Source of the DNA: Clostridiales bacterium | GTDB taxonomy: Bacteria > Bacillota > Clostridia > Lachnospirales > Lachnospiraceae | Direction of reading: 5' to 3' | Length of the DNA stretch: 64,000 nt | Assembly (NCBI GenBank): GCA_021204025.1 | Contig: JAJQAC010000028.1 | Location: forward strand, 1-64,000 | Shown: positions 1-64,000 of the stretch, piece after piece | How positions within the stretch are numbered: position 1 is the stretch's first letter | Layout: every line of letters starts with the position of its first letter | Position numbers and translations under genes: made by a program | The notes under the pieces: model-generated | What the model saw: the letters and a program-made list of their open reading frames with translations, nothing else | What the model was told of the DNA's origin: nothing | The model's database searches: none

Positions 1-11
1 AGATCTTCCCT

Positions 12-40
12 CCCCCTGCAGAGCAGGGGGTTTATTTTTA
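12..40 (+). terminator. Intrinsic terminator of a gene left of the window
   Basis: An 8-bp GC-rich stem (CCCCCTGC / GCAGGGGG) with a 3-base loop is followed on the + strand by a T-rich tail. It would end a rightward transcript from a gene outside the window that converges on the alcohol dehydrogenase gene. Confidence 0.7.
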
Positions 41-51
41 CTGTGACACAA

Positions 52-88
52 TAATTAACTCTAAAGTTAATTACTTTAGAGTTAATTA
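52..88. repeat. Perfect 15-bp AT-rich inverted repeat
   Basis: A 15-base arm (52-66) is repeated exactly in inverted form at 74-88 around a 7-base spacer. It begins six bases after the stop codon of the leftward alcohol dehydrogenase gene, so it may act as a 3' stem-loop for that transcript. It lacks a T tract, and the core CTCTAAAG/CTTTAGAG resembles operators of MerR-family regulators, so a protein-binding site is an alternative. Confidence 0.5.
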
Positions 89-94
89 CAGACT

Positions 95-1276
95 TTATCT
101 TGCCATCCGGTAAATCTCCACCATATCGTCCTCATCCAGCACCTTCGCAGATCCCTTCGGACCGCCGCAGGCCGCGATACAGCGGCGCGCCATATCCCGG
201 ATATCTTCCTCGGTCGGCGTGATTCCCAGCTCCGCGAAGGAAGTCGGCATATGGATCTTACGATAGAAATCCTCCATCGCCTCGATGCCCTTCACCGCGG
301 TCTCTTCATCACTTCCTTCCACGGCAACACCCATCACATTGACCGCAAAACGCACAAAACGCGGCAGACAGTCCTTATATACATATCGCGCCCAGCTGCC
401 CCAGATCGCCGCGAGTCCTGCGCCGTGAGTCACATCGTATTTGCCGCCCATCTCGTGCTCCAACATATGAGTTGCAAAATCACCGCCGTCTGTCCCGCAT
501 CCGGTCAGACCATTATGAGAAAGGCTGGACGCCCACATTACTTCCGCGCGCGCCTCATAATTCTTCGGATTGTCCCGCAGGATAAGCGCGTTTGCGATAA
601 CCGTGCGCATCAGCCCCTCCGCGATACTGTCGGTAATCTCCATATTACCGCTGCTGGTAAAATAACGCTCCATCGTGTGCATCAGGATATCCGCACATCC
701 GCATGCCGTCTGATAATCCGGCAGCGTCTCCGTCAATTCCGGATTCATAATGGCAAACTTCGGTCTGGAAATATCGTCATTATAGGAACGCTTATCCGCC
801 GTATCCTTTTTACTGATCACGCAGCTGTTACTCATCTCACTTCCCGCCGCTGCGATCGTCAGAATCACGCCGACCGGCAGACACGCCTTTGCCCTGCGCT
901 CATGCGCGAATAACTCCCACACATCCCTGTCCGGCTCGCCCAGCCCGTAGGCAATCGCCTTCGCCGAGTCGATGACCGATCCGCCGCCGACTGCCAGGAT
1001 AAAGTCAACCCCATTCTCCTTCGCAATTTTAATTCCCTCATAGACCTTATCCAGGTGCGGGTTCGGCACTACGCCGCCCAGCTCGACATGTGGGATATCA
1101 GAATCATCCAACGTAGCTTTCACACGATCAAGCAGCCCGGAACGCAGCACACTTTTCCCACCGTAGTGGATCAGCACTTTTGTGCCTCCAAAAGACCTGA
1201 TCGCCTGACCGGCCTTCGCCTCGGTTCCTTTGCCGAAAATCACCTTTGTTGGGGTGTAATACGTAAAATTATACAT
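95..1276 (-). CDS. Iron-containing alcohol dehydrogenase (BDH/YqhD-like)
   Basis: Group III metal-dependent alcohol dehydrogenase of 393 residues, predicted to interconvert alcohols and aldehydes with NAD(P)H in the cytosol. The N-terminus (YYTPTKVIFGKG) and the nucleotide-binding GGGSVIDSAK (residues 97-106) are typical of the butanol dehydrogenase/YqhD branch. The metal ligands lie in the DILMHTMERY segment and in the HMLEHEMGGKYDVTHG segment. The start at 1276 is chosen because GGAGGAGC precedes it; a longer open frame to 1336 would overlap the upstream gene. It starts only 40 bases after the end of the leftward AAA-ATPase gene, so co-transcription is possible. The physiological substrate cannot be told from sequence. 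Confidence 0.93.
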   Translation of the reverse strand: MYNFTYYTPTKVIFGKGTEAKAGQAIRSFGGTKVLIHYGGKSVLRSGLLDRVKATLDDSDIPHVELGGVVPNPHLDKVYEGIKIAKENGVDFILAVGGGSVIDSAKAIAYGLGEPDRDVWELFAHERRAKACLPVGVILTIAAAGSEMSNSCVISKKDTADKRSYNDDISRPKFAIMNPELTETLPDYQTACGCADILMHTMERYFTSSGNMEITDSIAEGLMRTVIANALILRDNPKNYEARAEVMWASSLSHNGLTGCGTDGGDFATHMLEHEMGGKYDVTHGAGLAAIWGSWARYVYKDCLPRFVRFAVNVMGVAVEGSDEETAVKGIEAMEDFYRKIHMPTSFAELGITPTEEDIRDMARRCIAACGGPKGSAKVLDEDDMVEIYRMAR

Positions 1277-1316
1277 GTAATTGCTCCTCCTTAAATTTTT
1301 AATGTAATGACTTCGA

Positions 1317-2471
1317 TTACTGAATTTCCATGTCATGAGCGAACTGCGAGATCACTTCCATTATTTCTTTATTGGGAATACGAACCCTTCCATTCTCATA
1401 ATTTAAAAATCCATATACTACCATTGCCGAAAAAATCTCATCCCTTGTGCTCAGATGCATTGCCGTAGCAGCAAATTCCTCCACATTCGTCCTGACTGCT
1501 TCTCCCGACACCATCAAAGCAACATCTCGCTTAATCCCATCGATGTCATTGACGATATACGCGGATATCTCTGAATACGGCCCCGTCGTCGTCCAATAGC
1601 TGGACAGACAATTATTCGATAATGCAAGAACCACGGATCTCGGATTATACAGCCTCTTTCCCCCTGCTGTGTAATAACCATCATACCAGATTCTGAGATC
1701 CTCCCTTGAAATGACTGGCTCAGTCTCTTTTTTCCGGTATCTGGCATACAGCAGATCGACTTCCTCGTCTGAAAATCCAAAGTATTCACTGTACTTTGGC
1801 TGCACAGCCATCGTGTACTCCATAAAATGATTGATGCTGGAACCGCTTGAATATTTTGCAATCGGCAGCACACCGGTCATATATGTCAGCGAAACATATC
1901 CGGTTCCTTTGGTCAGCGATGCCAGAAAATTAATAAATTTCTCCCGATCATCCCTGGTTGTGTATTTTTTATGAAAGATACAATCCCACTCATCGAAAAC
2001 AAAGATAAAAGAAGTCCTCGTTTCTTCATGAATCATCCGCAATTCTTCAATCAGCGACGCGCCCTCCCAAAAATCCACATTTGGAAAAGCTTTATGCAAA
2101 TCTCTGCTCAGCATTTTTTCTATCCGACTGATAAAATCATCATAATTGCTGCTTGTATTCGCCGCCTCACTGAAATCAATATACACGACATCATGCTGAT
2201 TCAAATGGGTCTGATAATTGCTGTTATCAGCGATTTTCAAAGAACCAAAGATTCCACTGCCGTCTGAACCCCTGCTGAAAAACGCGCCAATCATCGCCGC
2301 CATCACGGACTTGCCAAATCGCCGCGGTCTTGTAATACAGATGTGATTATTTCCCTGCTCCACAAAAGGGATTAATTCGTTCAGGATTTCACTTTTGTCT
2401 ACAAAATATGGTTTTCTTACCTCACTTTCGTAGAGAGAAAATACTTTTGTGCTGTTTAAGTAATATCCCAT
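1317..2471 (-). CDS. AAA-ATPase-like protein, apparently lacking the C-terminal nuclease domain
   Basis: Protein of 384 residues beginning with the typical AAA-ATPase_like (PF09820) opening: an FVDKSEIL segment and a Walker A variant RPRRFGKSV at about residues 47-55, then FVFDEWD as the Walker B region. Relatives are usually about 500-570 residues and end in a PD-(D/E)XK (DUF1703) domain. Here the protein stops soon after the NREI-like segment (RIPNKEI), so the nuclease part is missing or reduced. These genes are common in accessory DNA of Clostridia and Bacteroidia; their function is not established. The start at 2471 is supported by an AGGAGGTG site just upstream. Truncation may mean a decayed gene. 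Confidence 0.8.
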   Translation of the reverse strand: MGYYLNSTKVFSLYESEVRKPYFVDKSEILNELIPFVEQGNNHICITRPRRFGKSVMAAMIGAFFSRGSDGSGIFGSLKIADNSNYQTHLNQHDVVYIDFSEAANTSSNYDDFISRIEKMLSRDLHKAFPNVDFWEGASLIEELRMIHEETRTSFIFVFDEWDCIFHKKYTTRDDREKFINFLASLTKGTGYVSLTYMTGVLPIAKYSSGSSINHFMEYTMAVQPKYSEYFGFSDEEVDLLYARYRKKETEPVISREDLRIWYDGYYTAGGKRLYNPRSVVLALSNNCLSSYWTTTGPYSEISAYIVNDIDGIKRDVALMVSGEAVRTNVEEFAATAMHLSTRDEIFSAMVVYGFLNYENGRVRIPNKEIMEVISQFAHDMEIQ

Positions 2472-3139
2472 ACGGTCACACCTCCTGAGTTTTCCGTCTG
2501 ATAGTATCCAAAATACCTTGGAAAAATTAGTTTTTCAAATTCTGTTTTCATTCTATCATACTTATTTCATTTTTAACAGCACCATTCTCATCATCATCTC
2601 TTATTCGATTGTCAAAACTTTACCCTACATAATTTATTACACAAATATCTTAAAAAGCCGTGATATTTATTGCAGTTTTTTATAACTTTGTTATAATATT
2701 AGCATACAAATTTTATTATTTGCGTGTAGATAGTAGGTGTAGAATTGCACAAACCACAAATTATAAACGATGTTTTCGATCATGTTGAATGTATTACCAA
2801 AACATCTGAATTTACAACTTACGGACTGAACCACACTGATGTTTACCTTGCCAATAAGTTTGATTAAACGGTGGCTTACTGACCAAATCGCTAAAAAGGG
2901 AATTGTAAACATGGCTTCACTATCGCACAATCTAGACAGATAATTAGTTTTGACAACAATAATGCCATGCAAAAATATAGAAAACATTTCATCGTAAGAT
3001 TGATGCAATTGATTTTGAAACTATACCAAAAACGATTAAAATATTTCTCACAAAACCTTTTTAACCATAACACAGAAAACAAAATCACCAATTAAATGGT
3101 CGGCTACAACTAACACTTGGAATTAAGGAGAAAAAAAGG
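2472..3139 (+). other. AT-rich 668-base intergenic region with promoter and degraded coding traces
   Basis: The stretch lies between the leftward ATPase gene and the rightward restriction operon. A promoter is visible at 2670-2697. Downstream of it, a short open frame at 2730-2867 reads with ordinary amino-acid composition (ending TDVYLANKFD and a stop), and another protein-like stretch (KIDAIDFETIPKTIKIF) lies around 2990-3060 in a different frame with stops between. This pattern suggests a decayed gene once at the head of the operon. I cannot name its family. Confidence 0.45.
2670..2697 (+). promoter_or_regulatory. Candidate promoter of the restriction island
   Basis: TTGCAG and TATAAT are separated by 16 bases on the + strand. 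It is the best sigma-A-type match upstream of the methylase gene, though about 440 bases away, so the transcript would have a long leader carrying the degraded coding traces. Confidence 0.5.
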
Positions 3140-4960
3140 ATGATAAGAACAGACATGATTTCAACTGTTGGTCGAGAATACCTTACTAGCAATATTGAAA
3201 ACGATGAATATAGCTACCCAAAAGCTTTTTCATCTCAATCTTTAACGTTCAATCCTGTTCGAAACAAAGCAGGACGAGCCTATGAGAAAATAGATATTCG
3301 TTTTGTAAAAGACGACATTTCTGTGCTTATTGAAACCAAGCAGAAATTTACAAAAACTGATGAAGAGCAACTCTCAGCATATGTCGAATACGAAAAGGCG
3401 TTAAACGGAAATAAAACAATTGCCATCTTGGCAAATACCGTAAACGATGCAGTGAGAGTATGGCGCGGCGTTGTTTCTGATAGCGACCTAATGCCAAAGG
3501 AAACCGCCTTGCGTACCATGGATGAATACGTAGACTTTTATACATCCAAAATCAATAACAAAGAAAAGGTGATGCAAAACACTTACAAACTCAATGAATT
3601 GCTTCATCGCCATAGCATTCCTGAAAAATTAAGAAGTCAATTTGTGGGGACTTGCTTACTGGCTCTGAAAAATGGTTTAAATTTTTCAGTTTCATCTTTA
3701 ACCGCAGCACAGATCAGAGCAAGAATAAAAGAAATCCTCGAGAATTTGCTGAACTCCGATATTAACAAAGCTGAAAAATTAGCACTTTTAAATCGTAACG
3801 TTTTGGGGGATCAATATATCCGTCAACTTAAAATTGATGCATTTCGAGAAATTCTGAATTTTATTCAGGATAATATACTGCCGTTTATCAATGACAAAAG
3901 CACGTCCGGACAGGATTTATTGAACTTGTTTTTTGTGACCTTTAATAAATATGTGGGAAAATCTGACAAAAACCAAGCGTTTACACCTGACCACATTACA
4001 GATTTTATGGCAAAAATTACAGGTATAAACAAGCATTCCGTTGTATTGGATCCCTGCTGTGGTAGTGGTTCATTCCTCGTGAGAGCAATGACTCAGGCAC
4101 TTGACGATTGTGCGACCGCTACCGAACAAGAGAATGTTAAAAAACATCAGATTTTTGGCATAGAATATGATGAAAATATCTATGGACTTGCAACTACCAA
4201 CATGTTGATTCACTCTGACGGGAACTCAAACATTCGCCAGGGAAGCTGTTTTACACTTGCTGATTGGATAAAGGAAGCAAAACCTAATGTAATTTTAATG
4301 AACCCACCTTACAACGGTCAGCGAATTCATCTGCCAAAAACCTATGTTGATACTTGGGCAAAGGATAAAAAGGAAGATCCGTCTAAGGGGTTATATTTCG
4401 TTAAATATATTGCCGATACCCTTAATTCAGTAAACCAACAGGCAAAATTAGCAGTATTGCTCCCTGTCGCCTGTGCCATCGGAACAAGCGGAGAAATCGC
4501 CCGACTGAAAAAGGAATTATTGCAGGAGAATACACTTGATGCTGTATTTACTCTACCAAACGAAATCTTTTATCCTGGTGCAAGCGCCTCTGCCTGTTGT
4601 ATGGTTTTTAAAATTGGCACAAAACATTCTGATATATCAAATCCTGATACGTTCTTTGGATACTGTAAAGATGACGGTTTCAAAAAGAAAAAGAATATTG
4701 GACGAGTGGAACAAATTGATACTACCACCGGTCAGAGTAAATGGATACAAATCGAACAGCAATGGATTGATCTATATCGTAATCGCCATGCTGTAGATGG
4801 ACTTTCAGCTACTCATAAGGTCACCGGTGAACATGAATGGCTTTGCGAAGCGTATATGAAAACAGATTATACAAAACTTACTGACCAGGATTTTCAGCAG
4901 ACAATCAATGATTATCTTGCTTATCTCGTTAAGGAAGGCTATGTCTATGAAGCTAACTGA
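3140..4960 (+). CDS. BcgI-like type IIB restriction enzyme: fused nuclease and N6-adenine methylase subunit
   Basis: A 606-residue protein combining two activities. The N-terminal part holds a PD-(D/E)XK-type nuclease signature, D52 followed by E65-T-K67. The central part is an N6-adenine methylase with the SAM-binding motif DPCCGSGSF (about residues 305-313) and the catalytic NPPY (about 388-391). This architecture and size match BcgI subunit A (nuclease plus methylase, roughly 640 residues) and not a plain HsdM; the next gene matches subunit B in size. Enzymes of this type methylate adenine and cut DNA on both sides of the recognition site. The start at 3140 follows AAGGAG. Base composition is clearly AT-richer than the genes right of 8 kb, consistent with horizontal transfer. 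Assignment to type IIB is inferred. Confidence 0.85.
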   Translation: MIRTDMISTVGREYLTSNIENDEYSYPKAFSSQSLTFNPVRNKAGRAYEKIDIRFVKDDISVLIETKQKFTKTDEEQLSAYVEYEKALNGNKTIAILANTVNDAVRVWRGVVSDSDLMPKETALRTMDEYVDFYTSKINNKEKVMQNTYKLNELLHRHSIPEKLRSQFVGTCLLALKNGLNFSVSSLTAAQIRARIKEILENLLNSDINKAEKLALLNRNVLGDQYIRQLKIDAFREILNFIQDNILPFINDKSTSGQDLLNLFFVTFNKYVGKSDKNQAFTPDHITDFMAKITGINKHSVVLDPCCGSGSFLVRAMTQALDDCATATEQENVKKHQIFGIEYDENIYGLATTNMLIHSDGNSNIRQGSCFTLADWIKEAKPNVILMNPPYNGQRIHLPKTYVDTWAKDKKEDPSKGLYFVKYIADTLNSVNQQAKLAVLLPVACAIGTSGEIARLKKELLQENTLDAVFTLPNEIFYPGASASACCMVFKIGTKHSDISNPDTFFGYCKDDGFKKKKNIGRVEQIDTTTGQSKWIQIEQQWIDLYRNRHAVDGLSATHKVTGEHEWLCEAYMKTDYTKLTDQDFQQTINDYLAYLVKEGYVYEAN

Positions 4961-5969
4961 TGTAAAATGGCACTCATTTACAATTGGGGAGATTTTTAAT
5001 CTTTACAATGGTAAAGGAATCACCAAAGAAGAAATCGAATGTAACATCGGTGAACTACCGGCTATTCAGAGCGGAGAAGAAAACAATGGGTGTATTGGTA
5101 AAATTGATAGATCTTATTGTATTGAAATGGGTTATACATACACAGATGAGCCCTGTCTAACCGTTGCTCGGACTGGTTCGGCTGGCTTTGTAGCATATCA
5201 ACCAAATGGTTGCGTTGTTGGAGACTCCGCCAAGATCCTAATCTTAAAAGATGGCAATGCCAAAAAATCTTCTGTATATTTGTTTATGCGCACAATACTG
5301 ATGGCCAATCAATATAAATATACTTACGGTAGAAAGGTTACGGAACATAAGTATTTGTCAGAAATTATAATGCTTCCTGCAACCGCGGATAACAACCCTA
5401 ACTGGAAATTCATGGAGCAATATATTAAATCACTCAATCACAAGCCATTAGCAACATCAAATCGGGGGGGGTACGCATCACATACACTTGGAATTGAAAA
5501 TTGGAAAGAATTTCGTATAGGAGATTTGTTTGACGTAAAAAAGGGCAAACGGCTCACCTTAGATGATCAAATCGATGGCGATACCCCCTATATCGGAGCT
5601 ATTGACTCTAATAATGGTGTGGCAAATTATATAGGGCAAATTGCCATTCATGATGGAAACACAATCTCACTGAGTTACAATGGCTCTGTGGGAGAGGCTT
5701 TCTATCAGCCAAAACCTTTCTGGGCAACTGACGACGTAAATGTACTTTATTTCAAAGACAATAATAACATTACTTTCAATAAATATATCGCCTTATTCTT
5801 TTGCACAATTCTTCGTCAAGAAAAATACCGATATTCCTATGGAAGAAAATGGGTGCTTGAAAGCATGCGCTCTACAACAATTAAATTGCCTGTAACCGCA
5901 GACATGAAACCTGATTATGATTTCATGGAAAACTATATAAAATCTCTGCCCTATGGCGACAGAATATAA
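4947..5969 (+). CDS. Restriction-modification specificity subunit with two target recognition domains
   Basis: A 340-residue HsdS/BcgB-like protein. Two related half-repeats are visible: WHSFTIGEIFNLYNGKGI near the start and WKEFRIGDLFDVKKGKRL near residue 185. Each opens a target recognition domain, and each half ends with a Y-S/T-YGRK segment (YKYTYGRKVTEHKYL, YRYSYGRKWVLES). Two domains specify a bipartite DNA site. The length is nearly the same as BcgI subunit B (341). The start at 4947 is preferred over 4941 because AAGGAAGG lies 8 bases upstream; the gene overlaps the methylase by 14 bases, implying translational coupling. A run of eight G at 5464-5471 could be a slippage site altering the second domain. 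Confidence 0.88.
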   Translation: MKLTDVKWHSFTIGEIFNLYNGKGITKEEIECNIGELPAIQSGEENNGCIGKIDRSYCIEMGYTYTDEPCLTVARTGSAGFVAYQPNGCVVGDSAKILILKDGNAKKSSVYLFMRTILMANQYKYTYGRKVTEHKYLSEIIMLPATADNNPNWKFMEQYIKSLNHKPLATSNRGGYASHTLGIENWKEFRIGDLFDVKKGKRLTLDDQIDGDTPYIGAIDSNNGVANYIGQIAIHDGNTISLSYNGSVGEAFYQPKPFWATDDVNVLYFKDNNNITFNKYIALFFCTILRQEKYRYSYGRKWVLESMRSTTIKLPVTADMKPDYDFMENYIKSLPYGDRI

Positions 5970-5982
5970 AGGAGAAAGAGTC

Positions 5983-7134
5983 ATGAAAAAGAAATTTCAT
6001 AATTCACAAGATGAACGATTTGATATCGACGAGCAGGAAACCGAAATCCTGCAGCTTGCAGAAAACACTAATATCGATCAGGATCAAAAAGAACCTATCG
6101 CAAACGAATTTGTGCAAAAAAGAGCTTTATTGGAAAAGACAAAGATTGTCAGACAAACGTGGTCAATTTCCGAAATCTATCAAAAAATCAAAGAAAAAAA
6201 ACTTATACTCGATCCTGATTATCAGCGAAATGATATTTGGCTTAACGACAAGAGAACCGCATTCATCGAATCCCTTTTTATGGGAATTATGATTCCACCT
6301 ATCTACGTGGTTGAAATTCCAAGCGAAGATATCCTAGAAGAGACAAAATATGAAGTAGTTGATGGGAAACAACGATTAACCGCAATATTAGATTTTATAA
6401 AGGGAAACCTTAAACTTAATGAACGCAACCTGGAATACTATGCGGATACTTTTGGAGGAAAAACATTTACTGAAATCCGTGAAATTTCACCAGAGGAATC
6501 TTCCGAAATGCTGTCATCAATACTTGACATCTATGTTATAACTGCAAACTCTCCAGAGTTCACAAAATATGATATTTTTGCGCGACTAAACCGTGGTGCG
6601 GAAAAACTGAAAGTTAATGAAATAAGGAAGGCTATTTATAAATCTAAAGTTACAGGATGGATTACAGATTATATAAAAAATTATAATGAAGAAGAATATA
6701 CCTCTATTTTTTCCAAAAATGATATTCAACGGTATGAAGATTACGGCAGATTTTACCGGTCCTTAGCTTTCTACCTCCGTTCTGATAAAGATAAGGGGAT
6801 CGTTCAAGGATATAACTCCAGACCTCGTGACATGATCAATAATGTACTCCAGGAATTACAAAAGGGGAGCGTAAATATTAATAAGGACAATCTGGATTTG
6901 CTGCTGGCCAGAACTCTTGATCTAAAGAAACAGTTCATGGGAATACCAAATGCCGACTATATCATTGACTCAATTATCCCATTCATTACCGACAACCCGG
7001 ATCTAGACCTTAAAAAAGCAGAAATAGTCTTTTCTGACGAAAACGTCAAAAGAACCCTCGTTAAATCTCCAGCAACTACTCGTAATGTCAACGACCGACT
7101 TAATCTGGTTAAGAAACTAATGCTGGAGGAATGA
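5983..7134 (+). CDS. DUF262 (GmrSD N-terminal-like) protein
   Basis: A 383-residue DUF262 family protein. Seen: DPDYQRNDIWLNDKR and the LFMGIMIPPIYVVE segment, then the signature VDGKQRL (D127-G-K-Q-R131), matching the DGQQR motif that in GmrSD and SspE-like proteins belongs to a ParB/Srx-like NTP-binding fold; FARLNRGAEKLKVNEIR follows. DUF262 proteins commonly take part in defence against foreign DNA, often as nucleotide-dependent nucleases, but the DUF1524 HNH domain of full-length GmrSD is not visible here. GGAG lies 9 bases upstream of the start at 5983, 13 bases after the specificity subunit; the next gene starts immediately after. Its role with the restriction enzyme is inferred from position only. 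Confidence 0.85.
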   Translation: MKKKFHNSQDERFDIDEQETEILQLAENTNIDQDQKEPIANEFVQKRALLEKTKIVRQTWSISEIYQKIKEKKLILDPDYQRNDIWLNDKRTAFIESLFMGIMIPPIYVVEIPSEDILEETKYEVVDGKQRLTAILDFIKGNLKLNERNLEYYADTFGGKTFTEIREISPEESSEMLSSILDIYVITANSPEFTKYDIFARLNRGAEKLKVNEIRKAIYKSKVTGWITDYIKNYNEEEYTSIFSKNDIQRYEDYGRFYRSLAFYLRSDKDKGIVQGYNSRPRDMINNVLQELQKGSVNINKDNLDLLLARTLDLKKQFMGIPNADYIIDSIIPFITDNPDLDLKKAEIVFSDENVKRTLVKSPATTRNVNDRLNLVKKLMLEE

Positions 7135-7135
7135 A

Positions 7136-7768
7136 ATGGACAGTATAAAAAGAATTGATGCCACAACCGTATCGCTAGTATCGTTACAACTAAAAGCTCT
7201 CTTTGTATATGAATTTTTAAAAGAGTATAACGAACTGGAATTAACAATTCGAAATATTTTTGAGAAAAACTTATCCAGCCTCTCTTCGGATGTCATCCAA
7301 CAACTATATTTTTATTATGGAGGGAAAATTGGCAGTTACATCGAATATGAAACGCATTCAACAAAACTGAATACCTTAAGTTATAAATCAAAAGAAAACT
7401 TCAAAGGATTATCTATTAATCAAATTATAAAAATTTTTCAAAAAGATCCTAAGATTACGCCTTTTAATTTTTCAATCAACTCCATTCAATACTCCTTTCA
7501 AGCGTATTCATTTTATGATTGTATTACCCGATTGCTCAATATGCGTAACAAATTAGCTCATGAAGTTGTCAATTATAAATTTAACAATGACGATTTGATC
7601 GAAATGTTAACCCGAGAGCAAATTGCCAAAAAGCCGTTTAAGGCACTACAGAATTACGATATTCAAAAAACAGATGATATGACAATGTACATCGCCAGTA
7701 ACATAATATATATGCAATGTATATTGGAAAAACTGAATGAAACGGCGGAATTCTCTACTCAATTATGA
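7136..7768 (+). CDS. HEPN-domain protein (MAE_28990-like), probable RNase partner of DUF262
   Basis: A 210-residue, mostly alpha-helical protein with an RX4H motif, R137-N-K-L-A-H142, the catalytic signature of HEPN ribonucleases. HEPN proteins of the MAE_28990/MAE_18760 type are known neighbours of DUF262 genes, and the present gene begins one base after the DUF262 stop codon with GGAGG inside the DUF262 end, so the two are translationally coupled. By analogy the pair may be a sensor-effector or toxin-antitoxin unit in which HEPN cuts RNA. The exact HEPN subfamily is uncertain without a profile search. It is the last gene of the island; a strong stem-loop follows. Confidence 0.7.
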   Translation: MDSIKRIDATTVSLVSLQLKALFVYEFLKEYNELELTIRNIFEKNLSSLSSDVIQQLYFYYGGKIGSYIEYETHSTKLNTLSYKSKENFKGLSINQIIKIFQKDPKITPFNFSINSIQYSFQAYSFYDCITRLLNMRNKLAHEVVNYKFNNDDLIEMLTREQIAKKPFKALQNYDIQKTDDMTMYIASNIIYMQCILEKLNETAEFSTQL

Positions 7769-7782
7769 TAACTATAAATTTA

Positions 7783-7818
7783 CAGCGGTGACAAAAATTC
7801 TCCTCTCTGTCACCGCTG
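7783..7818. terminator. Stem-loop between convergent operons
   Basis: An exact 11-bp inverted repeat (CAGCGGTGACA at 7783-7793 and its complement at 7808-7818) stands 14 bases after the HEPN stop codon. No long T tract follows on either strand, but its place between converging genes suggests transcript 3'-end formation. Confidence 0.55.
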
Positions 7819-7962
7819 CCCCTATGCATAGATATATATACATCAACAATCTCTATTTTATATTACATAGTCAAACCACATGAACACATATTTCACTCAT
7901 AAGAGTTTTTCATCACTGTAACTTGCTGACTCTGCGCATATGCCCGCCATCAAATATTTCTC

Positions 7963-9825
7963 TTACGACAGCTGCTCCAGCACCCACTCGACATCATCCG
8001 TCGTCTTGAGGGTCTCCAGTCTCGCCGGATCCTCCAGCAGTGTGCAAAGCTTACTCAGCAGGTCGAGATGCTCATCGCCGATTCCCGCGATGCCAAATAC
8101 CAGTTCGGCCTTCTCCGCGCCGAAGTCAACGCCCTCCGGATACTGGAAGAATACGATACCGGTCTTTTTGACGGTGCCTTTGGCCTGTGTCGTGCCGTGC
8201 GGGATCGCCACGCCCATGCCGATGTAAGTGGATACCAGTCGCTCACGGTCCTGCATTGCGCTCACATAGGTCCCGTCCACATAGCCCAGTTCCTCCAGGA
8301 GCTCGCCGGCCGCCTGAATTGCCTCTTCTTTCGTCACCGGCTTCTGGCCTAGGCGGATGCCGTCCGCGATGATCACCTGCTTTTTCACCGGGACCTCCGG
8401 GATCACGATATCAGTGTTTTCACCGGCCGGGGCCACCGCCGCATCGCCGGTCGTAAGCTGCACGTAGAGCGCGTCCAGCGCCGGATCCGCCAGGAAGTTC
8501 CCGATTGTGATCAACTGCGCCTGCGGAGCGGATTTCTTTGCGCGGGCCGCCAGCGTCGTCTGCACGACCGCGATATCACAGTCGGACGGGATGTTATCCA
8601 CGGAAGTATTCGTCACTGTGATGTCCGGGCGGTTGCCCTTGATCCGGTTGCGGAACTTGGTCGCGCCCATCGCAGACGAACCCATACCGGCGTCACAGGC
8701 AAAGATGATCTTTTTGATCTCCGCGGAGCGCTCAACCGTACCCGGCACGACAACTGTACCCTTCGCTTCCGCCTTCATCGCGGCCATCTCATTCTGCGCT
8801 TCTTCCAGGCTCTTGCCGCCCGCCAGCTTGACAATCGGAGACGCGATAGCAAAGGAGATACCCGCCGCCAGCACGATGCCGATCAGTACCTTGAGCAGAT
8901 CCGATCCCGGCGTCATCATCAGATAGGCGATGATGGAACCCGGAGACGCCGGCCCTACCAGACCACATCCCGTTACATTGAACCAGAAAACTGCCGCCAT
9001 ATTTCCGACAATCGGCGCGATAATGACCAGAGGATTCATCAGCACATACGGGAAATAAATCTCATGGATACCGCCGAGCAGGTGGATAATCACCGCGCCC
9101 GGGGCGGAATCCTTCGTCGCCTTATCCTTGCAGAAGAACATATATGCCAGCAGCACGCCGAGGCCCGGACCGGGGTTCGGTTCCAGCATGTACATGATAG
9201 ACTTGCCGGTCTCCGCCGCCTGCGCCGTGGCGATCGGCGTGAAGATCCCATGGTTGATCGCATTATTTAAGAACAGCACCTTTGCCGGTTCGATGAAGAT
9301 CGCCACCAGCGGCAGCAGGTTATTGACCACCAGGATATTGACGCCTGCGGACAGAATCGCCAGGATACCGCTCATCACCGGGCCAATCACCACATAACCC
9401 AGCATCGCCAGCAGCATGCCGATGATACCGGCGGAGAAGTTATTGATCAGCATCTCAAACCCGGCCGGCATATGGCCATCCATCGCCTCGTCAAATTTCT
9501 TAATACAGGTACCGGCCAGCGGACCGATCAGCATCGCCGCCATCAGCATCGTGATGCTCGTATCGCTCATGATCGGGCCGATGATCGCGATCGCTCCGAC
9601 CACCCGCCCGCGGTCGCCGCCGATCATGCGTCCGCCCGTAGAAGCGATCAGAATCGGGATCAGATAGGTCAGCATCGGACTGACCATACTGTTAAATCCC
9701 TCGTTCGGGAACCAGCCCGTATCGATAAACAGGGCTGCCAGAAAACCAAATGCGATCAGAGCGCCGATATTCGGCATCACCATCGCCGATAAAAATTTAC
9801 CAAAACGTTGTACGTTATTTTTCAC
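7963..9825 (-). CDS. mtlA: PTS mannitol-specific EIICBA permease
   Basis: A 620-residue fused permease that imports and phosphorylates mannitol to mannitol-1-phosphate at the membrane. EIIC occupies about residues 1-340 with many hydrophobic segments and the family sequences GGRMIGGDRGRVVGAIA and NHGIFTP. EIIB follows a charged linker, with the phosphocysteine in IIFACDAGMGSS (about 375). EIIA is at the C-terminus, with the phosphohistidine in GVAIPHGTT (about 540). Size and order match E. coli MtlA. The start codon is GTG at 9825 behind AGGAG; an 8-codon open frame (9849 to 9823) ends in the same GTGA. No mtlD follows: downstream is the convergent island. It is the last gene of the hexitol operon. 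Confidence 0.94.
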   Translation of the reverse strand: MKNNVQRFGKFLSAMVMPNIGALIAFGFLAALFIDTGWFPNEGFNSMVSPMLTYLIPILIASTGGRMIGGDRGRVVGAIAIIGPIMSDTSITMLMAAMLIGPLAGTCIKKFDEAMDGHMPAGFEMLINNFSAGIIGMLLAMLGYVVIGPVMSGILAILSAGVNILVVNNLLPLVAIFIEPAKVLFLNNAINHGIFTPIATAQAAETGKSIMYMLEPNPGPGLGVLLAYMFFCKDKATKDSAPGAVIIHLLGGIHEIYFPYVLMNPLVIIAPIVGNMAAVFWFNVTGCGLVGPASPGSIIAYLMMTPGSDLLKVLIGIVLAAGISFAIASPIVKLAGGKSLEEAQNEMAAMKAEAKGTVVVPGTVERSAEIKKIIFACDAGMGSSAMGATKFRNRIKGNRPDITVTNTSVDNIPSDCDIAVVQTTLAARAKKSAPQAQLITIGNFLADPALDALYVQLTTGDAAVAPAGENTDIVIPEVPVKKQVIIADGIRLGQKPVTKEEAIQAAGELLEELGYVDGTYVSAMQDRERLVSTYIGMGVAIPHGTTQAKGTVKKTGIVFFQYPEGVDFGAEKAELVFGIAGIGDEHLDLLSKLCTLLEDPARLETLKTTDDVEWVLEQLS

Positions 9826-9860
9826 GAACCTCTCTCCTTCTTATTCATCACCTTTTCAGA

Positions 9861-10059
9861 ATATAACTTATCGGAAGTTGCGCCAGCAACTGCCGATAAA
9901 AGGGGCGTTAGCCCCGTCCATCCGATTATGGGGTTCTGCGTCAGCAGGTTCCCATAATATAACTTATCGGAAGTTCCGTAAGGAACTTTCGATAAAAGGC
10001 GCATGCTTTTGCGCCGTCCATCTGATTCTAGGGTTCCGCGAAGCGGGTTCCTAGAATAT
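9861..10059. repeat. Two tandem ~96-base structured repeats before mtlA
   Basis: Copy 1 (9861-9956) and copy 2 (9957-10059) share layout but differ in paired positions. Each holds three hairpins: hairpin A is capped by GCCA in copy 1 and GTAA in copy 2; hairpin B is GGGGC/GCCCC in copy 1 and GGCGCA/TGCGCC in copy 2; hairpin C is TTATGGG/CCCATAA in copy 1 and ATTCTAGG/CCTAGAAT in copy 2, each around GTTC...GGTTC. Differences in stems are compensated, so the folds appear to be under selection. The element lies between the DeoR gene and mtlA in the operon. It matches no RNA family I recognise. Confidence 0.75.
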
Positions 10060-10085
10060 GAGATTGGTTCAGACTGTCAATAAAA

Positions 10086-10847
10086 TTACAGGACTTCAAC
10101 CCCGTATTTCCTGCATTCCTCCAGGAAATTTTCCGGTAGCTTCCCGTCGGAAACCACGATATCCACATCCGCCAGCGTCCCAAAACTGAAGCTGCACCTC
10201 ACATCGATCTTGGACGAATCCATCAGCATGATAACCTGCTCCGACTGCCGGATCGCGGTCTGCTTTAAGATCGCCTCGTCGTTGATACCGCAGGTAAATC
10301 CGGATGTAAAATGAAAGCCAGTAACCCCCAGAAACGCCTGATTAAAATTGACCCGCTCCAGTTCCCGGATCGCGGAGTACCCAAACACACTCTGGCTGTA
10401 GCGGTTCATCCTGCCTCCCGACAGCATCACCGTCGGCCGGGACAGGTTGGCCAGCTCCGTCGCGCAACTGAGCCCTGTCGTATAGATCAGATAGGACTGA
10501 TCCGGGATCTCGCGGGCAAACATCGTCGTCGTACTGCCGGAATCCAGAAAGATCGTCGTATCCGGATGTAAGAGTGAGAGCGCCTTCTGCGCGATCACCT
10601 GCTTCTCCGGGATGCTCCGCACGGACCTCCGGTTGAGGAAATCATCCGTTCCGATGATGACCTGCACCGATTTGGCTCCCCCATGGACGCGCAGGATCTT
10701 TCTCGCTTCATCTAACGTCTTCAGATCCGTGCGCAGTGTCATCTCCGACACCTGCGGAAAGGCTTCTTTGATCTGGGAAAAACTGACGGTTCCCCTGTCA
10801 TTGATCATCTGAACAATCGCATTTCTGCGCATTTCCATAGAATCCAT
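10086..10847 (-). CDS. DeoR-family transcriptional regulator of the hexitol operon
   Basis: A 253-residue DeoR/GlpR-type regulator. The N-terminal winged helix-turn-helix is seen in VSFSQIKEAFPQVSEMTLRTDL, ending with the family's LRVHGGAK. The C-terminal sugar-phosphate-sensing domain holds TIFLDSGSTTTMFAREI and SSKIDVRCSFSFG. Such proteins usually repress sugar operons until a phosphorylated sugar binds. The start at 10847 has AGGAGG upstream (a longer frame reaches into the dehydrogenase gene). It lies inside the operon between the dehydrogenase and mtlA, so it most likely regulates this operon itself; the inducer could be fructose-1-phosphate or mannitol-1-phosphate (inference). Confidence 0.9.
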   Translation of the reverse strand: MDSMEMRRNAIVQMINDRGTVSFSQIKEAFPQVSEMTLRTDLKTLDEARKILRVHGGAKSVQVIIGTDDFLNRRSVRSIPEKQVIAQKALSLLHPDTTIFLDSGSTTTMFAREIPDQSYLIYTTGLSCATELANLSRPTVMLSGGRMNRYSQSVFGYSAIRELERVNFNQAFLGVTGFHFTSGFTCGINDEAILKQTAIRQSEQVIMLMDSSKIDVRCSFSFGTLADVDIVVSDGKLPENFLEECRKYGVEVL

Positions 10848-10900
10848 ATGTTTCCTCCTGTCCGTGTCAGCACGGCTCCGGGCAGAAGCGCCTGACACTG

Positions 10901-12169
10901 TTATTCTTCTATAAAATTCGCCAACAGATATTCCTCTGCCTCCGGGCACCATAACCCGCTGTGCGCGTCCACAATATCAGCCAGGGCAATCAGCCTCTCA
11001 TCACCCTCAGCCTCACCCTTCGCCCGCAGATCGGTCAACGCGGTTAACGACATCGTCAGATGCGTGTAGATCAGCTTCTTACCGCCCGGGATCTTCGGCA
11101 GATTCAGCGTCGTCTCCGCCGCTGCGTCCAAGCCTCCGATATGCGTCACCATGACTGCCGGATTGATACGTCCTTCCGCGGTCAGCCGCAGGGACTCGAT
11201 CATATCGTCAGTATTGCCGCCGGTCGTCCCCATGACGTGAGTAGAATTATAATGTACGTCATAGAAATTCATCGTCGCGCTGAATTTATTATCCGTCGGT
11301 CCGGCAAAGAAGTTCAGGCAGCCGTCACGTCCAAGGATATCGCTGCACTGAGTCACCACCGACGCGACCGGCGCGTAGCACAGCACATCATCATACCCGG
11401 TTCCACCGGAGATCTTCATCAGTTCTGCGACCGGATCCTCATAGCTTCCCGTATTGACAAAGTGAAGATCGATCCCTTCTTTTGCGATCTCCTGCGGCGG
11501 GAAGAGCGCCGCCGCACGGTCCAGACGATCCTGGTTTAAATCCGTCACAACCACCATCGAAGGACGCACATCCCGGTGAAGCGCGTAGGTCAGTGCGCCG
11601 AGGCCCATCGGTCCCGCGCCTGCCATGATCGCCAGCTTGCCGCCCTCCTTGATCCCCATAAAGTGCGTATAAACGCCCATCTGCGTATGATAAGCAGCGT
11701 TAAATGCTCCGATACTGCAGGACATCGGCTCTGCCAGAGATGCCTCGTAATAAGCGCGACCCTTGTACTCCAACAGACACCCCAGTTCCATCACCTCAGC
11801 CGGGATCACGCAATAAGTCGTGTCTCCGCCGAAAAATTCATACGAATATCCCGGGCTCCACATGGTTCCCTTATAGTTTAACGCCGGCTGCAGGGTGAAC
11901 TTCATACCCGGCTTAAAGGTATCCTGATGATTCTTTCCCACTTTTACGATATCGCCGGCAAACTCATGACCCATGATCGCCGGATGCTCCGCCACGTCCT
12001 CATGGACACGTTTATGCGCGGTTCCCAGAATTGCACATTTATATGTCGACATGCAGATGCTGTCCGATACTACCTTAACAAGGATCTCGTCATCCGTGAT
12101 CTCCGGAAGCTCAAATTCCTCCAGTCTCAGATCATACGCCGCGTGAAGCCTTACACCTTTTGCTTTCAT
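10901..12169 (-). CDS. Zinc-type sugar-phosphate dehydrogenase, SorE/YggP-like
   Basis: A 422-residue medium-chain dehydrogenase. The GroES-like part contains SICMSTYKCAILG and the glutamate-containing GHEFAGDIVKVG; the Rossmann part contains GAGPMGLGALTYAL. It resembles L-sorbose-1-phosphate reductase SorE and E. coli YggP, which sits beside a mannitol-type PTS (cmtAB), and not MtlD. SorE oxidises or reduces the carbon next to the phosphorylated one. Acting similarly on mannitol-1-phosphate it would give fructose-1-phosphate, which fits the 1-phosphofructokinase gene just upstream. AAAGGAG supports the start. It lies 68 bases after the kinase gene and 53 bases before the DeoR gene. Family is clear; substrate is inferred. 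Confidence 0.85.
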   Translation of the reverse strand: MKAKGVRLHAAYDLRLEEFELPEITDDEILVKVVSDSICMSTYKCAILGTAHKRVHEDVAEHPAIMGHEFAGDIVKVGKNHQDTFKPGMKFTLQPALNYKGTMWSPGYSYEFFGGDTTYCVIPAEVMELGCLLEYKGRAYYEASLAEPMSCSIGAFNAAYHTQMGVYTHFMGIKEGGKLAIMAGAGPMGLGALTYALHRDVRPSMVVVTDLNQDRLDRAAALFPPQEIAKEGIDLHFVNTGSYEDPVAELMKISGGTGYDDVLCYAPVASVVTQCSDILGRDGCLNFFAGPTDNKFSATMNFYDVHYNSTHVMGTTGGNTDDMIESLRLTAEGRINPAVMVTHIGGLDAAAETTLNLPKIPGGKKLIYTHLTMSLTALTDLRAKGEAEGDERLIALADIVDAHSGLWCPEAEEYLLANFIEE

Positions 12170-12237
12170 AAATAAACTCCTTTCTTATCATAATGAAAAT
12201 CTTATCTGTTTGCAACCGCAAATTGTTGAAATGAAAA

Positions 12238-13170
12238 TTATAACCTCCGGTACTTCACATCCGGCATCAGTCTCTCCACAACCTTATACTCTGCCGCCTG
12301 TGTCCCGCTGCACATCACGTTCGCCGCGCCTGTCGCTGTCGAGAGCCGGACCGTCTCTTCCAGACTCATGCCGGCTTCCTCCGCGACCGCCAGAGCCGCC
12401 ACAACGCTGTCCCCGGCGCCTACCGTGCTGCCCACCGGAACCTTCAGTCCCTGGGCGTAGATCGCCTCGTTTCCGGTCACGTACAGCGCTCCTGCGCCGC
12501 CCATCGAGACCACGATCTTTGCAATCCCGTACTGTGCCATCAGTTCCCTGGCTGTCTCCTCCAGCTCCTCCGGCGTTTCCAGTGTCCGTCCGACCAGTTC
12601 GGACAGTTCATGCTGGTTCGGCTTGATCAGGTACGGCGACGCCGAAAGTCCGCTCTTTAAAAGAGCTCCGTCCGCATCCAGAAAGACCTTGCTTCCCTTT
12701 TCTTCACACGCTTTCGTCCAGTTATAATAAGTGTCCTCCGGCGAGCCTTTCGGCATACTGCCGGAGATCACGACGATGTCCTCCGGCTTCAAACTGTCAA
12801 GCAATTCTGACAAAACCCCATTCAGAATCTCCTCCGATACGACCACTCCCGGTTCATTGATGTCTGTGTTGGTGTGATTCACCGGATCGATAATCTTCAT
12901 ATTCGTCCGAGTCTCTCCCTCCACAAAACAGAACTGCGTCTTCAGTCCCATGTTCCGTAGCGCTGTCTGAATTCCCTGACCAGTATCTCCGCCAAGGATC
13001 CCAACCGCTATGCTCTCCCCGCCCAGCTTGTCGATCACCTTGGAAACATTAATCCCCTTGCCGCCCGGATCCGTACGCATCTTTGTAATGCGGTTGACCG
13101 CGTCGACAGTCAGCGACGGGATCTCGACTGTCTTGTCAAGCGCCGGATTCAGCGTTACCGTGTAAATCAT
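12238..13170 (-). CDS. pfkB: 1-phosphofructokinase family (PfkB) sugar kinase
   Basis: A 310-residue PfkB/ribokinase-fold kinase of the FruK/LacC branch. Seen: the opening MIYTVTLNPALDKTVE, the substrate-binding GGKGINVSKVIDKLG (about residues 36-50), and VGAGDSVVAA (about 247-256) with the catalytic aspartate and anion hole. Members phosphorylate fructose-1-phosphate to fructose-1,6-bisphosphate, or tagatose-6-phosphate in lactose pathways. In this operon with a mannitol permease and a hexitol-phosphate dehydrogenase the fructose-1-phosphate role is the better fit. It is the first gene of the leftward operon, with GGAGGGG ahead of the start and a good promoter about 67-90 bases upstream. Confidence 0.9.
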   Translation of the reverse strand: MIYTVTLNPALDKTVEIPSLTVDAVNRITKMRTDPGGKGINVSKVIDKLGGESIAVGILGGDTGQGIQTALRNMGLKTQFCFVEGETRTNMKIIDPVNHTNTDINEPGVVVSEEILNGVLSELLDSLKPEDIVVISGSMPKGSPEDTYYNWTKACEEKGSKVFLDADGALLKSGLSASPYLIKPNQHELSELVGRTLETPEELEETARELMAQYGIAKIVVSMGGAGALYVTGNEAIYAQGLKVPVGSTVGAGDSVVAALAVAEEAGMSLEETVRLSTATGAANVMCSGTQAAEYKVVERLMPDVKYRRL

Positions 13171-13485
13171 GTCACCCCTCCTTATGATTTTTGTTTAAAA
13201 AGTTTGCTAACTTTTGTTTCAACAGCTTGTGATGATAGAATATCACAATTTCGGCAAATGTCAAGACTTTTTCTGTAAAAAATTTTCGAAATTATAATTC
13301 TTTTGTTTTTGGAATAAAAGTTTTCGCAGTCGTCACTGTTCCGCAGGCTGCGCAGGATCTGTGTGGAAATTATGCGAAATTTCTTATGGAATTTATTGCA
13401 GAACAACTGGTATGTGCCGGTCTGACTGATCTGAGCAAAAAGAGATTCCATTGAAAATCTATCTGTTTTTCAATGGAATCCCTTT
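13171..13485 (-). other. Intergenic region holding the hexitol operon promoter
   Basis: The 315 bases contain the leftward promoter at 13237-13264 and, between it and the start codon, repeated AAC/AAA-rich short motifs (AACAAAAG, TAAACAAAA on the minus strand) that could be DeoR-type operator half-sites. The part from 13290 to 13485 shows no supported gene. Confidence 0.5.
13237..13264 (-). promoter_or_regulatory. Promoter of the hexitol operon
   Basis: On the minus strand TTGACA (13264-13259) and TATTCT (13242-13237) are 16 bases apart, upstream of the 1-phosphofructokinase gene. The -35 box is a consensus match. Confidence 0.7.
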
Positions 13486-13974
13486 TTATTTCGCGCAATA
13501 CTTTTTCAGCATCCAGATCAGATACAGCGGCAGACTGATCGTGTCCGTCTTTCCAACAGTATTGTCCCCCACATTTTTCAGAGACAATTTAAAACCGATT
13601 TCCGGATTATATTTTTTGCAATACTCCTGATAACTTTTTGCCCGCGTGTGAATCTGGGCTTTCGCCTCTACCGGAATGATTCTATCCTCGTATTCAAACA
13701 GGAAATCCAACTCTGCCGTGTTTCCTGACCGCCAAAAGTAGGGATGGATTTCCTGGGTGATCAGTTCCGTCAATACATAATTTTCCGTAAAAGCTCCCTT
13801 AAAATTGCGATACAAATCCGAATCCTCCAGAATTGTCCGCCAAGAAACACCAGATTTTTTCCTTAAGAGGCCAACATCTGACATATACACCTTAAAATAT
13901 GTCGCATTCGCCTGAAAGGATAACGGTAATTCCGCATTTGACACCATTTCCAGCCGATAGATCAGACCCGCATA
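13486..13974 (-). pseudogene. C-terminal remnant of an AAA-ATPase with DUF4143 domain
   Basis: The frame begins inside the DUF4143 region (AGLIYRLEMVSNAELPLS...) and continues to a normal-looking end, including FKVYMSDVGLL, GAFTENYVLTEL and the nuclease-like FWRSGNTAELDFLFE...IPVEAKA. Full proteins of this family are about 400 residues with an N-terminal Walker ATPase; here the first two thirds are missing and the homology runs up to the stop codon of the trehalose-6-phosphate hydrolase gene. The in-frame ATG at 13947 has no good ribosome-binding site. It is best read as a 5'-truncated relic left by insertion or deletion next to the trehalose operon. Confidence 0.8.
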
Positions 13975-13990
13975 GACTGGATGCCATTTC

Positions 13991-15634
13991 TTATCGGTAC
14001 ATCACAACAAGCTCATACGGTCTCAAAGTCAGTCTGCCATCTGTCATCTCAGGTTCTTCTTTATAATTTCCCAGAATCTTCTGATAACCGCCGCTCGAGA
14101 ACATTTCGGAAACGGTACGAACGGTACCAGACAGATTCCCATATACCAAAAGTTCCTCCTCTCCCAGATTTCTGCGATACGCAATCACCCGATCATCTGC
14201 TTCCTCGAGAAAGCAAATCGTACCCTCAGATATGATCTTCATTTCCTTTCGCAACGTAATCAGCTTCTTGTAGAACGTAAGAACCGATTCGCTGTCCCCC
14301 ATCTGTGACTGCACATGGATGGTTTCTGCGTTATCAGCCATCGGAATCCACGGCGCACCATCCGAAAATCCTCCGTTTTTCTCCCCATTCCACTGCATCG
14401 GAGACCGGCCGTTATCTCTCGAGCGGGCAGCCAGCACTTCCAAAGCCTCTACCCCCGATTTCCCCTGCTCCCGGAGAATTTGATAATAATTCAGACTCTC
14501 CACGTCCCGATATTGCTCAATTGACGCAAAATGTGGATTTGTCATGCCAATTTCCTCGCCCTGATAGACATAAGGCGTTCCGCGCATCAGATGGATCATG
14601 CCCGCCAGCATCATCGCGGACTGTTTCCAGTATCTTCCTTCATCGCCAAACCGGGATACGGTACGCGGCTGATCATGATTACACAAAAAGAGTGCACTCC
14701 AGCCATTTCCGATCTGCATCCCTTCCTGCCATTCCCGGAACAACTCCTTTAATCTTCGATAATCTGGTTCCATGAGTTCCCATTTATTTCCATCCTTATA
14801 ATCTACTTTAAGATGGTGGAAATGAAAGCACATCGAAAGTTCCTGTTCATCTGGATTCGAATAGCCAACACAGTTTTTCAACGTTGTCGAAGACATCTCT
14901 CCGACTGTCACACAATCTCCGATATCCGCATCCCGTACCAGTTCCTTCAGATATTCATGCACTTTGGGGCCATCCGAATAAAATCTTCTTCCGTCTCCCT
15001 CAAAATCATCCTCCCAGACTTCCGGTTTCGAGATCAGATTCACCACATCAAAACGGAACCCCTGGATCCCTTTCGCCTTCCAGAAACGCAAAACATCCTT
15101 TAACTCTTCCCTCACCCGCGGGTTTTCCCAATTCAGATCTGCCTGCGTCACATCAAACAGATGAAGATACCACTTGCCGAGCCCCGGCACATATTCCCAG
15201 ACAGGTCCTCCAAATTTGGATACCCAGTTTGTCGGCATTTTTTCCGGACTTTCTTCTTTAAAGATATAGTAATCCTGATATTCCTTCTCTCCTGCCAGCG
15301 CGCGCTGAAACCACTCATGCGAAGTCGATGTATGGTTAAACACCATATCCAGCATGATTCCCATGCCTCTCTTTCTGCTCTCGCTGATCAGTTCCTCCAT
15401 ATCTGCCATCGTACCATATCTGGGATCGATGCGGCGGTAATCCGCCACATCGTATCCATTGTCATTCTGCGGTGAGATAAATACCGGAGTCAGCCACAGA
15501 TAATCCACGCCCAGATCTTTCAGATAATCCAGTCTCCGGATGATCCCCCGCAAATCACCGATTCCATCTCCATCGGAGTCCTGAAACGATTTCGGATAAA
15601 TCTGATATACTACCTTATCTCTGAATTCTGTCAT
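13991..15634 (-). CDS. treC: Alpha,alpha-phosphotrehalase (trehalose-6-phosphate hydrolase)
   Basis: A 547-residue GH13 enzyme that splits trehalose-6-phosphate into glucose and glucose-6-phosphate in the cytosol. Seen: VVYQIYPKSFQDSDGDGIGDL, conserved region I LDMVFNHTS, region II GFRFDVVNLI with the nucleophile aspartate, the TreC-typical EGDGRRFYSDGP, the acid/base region TVGEMS, and FLCNHDQPR. The start at 15634 is preferred because GGAG lies just upstream; 15646 is an in-frame alternative, and the frame runs up to 15724. It follows treB within about 80 bases in a leftward operon under TreR control. Oligo-1,6-glucosidases are close relatives, but the PTS neighbour decides. Confidence 0.93.
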   Translation of the reverse strand: MTEFRDKVVYQIYPKSFQDSDGDGIGDLRGIIRRLDYLKDLGVDYLWLTPVFISPQNDNGYDVADYRRIDPRYGTMADMEELISESRKRGMGIMLDMVFNHTSTSHEWFQRALAGEKEYQDYYIFKEESPEKMPTNWVSKFGGPVWEYVPGLGKWYLHLFDVTQADLNWENPRVREELKDVLRFWKAKGIQGFRFDVVNLISKPEVWEDDFEGDGRRFYSDGPKVHEYLKELVRDADIGDCVTVGEMSSTTLKNCVGYSNPDEQELSMCFHFHHLKVDYKDGNKWELMEPDYRRLKELFREWQEGMQIGNGWSALFLCNHDQPRTVSRFGDEGRYWKQSAMMLAGMIHLMRGTPYVYQGEEIGMTNPHFASIEQYRDVESLNYYQILREQGKSGVEALEVLAARSRDNGRSPMQWNGEKNGGFSDGAPWIPMADNAETIHVQSQMGDSESVLTFYKKLITLRKEMKIISEGTICFLEEADDRVIAYRRNLGEEELLVYGNLSGTVRTVSEMFSSGGYQKILGNYKEEPEMTDGRLTLRPYELVVMYR

Positions 15635-15713
15635 TTTACTCTCCATTCTACCACCCTCTGTCGAAGGCACGAACAGCAGTAATGAAAATCTGCTGTTCCC
15701 ACCACGTTTCCTG

Positions 15714-17735
15714 TTATTCATCAATTACCGCAATCACAGTATCATTCTCAACAGCATCCATTCCGGTAAAAAATTGAATATGCGAAGCCTTTCCCATCCC
15801 TGTTACCACACAGATCGTCACATCCGGATGTCCGGCCTTCTTGATTTTCTCCCGGTCAAAGCGAATCAGCGGCGTCCCGGGCGCTACAACCTCTCCTTCC
15901 TCCACCAGATAGGAAAAACCATCTCCCTGCATATCCACCGTGTCAATGCCGATGTGCAGAATCAATTCCATACCATTCTCCAGCACCAGCCCGCAGGCAT
16001 GCCGGGAATCCGGCATCAGTGCAGTAACCCGACCTGCCGCCGGTGCACAGAGAGTCTCATTTTCCGGAATGATAGCAAGTCCCTCACCAAGAACACCTTC
16101 GGAAAACACGCCGTCTCCTACTTCCTTTAATGGTATGACACGTCCCGTCAGATATGCTTTCCACTCATTCTGATGACTGGATTCCGACTCTCCTGCCGAT
16201 GATCTGTCCGCATCCGCTTTCATTCCTTTCTCCAATGTCCCATTTGCATTCTTCGAATTCAGGAGTCCTTTTTTCTGATTATCCATTCCATCCTCTATAT
16301 TCCCTTTTTCTGCGGTTTCCAACACTACAAGTCGATTTTTCCCAACGAATACAGTCAGGACAAATGAAACCGTTACTGCGACAGCCATGCAGACTGCAAA
16401 GTTCAGCATAAACTTTGGCTGAATCGACAAAATTCCCGGAAGTCCTCCCACGCCGATTGCGTTTGCTGTCGTACCTGTTGCTACGCAAAGCACCGACGCG
16501 CAGGCCGAACCGATCATCCCGCATACAAACGGGAATACATACTTCAGATTGACGCCGAAGATCGCCGGCTCTGTAACGCCAAGATAGCAGGAAACGCATG
16601 CCGGTACATTCACTTCCTGAGCGGCCGCCTCCTTTCTCTGCAGATAGATCATCCCCAGAACCGCCGATCCCTGAGCGATATTAGACAGGGCGATCATCGG
16701 CCACAGCATGGTTCCGCCATAGTCTGCGATCAGCTGCAGATCAATCGCATTTGACATATGATGAAGGCCCGTGATGACAAGCGGCGCATAAACCAGACCG
16801 AAAATCGCGCCAAACACGACCTTAAATGTACCTGTAATCCCGGCATACACAACTGCAGAAATCGCTGAACCGATTTTCCATCCGATCGGACCCAGGATAA
16901 AATGTGCCGCAATCACCGAAAGCACCAGGCTGCAAAAGGGAACCACAATCATCGACACCACCTGAGGCGTGATTCTCCGGAAAAACTTTTCCAGATATAC
17001 CAACGTAAACGCGGCAAGGATAGCCGGCAGAACCTGCGCCTGATAGCCAATCATATTGACCTGAAAGAATCCGAAATCCCATTTGGGAATATCCGCTGCC
17101 ACCGTAGCCGCAACCGAATATGCATTTAACAGCTGGCCGGAAACCAGCGTCAATCCCAGAACAATTCCTAACATCTGTGTCGTCCCCATCTTTTTCGTCA
17201 CAGACCAGCAGATTCCGACCGGGAGCATGTGGAAGACTGCCTCTCCGATCAGCCACAGAAAGCTGTCGATCCCTGACCAGAACTGACTGATGTCGCACAG
17301 TGTTTTTGTCCCGTTTTCAAAGAGATACATGCTGTCAATACAGTTCCGAAATCCCAGGATCAGACCGCCTGTGATAATCGCCGGAATCAGCGGAGCAAAG
17401 ATTTCCGCAAGGGCTGTGATCATTCTCTGCATCACATTCTGATTCTGCTTTGCCGCCTGCTTAACCGCATCCTTTGACACCCCCTCCAGACCGGCAACTG
17501 CGGTGAAGTCATTATAAAAATCCGCCACTGTGTTGCCGATAATTACCTGAAACTGACCAGACTGTGTGAAACTGCCTTTCACAACCTTCATCGCCTCGAT
17601 CCCTTTAACGTCGGCTATCCCCGGATCGTTCAGAACAAACCGCATCCTTGTCATACAGTGTGACACCGCGGCAATATTTTCCCTTCCGCCCACGAGTGCC
17701 AGAAGTTCTTTTGCATCTTCCGCATACTTTCCCAT
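15714..17735 (-). CDS. treB: PTS trehalose-specific EIIBCA permease
   Basis: A 673-residue permease taking up trehalose as trehalose-6-phosphate. EIIB is N-terminal with the phosphocysteine C27 in VSHCMTRMRF; EIIC follows with about ten membrane segments and ITGLHHMSNAIDLQLI; a charged linker near 485-530 leads to a glucose-type EIIA with the phosphohistidine in ELILHIGIDTV (H594) and the second histidine region SHIQF. E. coli TreB lacks the EIIA part and borrows Crr; having it fused makes this transporter self-contained. The start at 17735 has AAGGAG upstream. It is the first gene of the treBC operon and lies behind three TreR operators. Confidence 0.93.
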   Translation of the reverse strand: MGKYAEDAKELLALVGGRENIAAVSHCMTRMRFVLNDPGIADVKGIEAMKVVKGSFTQSGQFQVIIGNTVADFYNDFTAVAGLEGVSKDAVKQAAKQNQNVMQRMITALAEIFAPLIPAIITGGLILGFRNCIDSMYLFENGTKTLCDISQFWSGIDSFLWLIGEAVFHMLPVGICWSVTKKMGTTQMLGIVLGLTLVSGQLLNAYSVAATVAADIPKWDFGFFQVNMIGYQAQVLPAILAAFTLVYLEKFFRRITPQVVSMIVVPFCSLVLSVIAAHFILGPIGWKIGSAISAVVYAGITGTFKVVFGAIFGLVYAPLVITGLHHMSNAIDLQLIADYGGTMLWPMIALSNIAQGSAVLGMIYLQRKEAAAQEVNVPACVSCYLGVTEPAIFGVNLKYVFPFVCGMIGSACASVLCVATGTTANAIGVGGLPGILSIQPKFMLNFAVCMAVAVTVSFVLTVFVGKNRLVVLETAEKGNIEDGMDNQKKGLLNSKNANGTLEKGMKADADRSSAGESESSHQNEWKAYLTGRVIPLKEVGDGVFSEGVLGEGLAIIPENETLCAPAAGRVTALMPDSRHACGLVLENGMELILHIGIDTVDMQGDGFSYLVEEGEVVAPGTPLIRFDREKIKKAGHPDVTICVVTGMGKASHIQFFTGMDAVENDTVIAVIDE

Positions 17736-17762
17736 AAAATTTTCTCCTTACATTTGCTTTCT

Positions 17763-17776
17763 CTTGTTTAAACAAG
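17763..17776. promoter_or_regulatory. TreR operator O1
   Basis: A perfect 14-base palindrome, CTTGTTTAAACAAG, downstream of the treB promoter start region. Two more copies follow at 17802 and 17834. Confidence 0.75.
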
Positions 17777-17790
17777 TTCTTATGTCCTTA

Positions 17791-17819
17791 TTTTTACCAC
17801 ACTTGTTTAAACATGTCAA
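17791..17819 (-). promoter_or_regulatory. treB promoter
   Basis: On the minus strand TTGACA (17819-17814) and TAAAAA (17796-17791) are 17 bases apart. Operator O2 occupies the spacer, so bound TreR would block polymerase directly. Confidence 0.7.
17802..17815. promoter_or_regulatory. TreR operator O2 (inside the promoter)
   Basis: CTTGTTTAAACATG, one mismatch from the perfect palindrome of O1. It overlaps the -35 box and the spacer of the treB promoter. Confidence 0.75.
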
Positions 17820-17833
17820 GCATTATTTTGAAA

Positions 17834-17847
17834 TTTGTTTAAACAAG
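17834..17847. promoter_or_regulatory. TreR operator O3
   Basis: TTTGTTTAAACAAG, a near-perfect copy upstream of both the treB and treR promoters. The O1-O3 spacing of about 71 bases would allow looping between bound repressors (inference). Confidence 0.7.
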
Positions 17848-17861
17848 TTTAATGTTTTTTC

Positions 17862-17889
17862 TTGACTCTTATTTTAATTCTTTTATAAT
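17862..17889 (+). promoter_or_regulatory. treR promoter
   Basis: TTGACT and TATAAT are 16 bases apart on the + strand, 42 bases before the treR start. It lies 15 bases past operator O3, so autoregulation is plausible. Confidence 0.65.
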
Positions 17890-17930
17890 AAAGATAACAC
17901 TACGGAAAACTGAGAAAAGAGACAATTGAA

Positions 17931-18707
17931 ATGCCCAAAAGTAAATTTGAAGAAATCTATCAGGATTTGAAAAGAAAAATAGAATCAAACGAATACCCCT
18001 ATCAGCAGCTTCTCCCGTCAGAGAATACCCTGGTTCAAATCTATGGCTGTTCCCGGAACACAGTTCGTCGCGCGATCGGACAGCTGGTGACCGCCGGTTA
18101 CGTCCAGACAATGCAGGGAAAGGGTGTCCGCAACATCTATCGTCCCGTTGAGCAGTCTACCTTTACCATCGGCGAGATTGAAACCTTCCGCGAGTCCACC
18201 ATGCGCAACGGTCAGTCCTCACGGACAGAAGTACTGCTTTTCTCCGAAATCACAATCGATGAAATGCTGTCTGCCCGCACCGGTTTTCCTATCGGCGCAC
18301 CGGTATACTATCTCCAGAGGCTCCATTACCTGAATGAAAAGCCCCTGATCCTGAACCACAACTATTTTTTGAAGGAAGCCGTCCCTGACCTTACTCCGGA
18401 AATCGCCCGACATTCCATATATGATTATCTGGAAAACACAATTCATATGACCATCGTCAACAGCAAGCGCATCATGACGGTCGAAAAGATTACAGAAATT
18501 GATGAGAAATATATGGATCTGAACGCAGAGGAATACAATTGTGTCGCGGTAATCACCAGCTTCACTTACAACAGCAGCGGCACCATGTTCGAATATACAC
18601 AGTCACGGCACCGCCCCGATTACTTCCGCTTTCAGGACAATGCCGTGAGAAAATCAACGCCCATTCTTTCTCCGTTTATTCCGTCCTCTACACCTGAAAA
18701 AATTTAA
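17931..18707 (+). CDS. treR: GntR-family trehalose operon repressor
   Basis: A 258-residue GntR/HutC regulator. The N-terminal winged helix (LLPSENTLVQIYGCSRNTVRRAI, about residues 25-47) is typical; the C-terminal UTRA domain includes PVYYLQRLHYLNEKPLILNHNYF and ends with EYTQSRHRPDYFRF. TreR of Bacillus has this architecture and is released from DNA by trehalose-6-phosphate. The gene is transcribed away from treBC across a 195-base region with three palindromic operators, which fixes its assignment. The ribosome-binding site is weak (AAAAGAGA), which suits a repressor made in small amounts. Confidence 0.92.
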   Translation: MPKSKFEEIYQDLKRKIESNEYPYQQLLPSENTLVQIYGCSRNTVRRAIGQLVTAGYVQTMQGKGVRNIYRPVEQSTFTIGEIETFRESTMRNGQSSRTEVLLFSEITIDEMLSARTGFPIGAPVYYLQRLHYLNEKPLILNHNYFLKEAVPDLTPEIARHSIYDYLENTIHMTIVNSKRIMTVEKITEIDEKYMDLNAEEYNCVAVITSFTYNSSGTMFEYTQSRHRPDYFRFQDNAVRKSTPILSPFIPSSTPEKI

Positions 18708-18716
18708 AATCGGGTA

Positions 18717-18745
18717 TTACACCAATAATTTTTTTGTGCTATACT
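18717..18745 (+). promoter_or_regulatory. Promoter of the MATE gene
   Basis: TTACAC and TATACT are separated by 17 bases, giving a leader of roughly 90 bases before the MATE start codon. That leader holds a small open frame and a stem-loop. Confidence 0.55.
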
Positions 18746-18776
18746 GGCAAAGCTGCCCAAAAACAGAAAAGAAACT

Positions 18777-18851
18777 ATGATGGTAACCTGTATGCGTGAA
18801 AGTCATGTCATGTATACAGGATTTTTTTATGGAGGTATTTATCATGAATGA
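18777..18851 (+). CDS. Putative 24-residue leader peptide upstream of the MATE gene
   Basis: An open frame starts with two ATG codons and ends TAT CAT GAA TGA, so its stop overlaps the MATE start region (ATGAATGA). It covers the whole leader, including a stem-loop (18787-18820) with a run of seven T, and the MATE ribosome-binding site GGAGG. Ribosome stalling in such a leader could switch the hairpin and expose the downstream site, as in erm and cat leaders. Its own ribosome-binding site is weak (AGAAAAG). Coding status is inferred from arrangement. Confidence 0.45.
   Translation: MMVTCMRESHVMYTGFFYGGIYHE
18787..18828 (+). promoter_or_regulatory. Terminator-like hairpin in the MATE leader (attenuator)
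   Basis: CCTGTAT (18787-18793) pairs with ATACAGG (18814-18820), followed by A and seven T. It sits after the promoter and just before the MATE ribosome-binding site, the layout of a transcription attenuator. The loop contains repeated CATG/GTCATG that could support an alternative fold. Confidence 0.55.
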
Positions 18852-20259
18852 ACAAACAAACCGCTACTTAGCAGAAGCCCCGATCGAAAAGCTGATGCTG
18901 AAATTTTCGATCCCGTCGATTCTGGCGCTGCTCGTCTCTTCACTCTACAACATCGTCGATCAGATTTTCATCGGCCGGGGAGTCGGATATCTGGGAAATG
19001 GCGCGACCAATGTTGTGTTCCCCATCACCGTGATCGCGCTCGCTGTTGCCCTCATGGTAGGAGACGGTTGCGCCGCATTTTTAAGTCTCTGTCAGGGAAT
19101 GAAGGATCAGGAATCCTCTCACAAGAGTGTGGGTAACGCCATCCTGATATTTATCCTTGCCAGCATCCTGCTGGTCGCTGCTTTTGTACTGGGAAGAGAA
19201 GGGATCCTGGCAGCATTTGGCGCAACGGAAGGTAATATCGCCTATGCCAGAGCTTATTTTGATATTATCGTGATCGGACTGCCCTTTTATATCTTTACCA
19301 ATGGCATTAATTCCATTATCCGTGCAGATGGGAGTCCGAAATATTCCATGCTTTCAACATTAACCGGCTGTATCATCAATGTGATCCTGGATCCTGTCGC
19401 TATCTTTATCCTGCACTGGGGCGTCGAGGGTGCTGCTCTGGCTACCATCGCAGGTCAGATCGTTTCCGCCATCCTGGGGATGATCTATCTCTTTCGCACG
19501 AAAACCTTTCGCTTACAGAAAGAGAGTTTTCGTCCCAACGGAAGAATCATCCGCAAAATCCTGCCGCTCGGGGTCAGCAGCTTCCTCACCCAGCTTTCGA
19601 TTGTGATTATCATGGGCGTCATGAATACCACTCTGATTAAGTATGGCGCGCGATCGGAGTACGGCGCGGATATCCCCATGACTGTGATGGGCATCGTCAT
19701 GAAGGTATTTCAGATTGTCATTGCCTTTGTCGTCGGTATCGCCGCGGGATGTCAGCCGATTGTCGGCTATAATTTCGGCGCGGGTATTTATAACCGTGTA
19801 AAGGAACTATACAAAAAGATGATGATCTGCGAGGTAGTCATCGGCCTGATTTCTACGATCGCGTTTGAGTTTTTCCCGGTTCCGATTATCAGTCTGTTCG
19901 GCAGTGAGAGCGAGTTGTATATTCAGTTTGCCATCTATTCATTCCGCATTTTCCTGGCAACCATGACTCTGTGCTGCGTTCAGAAAGCGACCAGCATTTT
20001 CCTGCAGTCATTAGGGAAACCGGTCATGTCCCTGACCTTGTCGCTGCTGAGAGACTTTATCCTCAGCGTTCCCCTCGTGCTGTTCCTGCCGGAGTTCCGT
20101 CAGCTTGGCGTTATGGGGCCGCTATATTCCGGTCCGATCGCGGATGTCGTCTCATTTACGGCGGCGATGATTATGATGGTGTATGTTTGGAAACAGCTGA
20201 GCGTGAACCGCTTTGTCGAAACTGCTATCCAAAATGAGCCTGTACTCATGAAAAATTAA
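18844..20259 (+). CDS. MATE-family multidrug efflux transporter
   Basis: A 471-residue membrane protein with about 12 hydrophobic segments in two related halves. The opening FSIPSILALLVSSLYNIVDQIFIGRGVG and the PIVGYNFGAG segment at the start of the second half are typical of the MATE (MepA/NorM) family, which expels cationic drugs in exchange for Na+ or H+. The start at 18844 is set by GGAGG nine bases upstream; an in-frame upstream ATG at 18796 would lie inside the leader hairpin. No drug specificity can be read from sequence. It is a single-gene unit closed by a strong terminator. Confidence 0.92.
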   Translation: MNEQTNRYLAEAPIEKLMLKFSIPSILALLVSSLYNIVDQIFIGRGVGYLGNGATNVVFPITVIALAVALMVGDGCAAFLSLCQGMKDQESSHKSVGNAILIFILASILLVAAFVLGREGILAAFGATEGNIAYARAYFDIIVIGLPFYIFTNGINSIIRADGSPKYSMLSTLTGCIINVILDPVAIFILHWGVEGAALATIAGQIVSAILGMIYLFRTKTFRLQKESFRPNGRIIRKILPLGVSSFLTQLSIVIIMGVMNTTLIKYGARSEYGADIPMTVMGIVMKVFQIVIAFVVGIAAGCQPIVGYNFGAGIYNRVKELYKKMMICEVVIGLISTIAFEFFPVPIISLFGSESELYIQFAIYSFRIFLATMTLCCVQKATSIFLQSLGKPVMSLTLSLLRDFILSVPLVLFLPEFRQLGVMGPLYSGPIADVVSFTAAMIMMVYVWKQLSVNRFVETAIQNEPVLMKN

Positions 20260-20305
20260 CCGCAGGATAAAAAATAGAAACTTCTGCTACACTCAAGGCA
20301 AATAG

Positions 20306-20350
20306 AAAGCTGCCGCTTACATGGTAAAAACAGCAGGCGGCAGCTTTTTT
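20306..20350 (+). terminator. Intrinsic terminator of the MATE gene
   Basis: AAAGCTGCCGC pairs with GCGGCAGCTTT and continues into a run of six T. An A run on the left flank allows it to work for the leftward monooxygenase gene too. Confidence 0.85.
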
Positions 20351-20440
20351 ATGCGCCGGGCCGGGTAAGGCATTTTGCAGCGAGTATGAGGCGAAAAAGA
20401 CACCTCCTGCTTGATTTTCTTTCTTCACAATGGAATTCCA

Positions 20441-20773
20441 CTATTTCCTGATAAATGAAATATCCTGGTCAGGGATTCCTTCCTCGTCAGAGATGTATCT
20501 CTCCACTTTCATATGAAGATTGTACTTTTCTCTCAATTCTGAAATTTCCCTCATCATCGGGGACGCATGGTGAGCGTCAAGCGCGGCCTGGTCTCTCCAC
20601 ATATCGATCAGCAACACCGTCTCCGGGTCGTCCACCGGATAAAAATACTCATAACGTAGGTTTCCCTCCTCCGCGCGAATTCTGGCAACTGTGCCGCCTG
20701 ATACCATCTCCTGCGCGAATTTTCTCGCATTACCTCCTGAGCCCGTATAATAAAGATTCACTACAATTGCCAT
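20441..20773 (-). CDS. Putative quinol monooxygenase (ABM domain)
   Basis: A 110-residue protein with one antibiotic-biosynthesis-monooxygenase (ABM) fold. Seen: VNLYYTGSGGNARKFAQEM, then GNLRYEYFYPVDDPETVLLIDMW and the HHASPMM segment near residue 68, all typical of YgiN-like quinol monooxygenases. These cofactor-free dimeric enzymes act on quinols or similar aromatics. AAGGGAGA precedes the ATG. It stands alone between the MATE gene and an Rpn-like gene. The substrate is unknown. Confidence 0.85.
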   Translation of the reverse strand: MAIVVNLYYTGSGGNARKFAQEMVSGGTVARIRAEEGNLRYEYFYPVDDPETVLLIDMWRDQAALDAHHASPMMREISELREKYNLHMKVERYISDEEGIPDQDISFIRK

Positions 20774-20824
20774 GTTAACATCTCCCTTCTGAGCAAATTT
20801 TATTTTTTACCCGCCCCTGCACAT

Positions 20825-20876
20825 AAAAAATACAGGTATGGAGTAAATATCGTTTCTATTTTCCCATACCTGTATT
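20825..20876 (-). terminator. Intrinsic terminator after the Rpn-like gene
   Basis: On the minus strand a 12-bp stem built on ATACAGGTATGG / CCATACCTGTAT is followed by six T. It lies 65 bases after the stop codon of the Rpn-like gene. Confidence 0.8.
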
Positions 20877-20915
20877 ATAATTCTCTGTCATTCACATATC
20901 AAATACTTAATTTTT

Positions 20916-20943
20916 ATCGATCATTTATGCCCCAAAAGTACTA
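20916..20943. repeat. 28-base direct repeat, left copy
   Basis: Matches 22066-22093 at 25 of 28 bases. This copy includes the stop codon of the Rpn-like gene and the bases just after it. Confidence 0.6.
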
Positions 20944-21807
20944 GATGCTCATCATTTTCTCAGTCTGTACCTTTTTCACTTCTTCTTCGCTAATACCCAG
21001 AAGTGCCGCGATTTCCGCAGGTTTGCGGCCATCGGCGGACCATTTAAAGATCAACATTTTATCGCGCTGTTCAATTCCCTTTTCAATCCCATCTTTATAA
21101 ATCATCTGTCCCAGTACTGTCATGCTAAACGCCTCCTTTAAATCGCTCACTTCTTCTTTTTCCAAAAATTTCACAGCGAACGCGAACAGGATCGATCCCA
21201 TCCTCCGATAATCGGTTTCATCCAGGTTATCTCGTTCTTTCTGTAAAACCAACAGCGTCCGGCGAATCCGTTCTTTTACACTCAGTTTTCCTGACATTAA
21301 CGGTGTCAAAAGCAGTTCCACCAGATCCATACGTTCCACCTTTGTGGTTTCCTGAATCTTTTCAACCCGCCGGATCTTTTCGTCTGCATTGGACAGCTGC
21401 ATATTGATAATGCTGACCTTATAAGTATTAATACCAGTTCGAAGCTCTCTCAATGGCAACTTCACATTAGCTGTACACAGCACACTCGTCACCACATCAA
21501 CGCCGTATATATGGCTGGTCAGCGCCTCCGCGGCGCGAAAACGCACCAGATCTTCCCTGACAAGCCGGTCGGATTCAAACTCCATATGCCGCCACTGCCC
21601 ATTATTCATCACAAACATAAAGTCCTGAAGGAGATCCTTCATTTCCAGATGTACAGCTTCCGAAGGAGCAACCCCGACCACTTTTTCCTCAATACCCAAA
21701 CGCGGCAACAATTCCTTTGCAAACAACTGCATCGCGTCTTTCAACGTCCGATCTTCAATTGGTAACGGTAATTTATCTTTCGTAAGAAGGTCCCTGCTCT
21801 TTTCCAT
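20941..21807 (-). CDS. Rpn-like / PD-(D/E)XK nuclease family transposase-related protein
   Basis: A 288-residue protein resembling the Rpn/PD-(D/E)XK nuclease-transposase group common in Lachnospiraceae. Seen: a nuclease-like core (FMFVMNNGQWRHMEFES, about residues 72-88, followed by VREDLVRFRAAEALTSHIYG), a helical middle, and a short C-terminal helix-turn-helix-like piece (KPAEIAALLGISEEEV). Rpn proteins promote RecA-independent recombination in E. coli; the function of this branch is not known, and key acidic residues are not all obvious. The start at 21807 is chosen for AGGAGG six bases upstream. Direct repeats flank the gene region. Confidence 0.65.
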   Translation of the reverse strand: MEKSRDLLTKDKLPLPIEDRTLKDAMQLFAKELLPRLGIEEKVVGVAPSEAVHLEMKDLLQDFMFVMNNGQWRHMEFESDRLVREDLVRFRAAEALTSHIYGVDVVTSVLCTANVKLPLRELRTGINTYKVSIINMQLSNADEKIRRVEKIQETTKVERMDLVELLLTPLMSGKLSVKERIRRTLLVLQKERDNLDETDYRRMGSILFAFAVKFLEKEEVSDLKEAFSMTVLGQMIYKDGIEKGIEQRDKMLIFKWSADGRKPAEIAALLGISEEEVKKVQTEKMMSI

Positions 21808-22065
21808 GTATCCTCCTTTACTCATCTGTGCAGGGAAGCTATCTTTTCATTGATCATTGTTCCGGGCAATCGTTTTTTGCATTTCTATCAATCGATGGAA
21901 ATGTTCCTCTTACGTAAGCATCTATGAGTTAGACAACCTCCCGCCGTCAGTCTTATCCAGATCCATCTTTACCTCACACTTGCTTATGTTCGTTTTTCTC
22001 ACCCGGTTGATCTATTATAACATACAACGAAGGACATCTGCAACCCAGGGAAATAGAATGATAGA

Positions 22066-22093
22066 ATCGATCACTTATGCTCCAAAAGCACTA
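22066..22093. repeat. 28-base direct repeat, right copy
   Basis: Second copy of the repeat that overlaps the 3' end of the Rpn-like gene. On the minus strand it is preceded by ATGAGTAAATAG, close to the ATGAGCATCTAG that ends the Rpn-like gene, so it looks like the last codons and 3' flank of a lost paralogue. Confidence 0.5.
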
Positions 22094-22098
22094 TTTAC

Positions 22099-22929
22099 TC
22101 ATAATCTATGAAAAACCGGCTCCATGTTTTCATACGTGCATAAATACTCAAATCCCATCTCTTTCAAAATCCGGCTGTCTTCCCTGATATAAGCCCCCAG
22201 ATGGGCAGGCGCGTGGCTGTCGCTCCCGATCGTCAGGATTTTGCCGCCCAAATCACGATACAGTTTCAGGATCGCTGCGCACGGCTGTGAATCCGTTAAT
22301 TTATAACGATGGCTCGATGTGTTAAGTTCAATCCCTTTCCCATCAGCAATCACTATTTTCAAGATTTCCGCAACCATTGGACGAATCTTTTCAAACGGGT
22401 ACACACCCGCTTTATCATAACGCGCGATCAGGTCCATATGCCCCAGCACACTGTAATTTTTATAATTCTTCACCAGATTTAACATTTCCTCGTAATAGCG
22501 CTCATTGTACTCCTGCTGTGTCCTGCCGCGCTGAAAATCCTGCGTCCAGAATTCCTTATCCTCCACCTGATGTACCGACAGGATGATGAAATCAAACGGA
22601 TAACGGGCAAAAAGTTTCTCATACAGCGGGATGGTGTGCATCTGCATGCCAAACTCCAGGCCGGTTTTAATCCGGATTTTGTCGCCATAAAGTCTCTTCA
22701 TCTTTACGATCTCGGCCATATACTTCGGATAGTCCACATTGGCAAAGGGATCACCATTGCGGTATTTGATTTCCTGTCCCCAGTCCCAGTCGATCTTAAT
22801 TCCATAATCCACATGATCGGTAAAACAGATTTCCTCCATCCCCATCTGGATGGCATCTCTGACCACATCCTCCATGGGATAGGTAGAATCGTCACTATAG
22901 TAAGTGTGAACGTGGTAATCTGCAAACAT
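22099..22929 (-). CDS. PHP-domain histidinol-phosphatase family protein
   Basis: A 276-residue HisJ-type PHP phosphoesterase. Seen: the metal-binding opening YHVHTYYSDDS (residues 4-14), FTDHVDYG, GLEFGMQM, ILSVHQVE, GHMDLIARYD, and the closing IGSDSHAPAHLG. HisJ removes phosphate from histidinol phosphate, but many PHP proteins of this type act on other small phosphates. No his genes are near, so the substrate is open. The start at 22929 has AGGAGG upstream; the frame is open to 22950. It follows the acetyltransferase gene by 31 bases, suggesting an operon. Confidence 0.88.
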   Translation of the reverse strand: MFADYHVHTYYSDDSTYPMEDVVRDAIQMGMEEICFTDHVDYGIKIDWDWGQEIKYRNGDPFANVDYPKYMAEIVKMKRLYGDKIRIKTGLEFGMQMHTIPLYEKLFARYPFDFIILSVHQVEDKEFWTQDFQRGRTQQEYNERYYEEMLNLVKNYKNYSVLGHMDLIARYDKAGVYPFEKIRPMVAEILKIVIADGKGIELNTSSHRYKLTDSQPCAAILKLYRDLGGKILTIGSDSHAPAHLGAYIREDSRILKEMGFEYLCTYENMEPVFHRL

Positions 22930-22960
22930 TTGTTTTTCCTCCTTCAGCAATATCGTTTTA

Positions 22961-23668
22961 TCATTCGTTTCTCTTTGGTTTTACAACATCATGATCTCGT
23001 TCTACGGCGTCATGTTCTGATTCTGCGGCATCATGCTCTCGTTCTACAGCATCATGACCCAGTGCCTCCCAGTTAATCTTCTTATCTCGGAAATAATACT
23101 CCCTGTCCCGCTCATTAATCTCCCGCAGCACTCGGCAGGGATTGCCGACCGCGACAACATTGGATGGCACATCTTTCGTAACCACACTGCCGGCGCCAAT
23201 CACAACATTATCGCCGATCGTGACACCCGGCAGGATCTGGACTCCCGCGCCGATCCAGCAGTTTTTGCCGATATGAACAGGCACATTGTACTGATATCCC
23301 TTCTCGCGCAGCTCCGGCAGGATCGGATGAGCGGCAGTAATCACGGTCACATTCGGGCCAAACATCGTATAATCACCAACATAGATATGGGTGTCATCCA
23401 CCATCGTTACGCCAAAATTACAGTAAACTCCCTTTCCGAAATGTACATGACCACCGCCCATATTTGAATAAAACGGCGGCTCAATGTAGCAGTCCTCACC
23501 AATTTCAGCAAACATTTCTTTCATCAGTTTCTGCCGCCTGCTCATTTCCGTCGGACGGGTCTGATTAAAATCATAAAGCCGGTCAAGCCGTTTTTGCTGA
23601 TCCCGCATGATTTCCTCATCGCCGGGCAGATAGAGCTCTCCGGTATTTAATCTGTCCTTCATAGCCAT
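22961..23668 (-). CDS. Maltose/galactoside O-acetyltransferase family enzyme with heptad-repeat tail
   Basis: A 235-residue left-handed beta-helix acetyltransferase. The N-terminal helical part (Maa domain, DRLNTGELYLPGDEEIM) is followed by hexapeptide repeats, the catalytic-type histidine segment ITAAHP, and the closing IGAGSVVTKDVPSNVVAVGNPCRVLR. Family members transfer acetyl from acetyl-CoA to sugars. Unlike most relatives, which end near 190-200, this one carries a charged tail of four HDAVERE-like heptads. The start at 23668 is preferred since GGAG precedes it at six bases; 23680 is possible. Confidence 0.88.
   Translation of the reverse strand: MAMKDRLNTGELYLPGDEEIMRDQQKRLDRLYDFNQTRPTEMSRRQKLMKEMFAEIGEDCYIEPPFYSNMGGGHVHFGKGVYCNFGVTMVDDTHIYVGDYTMFGPNVTVITAAHPILPELREKGYQYNVPVHIGKNCWIGAGVQILPGVTIGDNVVIGAGSVVTKDVPSNVVAVGNPCRVLREINERDREYYFRDKKINWEALGHDAVEREHDAAESEHDAVERDHDVVKPKRNE
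22989..23056. repeat. 21-base tandem repeat encoding a heptad tail
   Basis: TCATG recurs at 22989, 23010, 23031 and 23052, exactly 21 bases apart, giving three full units and part of a fourth in the 3' end of the acetyltransferase gene. Each unit encodes HD(A/V)(V/A)E(R/S)(E/D). Such arrays change copy number by slippage. Confidence 0.8.
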
Positions 23669-23847
23669 ATAAATCTCCATTCCGCCGCTATTTTGTTGGC
23701 GGCATAAATGCTGAAGAAAGGCCTGTTTTCTTCCACACAGGGCTTCCTCCTGATATCCAGTCCTTTATCCAATTCTTTACCCGTTTTTACATAAACGCAT
23801 GTATAACAAATCGGGCCCGTTTTTTGCCCTGCCGCAACACTGCAAGA

Positions 23848-23875
23848 TTGACTTTCGTCCTTTTCCGCGTATAAT
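23848..23875 (+). promoter_or_regulatory. Promoter of the AraC-type regulator gene
   Basis: TTGACT and TATAAT are 16 bases apart, 85 bases before the start codon at 23960. The rest of the 291 bases between the divergent acetyltransferase and araC-type genes shows no gene. Confidence 0.6.
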
Positions 23876-23959
23876 TATATCGTAATTAAAAGAGGAATAC
23901 TTTCAATATTTCGCAAAGAATTATAACAATATCGTTAATCTGCATGTGGGAGGGAATAC

Positions 23960-24841
23960 ATGGTACGGGTAGATATCAGAAAGGACGGAGCTGAGAATGT
24001 ACGATACGATTATAATGGCTATTTCGCGTATGTACGCAAGGGGCTGCTGTCATCGTATCCCGGTTTCGCGGCTGACAGCCACTGGCATGATGATCTCGAA
24101 TGGATATCCGTTATCTCCGGCGATATGGATTACAATGTCAACAGCGAGGTCTTTCACCTGGAAGCCGGACAGGGTATCTGGGTGAACGCCCGGCAGCTTC
24201 ACTATGGCTTTTCACCGGAACACAGGGAATGTATCTTTACCTGTGTGATGCTGCATCCGATGCTTCTTTGCGCATCTCAGCAAATCGACCGCGACTTTAT
24301 TATGCCGATTATCACGGACGAATCCTTTCCCTATATCCTGTTGGACAGCCACATTCCCTGGCAACAACAGACATTGGATCTCATCCAATGCGTCTACGAT
24401 ATCCGCGAGTCTCCTTACGCGCCGCTCCATATCCAAAGCCTGTTTTATCGCATATGGATCTTAATAAGCGAAAACGCAACGACTGTCCGGAAAAAAGCAG
24501 GTGTAAGCGACCGCAAGCTGTCCATCCTGAAGGATATGCTGTCCTGTATTCAGGAAAACTACAGCAGCAGAATAACACTTGCTGCGATAGCCGCCGCAGG
24601 CAACGTCAGCAGCAGTACCTGTCTTGTCCTGTTTAAAAAATACCTGCAGGATACCCCGGCAAACTATGTAACCAAATACCGGATTAAAAAAGCGATGAAT
24701 CTCTTAAGCAAAAGCGACCTCTCCATCACCGAGATTGCTTTTGACGTGGGTTTCCGGGGAGCCAGCTACTTTGCCGAGACCTTCCGCAAAAACTGCGGAT
24801 GCTCACCGAGCGAATACCGGGAAAGGCACGCCGCGCCTTGA
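23960..24841 (+). CDS. AraC-family transcriptional regulator with cupin domain
   Basis: A 293-residue regulator. The N-terminal half is a cupin-like sensor (HWHDDLEWISVISGDMDYNVN, about residues 39-60, and VNARQLHYGFSPE). The C-terminal half has two helix-turn-helix motifs: ITLAAIAAAGNVSSSTCLVLF and LSITEIAFDVGFRGASYFAETF, with the closing CGCSPSEYR. Such proteins usually activate sugar-related genes when a ligand binds the cupin. GGGAGGG precedes the ATG. Its target could be the divergent acetyltransferase or nagA downstream; sequence does not decide. Confidence 0.9.
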   Translation: MVRVDIRKDGAENVRYDYNGYFAYVRKGLLSSYPGFAADSHWHDDLEWISVISGDMDYNVNSEVFHLEAGQGIWVNARQLHYGFSPEHRECIFTCVMLHPMLLCASQQIDRDFIMPIITDESFPYILLDSHIPWQQQTLDLIQCVYDIRESPYAPLHIQSLFYRIWILISENATTVRKKAGVSDRKLSILKDMLSCIQENYSSRITLAAIAAAGNVSSSTCLVLFKKYLQDTPANYVTKYRIKKAMNLLSKSDLSITEIAFDVGFRGASYFAETFRKNCGCSPSEYRERHAAP

Positions 24842-24938
24842 GAAATAAAAGAGGAACCTCTGCAGATCCCTCCCGTTTCAAAGATCATTCAAAGCAACCA
24901 GCCTACACGATCCGTATACAGTATCTATCTGATGCTCA

Positions 24939-24967
24939 TTGCTTTTTAACAGAAAAAACGATAGAAT
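24939..24967 (+). promoter_or_regulatory. nagA promoter
   Basis: TTGCTT and TAGAAT with a 17-base spacer, 88 bases before nagA. Confidence 0.55.
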
Positions 24968-25055
24968 GAATAAGAATAAAAAGCGGGAATGATACAACAA
25001 TATTTCTATATTAATCGGAATGATTAACCTGAATGACTCACGGAGGCAGTAGAAA

Positions 25056-26225
25056 ATGAATAAATATCAGATTACCAACGGAAAAATTTATACCGAACGA
25101 TATGATTTTGAAGGAAACGACCTGTACATTTCCGGTGACCGTATCACTGACAAATCTTCCTATCTGGCCTCGGATGGCGAGGGCACCGTCATCGACGCTG
25201 CCGGAGGCTATGTGATCCCCGGCCTGACGGACATCCATTTCCATGGCTGCAGTGGATACGACTGCTGTGACGCAACGCCAGAGGCTCTGCGGGCAATCGC
25301 GGACTATGAAGCGCAGCACGGCGTCACAACGATCACCCCAGCCACTATGACGATACCGGAGGATCTCCTGATGCGGATCGCTCAGACTGTTGCTTCCTGT
25401 ACCAGCGACGCCGGTATCGTGACCGAGACCGGCGCGGTTCTGGCCGGCCTCTATATGGAAGGTCCATTTATCAGCCCGGCTAAAAAGGGCGCACAGAAAG
25501 AAAGCGCGATCCGCAAACCGGACCTCACTCTCTTTGAACGGCTGCAGGATGCTTCCGGCGGCAGGTTCCGCACCGTGGCGCTGGCTCCGGAGACGGAAGG
25601 CGCCATCGACTTGATCCATGCTCTGGCCGGTAAAATCACACTCTCCCTCGCACATACCACTGCCGATTATGACACCTCACGAAGGGCGTTTGAGGCGGGA
25701 GCCTCACAGGTCACTCATCTCTATAACGCTATGCCGCCTTATCTGCACCGGGCCCCGGGACTCATCGGAGCCGCCGCGGACGACCCGGACTGCATGGTTG
25801 AACTCATCTGTGACGGTGTTCACATCCATCCGGCCGTCGTGCGCACGACCTTTAAGATCTTTGGACCGGAGCGAATTATCATGATCAGCGACAGTCTCCG
25901 CGCGACCGGTATGCCAGACGGCAGATATGAACTGGGCGGACAGACCTTCACCGTCCAGGGAAAACGCGCGCTTCTGGAGGACGGCACGCTCGCTGGCTCC
26001 ACCTCCACACTGATGGACTGCCTGCGCACTACCGTCAAAGACATGGGAATACCGCTCACGGATGCTATACGCTGCGCCGCTGTCAACCCGGCCAGAGCGA
26101 TCGGCATCGATGACCGGTACGGAACCCTTGCACCTGGCAAATATGCCAATATCGTAATCCTGAACACTGATCTCTCACTTCGAGCCGTGTATATGCATGG
26201 CCGGATCATTGCCCTCGAAAACTAA
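25056..26225 (+). CDS. nagA: N-acetylglucosamine-6-phosphate deacetylase
   Basis: A 389-residue amidohydrolase that removes acetate from N-acetylglucosamine-6-phosphate, the first committed step of amino-sugar use and cell-wall recycling. Seen: the metal-site opening GLTDIHFHGCSGYD (about residues 55-68), GLYMEGPFISPAKKGAQ, LAHTTADYD, HLYNAMPP, and IMISDSLRATGMPDG with the catalytic aspartate, ending with the typical GTLAPGKYANIVILN. Length is normal. GGAGG lies 12 bases upstream. nagB is not in the window, so this is a stand-alone copy. Confidence 0.94.
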   Translation: MNKYQITNGKIYTERYDFEGNDLYISGDRITDKSSYLASDGEGTVIDAAGGYVIPGLTDIHFHGCSGYDCCDATPEALRAIADYEAQHGVTTITPATMTIPEDLLMRIAQTVASCTSDAGIVTETGAVLAGLYMEGPFISPAKKGAQKESAIRKPDLTLFERLQDASGGRFRTVALAPETEGAIDLIHALAGKITLSLAHTTADYDTSRRAFEAGASQVTHLYNAMPPYLHRAPGLIGAAADDPDCMVELICDGVHIHPAVVRTTFKIFGPERIIMISDSLRATGMPDGRYELGGQTFTVQGKRALLEDGTLAGSTSTLMDCLRTTVKDMGIPLTDAIRCAAVNPARAIGIDDRYGTLAPGKYANIVILNTDLSLRAVYMHGRIIALEN

Positions 26226-26260
26226 ACCTTCAGCAAAGCAACAATTATGTACGCAAATCG

Positions 26261-26281
26261 GGCAGGGACACTTTCCCTGCC
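26261..26281. terminator. Stem-loop between convergent nagA and fic genes
   Basis: GGCAGGGA (26261-26268) and TCCCTGCC (26274-26281) form a compact hairpin 36 bases after the nagA stop codon. No T tract follows. Confidence 0.45.
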
Positions 26282-26327
26282 TGCCGCATAGGGTGCACCC
26301 GGCGCCAGCCAGAATGAAACCCCATAA

Positions 26328-27218
26328 TTAATACGGGATTCTAAAATAATCCAGATAGCCCTTATATTTATCCTGTGCGGCCAGACAGGTATCGGTAAGA
26401 TAGCCTTTTTCATGGTTCCACTCCTTTAATCCCCGGTAATAGAACCATTTCAAATCGTCGTCGATTATGAACGGAACCATATGATATTTCAGACATTCCT
26501 TAAACAGGATCAATCTTCCCACGCGGCCATTGCCATCCTGGAATGGATGAATCCGCTCAAATTTTACATGAAAGTCCAGGATATCTTCAAAATTTATTTC
26601 TGCTTTTGTATTATATTCTGTCAGCAAAGATTTCATTTTATCACTGACTTCTTCCGGAAGGGCGGTGTCCATGCCGCCCACTTCATTCGGAAGTTTCTTA
26701 TATTCGCCAACTGCAAACCAGTCCTTCCTGGAATCACTGGTTCCATTCTTTAAATGCAGGTGAAGCTCCTTGATAAACCTCTCTGTCAATGTCGCCTTTG
26801 CACGATCGATAATCACATCAATACAGCGAAAATGATTTACGGCTTCAATCACATCATCCACATTCAGGACCTCATTTTCCATACCAATCGTATTTGTCTC
26901 AAAGATATATCGGGTCTGATCATGAGTCAGCCGGCTGCCTTCGATATAATTAGAATTATATGTTAATTCAATCTGTGTCTTATGATAGATACCGCCACTA
27001 TACTTACTTGCTTTCTGTTCCCGCAGGATATCCAGCAAAGGTACTGTCTGTTCCCTTTTTTTATTGGAGCGCTCCGGCTTTTCGGCGTTCTCCGGGATAT
27101 TCCAGGTCTTACCAGTGAGAAATGCACCTTTCACTCTTCCCTGGGCACAGTAATTTCTCACACTGCGTTCGGAAACATTCCATTTTTTTGCTATTTCAGT
27201 AACGGAAAGATATCGCAT
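26328..27218 (-). CDS. Fic-family protein with N-terminal helix-turn-helix
   Basis: A 296-residue protein predicted to transfer AMP (or a related group) from a nucleotide to a protein. An N-terminal helix-turn-helix (LSVTEIAKKWNVSERSVRNY, residues 4-23) is followed by the Fic fold. The catalytic motif HPFQDGNGR begins at H224, complete with the base histidine and second arginine region. An inhibitory motif of the [S/T]xxxE[G/N] type is present as S89-N-Y-I-E93-G94, making it a self-inhibited class II Fic protein. AGGAGA precedes the ATG. It has its own promoter and no evident antitoxin partner. Target protein unknown. Confidence 0.92.
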   Translation of the reverse strand: MRYLSVTEIAKKWNVSERSVRNYCAQGRVKGAFLTGKTWNIPENAEKPERSNKKREQTVPLLDILREQKASKYSGGIYHKTQIELTYNSNYIEGSRLTHDQTRYIFETNTIGMENEVLNVDDVIEAVNHFRCIDVIIDRAKATLTERFIKELHLHLKNGTSDSRKDWFAVGEYKKLPNEVGGMDTALPEEVSDKMKSLLTEYNTKAEINFEDILDFHVKFERIHPFQDGNGRVGRLILFKECLKYHMVPFIIDDDLKWFYYRGLKEWNHEKGYLTDTCLAAQDKYKGYLDYFRIPY

Positions 27219-27264
27219 CTGCTCTCCTCTATATGATAAATTCTGTCATTGAGTGCATGAACTT

Positions 27265-27292
27265 ATTATATAGTATAACACAATACCGGCAA
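27265..27292 (-). promoter_or_regulatory. Promoter of the fic gene
   Basis: On the minus strand TTGCCG (27292-27287) and TATAAT (27270-27265) are 16 bases apart, 47 bases before the start codon. Confidence 0.6.
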
Positions 27293-27351
27293 TAAATCCA
27301 TCGATCAGCTATCTATCCTCAGTATTTTTGCCGATTCTTTCCTTTTCCCTG

Positions 27352-28035
27352 TCACACCAGGCACTCCTCACGAACCTCCAGGCAATATCCTAGCCCGCGA
27401 AACGTCATGATTTTGATATCCGAGTGGATGGAGCTCAGCTTTTTCCGCAATAAAAATACATATGCTTCCACATAGCTTTCCTCTGTACCCGAATCATCCT
27501 TCCACACCTGTGCAAGAATCCGCTCTTTGGAAACCACGGTATCCTTGCTCCGCATCAGGATCCGCATAATCATAAACTCTTTCGGCGGGAGACGGACGCT
27601 GCGCCTCCCGCAAACCATGATGCCGGTCAGCAGGTCCAGAGTTGTATTGCCCATCGTTAAAGTATCCGTCATCTTCTCCCGCCGCCGCAGCAATAACTTC
27701 ACACTGGACAGTAATTCCTCCGTATTAAATACCCGCGGCAGATGGTAATCCGATCCCACGGTCAGTCCGCGGATGCGCTCCTCTTCCCCGCATTTCTCAC
27801 TGAGCAGGATGATCGGTATATGATAATTTTTCTGCCGCAGCCGAAGCGTTACCTCATATCCGTCAATCTTCGGCACCATGACGTCCACAATCAGCAGATC
27901 GTAAATGCCTCGCAGCGCCTGATCCAGCCCCTCTTCCCCGTCACCCGCAATTGTTACATAAAACCCCTTATCCCTGAGCAGCAGCTCAAGGTAATCGGCG
28001 ATTACTCTGTCATCTTCGATAATCAGTATTTTCAT
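27352..28035 (-). CDS. OmpR-family response regulator with atypical receiver
   Basis: A 227-residue regulator with receiver and winged-helix DNA-binding domains. The phospho-acceptor region is present (E7-D8-D9 and D51 in LLIVDVMVP), but the conserved lysine before the final helix is replaced: the usual YLVKPF reads YHLPRVF, with arginine at residue 101, and the switch threonine is serine (LLSE). The C-terminal domain ends ...ESYVEAYVFLLRKKLS...IMTFRGLGYCLE, typical of OmpR/PhoB. It is the last gene of RND locus 1, 22 bases after the second TolC-like gene, with no kinase beside it. It may respond poorly to phosphorylation or be phosphorylated by the kinase at 35870. Confidence 0.88.
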   Translation of the reverse strand: MKILIIEDDRVIADYLELLLRDKGFYVTIAGDGEEGLDQALRGIYDLLIVDVMVPKIDGYEVTLRLRQKNYHIPIILLSEKCGEEERIRGLTVGSDYHLPRVFNTEELLSSVKLLLRRREKMTDTLTMGNTTLDLLTGIMVCGRRSVRLPPKEFMIMRILMRSKDTVVSKERILAQVWKDDSGTEESYVEAYVFLLRKKLSSIHSDIKIMTFRGLGYCLEVREECLV

Positions 28036-28057
28036 CGTGACCGCCTTCCTTCCCTCG

Positions 28058-29314
28058 TCAATCCAGATCCATGATCCCCTTCACGGCCCAGTCATAAGTC
28101 TCCATTGCCTGCAGCAGGCTCAGCTGCGCGGACTTATAATCGGCTTCTTTCTGGATATAAGTCAGTTCTTCCTCCAGATACTCCGCCCTCGAAAGCATAC
28201 CCATACTGTATTTACTCTGGGCATTATTCCACGAGATACCTGCACTGTGGTAACCGGTTTCCGCCGCCTCATAAGCAGTTTTCGCGCTCTGGACGTTCTC
28301 ATACCGATCGCTCATTTTGACCTGAATCTGATTTTCATAATCCGCCATCGTACGGTCCTTTTTCGTCTTCGATGCCGTACTGTCCGTCGAACTGCTCCTT
28401 TCACTAATCAGATCTGTATTATTATCAATCGCTTTCTTTGTATCAGCTTCCAGGTCATAGGCGTTCAGGCGGCTTTCATCGATCTCCGGGATCTCTCCGA
28501 TCGACATGCTTCCCTGTTCATCTACCCCCAGAAGCAGGCACAGATTCCGGTACGAATCCGTGGCACCGTCATTCGCTGATTCTGCTGAGGCGCTCATGGA
28601 CAGCCAGTTATTATAAGATGTCAGCACATCCTGATCGGTCGCCAGTCCCGCACTCTGCTTGGTGACGGTATCCTCATACATTTTCCGGTACAGTTCTTCC
28701 ATTTTGTTCCTGTAATCCGCCTGCAGCGATGCAGACCAGTACGAAACCATCAGCGACTGCGCGCTGTTGGTCAGCTGCTTTTCCTGTGACAGCCGCGACT
28801 GATTCGAAGAATAGCTGTCCAGCCGGTTTATCATCTTATTATAGCTTTCCACTGCCGATGAATACACCGCCTGATAACCGGAATATTCCGCATAGTCTTC
28901 TGTCTCTCCGTCATCCTTGGCGTCCTTTTTCTTTTTGATCGCGCTGTCCCGTTCCGCCCGAAGCGTATCCCGGATATAAGTATAATCCTCCCGTGACCGC
29001 TCCGTACTGCCCGTCAGTTCCTGAATCGACGTATTATAATAATGAATCAGACTCCCCAGTTCATCATAATCGATCACGGAGTCATTCAGACGTTCCGCGG
29101 AAATCTGATTGCCGTCCACGGCCACATAATTGCCGATCATATCCGCGACTTCTTCATCGTCCGATTCTTCCGTACTCCCGGCGACTACGACCCCGGAGCC
29201 CTCCGGTCCTGCCGCCGCTCCGTCTACACTCGCCCAGACTGTCCTGCCAGCCGGCAACACGATTGATAAGAAGACAGCCAGCCCCAGCGAAGTATATGCC
29301 CGAACTTTTCTCAT
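28058..29314 (-). CDS. TolC-like efflux partner protein (RND locus 1, second copy)
   Basis: A 418-residue secreted protein: a signal peptide (MRKVRAYTSLGLAVFLSIVLPAGRTVWA) followed by long alpha-helical, probably coiled-coil segments in two related halves, as in the outer-membrane efflux protein family. Near residue 80 it carries the segment VIDYDELGSLIHYYN, which recurs in all four TolC-like proteins of the window. The stretch before it (acidic, Gly/Ala-rich, about residues 30-60) is an insertion unique to this copy. The start at 29314 follows AGAGGTG, 11 bases after the preceding TolC-like gene. In a single-membrane bacterium the role cannot be the classical outer-membrane channel. Confidence 0.82.
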   Translation of the reverse strand: MRKVRAYTSLGLAVFLSIVLPAGRTVWASVDGAAAGPEGSGVVVAGSTEESDDEEVADMIGNYVAVDGNQISAERLNDSVIDYDELGSLIHYYNTSIQELTGSTERSREDYTYIRDTLRAERDSAIKKKKDAKDDGETEDYAEYSGYQAVYSSAVESYNKMINRLDSYSSNQSRLSQEKQLTNSAQSLMVSYWSASLQADYRNKMEELYRKMYEDTVTKQSAGLATDQDVLTSYNNWLSMSASAESANDGATDSYRNLCLLLGVDEQGSMSIGEIPEIDESRLNAYDLEADTKKAIDNNTDLISERSSSTDSTASKTKKDRTMADYENQIQVKMSDRYENVQSAKTAYEAAETGYHSAGISWNNAQSKYSMGMLSRAEYLEEELTYIQKEADYKSAQLSLLQAMETYDWAVKGIMDLD

Positions 29315-29325
29315 CCCATCACCTC

Positions 29326-30561
29326 TTATTCCGCAGATGCCAGGCCATTCACGTACCACTGATAAGTCTCATATGCCAGCAGGAAATCCAGTTCCGCTCT
29401 CCTGACGGCCAGTTCTTTACTCTCCGCATTTACGCTGTATTCATTAAACTCATATTGCGTGATCATCCCGGCGTTCAGCTTCTGCCGCGCCAGTTCCAGG
29501 TCACGGGCAGCCGCGGTCTGATCGGACAGTGCCTGCTCATAGGACAGCTTCGTCGTCTGCAGAGACTGATATGCGCTGGCTACCGACACCCGGATTGCCT
29601 TTTTATTTGCCTCAATGGTTTTTGACAGATCTTCTTTTTTTGATTCGGTCTGTGAATTGTCATATTTGCGCTGATTGATCTGCAAAGTATAGTTATTTTC
29701 CACTGCCGTCTCCTGGTCCGCCTCCAGATCGATCACCTCGACCGCGCTCATGTCCACGTTCGGCAGATCGCTGATCTCCGGACTATCGCTGCCGTTCCAG
29801 CCCAGCATCACGATCAGCGACTGACGGGTGTTTTCGATCTGCTGCTTCAGCGTCGCTTCCGTATTTTCCTGACTTTGCACTGCCTCCAGCGCGTCGAGAA
29901 CCTCCGCTTCTGTCGCGGTCCCGGCCTGCTGTTTGATCACAGCCAGATTGTAGGCGTCCTCCAGCATCTCTCCGGATGCCTCTGCCTCCGCAAGCTGAAG
30001 CTGATAATCATAATAAGCAATAAATTTCGACTGTGCGGATAAGACCAGATTATCCTCCGCCTGACAATACGTCAAGTAATACGTATGGCTGTCTTCAATA
30101 TTATCGTCCGCCTGCTCCCTCAGACTCTTTGCCTGCAAATCCAGCTGCAAGTCGCTGACCCTCTCCGATGCGGTATCTCCGCCGCTTCTGCTCGACTCAA
30201 GATCGTTTGCCAATGACAAATACTGATTCGAGATATCTTTTCTTGTCGTTCCATAGTCCTGAATAAACGTCCGGTACTCATACTGATTATTCTGCACTGT
30301 TACATTATACTCATGGATCAGATCCGCGATCTCGTCATATTCCAGCACATTATCCTGGAGACGGCTCCACTCCTCCTGCGTCCGGGAAAAATCCGGGCTG
30401 GCCGCCAGCGCGGTCACAGGAGCCATCGTCCCCATGACACACGCCAGTAGACCACAGATGAAGGTTCGCATCTGACAGTCACCCGCGCAGGATTGTTTTC
30501 TGACCCGGAAAAATCTGACATTAAACAGGCTTTTTATCTCTCTGTTTTTCAGTCTTTTCAT
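29326..30561 (-). CDS. TolC-like efflux partner protein (RND locus 1, first copy)
   Basis: A 411-residue helical protein with a basic N-terminus and a hydrophobic export segment around residues 31-53 (MRTFICGLLACVMGTMAPV...AA). The mature part begins SPDFSRTQEEWSRLQDNVLEYDEIADLIHEYN, in pieces nearly the same as the first TolC-like protein of RND locus 2 (SPAFARSDEEWATLQDNILEYDE). Two repeats of long helices follow. The start is uncertain: GTG at 30570 overlaps the RND stop codon, ATG at 30561 has GGAG ten bases upstream and is chosen, and ATG at 30471 would leave only the signal peptide. It is translated directly after the RND pump. Confidence 0.8.
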   Translation of the reverse strand: MKRLKNREIKSLFNVRFFRVRKQSCAGDCQMRTFICGLLACVMGTMAPVTALAASPDFSRTQEEWSRLQDNVLEYDEIADLIHEYNVTVQNNQYEYRTFIQDYGTTRKDISNQYLSLANDLESSRSGGDTASERVSDLQLDLQAKSLREQADDNIEDSHTYYLTYCQAEDNLVLSAQSKFIAYYDYQLQLAEAEASGEMLEDAYNLAVIKQQAGTATEAEVLDALEAVQSQENTEATLKQQIENTRQSLIVMLGWNGSDSPEISDLPNVDMSAVEVIDLEADQETAVENNYTLQINQRKYDNSQTESKKEDLSKTIEANKKAIRVSVASAYQSLQTTKLSYEQALSDQTAAARDLELARQKLNAGMITQYEFNEYSVNAESKELAVRRAELDFLLAYETYQWYVNGLASAE

Positions 30562-30566
30562 CTGCC

Positions 30567-33500
30567 TCACTCTCCTTTTTTCCTGCTCTCACGCTTCGCC
30601 TGCCTCTCCTCTCTTCTTCTGGCTTTTTCCTGCGCTTTTCTCATTTTTTCCTCCTGATACCTCTTCTCATCTTCTGAGCTGCGGCTCAGAAAACTATAGA
30701 AGGACGGAAGCAGCAGCAAACTTAAGATGGTCGATGCAGTAAGACCGCCGATATTAACAAGGGCCACGCCTCTCGTCGTATTTCCGGAGCTTCCCAGGCC
30801 GATCGCGGTCGGGATCATCGAAAGCACTGTTGTCAGCGTCGTCATCAGAATCGGGCGCATACGGGTCGCACCTGCCTCAATTAACGCCGTATCCCGATCC
30901 ATCGTAGACCGGTACTGGTTTACCGTATCTACATACAGGATGCCGGAGTTTACAACTGTACCAATCAGCATCAGGAAACCAACCAGAGAGATCATGCTGA
31001 TCGCGCTGTCCGCCAGCCACAACATTCCGAACGCGCCGATCAGACTGAACGGGATCATTACCATAACCATCAGGGAGAATTTCGGCGACTCAAACTGCAT
31101 TGCCATGACAACGAATACCAGGAAAATCGCCAGTGCGATCGCTTCTCCCAGCGCCTGAAATTCTTCATTCATGGACTGATCCATGGAGTTCATTCCCGTT
31201 GTAACCGTCGCAGTCAGATTAGGAGTGACAACCTCCTGATTCAGCTGCATCTGTGTCTGCTCATTTGCTATGTCCGTAAAGTCCGCGGAAATCGTGATCT
31301 TGTACTGTTTGTCCTCTCTGGTGATCGACGCCGGGCTGTCGACAAACTCCACGGTCGCAACATCTGTCAACAGCACCGAACTTCCGCTTGAGGTCGGGAT
31401 TGTTACCCCCGTGATCTGATCCAGAGAATCATAGCTTCCCTCCGGATATTCCACATTGACCGAAACGCTTTCGCCGTCGATATCCAGTTCTGTCGCTTCC
31501 GTACCTCCTACGATTCCGCTCATATAGCTGCCGATCTCCGAAGCGGTCAGGCCGTACGCTTTCGCCTTCACCGCGTCCACTGTGATCTCCACAACAGGGC
31601 TGGAGTTTTCCGCGTCCGAATGAACCTTGGCAACTTCAGGACGTTCCTTCAGTTCTTCAACAATCTTGTCGGTAACTTCTTTTACTTCATCATAGTCTGC
31701 GCCCATCAGGATCGTCTCAAAACTTTCGCCAAAGGACGACATCCCGCTCATGGAACCGCTGACATCAACGGTGATGTTACAGTCCGTAAAGTCCTGCAGT
31801 TCCGACTTCCACTGGGTCGCGACCTCTGTCGTAGACATTTTCCGGTCATCCTTCAGATAGGCCGTGATCGACACATCATCGCCGCCCATGACGCCTCCGC
31901 CTCCACCGGAAGTCATATAGCTCTTCAGATCCTCATGCTGAGTGATAATGTCTTCAACCTGTTTCGCGATCTCATCTACTTTCTCCGTCTCAAGACCCGG
32001 CCGCGTCTCAATGCTGATGGATACCTCTCCGGTATCATCCGAAGCCATCAGCTCCATATCCAGCTGTCCTGCCAGCTGAAACGATGCCAGCAGGAGCACT
32101 ACGCATACGATAACAACCGTCCTTCTTTTCGGAAGGATGACTCTCATGATCTTCCGATAGCCATTCTGCAGATCCACAATCACACCGGACAGCGGAGCCT
32201 TTTCCCTTTCCTCCGGCCGGTACAGCATATAACAAAGCGGAACCACCGCAATCGCCGAGAGTAACGATGCCACCATACAGAATACGATAGTATATCTCAG
32301 AGGCCCCAGCATCTGCCCGGTCATACCGGTCAGCATCGCCAGCGGCAAAAATACTACGCACGTCGTTACCGTAGATGCCATAACAGAAGCGCCTACAATA
32401 TTTGTACCTTCCAGCGCATCCTTGGTATATTCGATCAGTCCGCCTTTACGGCTGCCGGTAACACGGAAACAGCTCTCCAGAACAACGATCGAGTTATCCA
32501 CCATCATACCGACGCCAAGCGTCATCGCTACCAGCGTGATCACGTTCATCGTCATTCCCCTGAGTCCCATACAGATCAGGGCCGCCAGAATTGATACCGG
32601 AATCGAGCTGCCAACGATCAGGGACGCCTTAATGTCACCAAAGAAGAGCCAGATCACGATCATGGAAATCATCATGGCCAGTATCATGGTAAACGCCACG
32701 GACTTCAGTGACGATAAAATCGAATCCGCGCTGTCATCAATGATGGTAATCGTCAGGTCCGGATCATCCTGCATCAGGGTCTCGATCGTCTTCTTTACCT
32801 GATTGGACAAAGCGATAGCAGTAGAACTCTGCTGCTTGGAAATCGAGATGGAAATGGTATCCTCTCCGTTATAACGCGCAATACTGTCCGACTCATCGGA
32901 AGCCCGGTAAATATTGGCAACGTCCTGCAGATAGACGATCCCTCCTCCGGAGGTAGAAAGCGGGATCTCAGCCAACAGCTCCTCTGTGTCGTAATTCATC
33001 TTGGTTGACACGGAAAGCTCCTGGCTTCCTACTTTTGTCGTGCCTGCCGGGTAAGACAGATCGGCCGCCGCGATATCACTCGAGATCGACGACATCGTTA
33101 CTCCATACTGATCCATCTTTTCTTCGATCAGTTCCACGCGGATATATTCCTCCGAACCGCCACGGATGGTAGCTTCGGCAACGTCCGAGAGTTTTTCAAA
33201 TTCCGGAAGGATGTCATTGTCCACATAGTTATACAGACTGCCCTGAGAAGCATTATCGATCACCAGTGTCATATCCGAACCGGAATCCGAGCTCATCTCA
33301 ATGATCGTCGGCGTATCACAATCGTCCGGCAGTTCCATGTTGGCTACCTGATCTACCTTTTTCTTCAGATCATCATAGGCCTCGTCCATATCCGTCCCGT
33401 ATTCGTACTCCAGCATGACCATAGAGGAGTCTTCACTGGAGGTGGATGAGATCGTATCCAAACCAGACAATGTACTGACCGCGTCCTCGATCGGCTTGGT

Positions 33501-33689
33501 AACCAGCTCGCTGACGTCCTCCGGACTTGCTCCATCGTAAGTCGTCATGATGATCATCATCGACATATCCATATCCGGCATCAGTTCCAGGGACATGCCT
33601 GTAACCGACTGATAGCCGAAAACAATCAGGCAGAGAATGCTCAGAACCGCCGTTACCGGCCGTTTGAGAACAAATCTTGTAATTCCCAT
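30567..33689 (-). CDS. RND efflux transporter (HAE1-type), locus 1
   Basis: A 1040-residue pump with the two-fold repeat of the AcrB family: an N-terminal transmembrane helix (FVLKRPVTAVLSILCLIVFGYQSV), a large extracytoplasmic porter domain, helices TM2-6 with LVAMTLGVGMMVDNSIVVLE near residue 390, then the second half with ATRMRPILMTTLTTVLSMIP and TVVNSGILYVDTVNQ. The aspartate in TM4 (VDNSIV) needed for proton relay is present. A very basic tail of about 30 residues (RRREERQAKRESRKK) ends the protein. It lies 19 bases after the adaptor gene and overlaps the first TolC-like gene. Substrates are unknown. Confidence 0.93.
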   Translation of the reverse strand: MGITRFVLKRPVTAVLSILCLIVFGYQSVTGMSLELMPDMDMSMMIIMTTYDGASPEDVSELVTKPIEDAVSTLSGLDTISSTSSEDSSMVMLEYEYGTDMDEAYDDLKKKVDQVANMELPDDCDTPTIIEMSSDSGSDMTLVIDNASQGSLYNYVDNDILPEFEKLSDVAEATIRGGSEEYIRVELIEEKMDQYGVTMSSISSDIAAADLSYPAGTTKVGSQELSVSTKMNYDTEELLAEIPLSTSGGGIVYLQDVANIYRASDESDSIARYNGEDTISISISKQQSSTAIALSNQVKKTIETLMQDDPDLTITIIDDSADSILSSLKSVAFTMILAMMISMIVIWLFFGDIKASLIVGSSIPVSILAALICMGLRGMTMNVITLVAMTLGVGMMVDNSIVVLESCFRVTGSRKGGLIEYTKDALEGTNIVGASVMASTVTTCVVFLPLAMLTGMTGQMLGPLRYTIVFCMVASLLSAIAVVPLCYMLYRPEEREKAPLSGVIVDLQNGYRKIMRVILPKRRTVVIVCVVLLLASFQLAGQLDMELMASDDTGEVSISIETRPGLETEKVDEIAKQVEDIITQHEDLKSYMTSGGGGGVMGGDDVSITAYLKDDRKMSTTEVATQWKSELQDFTDCNITVDVSGSMSGMSSFGESFETILMGADYDEVKEVTDKIVEELKERPEVAKVHSDAENSSPVVEITVDAVKAKAYGLTASEIGSYMSGIVGGTEATELDIDGESVSVNVEYPEGSYDSLDQITGVTIPTSSGSSVLLTDVATVEFVDSPASITREDKQYKITISADFTDIANEQTQMQLNQEVVTPNLTATVTTGMNSMDQSMNEEFQALGEAIALAIFLVFVVMAMQFESPKFSLMVMVMIPFSLIGAFGMLWLADSAISMISLVGFLMLIGTVVNSGILYVDTVNQYRSTMDRDTALIEAGATRMRPILMTTLTTVLSMIPTAIGLGSSGNTTRGVALVNIGGLTASTILSLLLLPSFYSFLSRSSEDEKRYQEEKMRKAQEKARRREERQAKRESRKKGE

Positions 33690-33708
33690 CTACGCTTCAC
33701 CTCCTTCT

Positions 33709-34869
33709 TTACGCCGCGGCGTCTGTCGGCTCTGAGGAAGCGGTCTCATCTGTTGTGCCTGATGAACCTGCTTCCGTCTCCGAAACACCTGCCGTCGATG
33801 CAGAAGTTTCCTTCAACCGCACAGAGGTTCCCTCACCAAGCTCCGAGCTCCATGTCGTCAGCACCTGATCCTCAAACTTAAGCCCCGACTGGATCTCGAT
33901 CCAGTCCGAATCATAGAGCCCGGTCTCCACCTGAACCTTATGTAAGATACTGCCGTCTTCATCATAAGTATATACATAGGAAAGTCCACCGTCATAATAA
34001 ACCGAATCCACAGGGATCGCCATGACGTCCTGGACACTTTGCGACGTTACATACAGCTTAACCGAGGAACCGGTCGGCAGCACATATTCGTCCATACTCT
34101 CATCCATCCGTGCCTTGATCTTAAAAAGCCCCGTATCGGAATCCGCCATGACACTGACCTCATAAACGGTTCCTTCATATTCCTCACCGTCTTTTTCAAC
34201 AGTGATCAGATCCCCCTCCCGAATCTGGTTTTTCACTCGCTCCGTTACATAAAAAGAAACCACTCTGGCTCCCCGGCCAGAAATAACGCAAAGCAGATCA
34301 TTCGTAGAAACCTGGTCAAATTTCTCAATATTACAAACCTCAATCAGCCCGGTAATCGGCGCGACAAACTGGCTGTAGGATATCTGATTCTCGTAATTTA
34401 CTTTCGCGTCGTTATAAGAAATCTGCGCCGAGGTGACAGCGTCCTGATACTGCTTATAGGTCTGCTCGGAAATCCCGCCGCCCGCGTAAAGAACCGATTG
34501 ACGCGACAGATCATCCTGCGCCTGGCTGAGCGCGAGTTCGGCCGCATCCAGGGAGTTCTTCGCGTTCTCTACCTGCTTAGTGTCAACCTCACAGATCGCG
34601 TCTCCCGCCTGTACCACTTCACCCGCCTTGATATAGACTTCCCGCACTTCTCCGGAAACCTTGGGATAAATATAGACAACATCCTCCGGCTCTACCGTAC
34701 CCACAAGCCCGGTGGTCAGGCTGATATCTCTTTTTTCCGGCGTAGTCACCTCTACCACCGGGTCGGCGACTGCCTCCGCAAACGGACTGGTATTCATCAG
34801 ACGTGACGCCACCGCAAAACCCAGAATCACGACGACCACGCCCCCGATAATCACAGATTTTTTATTCAT
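33709..34869 (-). CDS. RND efflux adaptor (membrane fusion protein), locus 1
   Basis: A 386-residue HlyD/AcrA-type adaptor anchored by an N-terminal membrane helix (SVIIGGVVVVILGFAVASRLM). The biotinyl-lipoyl half-motifs GEVVQAGDAICEVD and ITGLIEVCNIEKFDQVSTNDLLCVIS flank a coiled-coil hairpin with LDAAELALSQAQDDLSRQSVLYAGGGISEQTYKQ. The C-terminus is Ser/Thr/Ala/Glu-rich and disordered. AAAGGAG supports the start at 34869. It is the first gene of RND locus 1 and would bridge the pump to its TolC-like partners. Expression probably depends on the direct-repeat array upstream. Confidence 0.92.
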   Translation of the reverse strand: MNKKSVIIGGVVVVILGFAVASRLMNTSPFAEAVADPVVEVTTPEKRDISLTTGLVGTVEPEDVVYIYPKVSGEVREVYIKAGEVVQAGDAICEVDTKQVENAKNSLDAAELALSQAQDDLSRQSVLYAGGGISEQTYKQYQDAVTSAQISYNDAKVNYENQISYSQFVAPITGLIEVCNIEKFDQVSTNDLLCVISGRGARVVSFYVTERVKNQIREGDLITVEKDGEEYEGTVYEVSVMADSDTGLFKIKARMDESMDEYVLPTGSSVKLYVTSQSVQDVMAIPVDSVYYDGGLSYVYTYDEDGSILHKVQVETGLYDSDWIEIQSGLKFEDQVLTTWSSELGEGTSVRLKETSASTAGVSETEAGSSGTTDETASSEPTDAAA

Positions 34870-34963
34870 AAAGTCTCCTTTCTCTCTCATTTTCCCGTCT
34901 ATCAATTCTCCTCAGGAAAAGAATGGGTAAGATTTCATTTCCGTGCTATCTTATCATTTCATC

Positions 34964-35015
34964 ATGAACTCGGATTAAATCGAAGATGAACTCAACATGA
35001 AGTCACAATAAATTC
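34964..35015. promoter_or_regulatory. Phased direct-repeat array, likely OmpR-type regulator sites
   Basis: Octamers starting at 34964 (ATGAACTC), 34974 (ATTAAATC), 34986 (ATGAACTC), 34997 (ATGAAGTC) and 35008 (ATAAATTC) are spaced about one helical turn apart (10-12 bases). Such arrays bind tandem OmpR/PhoB dimers. The array lies in the 323 bases between the divergent adaptor and response-regulator genes. Further ATTCAT/GGTTCATGG sequence follows to 35052, and TATGAT at 35062-35067 may be the -10 of the rightward operon. No consensus -35 is seen on either side, consistent with activation. Confidence 0.55.
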
Positions 35016-35192
35016 ACAAATCCGGCAAATCATAATTCATTTCCGGTTCATGGAAACGTGATATGATGATATCAAGATTTTCGGGTTAAAACACCAGAAC
35101 CCGGAAGCCCCTGACGCAAAAGGCGACCATTTCCTGCTATCAGCCTTTTCGTCATAATCACAGAAAAGATACGACAGAAGGAGACCTGTACC

Positions 35193-35873
35193 ATGATGAT
35201 GATCCATATCTTAATCGCAGAGGATGACGAATCCCTGCTGAACCTTTACAGCATTTATTTAAAAAAAGAAGGATATGAAGTCTTTCCCGCCCAAAATGGA
35301 CTGGAGGCCTTCGATATCCTTGAAAATAAACACATTGATCTGATTATTACCGATATTATGATGCCGGAGATGGACGGCTATGAATTTGTCCGCCTGCTGC
35401 GTAGCCAGAACCCCCTGATCCCAATCCTGATGATCACAGCAAAGGAAGATTTTGCCTCAAAACATCAGGGGTTCCGACTGGGTACCGATGATTATATGGT
35501 AAAACCGGTTAATCTGAACGAACTCCTCCTGCGGATTCAGGCGCTCCTGCGCCGCGCCAATATCACGTCGCAAAAGCGCCTGCAGATCGGTTCCACCACG
35601 CTGGATTACGATTCTCTGACAATACTGCACGGGACAAAGTCCATGACTCCTCCACAAAAAGAATTTTTCCTTCTGTTTAAGCTGCTTTCCTATCCGGACA
35701 AGATCTTCACCCGTACACAATTGATGGACGACATCTGGGGGCCAAACAGCGATTCTGACCTGCAGACCATCGACGTACATATCAATCGTCTGCGCCGTAA
35801 GATTCAGGACAATCCGGATTTTGAGATCGTCACTGTCCGCGGACTCGGATATAAGGCGGTGGTTAAAGCGTGA
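35193..35873 (+). CDS. OmpR-family response regulator controlling RND locus 1 (probable)
   Basis: A 226-residue regulator with a full receiver (ILIAEDDESLL, DLIITDIMMPEMDGY with the phospho-aspartate, ILMITAKED, DDYMVKPVNL with the conserved lysine) and an OmpR/PhoB winged helix ending DVHINRLRRKIQDNPDFEIVTVRGLGY (interrupted here only by normal family variation). AAGGAG lies 12 bases before the first of three ATG codons. It is transcribed away from the RND operon across the direct-repeat array and overlaps its kinase gene by four bases. Control of the pump is inferred from this arrangement. Confidence 0.93.
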   Translation: MMMIHILIAEDDESLLNLYSIYLKKEGYEVFPAQNGLEAFDILENKHIDLIITDIMMPEMDGYEFVRLLRSQNPLIPILMITAKEDFASKHQGFRLGTDDYMVKPVNLNELLLRIQALLRRANITSQKRLQIGSTTLDYDSLTILHGTKSMTPPQKEFFLLFKLLSYPDKIFTRTQLMDDIWGPNSDSDLQTIDVHINRLRRKIQDNPDFEIVTVRGLGYKAVVKA

Positions 35874-36901
35874 AAACCTTTAAACTCCTGGCTGCCTTGA
35901 TCATCACTATGCTGATCACCCTGCATATCGGCCTGTTTACCTCCACCACGGTTCTTTATCTCATGGACTGCGGCGGGATCATTCACTATACCATGCCGAT
36001 CCCCTGGATGCCCTTTTTCGGAACCATCATATCATCGTTTGTGATATCGATCACCCTCACTGCCATCGTTACCCGCAAACTTTTTGCGCCCCTGCGCCTG
36101 CTCGCAGATTCCATGGAACAAGTTGCTGCCGGCGATTTTTCTGTCCGTCTCCCGGAAGATAATCCCGGACTCTGGATGCACGATGTCAATGTCAATTTCA
36201 ACAAGATGGTCACAGAACTCCGGTCCACCGAACTGTTGCAGTCCGATTTTATCCAGAACGTCTCCCATGAGATCAAGACTCCTCTGGCAGCCATGGACGG
36301 ATATGCCACCCTCCTTTTATCCACGGAGTTAAATTCCGAGCAACGCCAGTACGCCAGCCGCATCTCTGCGAGCTGCCAGAAACTCTCCTCTCTCACCGGA
36401 AACATCCTGCTGCTCTCCAAGCTGGAAAATCAGCAGATCGTGTCGGAAAAGACAAACTTTTCTCTGGACGAGCAGATCCGCCAGGTCATTCTCTCCGCAG
36501 AGCCGCTCTGGAATGCGCGTTCCCAGAATATCGATCTGGAACTGCCCGAAGTAACCTACTACGGCAGAGAGGATCTGATCTGGCAGATCTGGGGAAACCT
36601 GCTCTCCAACGCCATCAAATTTACCCCGCAGGGCGGCGTGATTTCCGTCCGGATCTCAGAAGATCAGGAGACTGTCTGTGTAAGTATTCAGGATACCGGA
36701 GTCGGGATGACAGAAGACGTCCTTGCCCACATTTTTGATAAATTCTATCAGGCAGAAGGCAGCCGCAGCACCCATGGCAACGGACTTGGGCTCTCACTGG
36801 TGAAGAAGATCGTTGATCTCTGTAACGGCGAAATACTGGTGGAAAGTGAACCGGATATCGGCTCTACGTTTACTGTAGTTTTACCAAAGTCTGTGATATA
36901 A
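35870..36901 (+). CDS. Sensor histidine kinase with short extracellular loop
   Basis: A 343-residue membrane kinase starting at GTG (35870) in a GTGA overlap with the regulator gene. Two transmembrane segments (about residues 5-33 and 50-70) are separated by only some 15-18 residues, so it probably senses within or at the membrane. A HAMP segment is followed by the phosphorylation site FIQNVSHEIKTPLAAM (H133), then the ATPase boxes LIWQIWGNLLSNAIKFTP, DTGVGMTED and GNGLGLSLVKKI. A membrane-sensing kinase next to a drug pump fits detection of membrane-active compounds (inference). Confidence 0.93.
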   Translation: MKTFKLLAALIITMLITLHIGLFTSTTVLYLMDCGGIIHYTMPIPWMPFFGTIISSFVISITLTAIVTRKLFAPLRLLADSMEQVAAGDFSVRLPEDNPGLWMHDVNVNFNKMVTELRSTELLQSDFIQNVSHEIKTPLAAMDGYATLLLSTELNSEQRQYASRISASCQKLSSLTGNILLLSKLENQQIVSEKTNFSLDEQIRQVILSAEPLWNARSQNIDLELPEVTYYGREDLIWQIWGNLLSNAIKFTPQGGVISVRISEDQETVCVSIQDTGVGMTEDVLAHIFDKFYQAEGSRSTHGNGLGLSLVKKIVDLCNGEILVESEPDIGSTFTVVLPKSVI

Positions 36902-37057
36902 ACATACACATATCGCAACGATTAAAAAAATATTCTTTATCGCTTAAAACCCCTTTCTTAATCTCTTTCGCAAAATTTCTCTTGCCAAAGAAGAATTCTG
37001 AAAATGTAACCATATCAATGATTCGTTTTCTATTAATTTTACTTTTCAATCCGGTTA

Positions 37058-37113
37058 AACAGAAATTGCGGTCGACCTTCTTTCCAGCCATTGACCGCAA
37101 TTCCTGTTTATTT
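37058..37113 (+). terminator. Terminator after the two-component operon
   Basis: A 16-bp stem with one mismatch (37058-37073 against 37093-37108, core TTGCGGTC/GACCGCAA) is followed by TATTTTAT. It lies in the 259 bases between the kinase and the convergent CDF gene; no gene is supported in the rest of that stretch. Confidence 0.6.
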
Positions 37114-37160
37114 TATCCATCTATCCGTCCGTTAATTCTTTTTATCAATCTCTCATCCCT

Positions 37161-38102
37161 CTATATCATCCCCATTGTCTCCTCGCCGGCGCTCTTTGCC
37201 GGATTGACATGGATCATGATGTGCTTGATATCCGGGAAATCCCGCTCCACATTGGTATGGATCTGCTCGGCGACCGCATGCGCCTCCGTGAGGCGCCGCT
37301 CGCCATCCACCTCGATCTCCAGATCGATATAAACCTTATTTGCGAATCTCCGCGAATGCAGCACATCCACACAGACCACGCCTTCCTGCCCGGCTATATA
37401 ATCGCTCAATTTCTGTTCATAACTTACCCCGCAGGAGGTATCCAGCATCCCTGTAACCGCATCCTTTAAGATATCATACGCGACTTTCACGATAAACACA
37501 CAGATCACCACACTCGCCACAGAATCCAGCACCGGGAACCCCAGCATCGCGCCTCCGATACCGATCAGGGAACCAACCGAGGACAGAGCGTCCGAACGGT
37601 GATGCCAGGCGTCCGCGATAAAGGCGGAAGAGTTGATCCGTTTCGCATGGTAAAGCGTATAGTGGTACATTCCCTCTTTTGCAAGGATCGACACGACAGC
37701 GGCAGCCAGCGCGATAGCCCCGGGAACAGCCAGCGTTTCTCCGGAGAAAATCTTCTGCAGCCCGGCTTTTCCCACCGCCAGCCCCGTCGCAAGCAAAACA
37801 GCTCCCAGCGCCAGCGATGCCACACATTCCAACCGTTCATGTCCATAGGGGTGATCCGCATCCGCTTCCTTCTGAGACATCTTCACGCCGACCCAGGCGA
37901 TCAGCGTCGTCAGCACATCGGAGAGAGAATGAATCGCGTCAGAGATCATCGCTCCGGAATGTCCAAAAATACCGGCAAATAATTTAAACGCAGACAGCGC
38001 GGCATTGCCGCTCAGACTTACCTGCGTCATATGGCGGATGGTTTCCGATTCATTTTTTTCTGTTTTCCGGGGAATTTTTTGAGTCTGTTTTTTTGTTGTC
38101 AT
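37161..38102 (-). CDS. Cation diffusion facilitator (Co/Ni-responsive metal exporter)
   Basis: A 313-residue CDF transporter with six predicted helices. The metal-binding pairs are visible: ISDAIHSLSDVLT in TM2 and ADAWHHRSDALSSVG in TM5 (HxxxD-type sites), plus a cytoplasmic C-terminal domain (YIDLEIEVDGERRLTEAHAVAEQIH and IMIHVNP). CDF proteins expel divalent metals by proton exchange. The NiCo riboswitch in its leader points to cobalt and nickel (possibly also iron) as the signal. GGAGG precedes the ATG. A basic 30-residue N-terminal tail precedes the first helix. Nearest family comparison is CzcD/YdfM-type. Confidence 0.93.
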   Translation of the reverse strand: MTTKKQTQKIPRKTEKNESETIRHMTQVSLSGNAALSAFKLFAGIFGHSGAMISDAIHSLSDVLTTLIAWVGVKMSQKEADADHPYGHERLECVASLALGAVLLATGLAVGKAGLQKIFSGETLAVPGAIALAAAVVSILAKEGMYHYTLYHAKRINSSAFIADAWHHRSDALSSVGSLIGIGGAMLGFPVLDSVASVVICVFIVKVAYDILKDAVTGMLDTSCGVSYEQKLSDYIAGQEGVVCVDVLHSRRFANKVYIDLEIEVDGERRLTEAHAVAEQIHTNVERDFPDIKHIMIHVNPAKSAGEETMGMI

Positions 38103-38201
38103 AAAAGAACCTCCTGTTTCCGTTTACTTTCGGTGGCAGTGATATTTTCTCTTATGCACAGCTTATTGAGACTTTTTCGAAATGGTTAAGATTTTTAATG
38201 C

Positions 38202-38236
38202 AAAAAATCTGTGGAACATACAACTGTCCCACAGAT
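38202..38236 (-). terminator. Riboswitch-controlled terminator of the CDF leader
   Basis: On the minus strand ATCTGTGG pairs with CCACAGAT and runs into six T. Its left arm is also the 3' part of the aptamer (CATCTGTGGGACAGTT), so ligand binding and termination exclude each other. Confidence 0.85.
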
Positions 38237-38304
38237 GCGTTTCGCCCTCTGCTGCCGCATCTTGCGGCCCGGCCCCATGACCTCTGGTCATCGCCTGCTC
38301 AGTT
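38222..38304 (-). ncRNA. NiCo riboswitch (czcD motif)
   Basis: Minus-strand segments follow the known NiCo (czcD) aptamer in order: AACTGAGCAGGC, ATGACCAGAG, GTCATG, GCCGGGC, GCGGCAGCAGA and CATCTGTGGGACAGTT. The outer AACTG/CAGTT pairing closes the four-way junction. The class binds Co2+ and Ni2+ and switches on metal exporters, matching the CDF gene that follows. The match is from memory of the published structure; a covariance-model search would confirm it. Confidence 0.9.
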
Positions 38305-38361
38305 TGTACTGTTGATCTCGCGTCCGCTGATGGACATAATGCAGTGCAATTGAGTTGGTTT

Positions 38362-38390
38362 ACTTTAACATATTCTATCCATCGCGTCAA
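38362..38390 (-). promoter_or_regulatory. Promoter of the CDF leader
   Basis: TTGACG (38390-38385) and TAAAGT (38367-38362) are 17 bases apart on the minus strand, about 58 bases before the aptamer. Confidence 0.65.
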
Positions 38391-38422
38391 GAAAAAGTTC
38401 CGTAAGAATTACAAAGAATTTC

Positions 38423-38450
38423 GTGACATATTCTCTTTTTTTGCTATAAT
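38423..38450 (+). promoter_or_regulatory. Promoter of the M20 hydrolase gene
   Basis: GTGACA and TATAAT with a 16-base spacer, 45 bases before the start at 38496. Confidence 0.6.
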
Positions 38451-38495
38451 TGTGATTGAAAAAGGCTGAACTGATCGGCCTGAAAGGAGAATACT

Positions 38496-39854
38496 ATGGA
38501 ACAGGATAAAAAACTGATTGGCCTGGTAGAAAAGTATGAAAATCTGATTTACGAAACCGCCGACCACATCTTTAAACACCCCGAAACAGGATACCGCGAA
38601 TGGAAGACTTCTGCCTACATGGCAGAGCATTTTGAGGCTCTTGGCTATACCCTCACCATGGCGGGAAATATCCCCGGCTTTTACGCGGATCTGGACACTG
38701 GCAGACCCGGCCCCAAAATCGCAATTCTCGGAGAACTGGACTCCCTGATCGTAGCCAATCATCCGGATGCGGATCCGGAGACCTCCGCGGTTCACGCCTG
38801 CGGTCATAACGCACAGTGCGCTGTCCTTCTCGGCGTCACCGCGGCTTTAAAGGAACCCGGAGCCCTCGACGGCTTATGCGGTTCGATCCGCCTGATGTCA
38901 GTGCCGGCTGAAGAACTGATTGAACTTGGCTTCCGCGAAGAACTTCGCAAACAGGGTATCATTAAATATTTTGGCGGCAAGGTGGAGTTTATCTCCAGAG
39001 GCTACTTTGACGGCGTCGATATCGCCATGATGATTCACTCCGGCAAACTCGAAGAAGGCAAAGCGCTCTCGATCGGATCCGGATGCAACGGCTGCGTCAC
39101 CAAAAACATTACCTTTAAGGGCGTATCCGCTCATGCCGGCGGTTCTCCGCAGGATGGGAAAAATGCCCTCTATGCCGCTACCTGCGGCCTGAATGCTGTG
39201 AACGCGATCCGTGAGACCTTCGTCGATGACGAACACATCCGGTTCCATCCCATCATTACTCAGGCCGGCCTGGCTGTAAACGCGATTCCGGAGATCGCAA
39301 AAGTAGAGAGCTATGTGCGCGGCGCTTCCTATGACAGTATTTATACCTATAATAAAAAGGTCAATCAGGCACTCGCCGCTTCCGCCGCTTCCATCGGCTG
39401 CAACGTGGAAATCGACGATCATCCCGGATACTTCCCGTTAAACAACGACAAGAATCTGGCCGAGATCATGACAGACGCCATGGAAGCTGTCGCTGGCCCG
39501 GACACCGTCACCGGCGGACCCTGGGGTACCGGCAGCACCGATATGGGTGACGTCTCCGCGATCATGCCTGCCATACACCCACACGCCAGCGGCTCCATCG
39601 GAACCGGCCACGGCAAGGATTATTATGTCGCTGACAAAAAGCTCGGCTGCCTCTATCCGGCGGAATGCCTCGTACTCACCGCAGCAAGACTTCTGAGCGA
39701 CGACGCGGCTCTTGCCAAAAAGGTCATCGCCGAGGCGAAACCATATTTCAAATCCAAAGAAGAATATCTGGCAGCCATCGATCGTCTGACCATGGATAAA
39801 GACGCTGTTATCTATAACGAAGACGGCACGATTACGCTGGATTTCTGTAAATAA
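38496..39854 (+). CDS. M20-family amidohydrolase (AbgB-like)
   Basis: A 452-residue zinc amidohydrolase of the M20D type. Seen: the early segment IFKHPETGYREWKTS, ILGELDSLI, the metal-binding HACGHNAQCA (about residues 109-118), PAEELIELGFREE, MIHSGKLEEG, the dimerisation-domain entry VSAHAGGSPQDGKNALYAA, and GTGSTDMGDVSAIMPAIHPH near the end. Relatives include AbgB, which cuts p-aminobenzoyl-glutamate, and N-acyl amino acid hydrolases. AAAGGAG gives the start. It is a single-gene unit with its own promoter. The substrate is not predictable. Confidence 0.9.
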   Translation: MEQDKKLIGLVEKYENLIYETADHIFKHPETGYREWKTSAYMAEHFEALGYTLTMAGNIPGFYADLDTGRPGPKIAILGELDSLIVANHPDADPETSAVHACGHNAQCAVLLGVTAALKEPGALDGLCGSIRLMSVPAEELIELGFREELRKQGIIKYFGGKVEFISRGYFDGVDIAMMIHSGKLEEGKALSIGSGCNGCVTKNITFKGVSAHAGGSPQDGKNALYAATCGLNAVNAIRETFVDDEHIRFHPIITQAGLAVNAIPEIAKVESYVRGASYDSIYTYNKKVNQALAASAASIGCNVEIDDHPGYFPLNNDKNLAEIMTDAMEAVAGPDTVTGGPWGTGSTDMGDVSAIMPAIHPHASGSIGTGHGKDYYVADKKLGCLYPAECLVLTAARLLSDDAALAKKVIAEAKPYFKSKEEYLAAIDRLTMDKDAVIYNEDGTITLDFCK

Positions 39855-39915
39855 GCGTCACGGCTCCCTGTAGGGCGAAAAGAAAAATCAAAAAGAAAAA
39901 TCAAATTCAAACGTT

Positions 39916-39979
39916 TCAGGCTCCCTTATGTGACAGACAAATTGAGAATATCCGAATGTCATCACTAAGGGGAGCCTGA
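39916..39979. terminator. Imperfect long inverted repeat after the M20 gene
   Basis: TCAGGCTCCC...TTA (from 39916) is matched by its complement ending at 39979, with TGTGAC/GTCATCAC pairing further in. It lies between the convergent M20 gene and the small protein gene and probably ends both transcripts, although no strong T tract follows. Confidence 0.5.
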
Positions 39980-39993
39980 TTACTTTGCTTATT

Positions 39994-40356
39994 CTATTGC
40001 AGCAACTCATCTTTCTTTTCCAGAATCGCCGCTCCCGCCGCGCATGCCGGACAATCGCAATATACTGCTCCCGCAGCCTTTCGCTCCTTCGAATGCTGTA
40101 TCATCGCTGCCGTGCGCTCCGCTCCGAAGATCTTTGTTCCCATATCCGATTCCAGCAGGCTGATCAGATCATCGATACCGACCACGTCTTCCTCCAGCTC
40201 CGCGATATATTTCTTTGTCTCCTCAGCTTCTCTCTCTGTCCCGACAGCCTCCATCCAGCTGTTGGCGGCCGCCTTCGCTTCCGCACAGCACGACGGCACG
40301 GCGATCAGTTCTTTTGACTTTTCCATGACATAATTGACTAATTCTTTGTTCATCAT
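39994..40356 (-). CDS. Small conserved clostridial protein with CxCxxC motif
   Basis: A 120-residue acidic, helical protein. The N-terminal part includes VPSCCAEAKAAANSWMEA; the C-terminal part carries CDCPACAAGAAILEKKDELL, a CxCxxC cluster that could bind metal or form disulfides. Similar proteins occur across Lachnospiraceae and are sometimes labelled molecular chaperone Hsp90 in databases, a name without support in the sequence. GGGAG precedes the tandem ATG at 40356; the open frame to 40470 has no such site. Function unknown; the neighbours give no clue. Confidence 0.75.
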   Translation of the reverse strand: MMNKELVNYVMEKSKELIAVPSCCAEAKAAANSWMEAVGTEREAEETKKYIAELEEDVVGIDDLISLLESDMGTKIFGAERTAAMIQHSKERKAAGAVYCDCPACAAGAAILEKKDELLQ

Positions 40357-40567
40357 TATGAACTCCCTTCCCTGTAATCTATTTTTAAATTTTAGCACAA
40401 ATTTGCTGGTCCTGCTACTCTTAAAAGCAGCACATGCATCTGATTCAGCTGAGGCCCTTCTGGAAACCACATATGTGTTCTATCCTGCTGACAACCGCAT
40501 CTGGCAAAGCAGAAGACGCGTACTGTCGCCAGTACGCGCCTTCTGTCCCCTTCATGCATGTTCCGTC

Positions 40568-41140
40568 TCAGTCGTCGATCTCAACGTCATACTCAATGAT
40601 CTTCCCCGTCGACGCATCCACGGTGCATTCATACTCATTCCTGCCGTGATAGAATTCGATCTCATATACCATGATCCCGTCGTCCTTATCCAGCTTTGCC
40701 TTTTTAAACCTTACCTCAGACTCCGAGAGTCCGGCTCGCTTTAGCACAATCTCTTTGGCATCGTCTACGCTGATATAGGTGCCGGATGTGCTGTTTGCAG
40801 ATCTCTGCTGCGAACGCTCCCCATGGAACAGTTCCATCTTGACTTCCAGGATCGCTCCATCGGACTTGCGGATCTCATATTCATACTCTGCCTCATCCGT
40901 ATAAAACTCGATCTCGTACTTCGCAGCCTCTTTCTTCTCCTGTTTTTCCTTTACCTCAGTAAAAACAACCTCACTCTCCGCGACTCCGGCATCGGCGAGA
41001 GCCACGGACTTAGCGCCCTCCAGCGTAACTGCGGCATATGCCGTCCCCACACCAAGCGTTCCGATCATTGCGGTCACACAGGCAACCCGGAGGATCGTTC
41101 TCCGCGTTCTTTCCAGGTAATTCATCATCGTGTTTTTCAT
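40568..41140 (-). CDS. Secreted protein with two PepSY domains
   Basis: A 190-residue exported protein: a basic N-terminus and hydrophobic signal (ILRVACVTAMIGTLGVGTAYA) followed by two PepSY repeats. The first runs from LEGAKSVALADAGVAESEVVF to AEYEYEIRKSDGAILEVK, the second from YISVDDAKEIVLKRAGLSESEVRF to NEYECTVDASTGKIIEYDV. A Lys/Glu-rich segment lies in the first. PepSY domains are thought to bind or inhibit proteases or act in sensing at the cell surface. AGGAGG supports the start at 41140. It is the last gene after a regulator-kinase pair and may feed back on that kinase (inference). Confidence 0.9.
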   Translation of the reverse strand: MKNTMMNYLERTRRTILRVACVTAMIGTLGVGTAYAAVTLEGAKSVALADAGVAESEVVFTEVKEKQEKKEAAKYEIEFYTDEAEYEYEIRKSDGAILEVKMELFHGERSQQRSANSTSGTYISVDDAKEIVLKRAGLSESEVRFKKAKLDKDDGIMVYEIEFYHGRNEYECTVDASTGKIIEYDVEIDD

Positions 41141-41225
41141 CTTGTGGTCCTCCTTTCCTGATGTGACTGTAGTATAGCATCCTAATATTAAAGGAACATT
41201 AGAATTCCGCAGAACAGCAAAAAAT

Positions 41226-42635
41226 TTATACTCGTTTATCCGGCAGCCGTACCGTAAATACGCTCCCACAGCCAGTCTCACTCTCCACCGACACTGTGCC
41301 TTCGTAAAATCCCGCGATCTCCTTCACCATCGCAAGCCCCAGACCATTTCCGCTCCCGGTACGCGACGTATCCGCCTGATAAAAGCGGTCAAAAATCTTT
41401 GTCATATCCTCTGGCGCGATCCCGATCCCATCATCCTTTACCGACAAAATCACCCACGGCTTCTCTGTTCTCAGACAGACCTCTGTATGTCCCTCCGGCC
41501 GTCCATAACGATAAGCATTGCCGATCAGATTGGATAAAAGACAGGTAAGCAATTCCCGGCTGCCCTGAAAGCACATGCCTTTTTCTATATTCCATGTCAA
41601 TGAGATGTCATTTTCCCGTATCAGCGCCATATCGGAGCAGAGGCTCTCCGCCAGCTCTGTCAGATCAATTGTTTCCTTCTCATATCGCTCCGGCTGCAGT
41701 TCCAGACGGACAAAATCCAGCATCGTGCCGATCAACCGGTTCAGCTTACGCCCCTGCCGCCAGATCACCCGCAGGGCTTCCTCATACTCTGACGCTTCCC
41801 GTTCTTTCTCCAGCGTCAGCTCACACTGCGCGTTGATCACCGATACCGGCGTCCGCAGCTCATGAGAAGCATCAGAGACAAACTGCTGCTCGGTCTGAAA
41901 GGCGTCTTCCAGCCGGGAAAACATTTCGTCAAATTCCTTCGCCAGCTGATGCAGTTCATCCTTGCCCTCGCCAAGATTGATGCGTTTTTTCAGATCGTCT
42001 CCCTGGCGGATCTGCGAAGCTGTATCAGCAATCTGCCGGATCGGCCAGAGCACTCTCGCGGCAATCAAATAGCCACCGACTATGGCGATCAGCAACAGTA
42101 CCGGAAGGCCAACCAGGGAAACCCGGGAAATGGATGTCAGCGCAGTCCTTCCCTGCAGTTCGGAAACGACACCTCGCAGCCAGAGTTCCTCCAGTCCCGC
42201 GGTTTCCAGTTTGCGATCAAAGATATAATACAGCGTTCCATCGATCGTCACCCGTTGGATCTGCGCGTTCAGGAACCCGACTTTCTCCGTTTCCCTCATG
42301 ACCGGATTCTCCCCGTAAACCAACGTCCCATCAGAATGACAGAGAGACGTATAGATCTCATTCACCTCATCAAGGAAATCATCATCGATCTCAAGATACC
42401 CGTCGCCGTAACGGACATAATAATCGACGTCATTCAGATCTTCCGCGTGAAGCACCGCGTAATACTCAATCTCATCGACATTTCCCTGAACCGTGCGAAC
42501 CAGCATGTCCCGGATCCCTTTTTGTATAATCCGCTCACCAACCGATAAAACGACAAAATAAGTCAGCGCCATCATTACGATCAACGCTCCGGAGAACCAA
42601 AGCGTGATCTTCATCCGTATCGATAACTGTTTCAC
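41226..42635 (-). CDS. Sensor histidine kinase (PepSY operon)
   Basis: A 469-residue membrane kinase. One transmembrane helix near residues 10-32, an extracellular domain of about 130 residues rich in Asp, Glu and Tyr, a second helix near 170-192 (VSLVGLPVLLLIAIVGGYLIAA, split for length here), HAMP, then the phosphorylation site FVSDASHELRTPVSVI and ATPase boxes LLSNLIGNAYRYG, KDDGIGIAPEDM and GNGLGLAMVKEI. All catalytic motifs are intact. The gene overlaps the upstream regulator gene by four bases. The signal is unknown; an acidic sensor domain could bind metal cations or basic peptides. Confidence 0.92.
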   Translation of the reverse strand: MKQLSIRMKITLWFSGALIVMMALTYFVVLSVGERIIQKGIRDMLVRTVQGNVDEIEYYAVLHAEDLNDVDYYVRYGDGYLEIDDDFLDEVNEIYTSLCHSDGTLVYGENPVMRETEKVGFLNAQIQRVTIDGTLYYIFDRKLETAGLEELWLRGVVSELQGRTALTSISRVSLVGLPVLLLIAIVGGYLIAARVLWPIRQIADTASQIRQGDDLKKRINLGEGKDELHQLAKEFDEMFSRLEDAFQTEQQFVSDASHELRTPVSVINAQCELTLEKEREASEYEEALRVIWRQGRKLNRLIGTMLDFVRLELQPERYEKETIDLTELAESLCSDMALIRENDISLTWNIEKGMCFQGSRELLTCLLSNLIGNAYRYGRPEGHTEVCLRTEKPWVILSVKDDGIGIAPEDMTKIFDRFYQADTSRTGSGNGLGLAMVKEIAGFYEGTVSVESETGCGSVFTVRLPDKRV

Positions 42636-43312
42636 GCTTTCTCTCCTTCCCGGATCACATAGCCTCTGCCGCGCACGGTATGAATCAGCTTCTGCTCCTG
42701 ACCCTGATCGATCTTGCGCCGGAGATAACTGATATAGACGTCGACCACATTAGTCCCGCCCTCATAATCATAATTCCAGATATGATCCTCGATCTTCTCA
42801 CGCGAGAGAATGATTCCCGCATTATGCATCAGATACTCCAGCAGAGAATATTCCTTCGCCGAAAGCGTGATCTCACGCCCGCCGCGGGTTACCCGCTTCG
42901 CGGCGCAGTCCATCACCAGATCTCCCACGATGAGTTCATTTTGCGCCGTACCATGGAAGACCCGGATCATTGCCCGCAGACGCGCGCCAAGTTCCTCAAA
43001 AGAAAACGGCTTCACGAGGTAATCATTCGCCCCGCTGTCCAGGCCCTTCACCTTATCGGCAACGGAATCCCGCGCCGTCAGAAAGAGAACCGGCGTCATC
43101 TTGCCCATCCCGCGCAGTGACCGCAGTACGGCAAACCCGTCCGCGCCCGGCATCATAATATCCAGAATCACCGCATCATAATCGGTATATGAGAGAATGT
43201 CAATCGCCTCTCTGCCGTCATGGCAGCTATCCACACTGTATCCGTCTGAAGTAAGTTTCTGGGTGATAATGCGGTTCAGGTCACGCTCATCCTCCGCCAG
43301 AAGAATTCTCAT
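42632..43312 (-). CDS. OmpR-family response regulator (PepSY operon)
   Basis: A 226-residue regulator with a normal receiver (ILLAEDERDLN, DAVILDIMMPGADGF, VLFLTARDS, ANDYLVKPFSF) and an OmpR/PhoB DNA-binding domain ending VDVYISYLRRKID and IHTVRGRGYVIREG. It is the partner of the kinase that follows with a four-base overlap. The PepSY gene is third. It begins 53 bases after the MBL hydrolase gene, so it could share that transcript; no clear promoter was seen in the gap. Confidence 0.93.
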   Translation of the reverse strand: MRILLAEDERDLNRIITQKLTSDGYSVDSCHDGREAIDILSYTDYDAVILDIMMPGADGFAVLRSLRGMGKMTPVLFLTARDSVADKVKGLDSGANDYLVKPFSFEELGARLRAMIRVFHGTAQNELIVGDLVMDCAAKRVTRGGREITLSAKEYSLLEYLMHNAGIILSREKIEDHIWNYDYEGGTNVVDVYISYLRRKIDQGQEQKLIHTVRGRGYVIREGEKA

Positions 43313-43365
43313 ACCTGTCGTTCCTTTCTTTCCATCCGTCCATCATCCACAAGATAATTTTCTCT

Positions 43366-43992
43366 TTATCCTGCATTTCCCGGCTGCAGTACGACCACCT
43401 GCGCAGCCTGCTCCTTGGTCGTCTCGATCTCGCTCCCGGCAATCGTCACCGCGCTCCCCATCTCTTTCGTAAACTCCCCGACTGTCCCGATCACATCAAA
43501 TCCAAATCCACCCGCCTCACTGCGATAATGCATCGGGATCACAATCCGCGGATTCAGCAAACGGACAATCTCAGCGGCCTGCTTCGCGTCGATCGTAAAA
43601 AAACCTCCGATCGGGATCATGACCACGTCCAGACCTTTCAGCCTCTCCACCTGCTCCGGCTCCAGTTCACAGCCCAGGTCACCCAGATGTGCCACCCGGT
43701 TCTCGCCGTCGCTGATAATCGCGATCTTATTGCTGCCCCTCTTTGCTCCCTTTACATCGTCATGATAAGTATCGATAATCTCCACCGTGAACGGACCTCC
43801 TGACCGTCCGGTGAGTGTCACACCATCGCGGTAATTGTGATCTCCATGCTCGTGACTACAGAGCACCAGATCCGCTGTCTCCCTCACCGGTTTACAGCCC
43901 GGTACGCTGCCGTCCGCATACGGATCCGTAATGATTGAGTAACCGTCTTTTTCCAGTTTAAAACAAGAATGACCGATCCATGTAAGTTTCAT
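43366..43992 (-). CDS. UlaG-like MBL-fold metallo-hydrolase
   Basis: A 208-residue metallo-beta-lactamase-fold hydrolase. The opening MKLTWIGHSCFKLEKDGYSIITDPY, the metal motif CSHEHGDHNY (about residues 50-59), VAHLGDLG and VIPMHYRSEAGGFG place it in the UlaG/YtkL group, whose members hydrolyse lactones, nucleotides or phosphoesters. The start at 43992 is set by AGGAGG. It has its own promoter (44054-44082). The substrate is unknown. Confidence 0.9.
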   Translation of the reverse strand: MKLTWIGHSCFKLEKDGYSIITDPYADGSVPGCKPVRETADLVLCSHEHGDHNYRDGVTLTGRSGGPFTVEIIDTYHDDVKGAKRGSNKIAIISDGENRVAHLGDLGCELEPEQVERLKGLDVVMIPIGGFFTIDAKQAAEIVRLLNPRIVIPMHYRSEAGGFGFDVIGTVGEFTKEMGSAVTIAGSEIETTKEQAAQVVVLQPGNAG

Positions 43993-44053
43993 ATTGACTT
44001 CCTCCTGATATTCTCTAAAAATTCTTGCGGCTCCCTCATAAAATCTTGTTTTC

Positions 44054-44082
44054 ATTATAACAAATTTCCTCTGATCGAACAA
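44054..44082 (-). promoter_or_regulatory. Promoter of the MBL hydrolase gene
   Basis: TTGTTC (44082-44077) and TATAAT (44059-44054) are 17 bases apart on the minus strand. Confidence 0.6.
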
Positions 44083-44090
44083 CGACGAAC

Positions 44091-44119
44091 TTGACTCTCA
44101 ATCGATACCAGATTACAAT
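44091..44119 (+). promoter_or_regulatory. Promoter of the M18 aminopeptidase gene
   Basis: TTGACT and TACAAT with a 17-base spacer, 93 bases before the start. It is divergent from and adjacent to the MBL promoter. Confidence 0.6.
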
Positions 44120-44211
44120 GAAAAAAACATTTTGTCTAACATCAATCATCACTGACAAAATCGCTTCTATCATCTAAACATAAGAAATGAACTAAGAAAG
44201 AAGATAAAACC

Positions 44212-45546
44212 ATGGAAAATCTGAGTATATTTGAAAACATCAACCGCGAACTTTTAACCTTTCTCGACGCAAGCCCGACCGCCTTTCACGCGACAGCCTA
44301 CATGTGTGCCATGCTCGATAACGCCGGTTATACCCGGCTATATGAGAACGACTGCTGGCGTCTCGCATCCGGACACGGCTACTATGTCACGAGAAATGAT
44401 TCCGCCCTGGTCGCATTTCATATCCCCAGACCGGACTTTACCGGTTTCCAGGTGATGGCTAGCCACAGCGATTCCCCGGCGCTGAAGATCAAAACAAACG
44501 CCCAGATCGAAGTCGAAAATCATTACCTCAAGTTAAACGTGGAAAAATACGGCGGCCTGCTCTGCGCACCGTGGTTTGACAAGCCTCTCTCCGTGGCGGG
44601 ACGCATCGTCGTCCGGACGCCCGAAGGTGTGCGTTCGCAGCTCATCAATGTCGACCGTGACCTGATGATCCTTCCCAGTCTCGCGATCCATATGAACCGC
44701 AAAGCCAATGACGGATATGAGTATAACGCGCAGAAGGATCTGCTCCCGCTCATCGGCGAGGGAAATGCGGAAACATCCGCTGACGCATTTCTGGATCTGA
44801 TCGCTGCCGAGGCCGGAGTCGCCCGGCAGGATATCCTCGATACGGATCTTTTCCTCTATAACCGGACGAAGGGTACCGTGCTCGGAATCCACGGAGAATT
44901 TATCGCCGCTCCGCGTCTCGACGACCTGCAGTGCGCGTTTTCTTCCCTAAAGGGATTTCTCTTGGCCAGTCCGCGCGACAGCGTCGCCGTTCACTGCGTC
45001 ATGGACAACGAAGAGGTCGGCAGCCAGACCAAACAGGGCGCGGCGTCTACCTTTCTGCGTGACGTGCTCGAACGCGTCAACGACGGCATGGGGCGCAGCC
45101 GTGAGCAGTATCTCACCGCGATCGCGTCCAGCTTCATGGTCTCGGCGGATAATGCGCACAGTTTCCATCCAAACCATACGGAAAAAGCCGACCCCACCAA
45201 CCGTCCTTATATGAACGGCGGCATCGTCATCAAGTACAGCGCCAACCAGAAGTACACAACTGACGCTGTTTCCGGCGCGATTTTCCGTGAGATCTGCAAG
45301 CGGGCGCAGGTTCCGTACCAGACATTCCATAACCGTTCCGACATGCTCGGCGGCTCAACGCTCGGCAATATCTCGACCCGCCAGGTATCGCTCAACTGTG
45401 TCGACATCGGACTCCCCCAGCTCGCCATGCACTCCAACTACGAGACCGCCGGAAGCCGTGACACCGCATACCTAGTCGCAGCCGCACGGGAATTATTCTC
45501 ATCGTCTGTGTCGACTGATGGACACGGCGGTTACCGGCTCGCCTGA
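44212..45546 (+). CDS. M18-family aminopeptidase
   Basis: A 444-residue zinc aminopeptidase of the aspartyl aminopeptidase (M18) family, cytosolic and usually a large dodecamer. Seen: LLTFLDASPTAFHA, the metal ligand region VMASHSDSPALKIK, YGGLLCAPWFDKPLSVAGR, the catalytic MDNEEVGSQTKQGA with adjacent glutamates, VSADNAHSFHPNH, and the closing GLPQLAMHSNYETAG with the last histidine ligand. The family removes N-terminal, often acidic, residues from peptides. Length is normal. A weak AAGAAAG stretch precedes the ATG. Confidence 0.94.
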   Translation: MENLSIFENINRELLTFLDASPTAFHATAYMCAMLDNAGYTRLYENDCWRLASGHGYYVTRNDSALVAFHIPRPDFTGFQVMASHSDSPALKIKTNAQIEVENHYLKLNVEKYGGLLCAPWFDKPLSVAGRIVVRTPEGVRSQLINVDRDLMILPSLAIHMNRKANDGYEYNAQKDLLPLIGEGNAETSADAFLDLIAAEAGVARQDILDTDLFLYNRTKGTVLGIHGEFIAAPRLDDLQCAFSSLKGFLLASPRDSVAVHCVMDNEEVGSQTKQGAASTFLRDVLERVNDGMGRSREQYLTAIASSFMVSADNAHSFHPNHTEKADPTNRPYMNGGIVIKYSANQKYTTDAVSGAIFREICKRAQVPYQTFHNRSDMLGGSTLGNISTRQVSLNCVDIGLPQLAMHSNYETAGSRDTAYLVAAARELFSSSVSTDGHGGYRLA

Positions 45547-45810
45547 TATCCACACCATCCATCATTACAGCATCGCCTTTCACCAGAAAAAATATCTGGC
45601 TGCCGGTTAAGATACAAAATAACCAGATAATCCTGCATTAAAAAATAATTTTTTGGTTAATCTTCCTCAGGATTGCGTGTTATAATACAAATGTAACAGA
45701 AGGGACAACTCAACAGACCATTATCCACACATCGATTCACGGAATGGCATTTTCCGCAATCCCTCGCATGGCAAGTCTGCAGCGTATCAGAATTTGGAGG
45801 AAGAGATAAA

Positions 45811-46416
45811 ATGGATACTTTAAAAGCTGAAAAAAGAGACATGTCAACGAAAGCTAAGAAACTCAGACGGGAAGGTTACGTAACCGGCAATATCTTCGGC
45901 CGCGATATCAAGGGTTCCATCCCGATCAAGATCGCAAAGCTGGAAGCCGAGCGCGTTTTCAAAACAAAAAAGAAAGGAAGCCAGCTCTATCTCGATGTAG
46001 ACGGCACTAAAATGGACGTCCTGATCAAGGATATCAGCTATAACTTCATGAAGGGCCAGTATGACGAGATTGATTTTCAGGCGCTTGTCAGCAACGAGAA
46101 GGTTCACTCCGTTGCCGAGGTCGTCCTGATCAATCACGATAAAGTCGTAAACGGTATCGTGCAGGTTGCTATGGAGGAAATTCCCTACCGGGCATTGCCG
46201 TCCGCGCTGGTAGAAACAGTAGAAATCGATGTCGGTTCCATGCGACCGGGTGATGTAGTAAAAATCAGCGATCTGCCGATCGCCTCCGATACGGATGTAG
46301 AACTTGGCGTAAGCAGTGATGCGGTCGTCGTCCTCGTTTCCGAACCGCATGACTCCTCAATCAAAGACGCGGATGCGGCGGAGGATGAAGAGACCACAAA
46401 GGCAGCGGGGAAATAA
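45811..46416 (+). CDS. rplY: 50S ribosomal protein L25 / general stress protein Ctc
   Basis: A 201-residue L25 protein of the long Ctc type. The N-terminal RNA-binding domain opens DTLKAEKRDMSTKAKKLRREGYVTGNIFG and includes VLIKDISYNFMKGQYDEIDFQAL; the C-terminal beta domain contains VEIDVGSMRPGDVVKISDL. It ends with an acidic/Lys tail. The protein binds 5S rRNA in the large subunit and in Bacillus is induced by stress. GGAGG lies nine bases before the ATG. A TATAAT at 45681-45686 is the likely -10. Its 3' end is partly duplicated downstream. Confidence 0.95.
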   Translation: MDTLKAEKRDMSTKAKKLRREGYVTGNIFGRDIKGSIPIKIAKLEAERVFKTKKKGSQLYLDVDGTKMDVLIKDISYNFMKGQYDEIDFQALVSNEKVHSVAEVVLINHDKVVNGIVQVAMEEIPYRALPSALVETVEIDVGSMRPGDVVKISDLPIASDTDVELGVSSDAVVVLVSEPHDSSIKDADAAEDEETTKAAGK

Positions 46417-46479
46417 CTCTCGATTTTACAACTGTCAGCAAACGCGGCAGGAAAATAATCCTCAATTTTACAACTGTCA
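46401..46479. repeat. Tandem duplication of the rplY 3' end
   Basis: The 37 bases at 46401-46437, covering the last codons, stop and trailer of rplY, recur at 46443-46479 with a 42-base shift and few changes. Both copies end with TTTTACAACTGTCA. Confidence 0.75.
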
Positions 46480-46485
46480 CCATGA

Positions 46486-46515
46486 GGGTATGACCGATAA
46501 GGTCATGCCCTTTTT
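46486..46515 (+). terminator. Intrinsic terminator of rplY
   Basis: GGGTATGACC pairs with GGTCATGCCC around a 5-base loop (one G-T pair), followed by five T. Confidence 0.9.
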
Positions 46516-46624
46516 CTGCGCAGAGTCAGGCCGGGCATTTTGCGGCTAACGCTGCCCTGGGTCCACGCTACGCTTTGATCCGCGCTGCACCATAGGCGTC
46601 CCTTGTGGAAAACCAAAATCTTTA

Positions 46625-46653
46625 TTGGCATTAATTCAAATATCCGTTATAAT
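46625..46653 (+). promoter_or_regulatory. Promoter of the first TetR-type gene
   Basis: TTGGCA and TATAAT are 17 bases apart, 57 bases before the start at 46710. The 293 bases between rplY and this gene hold only the rplY duplication, terminator and this promoter. Confidence 0.7.
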
Positions 46654-46709
46654 AGGAAAGAACGTCACAGCCGAGTCAACCCCTCGGCCGCTGCCCGGAG
46701 GAGGAATCT

Positions 46710-47282
46710 ATGCCCGTCGATATGAAACATACGATCGCGAAAGCGACCGAAACCCTTTTAATCGATAAAAAAGTCATGAAGCTGACCGTGAAAGACATCG
46801 TTGAGGAATGTCACATCACGAGACAGGCCTTTTACTATCATTTCGCCAATATACCCGAACTGCTCGAGTGGATTATCTCTCAGCGAGAAGAAGAATTGCT
46901 CGAAAATCTTACGGATACAGATACCGAACCAGCCAAAGATCGGATCCGCTACTGGAGCCTGATTATCCTCAACGCGACCTCCCATCTGAAAAAACTTGGG
47001 AAATCCGCCTACCGCAAAGAGATCGAAGAGATCTGTTTCTCCCATCTCAAAAAATATTTTTTTCTTGTCGCGCAGAAAAGCAGTGATTTCTGTACCCTTG
47101 ACTCCTTTGATCAGGATCTGATCATCCGCTATCACTGTTATGCCCTGGCCGGAATCCTGCGCGACTGGGATCCAAAGAACAGTATCGAACAGCTTGACCG
47201 GACTCTCTATGATATCTACGTGATTATATCAGGCGAGTTCTGGCGTCTGGCTAAAACGGATTCCGATTCACTGACAGACTAG
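46710..47282 (+). CDS. TetR/AcrR-family regulator
   Basis: A 190-residue regulator. The N-terminal helix-turn-helix is LTVKDIVEECHITRQAFYYHFANIPEL (about residues 29-55), the typical TetR recognition helix with FYYHF. The C-terminal half is helical and would hold the ligand pocket; it matches TetR proteins of the DhaS type in length. GGAGGAATCT gives the start. It has its own promoter and terminator, and stands just before RND locus 2, so it may regulate that pump, but the terminator shows it is a separate unit. Confidence 0.88.
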   Translation: MPVDMKHTIAKATETLLIDKKVMKLTVKDIVEECHITRQAFYYHFANIPELLEWIISQREEELLENLTDTDTEPAKDRIRYWSLIILNATSHLKKLGKSAYRKEIEEICFSHLKKYFFLVAQKSSDFCTLDSFDQDLIIRYHCYALAGILRDWDPKNSIEQLDRTLYDIYVIISGEFWRLAKTDSDSLTD

Positions 47283-47350
47283 CACCTCGTATCTGAAATC
47301 ACTGTGCAAATATCTGAAGATATTTTCTCTGCCATCCATTTTATTTTGAC

Positions 47351-47393
47351 AAAAATCCCGGAGTGTAAAAATTTTTTACACCCGGGATTTTTT
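47351..47393 (+). terminator. Intrinsic terminator of the first TetR-type gene
   Basis: An extended stem with AAATCCCGG and GTGTAAAAA paired to TTTTTACAC and CCGGGATTT (one bulged base) runs into a T tract. Confidence 0.85.
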
Positions 47394-47398
47394 GTCTA

Positions 47399-47426
47399 TT
47401 GAGATAAATTTCCCTATCAGTATAAT
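47399..47426 (+). promoter_or_regulatory. Promoter ahead of the unknown helical protein and RND locus 2
   Basis: TTGAGA and TATAAT are 16 bases apart, directly after the terminator. Confidence 0.6.
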
Positions 47427-47471
47427 CTTTCCTTGAGTGCGGAACCACATTTTTACGAAAGGAGCTGCCCC

Positions 47472-47894
47472 ATGGCACAGGAAATTTTATCCGTGAAACT
47501 AAGTGAATTTGACCGACTGTTTACCCGCATGCACGATCTGCTGCAGAAGAGCGAATCTTTCACTCCCGAGCGCATCCGAGCGGAAATTCTCGCCCTGAGC
47601 GAAGAATCCGCCAGAAAAGAACTGCTCCTGCATAACAGTCTAAAGCGATCCAAAGCAGCGGCTTCCGGCACACTTCTCAATGGCTTCAACCTGGTCGAAG
47701 ATACCCTTCGGCAGGTTTCAAACACGCTGGAGGAAAAGTTTCTCTCCGACAGCGATGAAGAAAACAACCTGGAAGCCAGGCTTCTCCTGTCGGAATATGT
47801 GCTGGATTTCATCATGCTGGCGGCAAGCCGGGGACTGATTTTCTCTCTGGAAGCCCTGGAAGAGGAACGGAGCCACCCGGCTCAGACACTATAG
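47472..47894 (+). CDS. Helical protein of unknown function upstream of RND locus 2
   Basis: A 140-residue acidic protein I do not recognise. It looks all-alpha and soluble, without signal peptide or membrane segment: repeated amphipathic stretches such as FDRLFTRMHDLLQKSESF, SEESARKELLLHNSLKRS and LVEDTLRQVSNTLEEKF, and a hydrophobic helix LLLSEYVLDFIMLAA near residue 115. AAAGGAG precedes the ATG at 47472; the frame is open from 47433. It follows a promoter and lies 186 bases ahead of the adaptor gene with no terminator seen, so it may be co-transcribed with the pump. Confidence 0.7.
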   Translation: MAQEILSVKLSEFDRLFTRMHDLLQKSESFTPERIRAEILALSEESARKELLLHNSLKRSKAAASGTLLNGFNLVEDTLRQVSNTLEEKFLSDSDEENNLEARLLLSEYVLDFIMLAASRGLIFSLEALEEERSHPAQTL

Positions 47895-48080
47895 CTTAAC
47901 GGACTCCAACAAAGCTGAAAGCCCGTACGACACCGGTTATATTCTCATGTACTCCAGAGATTCGCCTGCGTGGCTCTGATATGCGGTTCGTGTCATCTCC
48001 GGGACTTTTACAGCAAATCCGCGGATACCGCTCATGCTGTATCCCACCAATTAAGAAAAGAGGAAGGAAAGGAAACATTC

Positions 48081-49178
48081 ATGAAAGGAAAGTTAAAATG
48101 GATCATCGGCTTCATTGTCATCATTCTGATCGGAATGGGACTTTACGTCCGCTTTAAACCCGAGGATGCGGCGGACTACGAGACCCGCCCGACCGTGAGG
48201 ATCGAACAGCCGCAGACCGGCGATATTGTCCTTTATACAGAACTGACAGGCAAGATTGAACCACAGTCCAAAGCGACCGTGCAGGCTAAGATGAACGGAG
48301 AAGTGCTGGAAGTCTTATTCTCTGCCGGCGATATCGTAACAGCCGGACAGCCGTTAGTAACCATCGACTCGGACGCTCTGACCGCGCTCAAGCTCCAGAT
48401 GGACGCGGCGCAGGTCTCTTTAACCAACGCAAATAACACTCTGACAAGAACCCGTGCCCTGTACGCGGACGGTTTTGTCTCTGACGAGTCCATGGAGCAG
48501 GCGGAAAACGCGGCAAGGAGTGCTCAAATCTCTTATGACTCCGCGAAGAATTCCTATGATCTCCAACTCAAATATACGACCGTAACCGCTCCAATCGACG
48601 GCCTCATCGAAACACGCAATGTAGACCCGCACGATCACATAGAGACCAGTACAGAACTCTGCGAAATCACCGGAAATGACGAAATGCAGGTTTCCTTCGG
48701 CATCACAGAAAAAGTGCTGAATAATGTCCAGATCGGTGACACGATTGAGATCGAAAAAAACGGAAGCACCTATGAGGGCACCATTTTTGAGATTGGTACC
48801 ATGGTCAATAATTCAACTGGTCTCTACGACGCAAAGGCAACGGTAGATGATACCAAAAGCCTGACCAACGGAACACGCGTAAAAGTTACAGTTATCATGG
48901 ATCAGGCACGAGACGCTATGACCATCCCGGTTGACGCGGTCAAATACGACAATGGGATTCCTTTCGTCTATGTCTATCAGGACGGCTCGGCAGTCAAAAC
49001 CGTAATCGAATCCGGTATCTATGATTCGGAACGCATGGAAGTCCTCAGCGGTCTTACCACCAACGATTCGGTCATCACCACCTGGAGTTATGAACTCTAT
49101 GATGGTCAGGGTGTCCTTCTCGTAGGAGAGGCCGATGACACAAACACACAAAATGACGGGCAGGTGATTGCAGAATGA
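48081..49178 (+). CDS. RND efflux adaptor (membrane fusion protein), locus 2
   Basis: A 365-residue adaptor with an N-terminal membrane anchor (LKWIIGFIVIILIGMGLYV). Lipoyl half-motifs GEVLEVLFSAGDIVTAGQPL and APIDGLIETRNVDPHDHIE flank the helical hairpin (LTNANNTLTRTRALYADGFVSDESMEQAE). The barrel and membrane-proximal parts (GTIFEIGTMVNNSTGLYDAKA) follow. It is clearly paralogous to the locus 1 adaptor. Start at 48081 is supported by GGAAAGGAAAC; the open frame runs from 47970. It overlaps the pump gene by four bases. Confidence 0.92.
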   Translation: MKGKLKWIIGFIVIILIGMGLYVRFKPEDAADYETRPTVRIEQPQTGDIVLYTELTGKIEPQSKATVQAKMNGEVLEVLFSAGDIVTAGQPLVTIDSDALTALKLQMDAAQVSLTNANNTLTRTRALYADGFVSDESMEQAENAARSAQISYDSAKNSYDLQLKYTTVTAPIDGLIETRNVDPHDHIETSTELCEITGNDEMQVSFGITEKVLNNVQIGDTIEIEKNGSTYEGTIFEIGTMVNNSTGLYDAKATVDDTKSLTNGTRVKVTVIMDQARDAMTIPVDAVKYDNGIPFVYVYQDGSAVKTVIESGIYDSERMEVLSGLTTNDSVITTWSYELYDGQGVLLVGEADDTNTQNDGQVIAE

Positions 49179-52100
49179 TAGGGTTAACCAAATTTTCTTT
49201 ACGGCGTCCTGTCACCATCATCCTGACTCTGATTACCATCGCCTATTTCGGTATCCAGGGACTGATGAGTTCGAAAGTCGAGTTAATCCCGGAGATGGAA
49301 CTTCCTTACCTGATCGCCTATACCGTCTACGGAGGCGCCAGCCCGGAAGACATCAACGAGCTGATCTTACTGGATCAGGAAGAAGCAGTATCTTCTCTTG
49401 ACAATGTGGACACCGTTTATACTTACTCGATGGAAAACATGGGAATTCTGATGATTTCCTATGAATATGGCACCAACATTGATACCGCGTACATCAACCT
49501 GAAAAAGGCACTGGATCAGATCGCTGATGATCTGCCGGATGATGCAGACCAGCCGATCATCATGGAGCTGGATATCAACTCCGCAGCTGTCATCACTCTG
49601 GCAGTCAGCGGTGAGGTGGACGGCAACCTTTATACCTATGTCGACAATAACATTGTCCCGGAACTTGAGAAGCTGAGTGCGGTCGGCGAGGTATCCATCG
49701 CCGGCGGTCAGGAAAGTTACATCAAGATCGAACTGATCCCGGAGAAACTGGAGCAGTATGGCCTGAGCATGACTACGGTTGCGACTCTGATTGGAGCCGC
49801 AGACTTTACAATACCTGCCGGCGACATCGATGTCGGAAGCAAAGCCTATGACGTCTCGGTCGGCAATGATTTTGAGAGTGCCGAGCGTCTGAAGGACGCC
49901 ATTCTTCCACTCTCCAATGGCGACACCATCCATCTGTCCGATATCGCGAATGTATACGATGCATTGGAGGAAGCAGATTCCATCGGCCGGTATAATGGGG
50001 AAGATGTTGTCTCCATTTCAATCAAGAAACAACAGAGCAGTACAGCGATCGAAACTTCCGAACAGGTCACTGCTCAAATCGCAGAGCTCCTCGAGGAATA
50101 TCCAGGACTTGACATCGTAGTCGTCAATGATTCCAGTGATCTGATCCGCGAATCCATCACCAACGTTTTCCAGACCATGATTATGGCAATCATCCTTTCC
50201 ATGATCATCCTCTGGCTCTTCTACGGAGACCTGCGGGCGTCCGTTATCGTCGGTACCTCGATCCCGATCTCCATTATGCTGGCTCTGATTTGTATGAATG
50301 CAGCCGGCTTTACCTTAAACGTAATCTCCCTGACGTCCCTGGTACTCGGCGTCGGCATGATGGTCGATAACTCGATCAACGTCCTCGACGGATGCTTCCG
50401 CGCCAGAGAGAAAGGGCTTGACTTTTACCATGCTGCTATAGAAGGCACCCACACCATGATCGGCTCGATCTTCGGCGGCACCGCGACGACCTGCGTCGTC
50501 TTCCTGCCTCTGGCTTTCATGAGCGGACTGGTAGGACAGCTCTTTACCCAGTTAGGATACACCATCGTATTCTCTCTGGTTGCCTCCTTCTTCTCCGCAA
50601 TTGTGATCGTGCCTCTCTGCTTCCTGAACTGGCACCCACAGGAGAAAGACACCGCCCCGGTAGACGCTCCGTTGAAGGTTTTCCAGAAATGGTACCGCAA
50701 CGTGATGCCAAAACTGATCCCCAAAACCGGGATTGTATTTGGCATCGTCGCCCTGCTGCTCGTCGCGTCTTTCGCGATGGCAAGCAGACTGGATATCTCT
50801 CTGATGGTAACGCCGGATGAGGGCATCGTCGACGCCACAATCAATGTAGAACCCGGCCTTACCATCGAAGCCGTCAATGAAGCAATCGCCGAAGTTGAAG
50901 AGATGATTGCCTCAGAAGAAGATGTTGATCATTACCTGCTGACCTATGGTTCCAGCGGTCTGAGCATTTCCATCGGAGATACCGTTGACATCAGTGCTTA
51001 TCTGAAGGATGATCGTAAACTGTCAACCGATGAAGTGATTGAAAAATGGCGTTATCAGGCCGAAAGCATGACCAATATTACAGCGACCTTTGAACAGGGA
51101 AGTACAAGTATGTCTTCCTCCATGTCCTCCAACAGCGATGAAATAGAGATTGATCTGCAGAGCACCAACTATGACGCATTAAAAGAGGCATCCAATGATC
51201 TGGTCGCACACCTTCGCGAACGAGAGGACATCTTACAGGTTCACTCTTCTATTGAAAATGGCGCGCCCGTAATCAAAGTAGAGGTCGATCCCGTTATGGC
51301 AGAAGCAGAAGGGTTGACACCGTACAGCATCGGCTCCCTCATCTATATGAACTTAAGCAGCACCAATGTCATGACCATCCGTGTAGACAATGAAACAATC
51401 GACGTCAACGTTGAGTTTGCCGATGACCAGTATAACAGCATCGAACAGCTCCAGGGCATGATGATCACAACTGCTACCGGAACGACACTCCCGCTGGAAG
51501 ATCTGGCGGATATCTACTATGAAGACAGTCCGCAGATGATTCAGCGAATGGATAAACAATACCAGGTGGCAATCACCATGCAGCCGCAGGCGGATTATAA
51601 GAGAACCGCGGAAGATAATGTCAAAAAATATGTGCAGAACGAATGGGATATGCCTTCGGGTATAGAAATGTCGCAAAATGCCAACGACGAAATGATCGCA
51701 GAGGAAATCGGAGCCCTGGTCGGCGCTTTAATCACCGGTATCTTCCTGGTGTTCATCGTCATGGGTATCCAGTTTGAGTCGCCGAAATATTCTCTGATGG
51801 TTATGGCTACGATTCCCTTCGCACTGATTGGCTCCTTCGGACTGCTCTTCCTGGCAGACAGCCCCATCAGCATGGTATCCACGCTCGGATTTCTGATGTT
51901 GATCGGTACTGTAGTTAACAACGGTATTCTTTATGTTGATACGGTAAACCAGATGCTGGCAGAGCATGTTCCTCTCGACCAGGCGCTGGTAGATGCCGGA
52001 GTGCTCCGTACCCGTCCGATCCTGATGACAACCCTGACCACAGTTATCTCCATGTTGCCGAATGCCTTTGCCTTCGGGCGGGCGGGCGCCATGATGCAGG

Positions 52101-52237
52101 GTCTGGCTCTGGTAGATGTAGGCGGTCTGACTGCCTCCACGATCCTGACGCTGTTCCTGCTGCCGACCTTCTACCGCTTCGTGCATCACGCCGGACGGAA
52201 GAAACAGAAGGAATGGGAGCAATGGGAGATTGATTAA
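49175..52237 (+). CDS. RND efflux transporter (HAE1-type), locus 2
   Basis: A 1020-residue AcrB-family pump, paralogous to that of locus 1 along its whole length: FSLRRPVTIILTLITIAYFG at the start, GGQESYIKIELIPEKLEQYG in the porter domain, LVLGVGMMVDNSINVLDG with the relay aspartate in TM4, and TVVNNGILYVDTVNQ in TM10. It lacks the long basic C-terminal tail of the locus 1 pump. The ATGA overlap with the adaptor gene implies coupled translation. Unlike locus 1, a TetR gene lies between pump and TolC-like genes. Confidence 0.93.
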   Translation: MIGLTKFSLRRPVTIILTLITIAYFGIQGLMSSKVELIPEMELPYLIAYTVYGGASPEDINELILLDQEEAVSSLDNVDTVYTYSMENMGILMISYEYGTNIDTAYINLKKALDQIADDLPDDADQPIIMELDINSAAVITLAVSGEVDGNLYTYVDNNIVPELEKLSAVGEVSIAGGQESYIKIELIPEKLEQYGLSMTTVATLIGAADFTIPAGDIDVGSKAYDVSVGNDFESAERLKDAILPLSNGDTIHLSDIANVYDALEEADSIGRYNGEDVVSISIKKQQSSTAIETSEQVTAQIAELLEEYPGLDIVVVNDSSDLIRESITNVFQTMIMAIILSMIILWLFYGDLRASVIVGTSIPISIMLALICMNAAGFTLNVISLTSLVLGVGMMVDNSINVLDGCFRAREKGLDFYHAAIEGTHTMIGSIFGGTATTCVVFLPLAFMSGLVGQLFTQLGYTIVFSLVASFFSAIVIVPLCFLNWHPQEKDTAPVDAPLKVFQKWYRNVMPKLIPKTGIVFGIVALLLVASFAMASRLDISLMVTPDEGIVDATINVEPGLTIEAVNEAIAEVEEMIASEEDVDHYLLTYGSSGLSISIGDTVDISAYLKDDRKLSTDEVIEKWRYQAESMTNITATFEQGSTSMSSSMSSNSDEIEIDLQSTNYDALKEASNDLVAHLREREDILQVHSSIENGAPVIKVEVDPVMAEAEGLTPYSIGSLIYMNLSSTNVMTIRVDNETIDVNVEFADDQYNSIEQLQGMMITTATGTTLPLEDLADIYYEDSPQMIQRMDKQYQVAITMQPQADYKRTAEDNVKKYVQNEWDMPSGIEMSQNANDEMIAEEIGALVGALITGIFLVFIVMGIQFESPKYSLMVMATIPFALIGSFGLLFLADSPISMVSTLGFLMLIGTVVNNGILYVDTVNQMLAEHVPLDQALVDAGVLRTRPILMTTLTTVISMLPNAFAFGRAGAMMQGLALVDVGGLTASTILTLFLLPTFYRFVHHAGRKKQKEWEQWEID

Positions 52238-52369
52238 AGCAAGCAAGTATATTCTATATCCCGTTTCGGTCAGGGCTGAAGAGTATCACCGACACACATC
52301 AGTCCACATGCGGGGATGGCTTCACACCATCCCCACAGGCCGAAACACCACAAAAGAATGAGGGACATC

Positions 52370-52978
52370 ATGCCTACCGAACGATTTAACCGACTGCCGG
52401 AAAGAAAGAAAAATACGATACAAAGAGCTGCCATGAAGGAATTTGCCCGGGTTCCATTTGAAAAGGTTTCCATTAATCAGATTATTCAGACTGCCAGCAT
52501 TTCAAGAGGAAGCTTTTACACCTATTTTGATGGAAAACAGGATCTCGCCAATTATCTGGTCTGGGAAGTCGGCCAGAAGCTGGGAACCCGCTGTCAGAAG
52601 ACACTGGAGGAAAACGGCGGCGATTATTTTGACCTGATGGACGGTATGTTCGACTTCAATGTTGAAATGCTGAACGAAGAATGGCAGCTTTTCGACGTCA
52701 TCCGTTGTATCTTTTCCAGTCCGGCCGATTGGTTTTTTGAACGGATTAACACCAACGGACTCCGCCCCGAAGACCGACTGGATATCTCCCCTCTGATCTC
52801 GCTGGGCGGCTCGGCGCTTTTTTTATCGCTCAAACAATACTATGAGCATCCGGAAGCTCTGGAAAAAATCCGCAAAAATTATCACAGAAGTATCAATATC
52901 CTGCGATATGGAGCTTTACGGGAACATGCCGAAACCTCCGCGCAACCCGGCATAAAACAGGATAAGCATCCTGCATGA
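52370..52978 (+). CDS. TetR-family regulator inside RND locus 2
   Basis: A 202-residue TetR regulator. The helix-turn-helix (FEKVSINQIIQTASISRGSFYTYF, about residues 25-48, interrupted only for display) is followed by a helical ligand domain. GAGGG precedes the ATG at 52370; longer frames start at 52316 or 52358. It sits 132 bases after the pump and 72 bases before the TolC-like genes on the same strand, so local control of the pump is likely, in contrast to locus 1 which has two-component control. Confidence 0.9.
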   Translation: MPTERFNRLPERKKNTIQRAAMKEFARVPFEKVSINQIIQTASISRGSFYTYFDGKQDLANYLVWEVGQKLGTRCQKTLEENGGDYFDLMDGMFDFNVEMLNEEWQLFDVIRCIFSSPADWFFERINTNGLRPEDRLDISPLISLGGSALFLSLKQYYEHPEALEKIRKNYHRSINILRYGALREHAETSAQPGIKQDKHPA

Positions 52979-53050
52979 ACAAACCATAACACACAAGGAC
53001 AGATGTTTTTCGTCCCTTTCACACGATATAAAGAAGGAGATTGCAATCAC

Positions 53051-54214
53051 ATGAAAAGATGGAAACAGGCATTCGCCTTTAGCACTGCCGCGATCCTTGC
53101 GGCCGCGCCCATGAGTGCTTTCGCCGCCAGTCCGGCCTTTGCCCGATCCGACGAGGAATGGGCCACTCTTCAGGACAATATCCTTGAATATGATGAGATC
53201 GCCGGACTGATCCATGAATATAACGCGACCGTCCAGCAAAACGCCATTGAATACGCGTATTTCCGCAATGAATACGGTGAGACTAACAGCGAATGGGCGG
53301 ATAAATACCGCGATCTCGCCGCAGATCTGCGGGACGCTGTCGATATCCCCGACGTCGATGACAGCAGCTATGCTTCTCTCGCCTCCACGGCGATCACCAA
53401 TGAGGCCAGCGCCGAAACCTACGAGAGCGCAGCCGATGACGCGCTCGAAGACAGTTATGTCAAGTATATCGAATACTGTCAGGCGGAAGCGCAGCTGGTG
53501 CAGTCCGCTCAGACTGAGATGATCAATTATTATATCAATCAGCTGCAGCTGGAGATCGACACGAAATCCCAGGAGCTTTCCGAGATCACCTATAACTATA
53601 CGATGAAACAACGCGAGGTCGGACAGGCGACAGATATCCAGGTACTCTCCGTGAAGGAAACGCTCCGCAACTCCGATCAGGCGCTCATCAACGACCAGTC
53701 CGCGATCGACACCGGACGCCGGTCGCTCCTCGTCATGTGCGGCTGGGACGCTAACGCCGACGCCGATATCATGGAGATCCCGGAGATCGACGACGATAAG
53801 ATCGCCTCGCTGGATCCGGAGACCGACACACAGACCGCAATCGACAACAATTACACACTCTTAAGTAATAAGCGTCAGTATGAAAATGCCAGAAGCGTCG
53901 ATAAGAAATCCTCGCTGGAAGTCAGCATTGCCGACAACGAGCGTAATATCAAAGCCTCCGTCATCAGCTGCTATCAAAGCGTCCTGTCCTCCGCAACCGC
54001 CTATGAACTCGCTGTAGCACAGGCCGCGCTCGAGGAACAGAACCTGGTCATCGCCCAGACCCAGGCGGCAAACGGACAGCTGGATAACCTGTCCCTGCTC
54101 ACACAGCAGAATACCGCCGAGACCGCGCAGCTGAGCGTCGAGGTCGCCCGGCTGAATCTCTTCCAGGCAATCCAGAGCTATGACTGGGCTGTGGACGGTC
54201 TGGCCGACGCGTAA
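53051..54214 (+). CDS. TolC-like efflux partner protein (RND locus 2, first copy)
   Basis: A 387-residue exported protein with a clear signal peptide (KQAFAFSTAAILAAAPMSAFA) and a helical, coiled-coil-rich body of two repeats. It begins SPAFARSDEEWATLQDNILEYDEIAGLIHEYN in pieces matching the first TolC-like protein of locus 1, so the two loci share an ancestor that already had two such genes. The start at 53051 has AAGGAG 11 bases upstream. The next TolC-like gene starts 13 bases after its stop. No lipobox is visible, so lipid anchoring is unlikely. Confidence 0.83.
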   Translation: MKRWKQAFAFSTAAILAAAPMSAFAASPAFARSDEEWATLQDNILEYDEIAGLIHEYNATVQQNAIEYAYFRNEYGETNSEWADKYRDLAADLRDAVDIPDVDDSSYASLASTAITNEASAETYESAADDALEDSYVKYIEYCQAEAQLVQSAQTEMINYYINQLQLEIDTKSQELSEITYNYTMKQREVGQATDIQVLSVKETLRNSDQALINDQSAIDTGRRSLLVMCGWDANADADIMEIPEIDDDKIASLDPETDTQTAIDNNYTLLSNKRQYENARSVDKKSSLEVSIADNERNIKASVISCYQSVLSSATAYELAVAQAALEEQNLVIAQTQAANGQLDNLSLLTQQNTAETAQLSVEVARLNLFQAIQSYDWAVDGLADA

Positions 54215-54227
54215 AGGTGGTGAAGAT

Positions 54228-55424
54228 ATGACCTGTTTCAATAATATCAGAACCTGTCGTCGCGTGGCCGCCTGGATCCTTGCGGCCGTAACGGCACTGA
54301 CGCCCATCTGCTCCGTCCCCGCCTACGCCGCATCCGGCCCGGCAGGCGATCTGGAAAACACCGAGTATTCCGCAGCGACCTGGGCGACTCTGACGGACGA
54401 CGTCCTCGAATACGACGAAGTGCCGGATCTGGTTCATTCCTTCAACAGTACGATTACCGCACAGTATGACATCCTGGACCGGACCAAGGAAGATTTTAAG
54501 AACGCCATCAACGAGCTGCAATTCGCCAAGTGGGATTCCAAACGACTGGAGGAAACCGCGGAGGATAACGGCAATACTGCGGATCTGATCACGGCTGCTA
54601 CCTCACAGATCATCCTGAGCGCAGTCATCACCTCGCTCAGTTCTACGGTAAATAACCTCCCCAGCCGGACCACACAGGCGTCTCTGACCAAAGCAGAAAA
54701 TACGATCAGCATGTACGCACAGTCTGCTCTGATCTCTTACGACTCGCTGCGCGCAACGAGAGAAACCCTCACCCAGATGAAGGAGCTCTATGACCGCCAG
54801 TATCAGATCCTGGTGAGGCAGCAGGAGCTTGGCATGGCGACCTCCACAGAGGTTCTGGAAGCGCAGGTTAATAAGCTCTCCGCCGAGTCAAACCTTCAGG
54901 CTGTAGACAGCGGTATCTCACAGCTGATGAACACTCTATGTCCGCTGCTCGGCTACGACCCCAACGACCCGCCTACGATCGCGCCCATCCCCGCTGTGGA
55001 TGTCTCGCAGATCGAGGAACTGGATCTGCAGTATGACACGTCAAAAGCCATCGGCAACAACTCGACGCTCCAGGACCAGCGTCACTCCGACAAAGGTCGA
55101 ACTGACGGAGAGATAAAGTCTCGTCTCGCACTGATCAATGACGGCGACGCCCGGATGACGATCAAGATGCAGGAGCTTTACAATGACGTACTCGCCAAAC
55201 AGGCTGCCTTTGAAGGCGCCCAGGCAGGCTTTGAGAGTGCAAAGCTCTCCGCTGCGTCTTATCAGAAGATGTACGATCTCGGTATGCTGTCCGAGACAGA
55301 ATACATCGCTTATATGCTCAGCTATTATAATGAAAAAGCCAGTTATGACAGTGCGGATACGGGACTTCTGCTCGCGCTGGAGACTTACCGCTGGGCAAAG
55401 CTGGGGCTGGTGGATCCGGACTGA
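54228..55424 (+). CDS. TolC-like efflux partner protein (RND locus 2, second copy)
   Basis: A 398-residue exported helical protein. The signal peptide covers about residues 11-34 (AAWILAAVTALTPICSVPAYA), then ATWATLTDDVLEYDEVPDLVHSFN, the shared N-terminal segment. Coiled-coil regions follow, with the TolC-family turn GMATSTEVLEAQVNKLSAES and a C-terminal repeat GMLSETEYIAYMLSYYNEKA. It corresponds to the 28058-29314 gene of locus 1. Start at 54228 follows AGGTGGTGAAG. Pieces of a gene nearly the same as this one survive at 56670-56808. Confidence 0.83.
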   Translation: MTCFNNIRTCRRVAAWILAAVTALTPICSVPAYAASGPAGDLENTEYSAATWATLTDDVLEYDEVPDLVHSFNSTITAQYDILDRTKEDFKNAINELQFAKWDSKRLEETAEDNGNTADLITAATSQIILSAVITSLSSTVNNLPSRTTQASLTKAENTISMYAQSALISYDSLRATRETLTQMKELYDRQYQILVRQQELGMATSTEVLEAQVNKLSAESNLQAVDSGISQLMNTLCPLLGYDPNDPPTIAPIPAVDVSQIEELDLQYDTSKAIGNNSTLQDQRHSDKGRTDGEIKSRLALINDGDARMTIKMQELYNDVLAKQAAFEGAQAGFESAKLSAASYQKMYDLGMLSETEYIAYMLSYYNEKASYDSADTGLLLALETYRWAKLGLVDPD

Positions 55425-55496
55425 GGAAAAGGCTTTTTTGCAATTCTCTCTTTCCAGATTTTTTCTGCAACGATTTTCAATATCACTCATAAAGAG

Positions 55497-55556
55497 TGCC
55501 GATAATCCATACGTGATCTTGATTCTTCAATTTCAGATGTGATTATCGGCATTTTT
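55497..55556 (+). terminator. Intrinsic terminator of RND locus 2
   Basis: An exact 11-bp stem, TGCCGATAATC with GATTATCGGCA, closes a 33-base loop and is followed by five T. Confidence 0.75.
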
Positions 55557-55651
55557 CTTTCCCCATATAATTTATCTCAGACATCTACACCTTATGTCAC
55601 CCCGCAGTTACCGGGGATCCCTGTTAAATCTGCTTCCCTGATGGAATAGTC

Positions 55652-55680
55652 TTGTATATTTATCAAGATTGATGTATAAT
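55652..55680 (+). promoter_or_regulatory. Promoter of the toxin-antitoxin operon
   Basis: TTGTAT and TATAAT with a 17-base spacer, 70 bases before the antitoxin start. Confidence 0.65.
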
Positions 55681-55750
55681 AAACATACATAAACAATACA
55701 AACAACTTCATAACAAATACAAAAGAAGCAGTGTAAAGGAGGTTTTAGAC

Positions 55751-56047
55751 ATGGCAGAACAGTCATTGGTGCAAGTGCGCGTAGATAAATCATTGAAGGA
55801 AGAAGTGAGTGATATCTATGAGGCTTTGGGTATGGATCTCCCGACAGCGATTCGTATGTTTCTGACTCGCAGTAAGATGGTTCGCGGTATTCCGTTTGAA
55901 ACGACATTGCCCAAAGAGATGGTTACAAGAACAGAAGCGCTGGAAGCATTTGAAGAATTGCGCAGGCAGGCGGCAGATGTTCCTGAGATGTCTCTGGAAG
56001 AAATCAATCAGGAGATCGCAGCGGTAAGAAATGCACGGGGTAAATGA
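55751..56047 (+). CDS. RelB/DinJ-family antitoxin
   Basis: A 98-residue protein with an N-terminal ribbon-helix-helix fold: VQVRVDKSLKEEVSDIYEALGMDLPTAIRMFL in pieces typical of DinJ, followed by RSKMVRGIPFE and an acidic helical tail that would wrap the toxin. It would bind its operator and neutralise the downstream PIN protein. AAAGGAGG lies 11 bases before the ATG. The gene overlaps the toxin gene by four bases. Pairing RelB/DinJ with a PIN toxin instead of RelE/YafQ is a mixed combination but is seen elsewhere. Confidence 0.9.
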   Translation: MAEQSLVQVRVDKSLKEEVSDIYEALGMDLPTAIRMFLTRSKMVRGIPFETTLPKEMVTRTEALEAFEELRRQAADVPEMSLEEINQEIAAVRNARGK

Positions 56048-56469
56048 GCATGAAGTATTATGCAGTTATTGATACAAACGTCATTATAGCAGCTCTTCTC
56101 GCAAAAGATTCGGATGCTGCAACGTTAAGGGTATTGCGTGCAGTTTTGGACGGTAGCATTACACCGTTATATCATGAAGATATTTTATCGGAGTATAATG
56201 ATGTCCTCCATCGCAAGAAGTTCCATTTAAAAGAAGGTATGATTCAACTTGTCCTTACAGCTATAAAGCAATATGGGTTGGAAGTGCAGCCCCAACCGAC
56301 AGGAGAGATTCTTTTGGATATGGATGATCTGATTTTTTATGAGGTTGCCATGGAAAAAAGAAGCGATGGAGCGTGGCTGGTAACAGGCAACCAGAAGCAT
56401 TATCCAGTCCGGAGTTTTATAGTTACTCCTGCCGAGATGATGGAAATTCTGGAAAATGGGAAGGGATAA
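56044..56469 (+). CDS. PIN-domain toxin (COG1569-type)
   Basis: A 141-residue PIN-fold nuclease, likely cutting RNA when freed from its antitoxin. The first catalytic aspartate is in YAVIDTNVIIAALLA (residues 5-19), the middle acidic residue in ILSEYNDVLHR, and later acids in LLDMDDLIFYEVAME; the segment AWLVTGNQKHYP closes the site. These match the putative toxin component PIN family. It starts in an ATGA overlap with the antitoxin gene. All main catalytic acids appear present, so the toxin is probably active. Confidence 0.9.
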   Translation: MSMKYYAVIDTNVIIAALLAKDSDAATLRVLRAVLDGSITPLYHEDILSEYNDVLHRKKFHLKEGMIQLVLTAIKQYGLEVQPQPTGEILLDMDDLIFYEVAMEKRSDGAWLVTGNQKHYPVRSFIVTPAEMMEILENGKG

Positions 56470-56914
56470 ATCCGGATTCAGTTATGTGACAGGCAAGAAA
56501 TTCTGCAAACCGGAAGTCAGTTTACCAATTCAACATTCCTGTTAAACATCTCAGATTCTATGCAAAATACGAGATTTTTTTACCTTCGCCCCCGCGAAGA
56601 AAATCGCATAACCAGTTATAATAGCATCATCACAAAATTAATTATTCCAGTCAAAGGAGGACTCTCTTATGTATGAAATCGATGCGATATCCCGGATCGC
56701 ACCAAAGATGATTTTAAGAACGCTATCAACGAGCTGTATCAAGATGCCGGAGCTTTACAATGATGTACTTGCAAACAGGACGACTTTGTGAGCCGAAGCT
56801 CTCCGCATAACGGCTCATATCAATCTGCAATAAGTTCTGTTTTTTGGACATCGGATATGATAATATATCATTAATAACAGCAAGATACGGAAAATCACGA
56901 GAAGGAGAACAGCC
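56470..56914 (+). other. 445-base region with a decayed TolC-like fragment
   Basis: Apart from the pseudogene pieces at 56670-56808 the stretch shows no supported gene. An AGGAGG precedes the ATG at 56670, which opens a 40-codon frame out of register with the ancestral one. Confidence 0.55.
56670..56808 (+). pseudogene. Scrambled remnant of a TolC-like gene
   Basis: Two blocks nearly match the TolC-like gene at 54228-55424. Bases 56700-56736 (ACCAAAGATGATTTTAAGAA and following) match about 54484-54519, and bases 56738-56790 (ATCAAGATGCCGGAGCTTTA and following, with GTACTTGCAAACAGG) match about 55161-55208. The 640 bases between them in the intact gene are missing, and frameshifts and stops are present. 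It is an internally deleted relic of a third copy of this gene. Confidence 0.8.
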
Positions 56915-57223
56915 ATGAAAAAAAGCGGATACAGCGTCCCGGGAGCATTTGGGACAATCACTCATTACGATGCCAACGGAAAAAAGATCGGCGAGAGCCG
57001 ACCGGGAATCTTTGGGAGCATGAATCATTACGACACGAATGGAAAGAAAACAGGGAACAGCACGCAGGGGTTCTTTGGCGGGTTGAATCACTATGACAAC
57101 AAGGGAAATAAGATCGGTAGTACGCATGAGACTTTCATCGGGTCAAATACGTATGATAATAAGGGTAACAAAAAGAAACACACGGACCCGGGATTCTTCG
57201 GGTGGAACCACTACGAGGATTAG
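56915..57223 (+). CDS. Small protein of 21-residue repeats (HYDxxGKKxG)
   Basis: A 102-residue protein made almost wholly of repeats: after eight residues come PGAFGTITHYDANGKKIGES-type units starting at residues 9, 30, 51, 72 (20 residues) and 92 (partial). The consensus is PGxFGxxxHYDxxGxKxGxS. Aromatic and glycine positions are fixed while the rest varies, as in solvent-exposed repeat folds such as YD/RHS or MORN-like hairpins. No signal peptide or membrane segment is seen. AGAAGGAG precedes the ATG. I do not recognise a named family; the function is unknown. Confidence 0.75.
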   Translation: MKKSGYSVPGAFGTITHYDANGKKIGESRPGIFGSMNHYDTNGKKTGNSTQGFFGGLNHYDNKGNKIGSTHETFIGSNTYDNKGNKKKHTDPGFFGWNHYED

Positions 57224-57360
57224 GCAATTATGACTGTCATTCCCGGAATACAGAAAAGATATCAGACCTGAGGAATTTATTCAGCATACTTCCGAGATGA
57301 TGAAATAGCTCGATTTATCGGTCGCTGTCAGAAACCCTGCCGCGCATACGATCATAACCA

Positions 57361-58587
57361 TCACCGACGAAATGTCACCTGAAAGACATTTCGCCCCTCT
57401 CCGCCGGGATCGCCAACACCTGCCGCCTCGATCCTGGCATGATGGCTGTGAGCGATCTCAGCCGCAATCGCAAGGCCGAGTCCACAGCCTTCTTTGGTCT
57501 GTCTCGTCCCCTCCGCGCGGTAAAAGCGGCGGAAGACATCCCTGCATTCCTGCCGGGAGAGCGGCGTCCCCGGCGTTGTGACGGAGAGGCACACCCGTCT
57601 GCGGCCAGACGACTCCAACGTCAGTCTCGTCTGGCTTCCCGGCGCGGAATATTTCACCGCGTTATCCAGAAGAATTTTGATCAGACTGTGCAGCTGCTCC
57701 CGGTCGCCACGCACAGTGATATTCTCCTCAATCTCGCAGTCAATCTCCCTGCTATTCTGGAAAAAAACCGACTCAAATTCCAGTTCTGTCTCCATCGCCA
57801 GTTCACTGAGATCCACCGTCTCTTTTAAGATAGCGCCCGCAGACTTTTCACTCCTGGCAAGAAGCAGCAGCTCATCGATCAGATGTCGCATCTGGCTGCA
57901 CTCCTGATTCATATTTTTCAGCCATTTGTCGATGTCCGCAGAGATACCGCCCGCCTGGCCCGCGATCAACTCGGCATTGGCATGGATTACCGTGAGCGGT
58001 GTCTTTAGTTCATGTGACGCGTCCGCTACAAATTCCTTCTGTTTTCTCACCGACTCCTCCACCGGACGGACTGCCCAGCGCGCAAAAAACCACGACATGA
58101 CCAGCAGGCCGATCCACATCCCCCCGCCGATCAGCAGGAGATTGCGTGTCAGGTTTGTCCGCACCGAATCCTCGTAGGACGTATCCGCAAAGGCAAGGAC
58201 ATAGCCCGCCGGGGTCATCAACCGCAGATACCTCAGCTGGTAATCCGGCAGGATCCCCTCCTCCGATACCGCGGAGGTGCCAAGCTCTGCAAGTCTCTCC
58301 AGAAAATCCTCCTCCGGGAAGGAATTATAACTGCCCTCCATCAGCACAACTTCCCCCTCGTCATCCACGGTCAGCGCAAAATATGGGATCCGCACATAGG
58401 AAGTCACCGCGAAGATCTGCGCGGCGTTCTCTCCTGCCGCGGCCCGTGCCAGGACTTCATCCCTCTCCTGTGAGATCCGCTGCCCCAATACGGTAATGCC
58501 AATCAGCATACTCACAGCTATCACGAGCGTTACTGTCAACATATGATAAAATACAAATTTCAGCCGCAAACGCTTAATCTCTGTCAT
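57361..58587 (-). CDS. Sensor histidine kinase
   Basis: A 408-residue membrane kinase with transmembrane helices at about residues 10-36 and 150-172, enclosing an extracellular domain of about 110 residues. The phosphorylation site is FVADASHELKTPLTVI; ATPase boxes include LIKILLDNAVKYSAPG and KEGCGLGLAIAAEI. The D-box is altered: where DxGxGI is expected the protein reads SVTTPGTPLSRQE, as in the BaeS/CiaH-like group that lacks it. It is 236 bases after its probable partner regulator on the same strand; no gene lies in that gap. Likely governs the ABC/NEW3 operon upstream. Confidence 0.88.
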   Translation of the reverse strand: MTEIKRLRLKFVFYHMLTVTLVIAVSMLIGITVLGQRISQERDEVLARAAAGENAAQIFAVTSYVRIPYFALTVDDEGEVVLMEGSYNSFPEEDFLERLAELGTSAVSEEGILPDYQLRYLRLMTPAGYVLAFADTSYEDSVRTNLTRNLLLIGGGMWIGLLVMSWFFARWAVRPVEESVRKQKEFVADASHELKTPLTVIHANAELIAGQAGGISADIDKWLKNMNQECSQMRHLIDELLLLARSEKSAGAILKETVDLSELAMETELEFESVFFQNSREIDCEIEENITVRGDREQLHSLIKILLDNAVKYSAPGSQTRLTLESSGRRRVCLSVTTPGTPLSRQECRDVFRRFYRAEGTRQTKEGCGLGLAIAAEIAHSHHARIEAAGVGDPGGEGRNVFQVTFRR

Positions 58588-58823
58588 AGATCATTCTCCA
58601 TTCTCTCTGACTTTTTCTCTGAACATACAGGAAATGATTAAAACGATAAACCCCATTTTTTAAAATTTAGCGAAAATTCCGGGTCCTGAGTTCCATATCG
58701 TACAACATGATCAGATACAACACATAGCACTTTTCGACTCGAAATGAACCCTTTTTGTAAAATCATTTTACCACCCACACCTTTTGTCGGGTAAATTATA
58801 AATTTTCTATATTCATTCTCCGG

Positions 58824-59501
58824 TCACTTCTCCATCATCAGCCGATACCCCAGATTCCGCATCGTCACGATCGACGCCTGTACCCGCAGGAATTTCATTT
58901 TTTTGCGCAGGAAAGAGATATAGATCTCTACATTATTATCTCCTGCTTCACTCTCACTCCCCCAGACCCGGCGCAGGATGGTCTCCTTGGAGACAACCGA
59001 TTCCCGGTTCGTCATCAGAATCCGCATCACCTCGTATTCTTTCCGGCCAAGCTGCACAGATTTGGCCGGTCCACTCAGGCAGAACGTCGACTGGTTCAGT
59101 ACCATATCCCCATAGGTCAGGTTCTCCGAGACGTACTCCCCCTGTCTGCGGGCAAGCGTCTTCATCACTGCCAGCAGCTCCTGACCGTCGAACGGCTTGG
59201 TCAGATAATAATCTGCGCCGCTCTCCAGCCCAAGTACCCGGTCCTCCACCTGGCTGCGCGCCGTCAGGATCAGTACCGGCAGCCCGCAGCCCTTCGCGCG
59301 CGCTTCCTTTAAAAGCGTGATTCCGTCCTTACCCGGCAGCATCAGATCCAGAATCGCCGCGTCATAATCTCCGCTCTCCAGCAGTGCCTGACCGGTCACT
59401 CCATCCATACAGATGTCCGACTCATACCAGCTTTGCTTTAAGATATCCTGGATGGATTCCGCCAGACGGCGGTTGTCCTCCACGATCAAAATACGCATCA
59501 T
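58824..59501 (-). CDS. OmpR-family response regulator
   Basis: A 225-residue regulator with an intact receiver (ILIVEDNRRLA, DAAILDLMLPGKDGI, VLILTARSQ, ADYYLTKPFDG) and OmpR/PhoB DNA-binding domain with VEIYISFLRKKM and IVTMRNLGYRL. GAGGTG precedes the tandem ATG. It lies just beyond the ABC exporter operon and ahead of the kinase, all on the minus strand. The phased repeats at 63042-63062 upstream of that operon are candidate targets. Confidence 0.92.
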   Translation of the reverse strand: MMRILIVEDNRRLAESIQDILKQSWYESDICMDGVTGQALLESGDYDAAILDLMLPGKDGITLLKEARAKGCGLPVLILTARSQVEDRVLGLESGADYYLTKPFDGQELLAVMKTLARRQGEYVSENLTYGDMVLNQSTFCLSGPAKSVQLGRKEYEVMRILMTNRESVVSKETILRRVWGSESEAGDNNVEIYISFLRKKMKFLRVQASIVTMRNLGYRLMMEK

Positions 59502-59555
59502 TCACACCTCAATTCATCTGTTATCTACCTTACGCGGTTTTGCACATAAAAGCAA

Positions 59556-59599
59556 GAGCCGGGACGATTGTTTGGCAATTTTTACTCTCGCTCCGGCTC
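59556..59599 (-). terminator. Terminator of the ABC/NEW3 operon
   Basis: On the minus strand GAGCCGG and CCGGCTC close a hairpin 93 bases after the permease stop codon, followed by TTGCTTTTA. Confidence 0.55.
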
Positions 59600-59691
59600 C
59601 CTGTAATACTATTTCCTTTATTCTTTTCATCACGGATAGCAGTAGATTTTATCCGCCATATCATACCCCGCTTAAAATTTTCTGCCAAAAC

Positions 59692-60681
59692 CTACCGGCT
59701 CCGAATCTCCTTCCGCATAAAACAGATATACGATATCGCGAACACCACCGCCGCCAGCGCCAGCAGTCCTGTCATATGCGGCCACACCAGCAGCAGGCTC
59801 TGCCCCAGCGAAAGATAGCCGCTCACCGCGCCGGACAGCTGCTGCGGCAGGATGATATTCGTCGAGCGCACCGTCGGATCCATGATCGTCGAGACTGCTT
59901 CACTGTACAGATAATACGGCGAGATCCGGTTCAGATTGAGCTGCAGGTCATAGTAACTCACCAGATCTCCCAGCGTATTGACCTGCCCGGTCGGATAGAA
60001 GATCCCCATCAGGATACTGACCACCATCGACATAAAGAGCGCGAAAAAGATCCAGCACCCGATCCCCAGCATGGCCGATGTCGCCGAATGTCGGCAAATC
60101 ACGGAAAAAAGGATCGAGAGCGCCAGCCAAAAGCAGATGTATACCGAAGTAAATAACAGAAATACAACCAGCCGGCCGATTTCCTCACCATCTGGCAGGA
60201 TCCTGGTCACCAGCAATCCCACGGCGCCGACCAGACACCCCATCGCGAAAACCATCGTAAAGATCACGGTCGCTCCGGCGAGGAATTTCCCGTTGATCAC
60301 GGAATCCCGGTAGATCGGCTGCGCGACCAGCCGGTTTAACGTTCCCTCCGAACGCTCGCTGTTGATCGCGTCAAATCCCAGGCTCAATCCCACAAAGGGA
60401 CCGAGCAGCGCGATGAAGGAAGCAAACGAAGGGATCGAACTCCCGCTCAGCGTAAAGAGCTTCAGAAAGATAAAGTTTGAATCAGACGCCACTGCTTCCG
60501 CAAGCGCCGATGTCGCTCCGTAGATACTGGCACAGCTGGTAAGGCCAATCAGGATCAGCACGATCAGAAATCGTCGGCTGTGGATGTGATCCGCCATTTC
60601 CTTCTGATAAAGCGCCCACAGGCCATTAAACCGCTCCTGCCGCCGTTCGTTTCTTTCCGGCTTTCCGATTATCGCTGTCAT
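59692..60681 (-). CDS. ABC-2 type transporter permease
   Basis: A 329-residue permease with six predicted membrane helices. A cytoplasmic N-terminus (WALYQKEMADHIHSRRFLIV) leads into TM1, then a long extracellular loop, FEAINSERSEGTLN-type coupling segment (GFDAINSERSEGTLNRLVAQ) and a cluster of helices ending VFAISYICFMRKEIRSR. It is similar to NatB/GldF-like permeases. The start at 60681 is preferred for GGGAG nine bases upstream and gives a 56-base overlap with the ATPase gene. The substrate is unknown. Confidence 0.88.
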   Translation of the reverse strand: MTAIIGKPERNERRQERFNGLWALYQKEMADHIHSRRFLIVLILIGLTSCASIYGATSALAEAVASDSNFIFLKLFTLSGSSIPSFASFIALLGPFVGLSLGFDAINSERSEGTLNRLVAQPIYRDSVINGKFLAGATVIFTMVFAMGCLVGAVGLLVTRILPDGEEIGRLVVFLLFTSVYICFWLALSILFSVICRHSATSAMLGIGCWIFFALFMSMVVSILMGIFYPTGQVNTLGDLVSYYDLQLNLNRISPYYLYSEAVSTIMDPTVRSTNIILPQQLSGAVSGYLSLGQSLLLVWPHMTGLLALAAVVFAISYICFMRKEIRSR

Positions 60682-61663
60682 TCTCTTCATCTCCCTTCTC
60701 AAAATATCTCCGATAGATTTCATCGAGGTCACTGCCCCGCTGCCGCAGATGTGTCAGCGTATATCCTTCGCTTAAGAAACGGCGCATCAGTTCCCTGCGC
60801 AGGTCAAAACGTGACCGCACCAGGTAATACTCACCTTCCCGCTCCACTGTGTCAACATTTCCCAAACGCTCCAGAAGTGCCTGCAGGCCCTCATTATCCG
60901 GCAGCCCGGCCACTTCCAGGACCTGATGGCCTTCCTGCTGCATCTGACCGGCGAGTTCGTCAATCCGTCCACAGGCAATCAGTTCTCCATCCACAAAAAG
61001 CCCAACCCGGTCACAGATCTGCTGGATCTGATACAGCTGATGAGAAGAAATCAAAATGGTCCTGCCGTCCTTCTTTGCCAGATCCTGGATTAGCTGCATC
61101 AGTTCACGCATCCCTTCGGGATCGATGCCCAGCGTCGGCTCATCCATGATGATCACCTTCGGATCCTTCATCAGCACATCCGCGACCCCAAGTCTCTGCC
61201 GCATCCCGCGCGAATAAGTTCCTGTCTTCTGATCCGCCGCGTAGGTCATGCCAACCCGCTCCAACAATTCTTCACAACGCGCCTCGATCACTTCCTCGGC
61301 AAGTCCGTTTAATCTCCCTGTAAAACGTAGGTTTTCTCTGCCTGTCATATCTCCGTAAAATCCCACATTATCCGGCATGTACCCGGTAATTTTTTTCACA
61401 TCGATCGTATCCCACGTGCAATCCATCTCATCGATCCACGCCTGCCCGGCAGTCGGCTCGGTCAGGCCGAGCAACATCAGCGTAGTCGTCGTCTTACCGG
61501 CGCCATTCGGCCCCAGCAGACCAAAGATCTCACCCGGATAGATCTCAAGATTCAGGTCGAACACTGCCTTTTTTGAGCCGTACTCTTTGGTTAGTCCGAC
61601 TGTGCGAATGAGCGGTCTGGCTGTCACGCCTGTGGTACTCTCCTCAAGATTATATTCCATCAT
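60626..61663 (-). CDS. ABC transporter ATP-binding protein
   Basis: A 345-residue ATPase subunit. Walker A is GPNGAGKTT (residues 51-59), the signature region YSRGMRQRLGVAD, Walker B VIIMDEPTLGIDP, and the H-loop LISSHQ; a C-terminal regulatory part of about 100 residues follows, ending with the segment LRQRGSDLDEIYRRYFEKG typical of ABC-2 exporters. AAAGGATAG precedes the start. It lies between the NEW3 protein and the permease, and would power export by the latter. Confidence 0.92.
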   Translation of the reverse strand: MMEYNLEESTTGVTARPLIRTVGLTKEYGSKKAVFDLNLEIYPGEIFGLLGPNGAGKTTTTLMLLGLTEPTAGQAWIDEMDCTWDTIDVKKITGYMPDNVGFYGDMTGRENLRFTGRLNGLAEEVIEARCEELLERVGMTYAADQKTGTYSRGMRQRLGVADVLMKDPKVIIMDEPTLGIDPEGMRELMQLIQDLAKKDGRTILISSHQLYQIQQICDRVGLFVDGELIACGRIDELAGQMQQEGHQVLEVAGLPDNEGLQALLERLGNVDTVEREGEYYLVRSRFDLRRELMRRFLSEGYTLTHLRQRGSDLDEIYRRYFEKGDEENDSDNRKAGKKRTAAGAV

Positions 61664-61686
61664 CCGCTATCCTTTCTCAATTTATT

Positions 61687-61762
61687 ATGAAAGTCCCGGA
61701 CGGCGGCGGTATGGACTGCGCGCTTGCACGCGAGGACATACCGACATCGGACGGACTTTCAT
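61687..61762. repeat. Nested inverted repeat between NEW3 and ATPase genes
   Basis: ATGAAAGTCC (61687-61696) pairs with GGACTTTCAT (61753-61762); inside, GGTATG (61708-61713) pairs with CATACC (61737-61742), and CGCG pairs with CGCG around CTTGCA. The result is one long hairpin of three stems filling most of the 117-base gap. It may tune relative expression of the genes or stabilise one mRNA end. Confidence 0.6.
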
Positions 61763-61780
61763 GCCTGGTGGTGCGCCGCA

Positions 61781-62968
61781 TCACCGGCGCCCATATTTGC
61801 GGAACACATACCCCAGTCCGCCAATTACCGCAATGATAATCACCACTGCCACGATACCCCAGAGCGTACTGGTCTTTACCGATACCCGGAACGTGACATC
61901 TGATGAAGTCTCATTAGTTCGTGCCGTAAACGACGTCACATAATCTCCCGTGATCGTATCATTTGCCGGCTTCACATGGGCGATCACTTCCTTCGTAGCG
62001 CCCGCCGCAATCGAATCGATCGTGTTATCTTCGATTCCCTCGTAGGTCACCGTCCAGCCGGTCGGCGCAGACGAATTCAGCGATACATTTTCCAGATCCA
62101 CATTCCCTGTATTAACCAGATTGAGTGTCACATCGGATGCCTTGCCCGATTGTGCGTCAAAGCTCAAACGTCCGTCAGGCGTCGTCAGCGACAGCCCATA
62201 AGTTCCCGTGATCACTACCTTCAGATCCACGGCAAGCGTCTCATCCGCAGATACTGCGCTGCAGGAGATGTCATACTCCCCGGCGGCGATCTGCTCCGGC
62301 GGCGTCACCGACACCGTGATCCCCTTGCTCTCCCCCGACTCCACATCGATTCCCGCGATTTTCGTCGATTCCCCTGACGGGACGAACGTCAGCGTCCATC
62401 CCGCCGGAGCGTTAGAAGACAGACTGTAAGACTTTGTCGTAAGTCCGTTATTAATCAGTGTCGTGCTGAAGCTGAAACTGGTTCCGGAAGCTCCCTCCTG
62501 CTGCGGATACTCGGACGTAAAGCTGCCCTTACCGGCTTTCTCCTCACTGATCCGGAAAGAGATCGGAAGCGTATCGGTCGCGCCATTGTCAGAAGCCGCC
62601 TTTACCACAACCTCATAAGTACCTTCCTCACATTCCTTCGGTACTGTCACATGCAGGGTGATCGAAGCTCCATCTGTCCCCACGTGGACCCGGTTTACCT
62701 GATAGCTTCCACCCTGCAGATAACCTTCCCAGCCGTCCGGCAGCGACGCGATCTCCACATCCGCGTCCATCCCCGCCCCGCTGCTATTCTCCAGGTTGAT
62801 CGTGATACTCGGTGAATCACCCGGTTTTACCGACATCCCCGGATAGCTCGTCACCAGTTCCAGGCCGCCCGCCGCGTAAACCGTTCCCATTCCTGTTACT
62901 GCAAGAAATGCTGCCAGCACAAACGCCAGCAGCATCCCCATGATCTTTTTACTGTCTGATCGAATCAT
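61781..62968 (-). CDS. NEW3-domain surface protein of an ABC exporter operon
   Basis: A 395-residue protein anchored at both ends: a signal peptide (LLAFVLAAFLAVTGMGTVYAA) and a C-terminal helix (LWGIVAVVIIIAVIGGLGYVF) with a short basic tail. Between them lie three or four immunoglobulin-like NEW3 domains marked by recurring APAGWTLTF, APTGWTVTYEG and LPDGWEGYL, plus GxxI/VTVxxP edges. NEW3 proteins often accompany ABC-2 exporters and are thought to bind cell-wall polymers or the exported material. AGGAGGAGC sets the start at 62968. It is the first gene of the operon. Confidence 0.85.
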   Translation of the reverse strand: MIRSDSKKIMGMLLAFVLAAFLAVTGMGTVYAAGGLELVTSYPGMSVKPGDSPSITINLENSSGAGMDADVEIASLPDGWEGYLQGGSYQVNRVHVGTDGASITLHVTVPKECEEGTYEVVVKAASDNGATDTLPISFRISEEKAGKGSFTSEYPQQEGASGTSFSFSTTLINNGLTTKSYSLSSNAPAGWTLTFVPSGESTKIAGIDVESGESKGITVSVTPPEQIAAGEYDISCSAVSADETLAVDLKVVITGTYGLSLTTPDGRLSFDAQSGKASDVTLNLVNTGNVDLENVSLNSSAPTGWTVTYEGIEDNTIDSIAAGATKEVIAHVKPANDTITGDYVTSFTARTNETSSDVTFRVSVKTSTLWGIVAVVIIIAVIGGLGYVFRKYGRR

Positions 62969-63028
62969 AAAAGGCTCCTCCTTTTTGCCGCATAGAGACC
63001 TTCGCGGCACTTCTCTTTTCACCCTGCT

Positions 63029-63104
63029 ATCATAAAGCAGAAACCTTGAATGAACCTTGAATAAGTATGAAAGTTTTGTAAAACCCGCAGGACAAAATTT
63101 GTCC
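63029..63104 (-). promoter_or_regulatory. Control region of the NEW3/ABC operon
   Basis: A -10-like TATGAT (63034-63029, minus strand) has no good -35. Instead two copies of ATTCAAGGTT, 11 bases apart (63062-63053 and 63051-63042), cover that position, as expected for an OmpR-type activator. A perfect palindrome GGACAAA-A-TTTGTCC lies at 63090-63104. Confidence 0.55.
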
Positions 63105-63175
63105 CACCAGACTCCATGATAACAAATTGGAAAAGTCAGTGAAATATGATCCGTTTCTTATATCTGATTACCCTC

Positions 63176-63565
63176 TTATATCCAGTTTGCTTCCAGCTCA
63201 TCTTTCAACACAACGAACATATCATAAAACCGGCCTTTTGTCTGTTCCACAATGTCCAGAGCCACCAGCTGATTATACGCATGCGCGACATTATTCCTCG
63301 CCTGCAGAGCCGCAAGCCATAATTTCTCATCCCGTATCATACCGGCCTGATACGCCGTCTTTAATATTGTCTTCGGCGAACCAGTGGCGCTCTCTTCATA
63401 TCCACTGTCAGCCAGAAGTTCTTTCATCGCTTTCCATGACTGCTCAAAACAAATTTCATATAAACCGACCAGACCAGTCAGTTCTACCGTATTATAAGGT
63501 TCCTCATAGTCATAGATCTCATGTAGATTTTTCAGAGCCGCGCGAAAATTTTCATATTTTTTCAT
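63176..63565 (-). CDS. hepT: HepT-type HEPN toxin / HI0074-like protein
   Basis: A 129-residue helical protein of the nucleotidyltransferase substrate-binding (HI0074) group. It carries the HEPN motif RX4HXY as RNNVAHAY near residue 88, the catalytic and modification site of HepT RNases: the tyrosine is what MntA adenylylates in type VII toxin-antitoxin systems. FEQSWKAMKELLADSG is typical of the family. The start at 63565 lies inside the nucleotidyltransferase gene (14-base overlap); GGAGGGA is the ribosome-binding site. Longer forms to 63622 are unlikely. Confidence 0.88.
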   Translation of the reverse strand: MKKYENFRAALKNLHEIYDYEEPYNTVELTGLVGLYEICFEQSWKAMKELLADSGYEESATGSPKTILKTAYQAGMIRDEKLWLAALQARNNVAHAYNQLVALDIVEQTKGRFYDMFVVLKDELEANWI

Positions 63566-63845
63566 ACAAAATAATTCCCTCCTTCTGAATGGACTCCAGC
63601 AATTCCTCCTGCACTCTCCCACCCAGATTGACTACATCAAATTTTAAAAGAGTAGACGTGTCTTCATCCACATCCAGAGAAAATTCCAGGATATTACCTC
63701 CGGAAACCGCGAGGTCTATATCGCTTGTCCTGTAATAATCTCCCCTGGCTCTGGAACCAAACAAAATGACTCTATGGATTCCGTTGATTTCTGCAATCTT
63801 ACTTATTTCCTGTATTACCTTGGAATCAATTCCCGTTTCCGTCAT
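63552..63845 (-). CDS. mntA: MntA-type minimal nucleotidyltransferase antitoxin
   Basis: A 97-residue minimal nucleotidyltransferase. The GSX10DXD active site is complete: GSRARGDYYRTSDIDLAV at about residues 30-47, with a later acid in FDVVNL. In characterised pairs MntA adds AMP groups to the HepT tyrosine and silences the RNase. AAGGAG precedes the ATG. It is the first gene of the two-gene operon, upstream of and overlapping the HEPN gene. The last 155 bases of the window beyond it show no supported gene. Confidence 0.9.
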   Translation of the reverse strand: MTETGIDSKVIQEISKIAEINGIHRVILFGSRARGDYYRTSDIDLAVSGGNILEFSLDVDEDTSTLLKFDVVNLGGRVQEELLESIQKEGIILYEKI

Positions 63846-64000
63846 CCTTTTCTCCTTCCTGTCGCTGTGTGTACCGTATTGTGGACAAATGCTGAAAATC
63901 GGAAATTTATCTTATTTGCCCGTCATGCTAATTATTAAAAAGCGTTCTAAATCTCTTCCTTATGGCATTTCCTGCCCCGATTTTTGCTGTGTATAAGCAC

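Follow-up and report, generated by a model that had tools for sequence, protein, structure and literature searches.

BcgI is described as a type IIB restriction-modification system in which A carries both nuclease and methylase sequences and the specificity subunit is separate (PMC1892151). A linkage between HEPN proteins and methylases, and the hypothesis that HEPN proteins act as a second line behind restriction systems, were put forward by Anantharaman et al. 2013, with PrrC as the analogy (PMC3710099). PrrC appears there as a single ABC-ATPase-HEPN protein beside the type Ic system EcoprrI. Table 1 of the same paper lists operons of the MAE_28990 HEPN family that also contain DNA methylase genes and a gene for a ParB nuclease. 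The sections of PMC3710099 covered here contain no mention of module exchange between enzymes. In the sections covered of the review PMC10952713, PD-T4-2 is listed with both DUF262 and HEPN, and BrxU and SspE are described as using DUF262 as a sensor of the NTPase type.

The window (the whole stretch of 64,000 nucleotides that was analysed) contains a four-gene operon consisting of a BcgI-like A gene, a two-TRD specificity gene (S), a DUF262 gene without an HNH domain and a gene for a divergent HEPN-like protein (Table 1). All four genes are on the forward strand. Neighbouring open reading frames overlap or, taking the later starts, are at most 13 bp apart, which bears out the close packing of the original prediction. 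Every motif named in that prediction is present (D52, E65-T-K67, DPCCGSG at 304, NPPY at 388, DGKQR at 127 and R137-x4-H142). The nuclease-methylase, two-TRD specificity and DUF262 calls are backed by these motifs and by the Pfam and PADLOC matches.

Table 1. Features of the operon and its setting in the window.
Feature	Position	Strand	Evidence
Shortened AAA-ATPase gene	1317-2471		
Island	2597..7954	.	Flanking genes ~330 bp apart in relative L091 (G1113), where the island is absent
A, BcgI-like, PD-(D/E)XK-type nuclease motif and N6-adenine DNA methylase, 606 aa	3140..4960	+	Pfam N6_Mtase 2.4e-33; PADLOC type IIG REase-MTase 8.2e-54
S, two-TRD specificity subunit, 340 aa from 4947 (ORF opens 4908)	4947..5969	+	Methylase_S 1.5e-42, two stretches; PADLOC type II specificity 1.1e-53
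DUF262 (GmrSD_N) protein, DGKQR motif (ORF opens 5953)	5983..7134	+	PF03235 9.2e-25; PADLOC NsnA 6.6e-49, PD-T4-2_A 1.1e-25
Divergent HEPN-like protein, R137-x4-H142, probable (putative) ribonuclease	7136..7768	+	PF18737 0.0012; profile match to HEPN proteins
Stem-loop 3' of last gene	7783-7818	+	Perfect 11-bp stem, 14-nt loop, T run absent

In A, the nuclease and N6-methylase sequences lie in one polypeptide. The nuclease part is recognised by motif and alignment, without a Pfam match or fold, and E65 and K67 are invariant in all seven aligned N-terminal domains. The specificity subunit is separate from A, as in BcgI-like type IIB systems, and here has two TRDs. The likeness to BcgI is one of described architecture, and the window operon differs in its two extra genes.

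The DUF262 protein shares with the type IV enzymes GmrSD and BrxU the combination of DUF262 and a DG(K/Q)QR motif. Membership of this group is rejected, since a DUF1524/HNH nuclease domain had no match at E values up to 1 in any of five proteins scanned. A sequence search of the PDB with the DUF262 protein gave no match at 0.001. Its top PADLOC match is NsnA, and PADLOC uses the names NsnA-C for what we take to be Menshen. Menshen membership is also rejected. The DUF262 gene of the window is neighboured by S and the HEPN gene, without NsnB or NsnC matches; L036, by contrast, has both.

The fourth protein is probably HEPN-like, judging from its motif and from profile comparison. R137, N138 and H142 are invariant in all five HEPN proteins of the window's clade, in keeping with the R-x4-6-H catalytic motif. 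The original HEPN call thus stands on motif and profile likeness, but more weakly than stated: the HEPN_MAE_28990 (PF18737) match reaches 19.5 bits, short of the curated gathering score (26.8), and only one of the five clade proteins matches this family. In hhalign, comparison with accepted HEPN proteins gives a score of 36.8 (probability 62.6%; 36.4 on rerun), whereas 100 column shuffles never exceed 19.9 and the reversed profile gives 13.7. A RiboL-PSP-type profile built from two sequences does not match (score 13.9), and the window protein has no match among plasmids and phages at 1e-5. HepS, the sole PDB sequence match, has an E value of 0.74 and was left unused. A match in L004 (E=5e-4) lies inside an MreB-like gene (named by eye) and was taken as chance.

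The operon resembles three described arrangements that contain HEPN. As in the MAE_28990 operons, a DUF262/ParB-like gene, a HEPN gene and a DNA methylase are adjacent; the window methylase, however, belongs to a BcgI-like enzyme, and the window HEPN protein falls under the Pfam cut-off for MAE_28990. PD-T4-2 likewise combines DUF262 without DUF1524 and a HEPN domain, but the sections of PMC10952713 covered name no restriction enzyme for it. The A component of PD-T4-2 is matched in the window, more weakly than NsnA, and the HEPN component is unmatched in PADLOC at E values up to 1. PD-T4-2 membership is rejected, but the HEPN test is a weak one, because the library also misses HEPN at L039, L047 and L059 (at 1e-5). 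Like PrrC, the operon places a HEPN RNase, putative in the window, beside a restriction system as a proposed second line, except that a DUF262 protein stands in for the ATPase. PrrC/RloC membership is rejected, as no ABC-ATPase match was obtained in the four operon proteins.

The operon is part of a ~5.3-kb island, and the corresponding site in a relative is without it. On the right, the island ends between ~7860 (by eye) and 7954 (by alignment). The block is AT-rich relative to its right-hand side, as had been noted: in 500-base steps, GC is 0.31-0.41 across 3001-8000, 0.52-0.61 across 8001-13000 and 0.42-0.49 across 13001-16000. The shortened AAA-ATPase gene is adjacent as predicted, but 64 bp of ancestral sequence lie between it and the island, and comparison with L091 leaves it outside, so it is rejected as a member of the unit. 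The stem-loop proposed as the operon end is present. It is not a typical terminator, because no T run follows the stem, and the terminator scan lists no terminator-like sites on the forward strand.

Among 250 genomes of the same family, DUF262-HEPN is absent from all six other A/S loci. One of these, L068, has an A protein 84-85% identical to that of the window and lacks the RNase module. Gabija is located 24 bp downstream of S in one A/S relative, and an Abi_2 gene is located 649 bp past S in another (L069). What comes after S therefore differs, being no recognised defence gene, DUF262-HEPN, Gabija or the more distant Abi_2. In L072 the gap is 24 bp.

The close relatives of the DUF262-HEPN pair show a different pattern. 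The close loci known number only five, with three from a single family, and in each of them a methylase enzyme lies no more than 225 bp from the pair. The order restriction gene-DUF262-HEPN recurs in L002 and L005, both from Lachnospiraceae, in which A is fused to one TRD. In the window, AAAGGAGA closely follows the S stop codon, as it does in L002, and the S-DUF262 junctions of the two loci are similar. L008 and L012 have the order DUF262-HEPN-methylase, with a gap of 14 bp in L012, and no nuclease domain was found in the L008 methylase. A HEPN companion is present at 5/5 close and 2/18 distant DUF262 loci (Fisher p=0.0006), and a methylase is nearby at 5/5 and 8/18 (p=0.038); both tests treat related loci as independent. 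Scans of additional control neighbours gave no more HEPN or DNA-methylase matches. Since 8/18 distant DUF262 genes are also near a methylase, the linkage is partly a general trait of DUF262 genes. No relatives in virus contigs were confirmed for the DUF262 alignment, the HEPN alignment or A.

The predicted gene order is therefore conserved beyond the window in L002 and L005 and missing from the six other A/S loci. A pair found mostly alone or with unrelated systems had been named as evidence against the prediction; A/S occurs without the pair, but none of the five close pairs is alone. The predicted composite defence operon is thus upheld in part, in its gene calls, conserved order and pair-methylase linkage, and loses the AAA-ATPase.

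Between the window and the other four loci, identity is 53-69% for DUF262, 30-56% for HEPN and 21-36% for A. A clade of A proteins from the window, L002 and L005 is rejected by the AU test (p=0.0006). In the DUF262 tree alone, the pairing of L002 and L005 is not rejected (AU p=0.065). By sequence, the methylase enzymes beside the close pairs are of different lineages. The DUF262-HEPN pair looks like a portable add-on, and the trees support its transfer between methylating defence systems.

The reading we favour, tentatively and at slightly less than even chances, is a two-tier anti-phage operon. In the first tier, which follows from the anatomy, the BcgI-like type IIB A and S proteins would methylate their own sites and cut unmethylated foreign DNA. 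The second tier would be the portable two-gene module, for which we infer sensing, RNA cutting and cell arrest. The DUF262 protein would be an NTP-binding sensor that keeps HEPN inactive and frees it once the state of the DNA signals failure of the first tier. The freed HEPN protein would cleave RNA, and the infected cell would stop. Generic signals could include DNA ends, uncut or unusual DNA, and an enzyme that has stalled or been inhibited. A generic signal is more likely than an enzyme-specific contact, because the module has seemingly moved among methylase lineages with different TRDs. Against the two-tier reading, the stretch after S may simply gather defence genes, because Gabija or Abi_2 is located there in relatives. 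The sub-threshold HEPN match, the small and partly related set of close loci, the methylase neighbours of distant DUF262 genes and the AU result for the DUF262 tree also count against it.

DUF262-HEPN could instead be an independent, type IV-like module in which DUF262 recognises modifications on foreign DNA and HEPN takes the place of the DNase, complementing A/S against phages whose modified DNA A/S cannot cut. DUF262 responds to modified DNA in GmrSD, BrxU and SspE, and BrxU complements BREX, according to the sections of PMC10952713 covered. Across the window, L002 and L005, DUF262 is 59-69% identical and the TRDs are 32-42% identical, so DUF262 does not track the local site. This rather unlikely alternative leaves unexplained the L008 pair, whose methylase yielded no nuclease domain, and those pairs that lie beside a methylase with no restriction enzyme annotated adjacent (L051-L055, L057 and L058).

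In a distant DUF262 clade, a C5-methylase lies next to 11 of the 13 HEPN pairs that could be assessed, in several orientations. This would fit a methylation-licensed RNase, with the methylase as the self mark, DUF262 detecting unmarked DNA and HEPN as an RNA-cutting restriction arm. The methylase is the most conserved component (mean identity over seven loci 52%, versus 43% for DUF262 and 25% for HEPN), L060, a complete plasmid without the methylase, has a frameshifted HEPN gene, and the L008 methylase, in which no nuclease domain was found, points the same way. However, DUF262 and C5-methylase divergence are uncorrelated (Spearman -0.12, a value matched by 3636 of 5040 permutations). In L056 the HEPN gene is open even though no methylase turned up within 6 kb; this gene is, however, followed by a transposase fragment. 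Licensing is quite unlikely, and direct reading of each site by DUF262 is improbable in the window's clade, because the TRDs vary but DUF262 does not. Equally improbable is a passenger or addiction cassette, in which the pair would resemble a toxin-antitoxin system and would travel with the restriction island, or stabilise it, without being coupled to it. This accords with the variable gene content past S but not with a methylase beside every close pair in either order or with the similar S-DUF262 junctions of the window and L002.

The window and L068 form a natural experiment, a near-identical restriction gene with and without the module, and the close relatives of the module adjoin different methylase enzymes, one without a detected nuclease domain. 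These with/without and enzyme-swap pairs make the contribution of HEPN proteins to restriction systems, proposed in 2013, directly testable. It is conceivable, though unlikely, that the module serves as a mobile restriction arm that cuts RNA and combines with various DNA methylases, with the methylase marking self, DUF262 reading marking failure and HEPN destroying RNA. If true, there would be restriction systems that punish by RNA cleavage instead of DNA cleavage. The comparison of loci suggests that the stretch past a type IIB specificity gene can accept different second-line modules.

The four open reading frames of the original prediction are present where it placed them, all on the plus strand. 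The motifs it named are found in the proteins, and the operon is confirmed as an AT-rich block. Pfam and PADLOC place A among N6-methylases of the type IIG kind. They show S to be a type II specificity subunit, with TRD matches in two places, and assign the third protein to DUF262/GmrSD_N, with no DUF1524 domain found by either search. The label BcgI-like refers to the layout of A and S, which is as described for BcgI in PMC1892151. This anatomy points to a restriction tier.

In G1113 (L091), the flanking dehydrogenase and PTS genes are about 330 bp apart, and a 64-bp stretch between them matches part of the window. Its PTS protein is 99% identical to that of the window, and it has no DUF262 match at 1e-20. 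By this arrangement, the AAA-ATPase and the restriction island arrived in separate insertions or replacements. Within the genus, a close DUF262 is found in one of 24 genomes, the window's own, and one other contains a distant match.

Features of the window and of compared loci
Sequence	Position	Feature
Window	about 1305-2532	AAA-ATPase, separate insertion or replacement (by comparison with L091)
Window	1317-2471	Shortened AAA-ATPase gene adjoining dehydrogenase gene
Window	2533-2596	Matched by 64-bp stretch of L091
Window	2597 to between about 7860 and 7954	Restriction island (by comparison with L091)
Window	3140-4960	A
Window	4947-5969	S
Window	5983-7134	DUF262
Window	7136-7768	HEPN-like
Window	13486-13947	Short ATPase-like C-terminal fragment, further right (by eye)
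L038	5073-7182	DUF262 adjoining gene of weakly SIR2-like protein, perhaps a further effector partnered with DUF262
L041	5945-8148	As L038
L039	176-8347	In one row: type III restriction genes (N6/N4 methylase, ResIII), DUF1016 (YhcG) nuclease, DUF262, RiboL-PSP-type HEPN
L044 (G000:C72)	6044-9263	Second, distant DUF262 gene of the window's genome, then Menshen-type ATPase-like gene (by eye)
L045	4020-7174	In a row: DUF262, 190-aa protein without Pfam match, N6-methylase
L060	4383-6206	DUF262 and frameshifted HEPN gene
L069	6239-10848	BcgI-like A/S, Abi_2 gene
L072	2679-9365	BcgI-like A/S pair, GajA, GajB
L097	1-764	HEPN gene at end of Hymenobacter plasmid record, beside very short patch repair endonuclease gene

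HEPN or DUF262 protein searches covered 1626 genome slots, repeats included, plus one scan of genome contigs. Distant members may be missed in the family search because the HEPN protein was the sole query there. Close DUF262-HEPN pairs occur in five genomes: the window's, Blautia sp. MSJ-9 (L002), G391 (L005), G470 (L008) and G1021 (L012). In L002 and L005, a methylase fused to one Methylase_S domain is followed by DUF262 and then HEPN. In L012 and L008, DUF262 and HEPN are followed by an HSDR_N-methylase protein 14 bp on and a methylase 224 bp on, respectively. No nuclease was found by Pfam in the L008 methylase, and the TRD parts of both loci, where a Pfam Methylase_S match is absent, were recognised by eye.

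The predicted HEPN identity of the fourth protein is partly upheld. R137, N138 and H142 are invariant in all five window-clade proteins. A profile of these five matches one built from nine HEPN proteins encoded in DUF262 operons (six of the proteins are annotated as MAE_28990/MAE_18760 family) with a score of 36.8 and a probability of 62.6%, and the alignment runs as far as the R-x4-H motif, which it includes. On rerun the score is 36.4; column-shuffled profiles, 100 in all, score no higher than 19.9, and the reversed profile scores 13.7. The nine proteins score 31.2 against two RiboL-PSP-type HEPN proteins, one of which (L039) is above its Pfam cut-off; the five-member profile does not match this pair. 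Against the assignment, the window protein matches HEPN_MAE_28990 at 0.0012, under the curated Pfam cut-off, and only one of the five members matches the Pfam family.

All 18 distant DUF262 matches (L013, L014, L035-L050) served as a control; L049 and L050 are broken, L050 also reaches the end of its contig, and L040, L042 and L043 appear to be a single locus seen in three relatives. A HEPN gene is next in at least 2 of the 18 (L039, of RiboL-PSP type, and L047) compared with 5 of 5 close loci (Fisher p=0.0006). For a methylase within four ORFs either side, the figure is at least 8 of 18 (L013, L036, L039, L041, L045, L046, L047, L050) compared with 5 of 5 (p=0.038). These control counts are lower bounds from a Pfam scan of part of the neighbours, and the p values are rough because related loci are counted as independent. 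Scanning of further control neighbours gave no additional HEPN or methylase matches. Other companions of DUF262 are NsnB and NsnC (L036), AAA ATPases (L035 and L048, and L044 as judged by eye) and proteins with a weak likeness to SIR2 (L038, L041).

The L047 HEPN as query retrieves 16 plasmid and 11 phage records, of which 13 were examined; the other 14 share match figures with an examined one. L097, cut at the HEPN gene, was left out of the count. A C5-methylase is beside the pair in 11 of 13 loci (12 records and L047): L047, L051-L055, L057, L058 and L094-L096, as two ORFs in L051 and as a weak match (1.6e-12) in L094. The exceptions are L060, a complete small Pedobacter plasmid without a methylase match, and L056, with a transposase fragment after HEPN. 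One RiboL-PSP-type record, L059, also has no methylase match. DUF262, a MAE_28990-type HEPN and a C5 DNA methylase form a recurrent three-gene unit, in several gene orders, on plasmids, in two phages and on a genome contig. In L051-L055, L057 and L058, the genes immediately next to the pair carry no restriction enzyme annotation, although many phage genes there are labelled just 'hypothetical' and L057 has an upstream helicase gene. Among seven loci, identity is 45-59% for the C5-methylases, 33-62% for DUF262 and 20-40% for HEPN, and DUF262 and C5-methylase divergence are not correlated.

In the converse search, A has a match at 1e-30 in 7 of 250 family genomes, the window included, and the window-clade profiles of DUF262 and HEPN each find nothing in any frame of the other six A/S loci. 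Identity to the window's A is 84-85% in L068, 55% in L069 and 24-31% in L070-L073. In L070, S is split over two ORFs, 678 bp before the sequence ends. In L072, GajA and GajB (Gabija) begin 24 bp past S. In L069, an Abi_2 gene is 649 bp downstream of S on the same strand; Abi2 is a HEPN family listed in PMC3710099 as embedded in R-M operons. A/S therefore exists without the module, and the genes after S vary.

In the DUF262 tree, the five close loci form one clade (100/99), where the program warns of long branches meeting. In the A tree, the window groups with the module-less L068 and L069 with full bootstrap support, and the AU test rejects a clade that unites the window with L002 and L005 (p=0.0006). 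Identity between the window and the other four is 53-69% for DUF262, 30-56% for HEPN and 21-36% for A; A of L002 and L005 are 58% identical. That L068 and L069 once had the module and lost it is less probable, given how unequal the DUF262 and A divergences are. The simplest account of these sequences is that the module switched partner enzymes. TRD identity is 32-42% among the window, L002 and L005 and 27-48% among all eight TRDs, which makes direct reading of the enzyme's own site by DUF262 unlikely.

According to PMC10952713, DUF262 serves BrxU and SspE as an NTPase-type sensor and is also present in PD-T4-2, Menshen and Dazbog, where it lacks DUF1524. PrrC, the model HEPN RNase, is active once restriction is disabled, and the 2013 survey proposed a PrrC-like role for restriction-linked HEPN genes (PMC3710099). 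PARIS embodies a similar idea (PMC9122126). For a second tier in the window operon, we infer the trigger, the RNA target and the fate of the cell. The HEPN-methylase linkage is already published: MAE_28990 is listed as 'In operon with a ParB nuclease and DNA methylase genes' (PMC3710099). Among open PMC full texts, no paper was found naming BcgI together with a DUF262-HEPN module. The novel points appear to be the four-gene operon with BcgI-like A and S, the occurrence of A/S loci with and without the pair, and the evidence of a module moving between enzymes.
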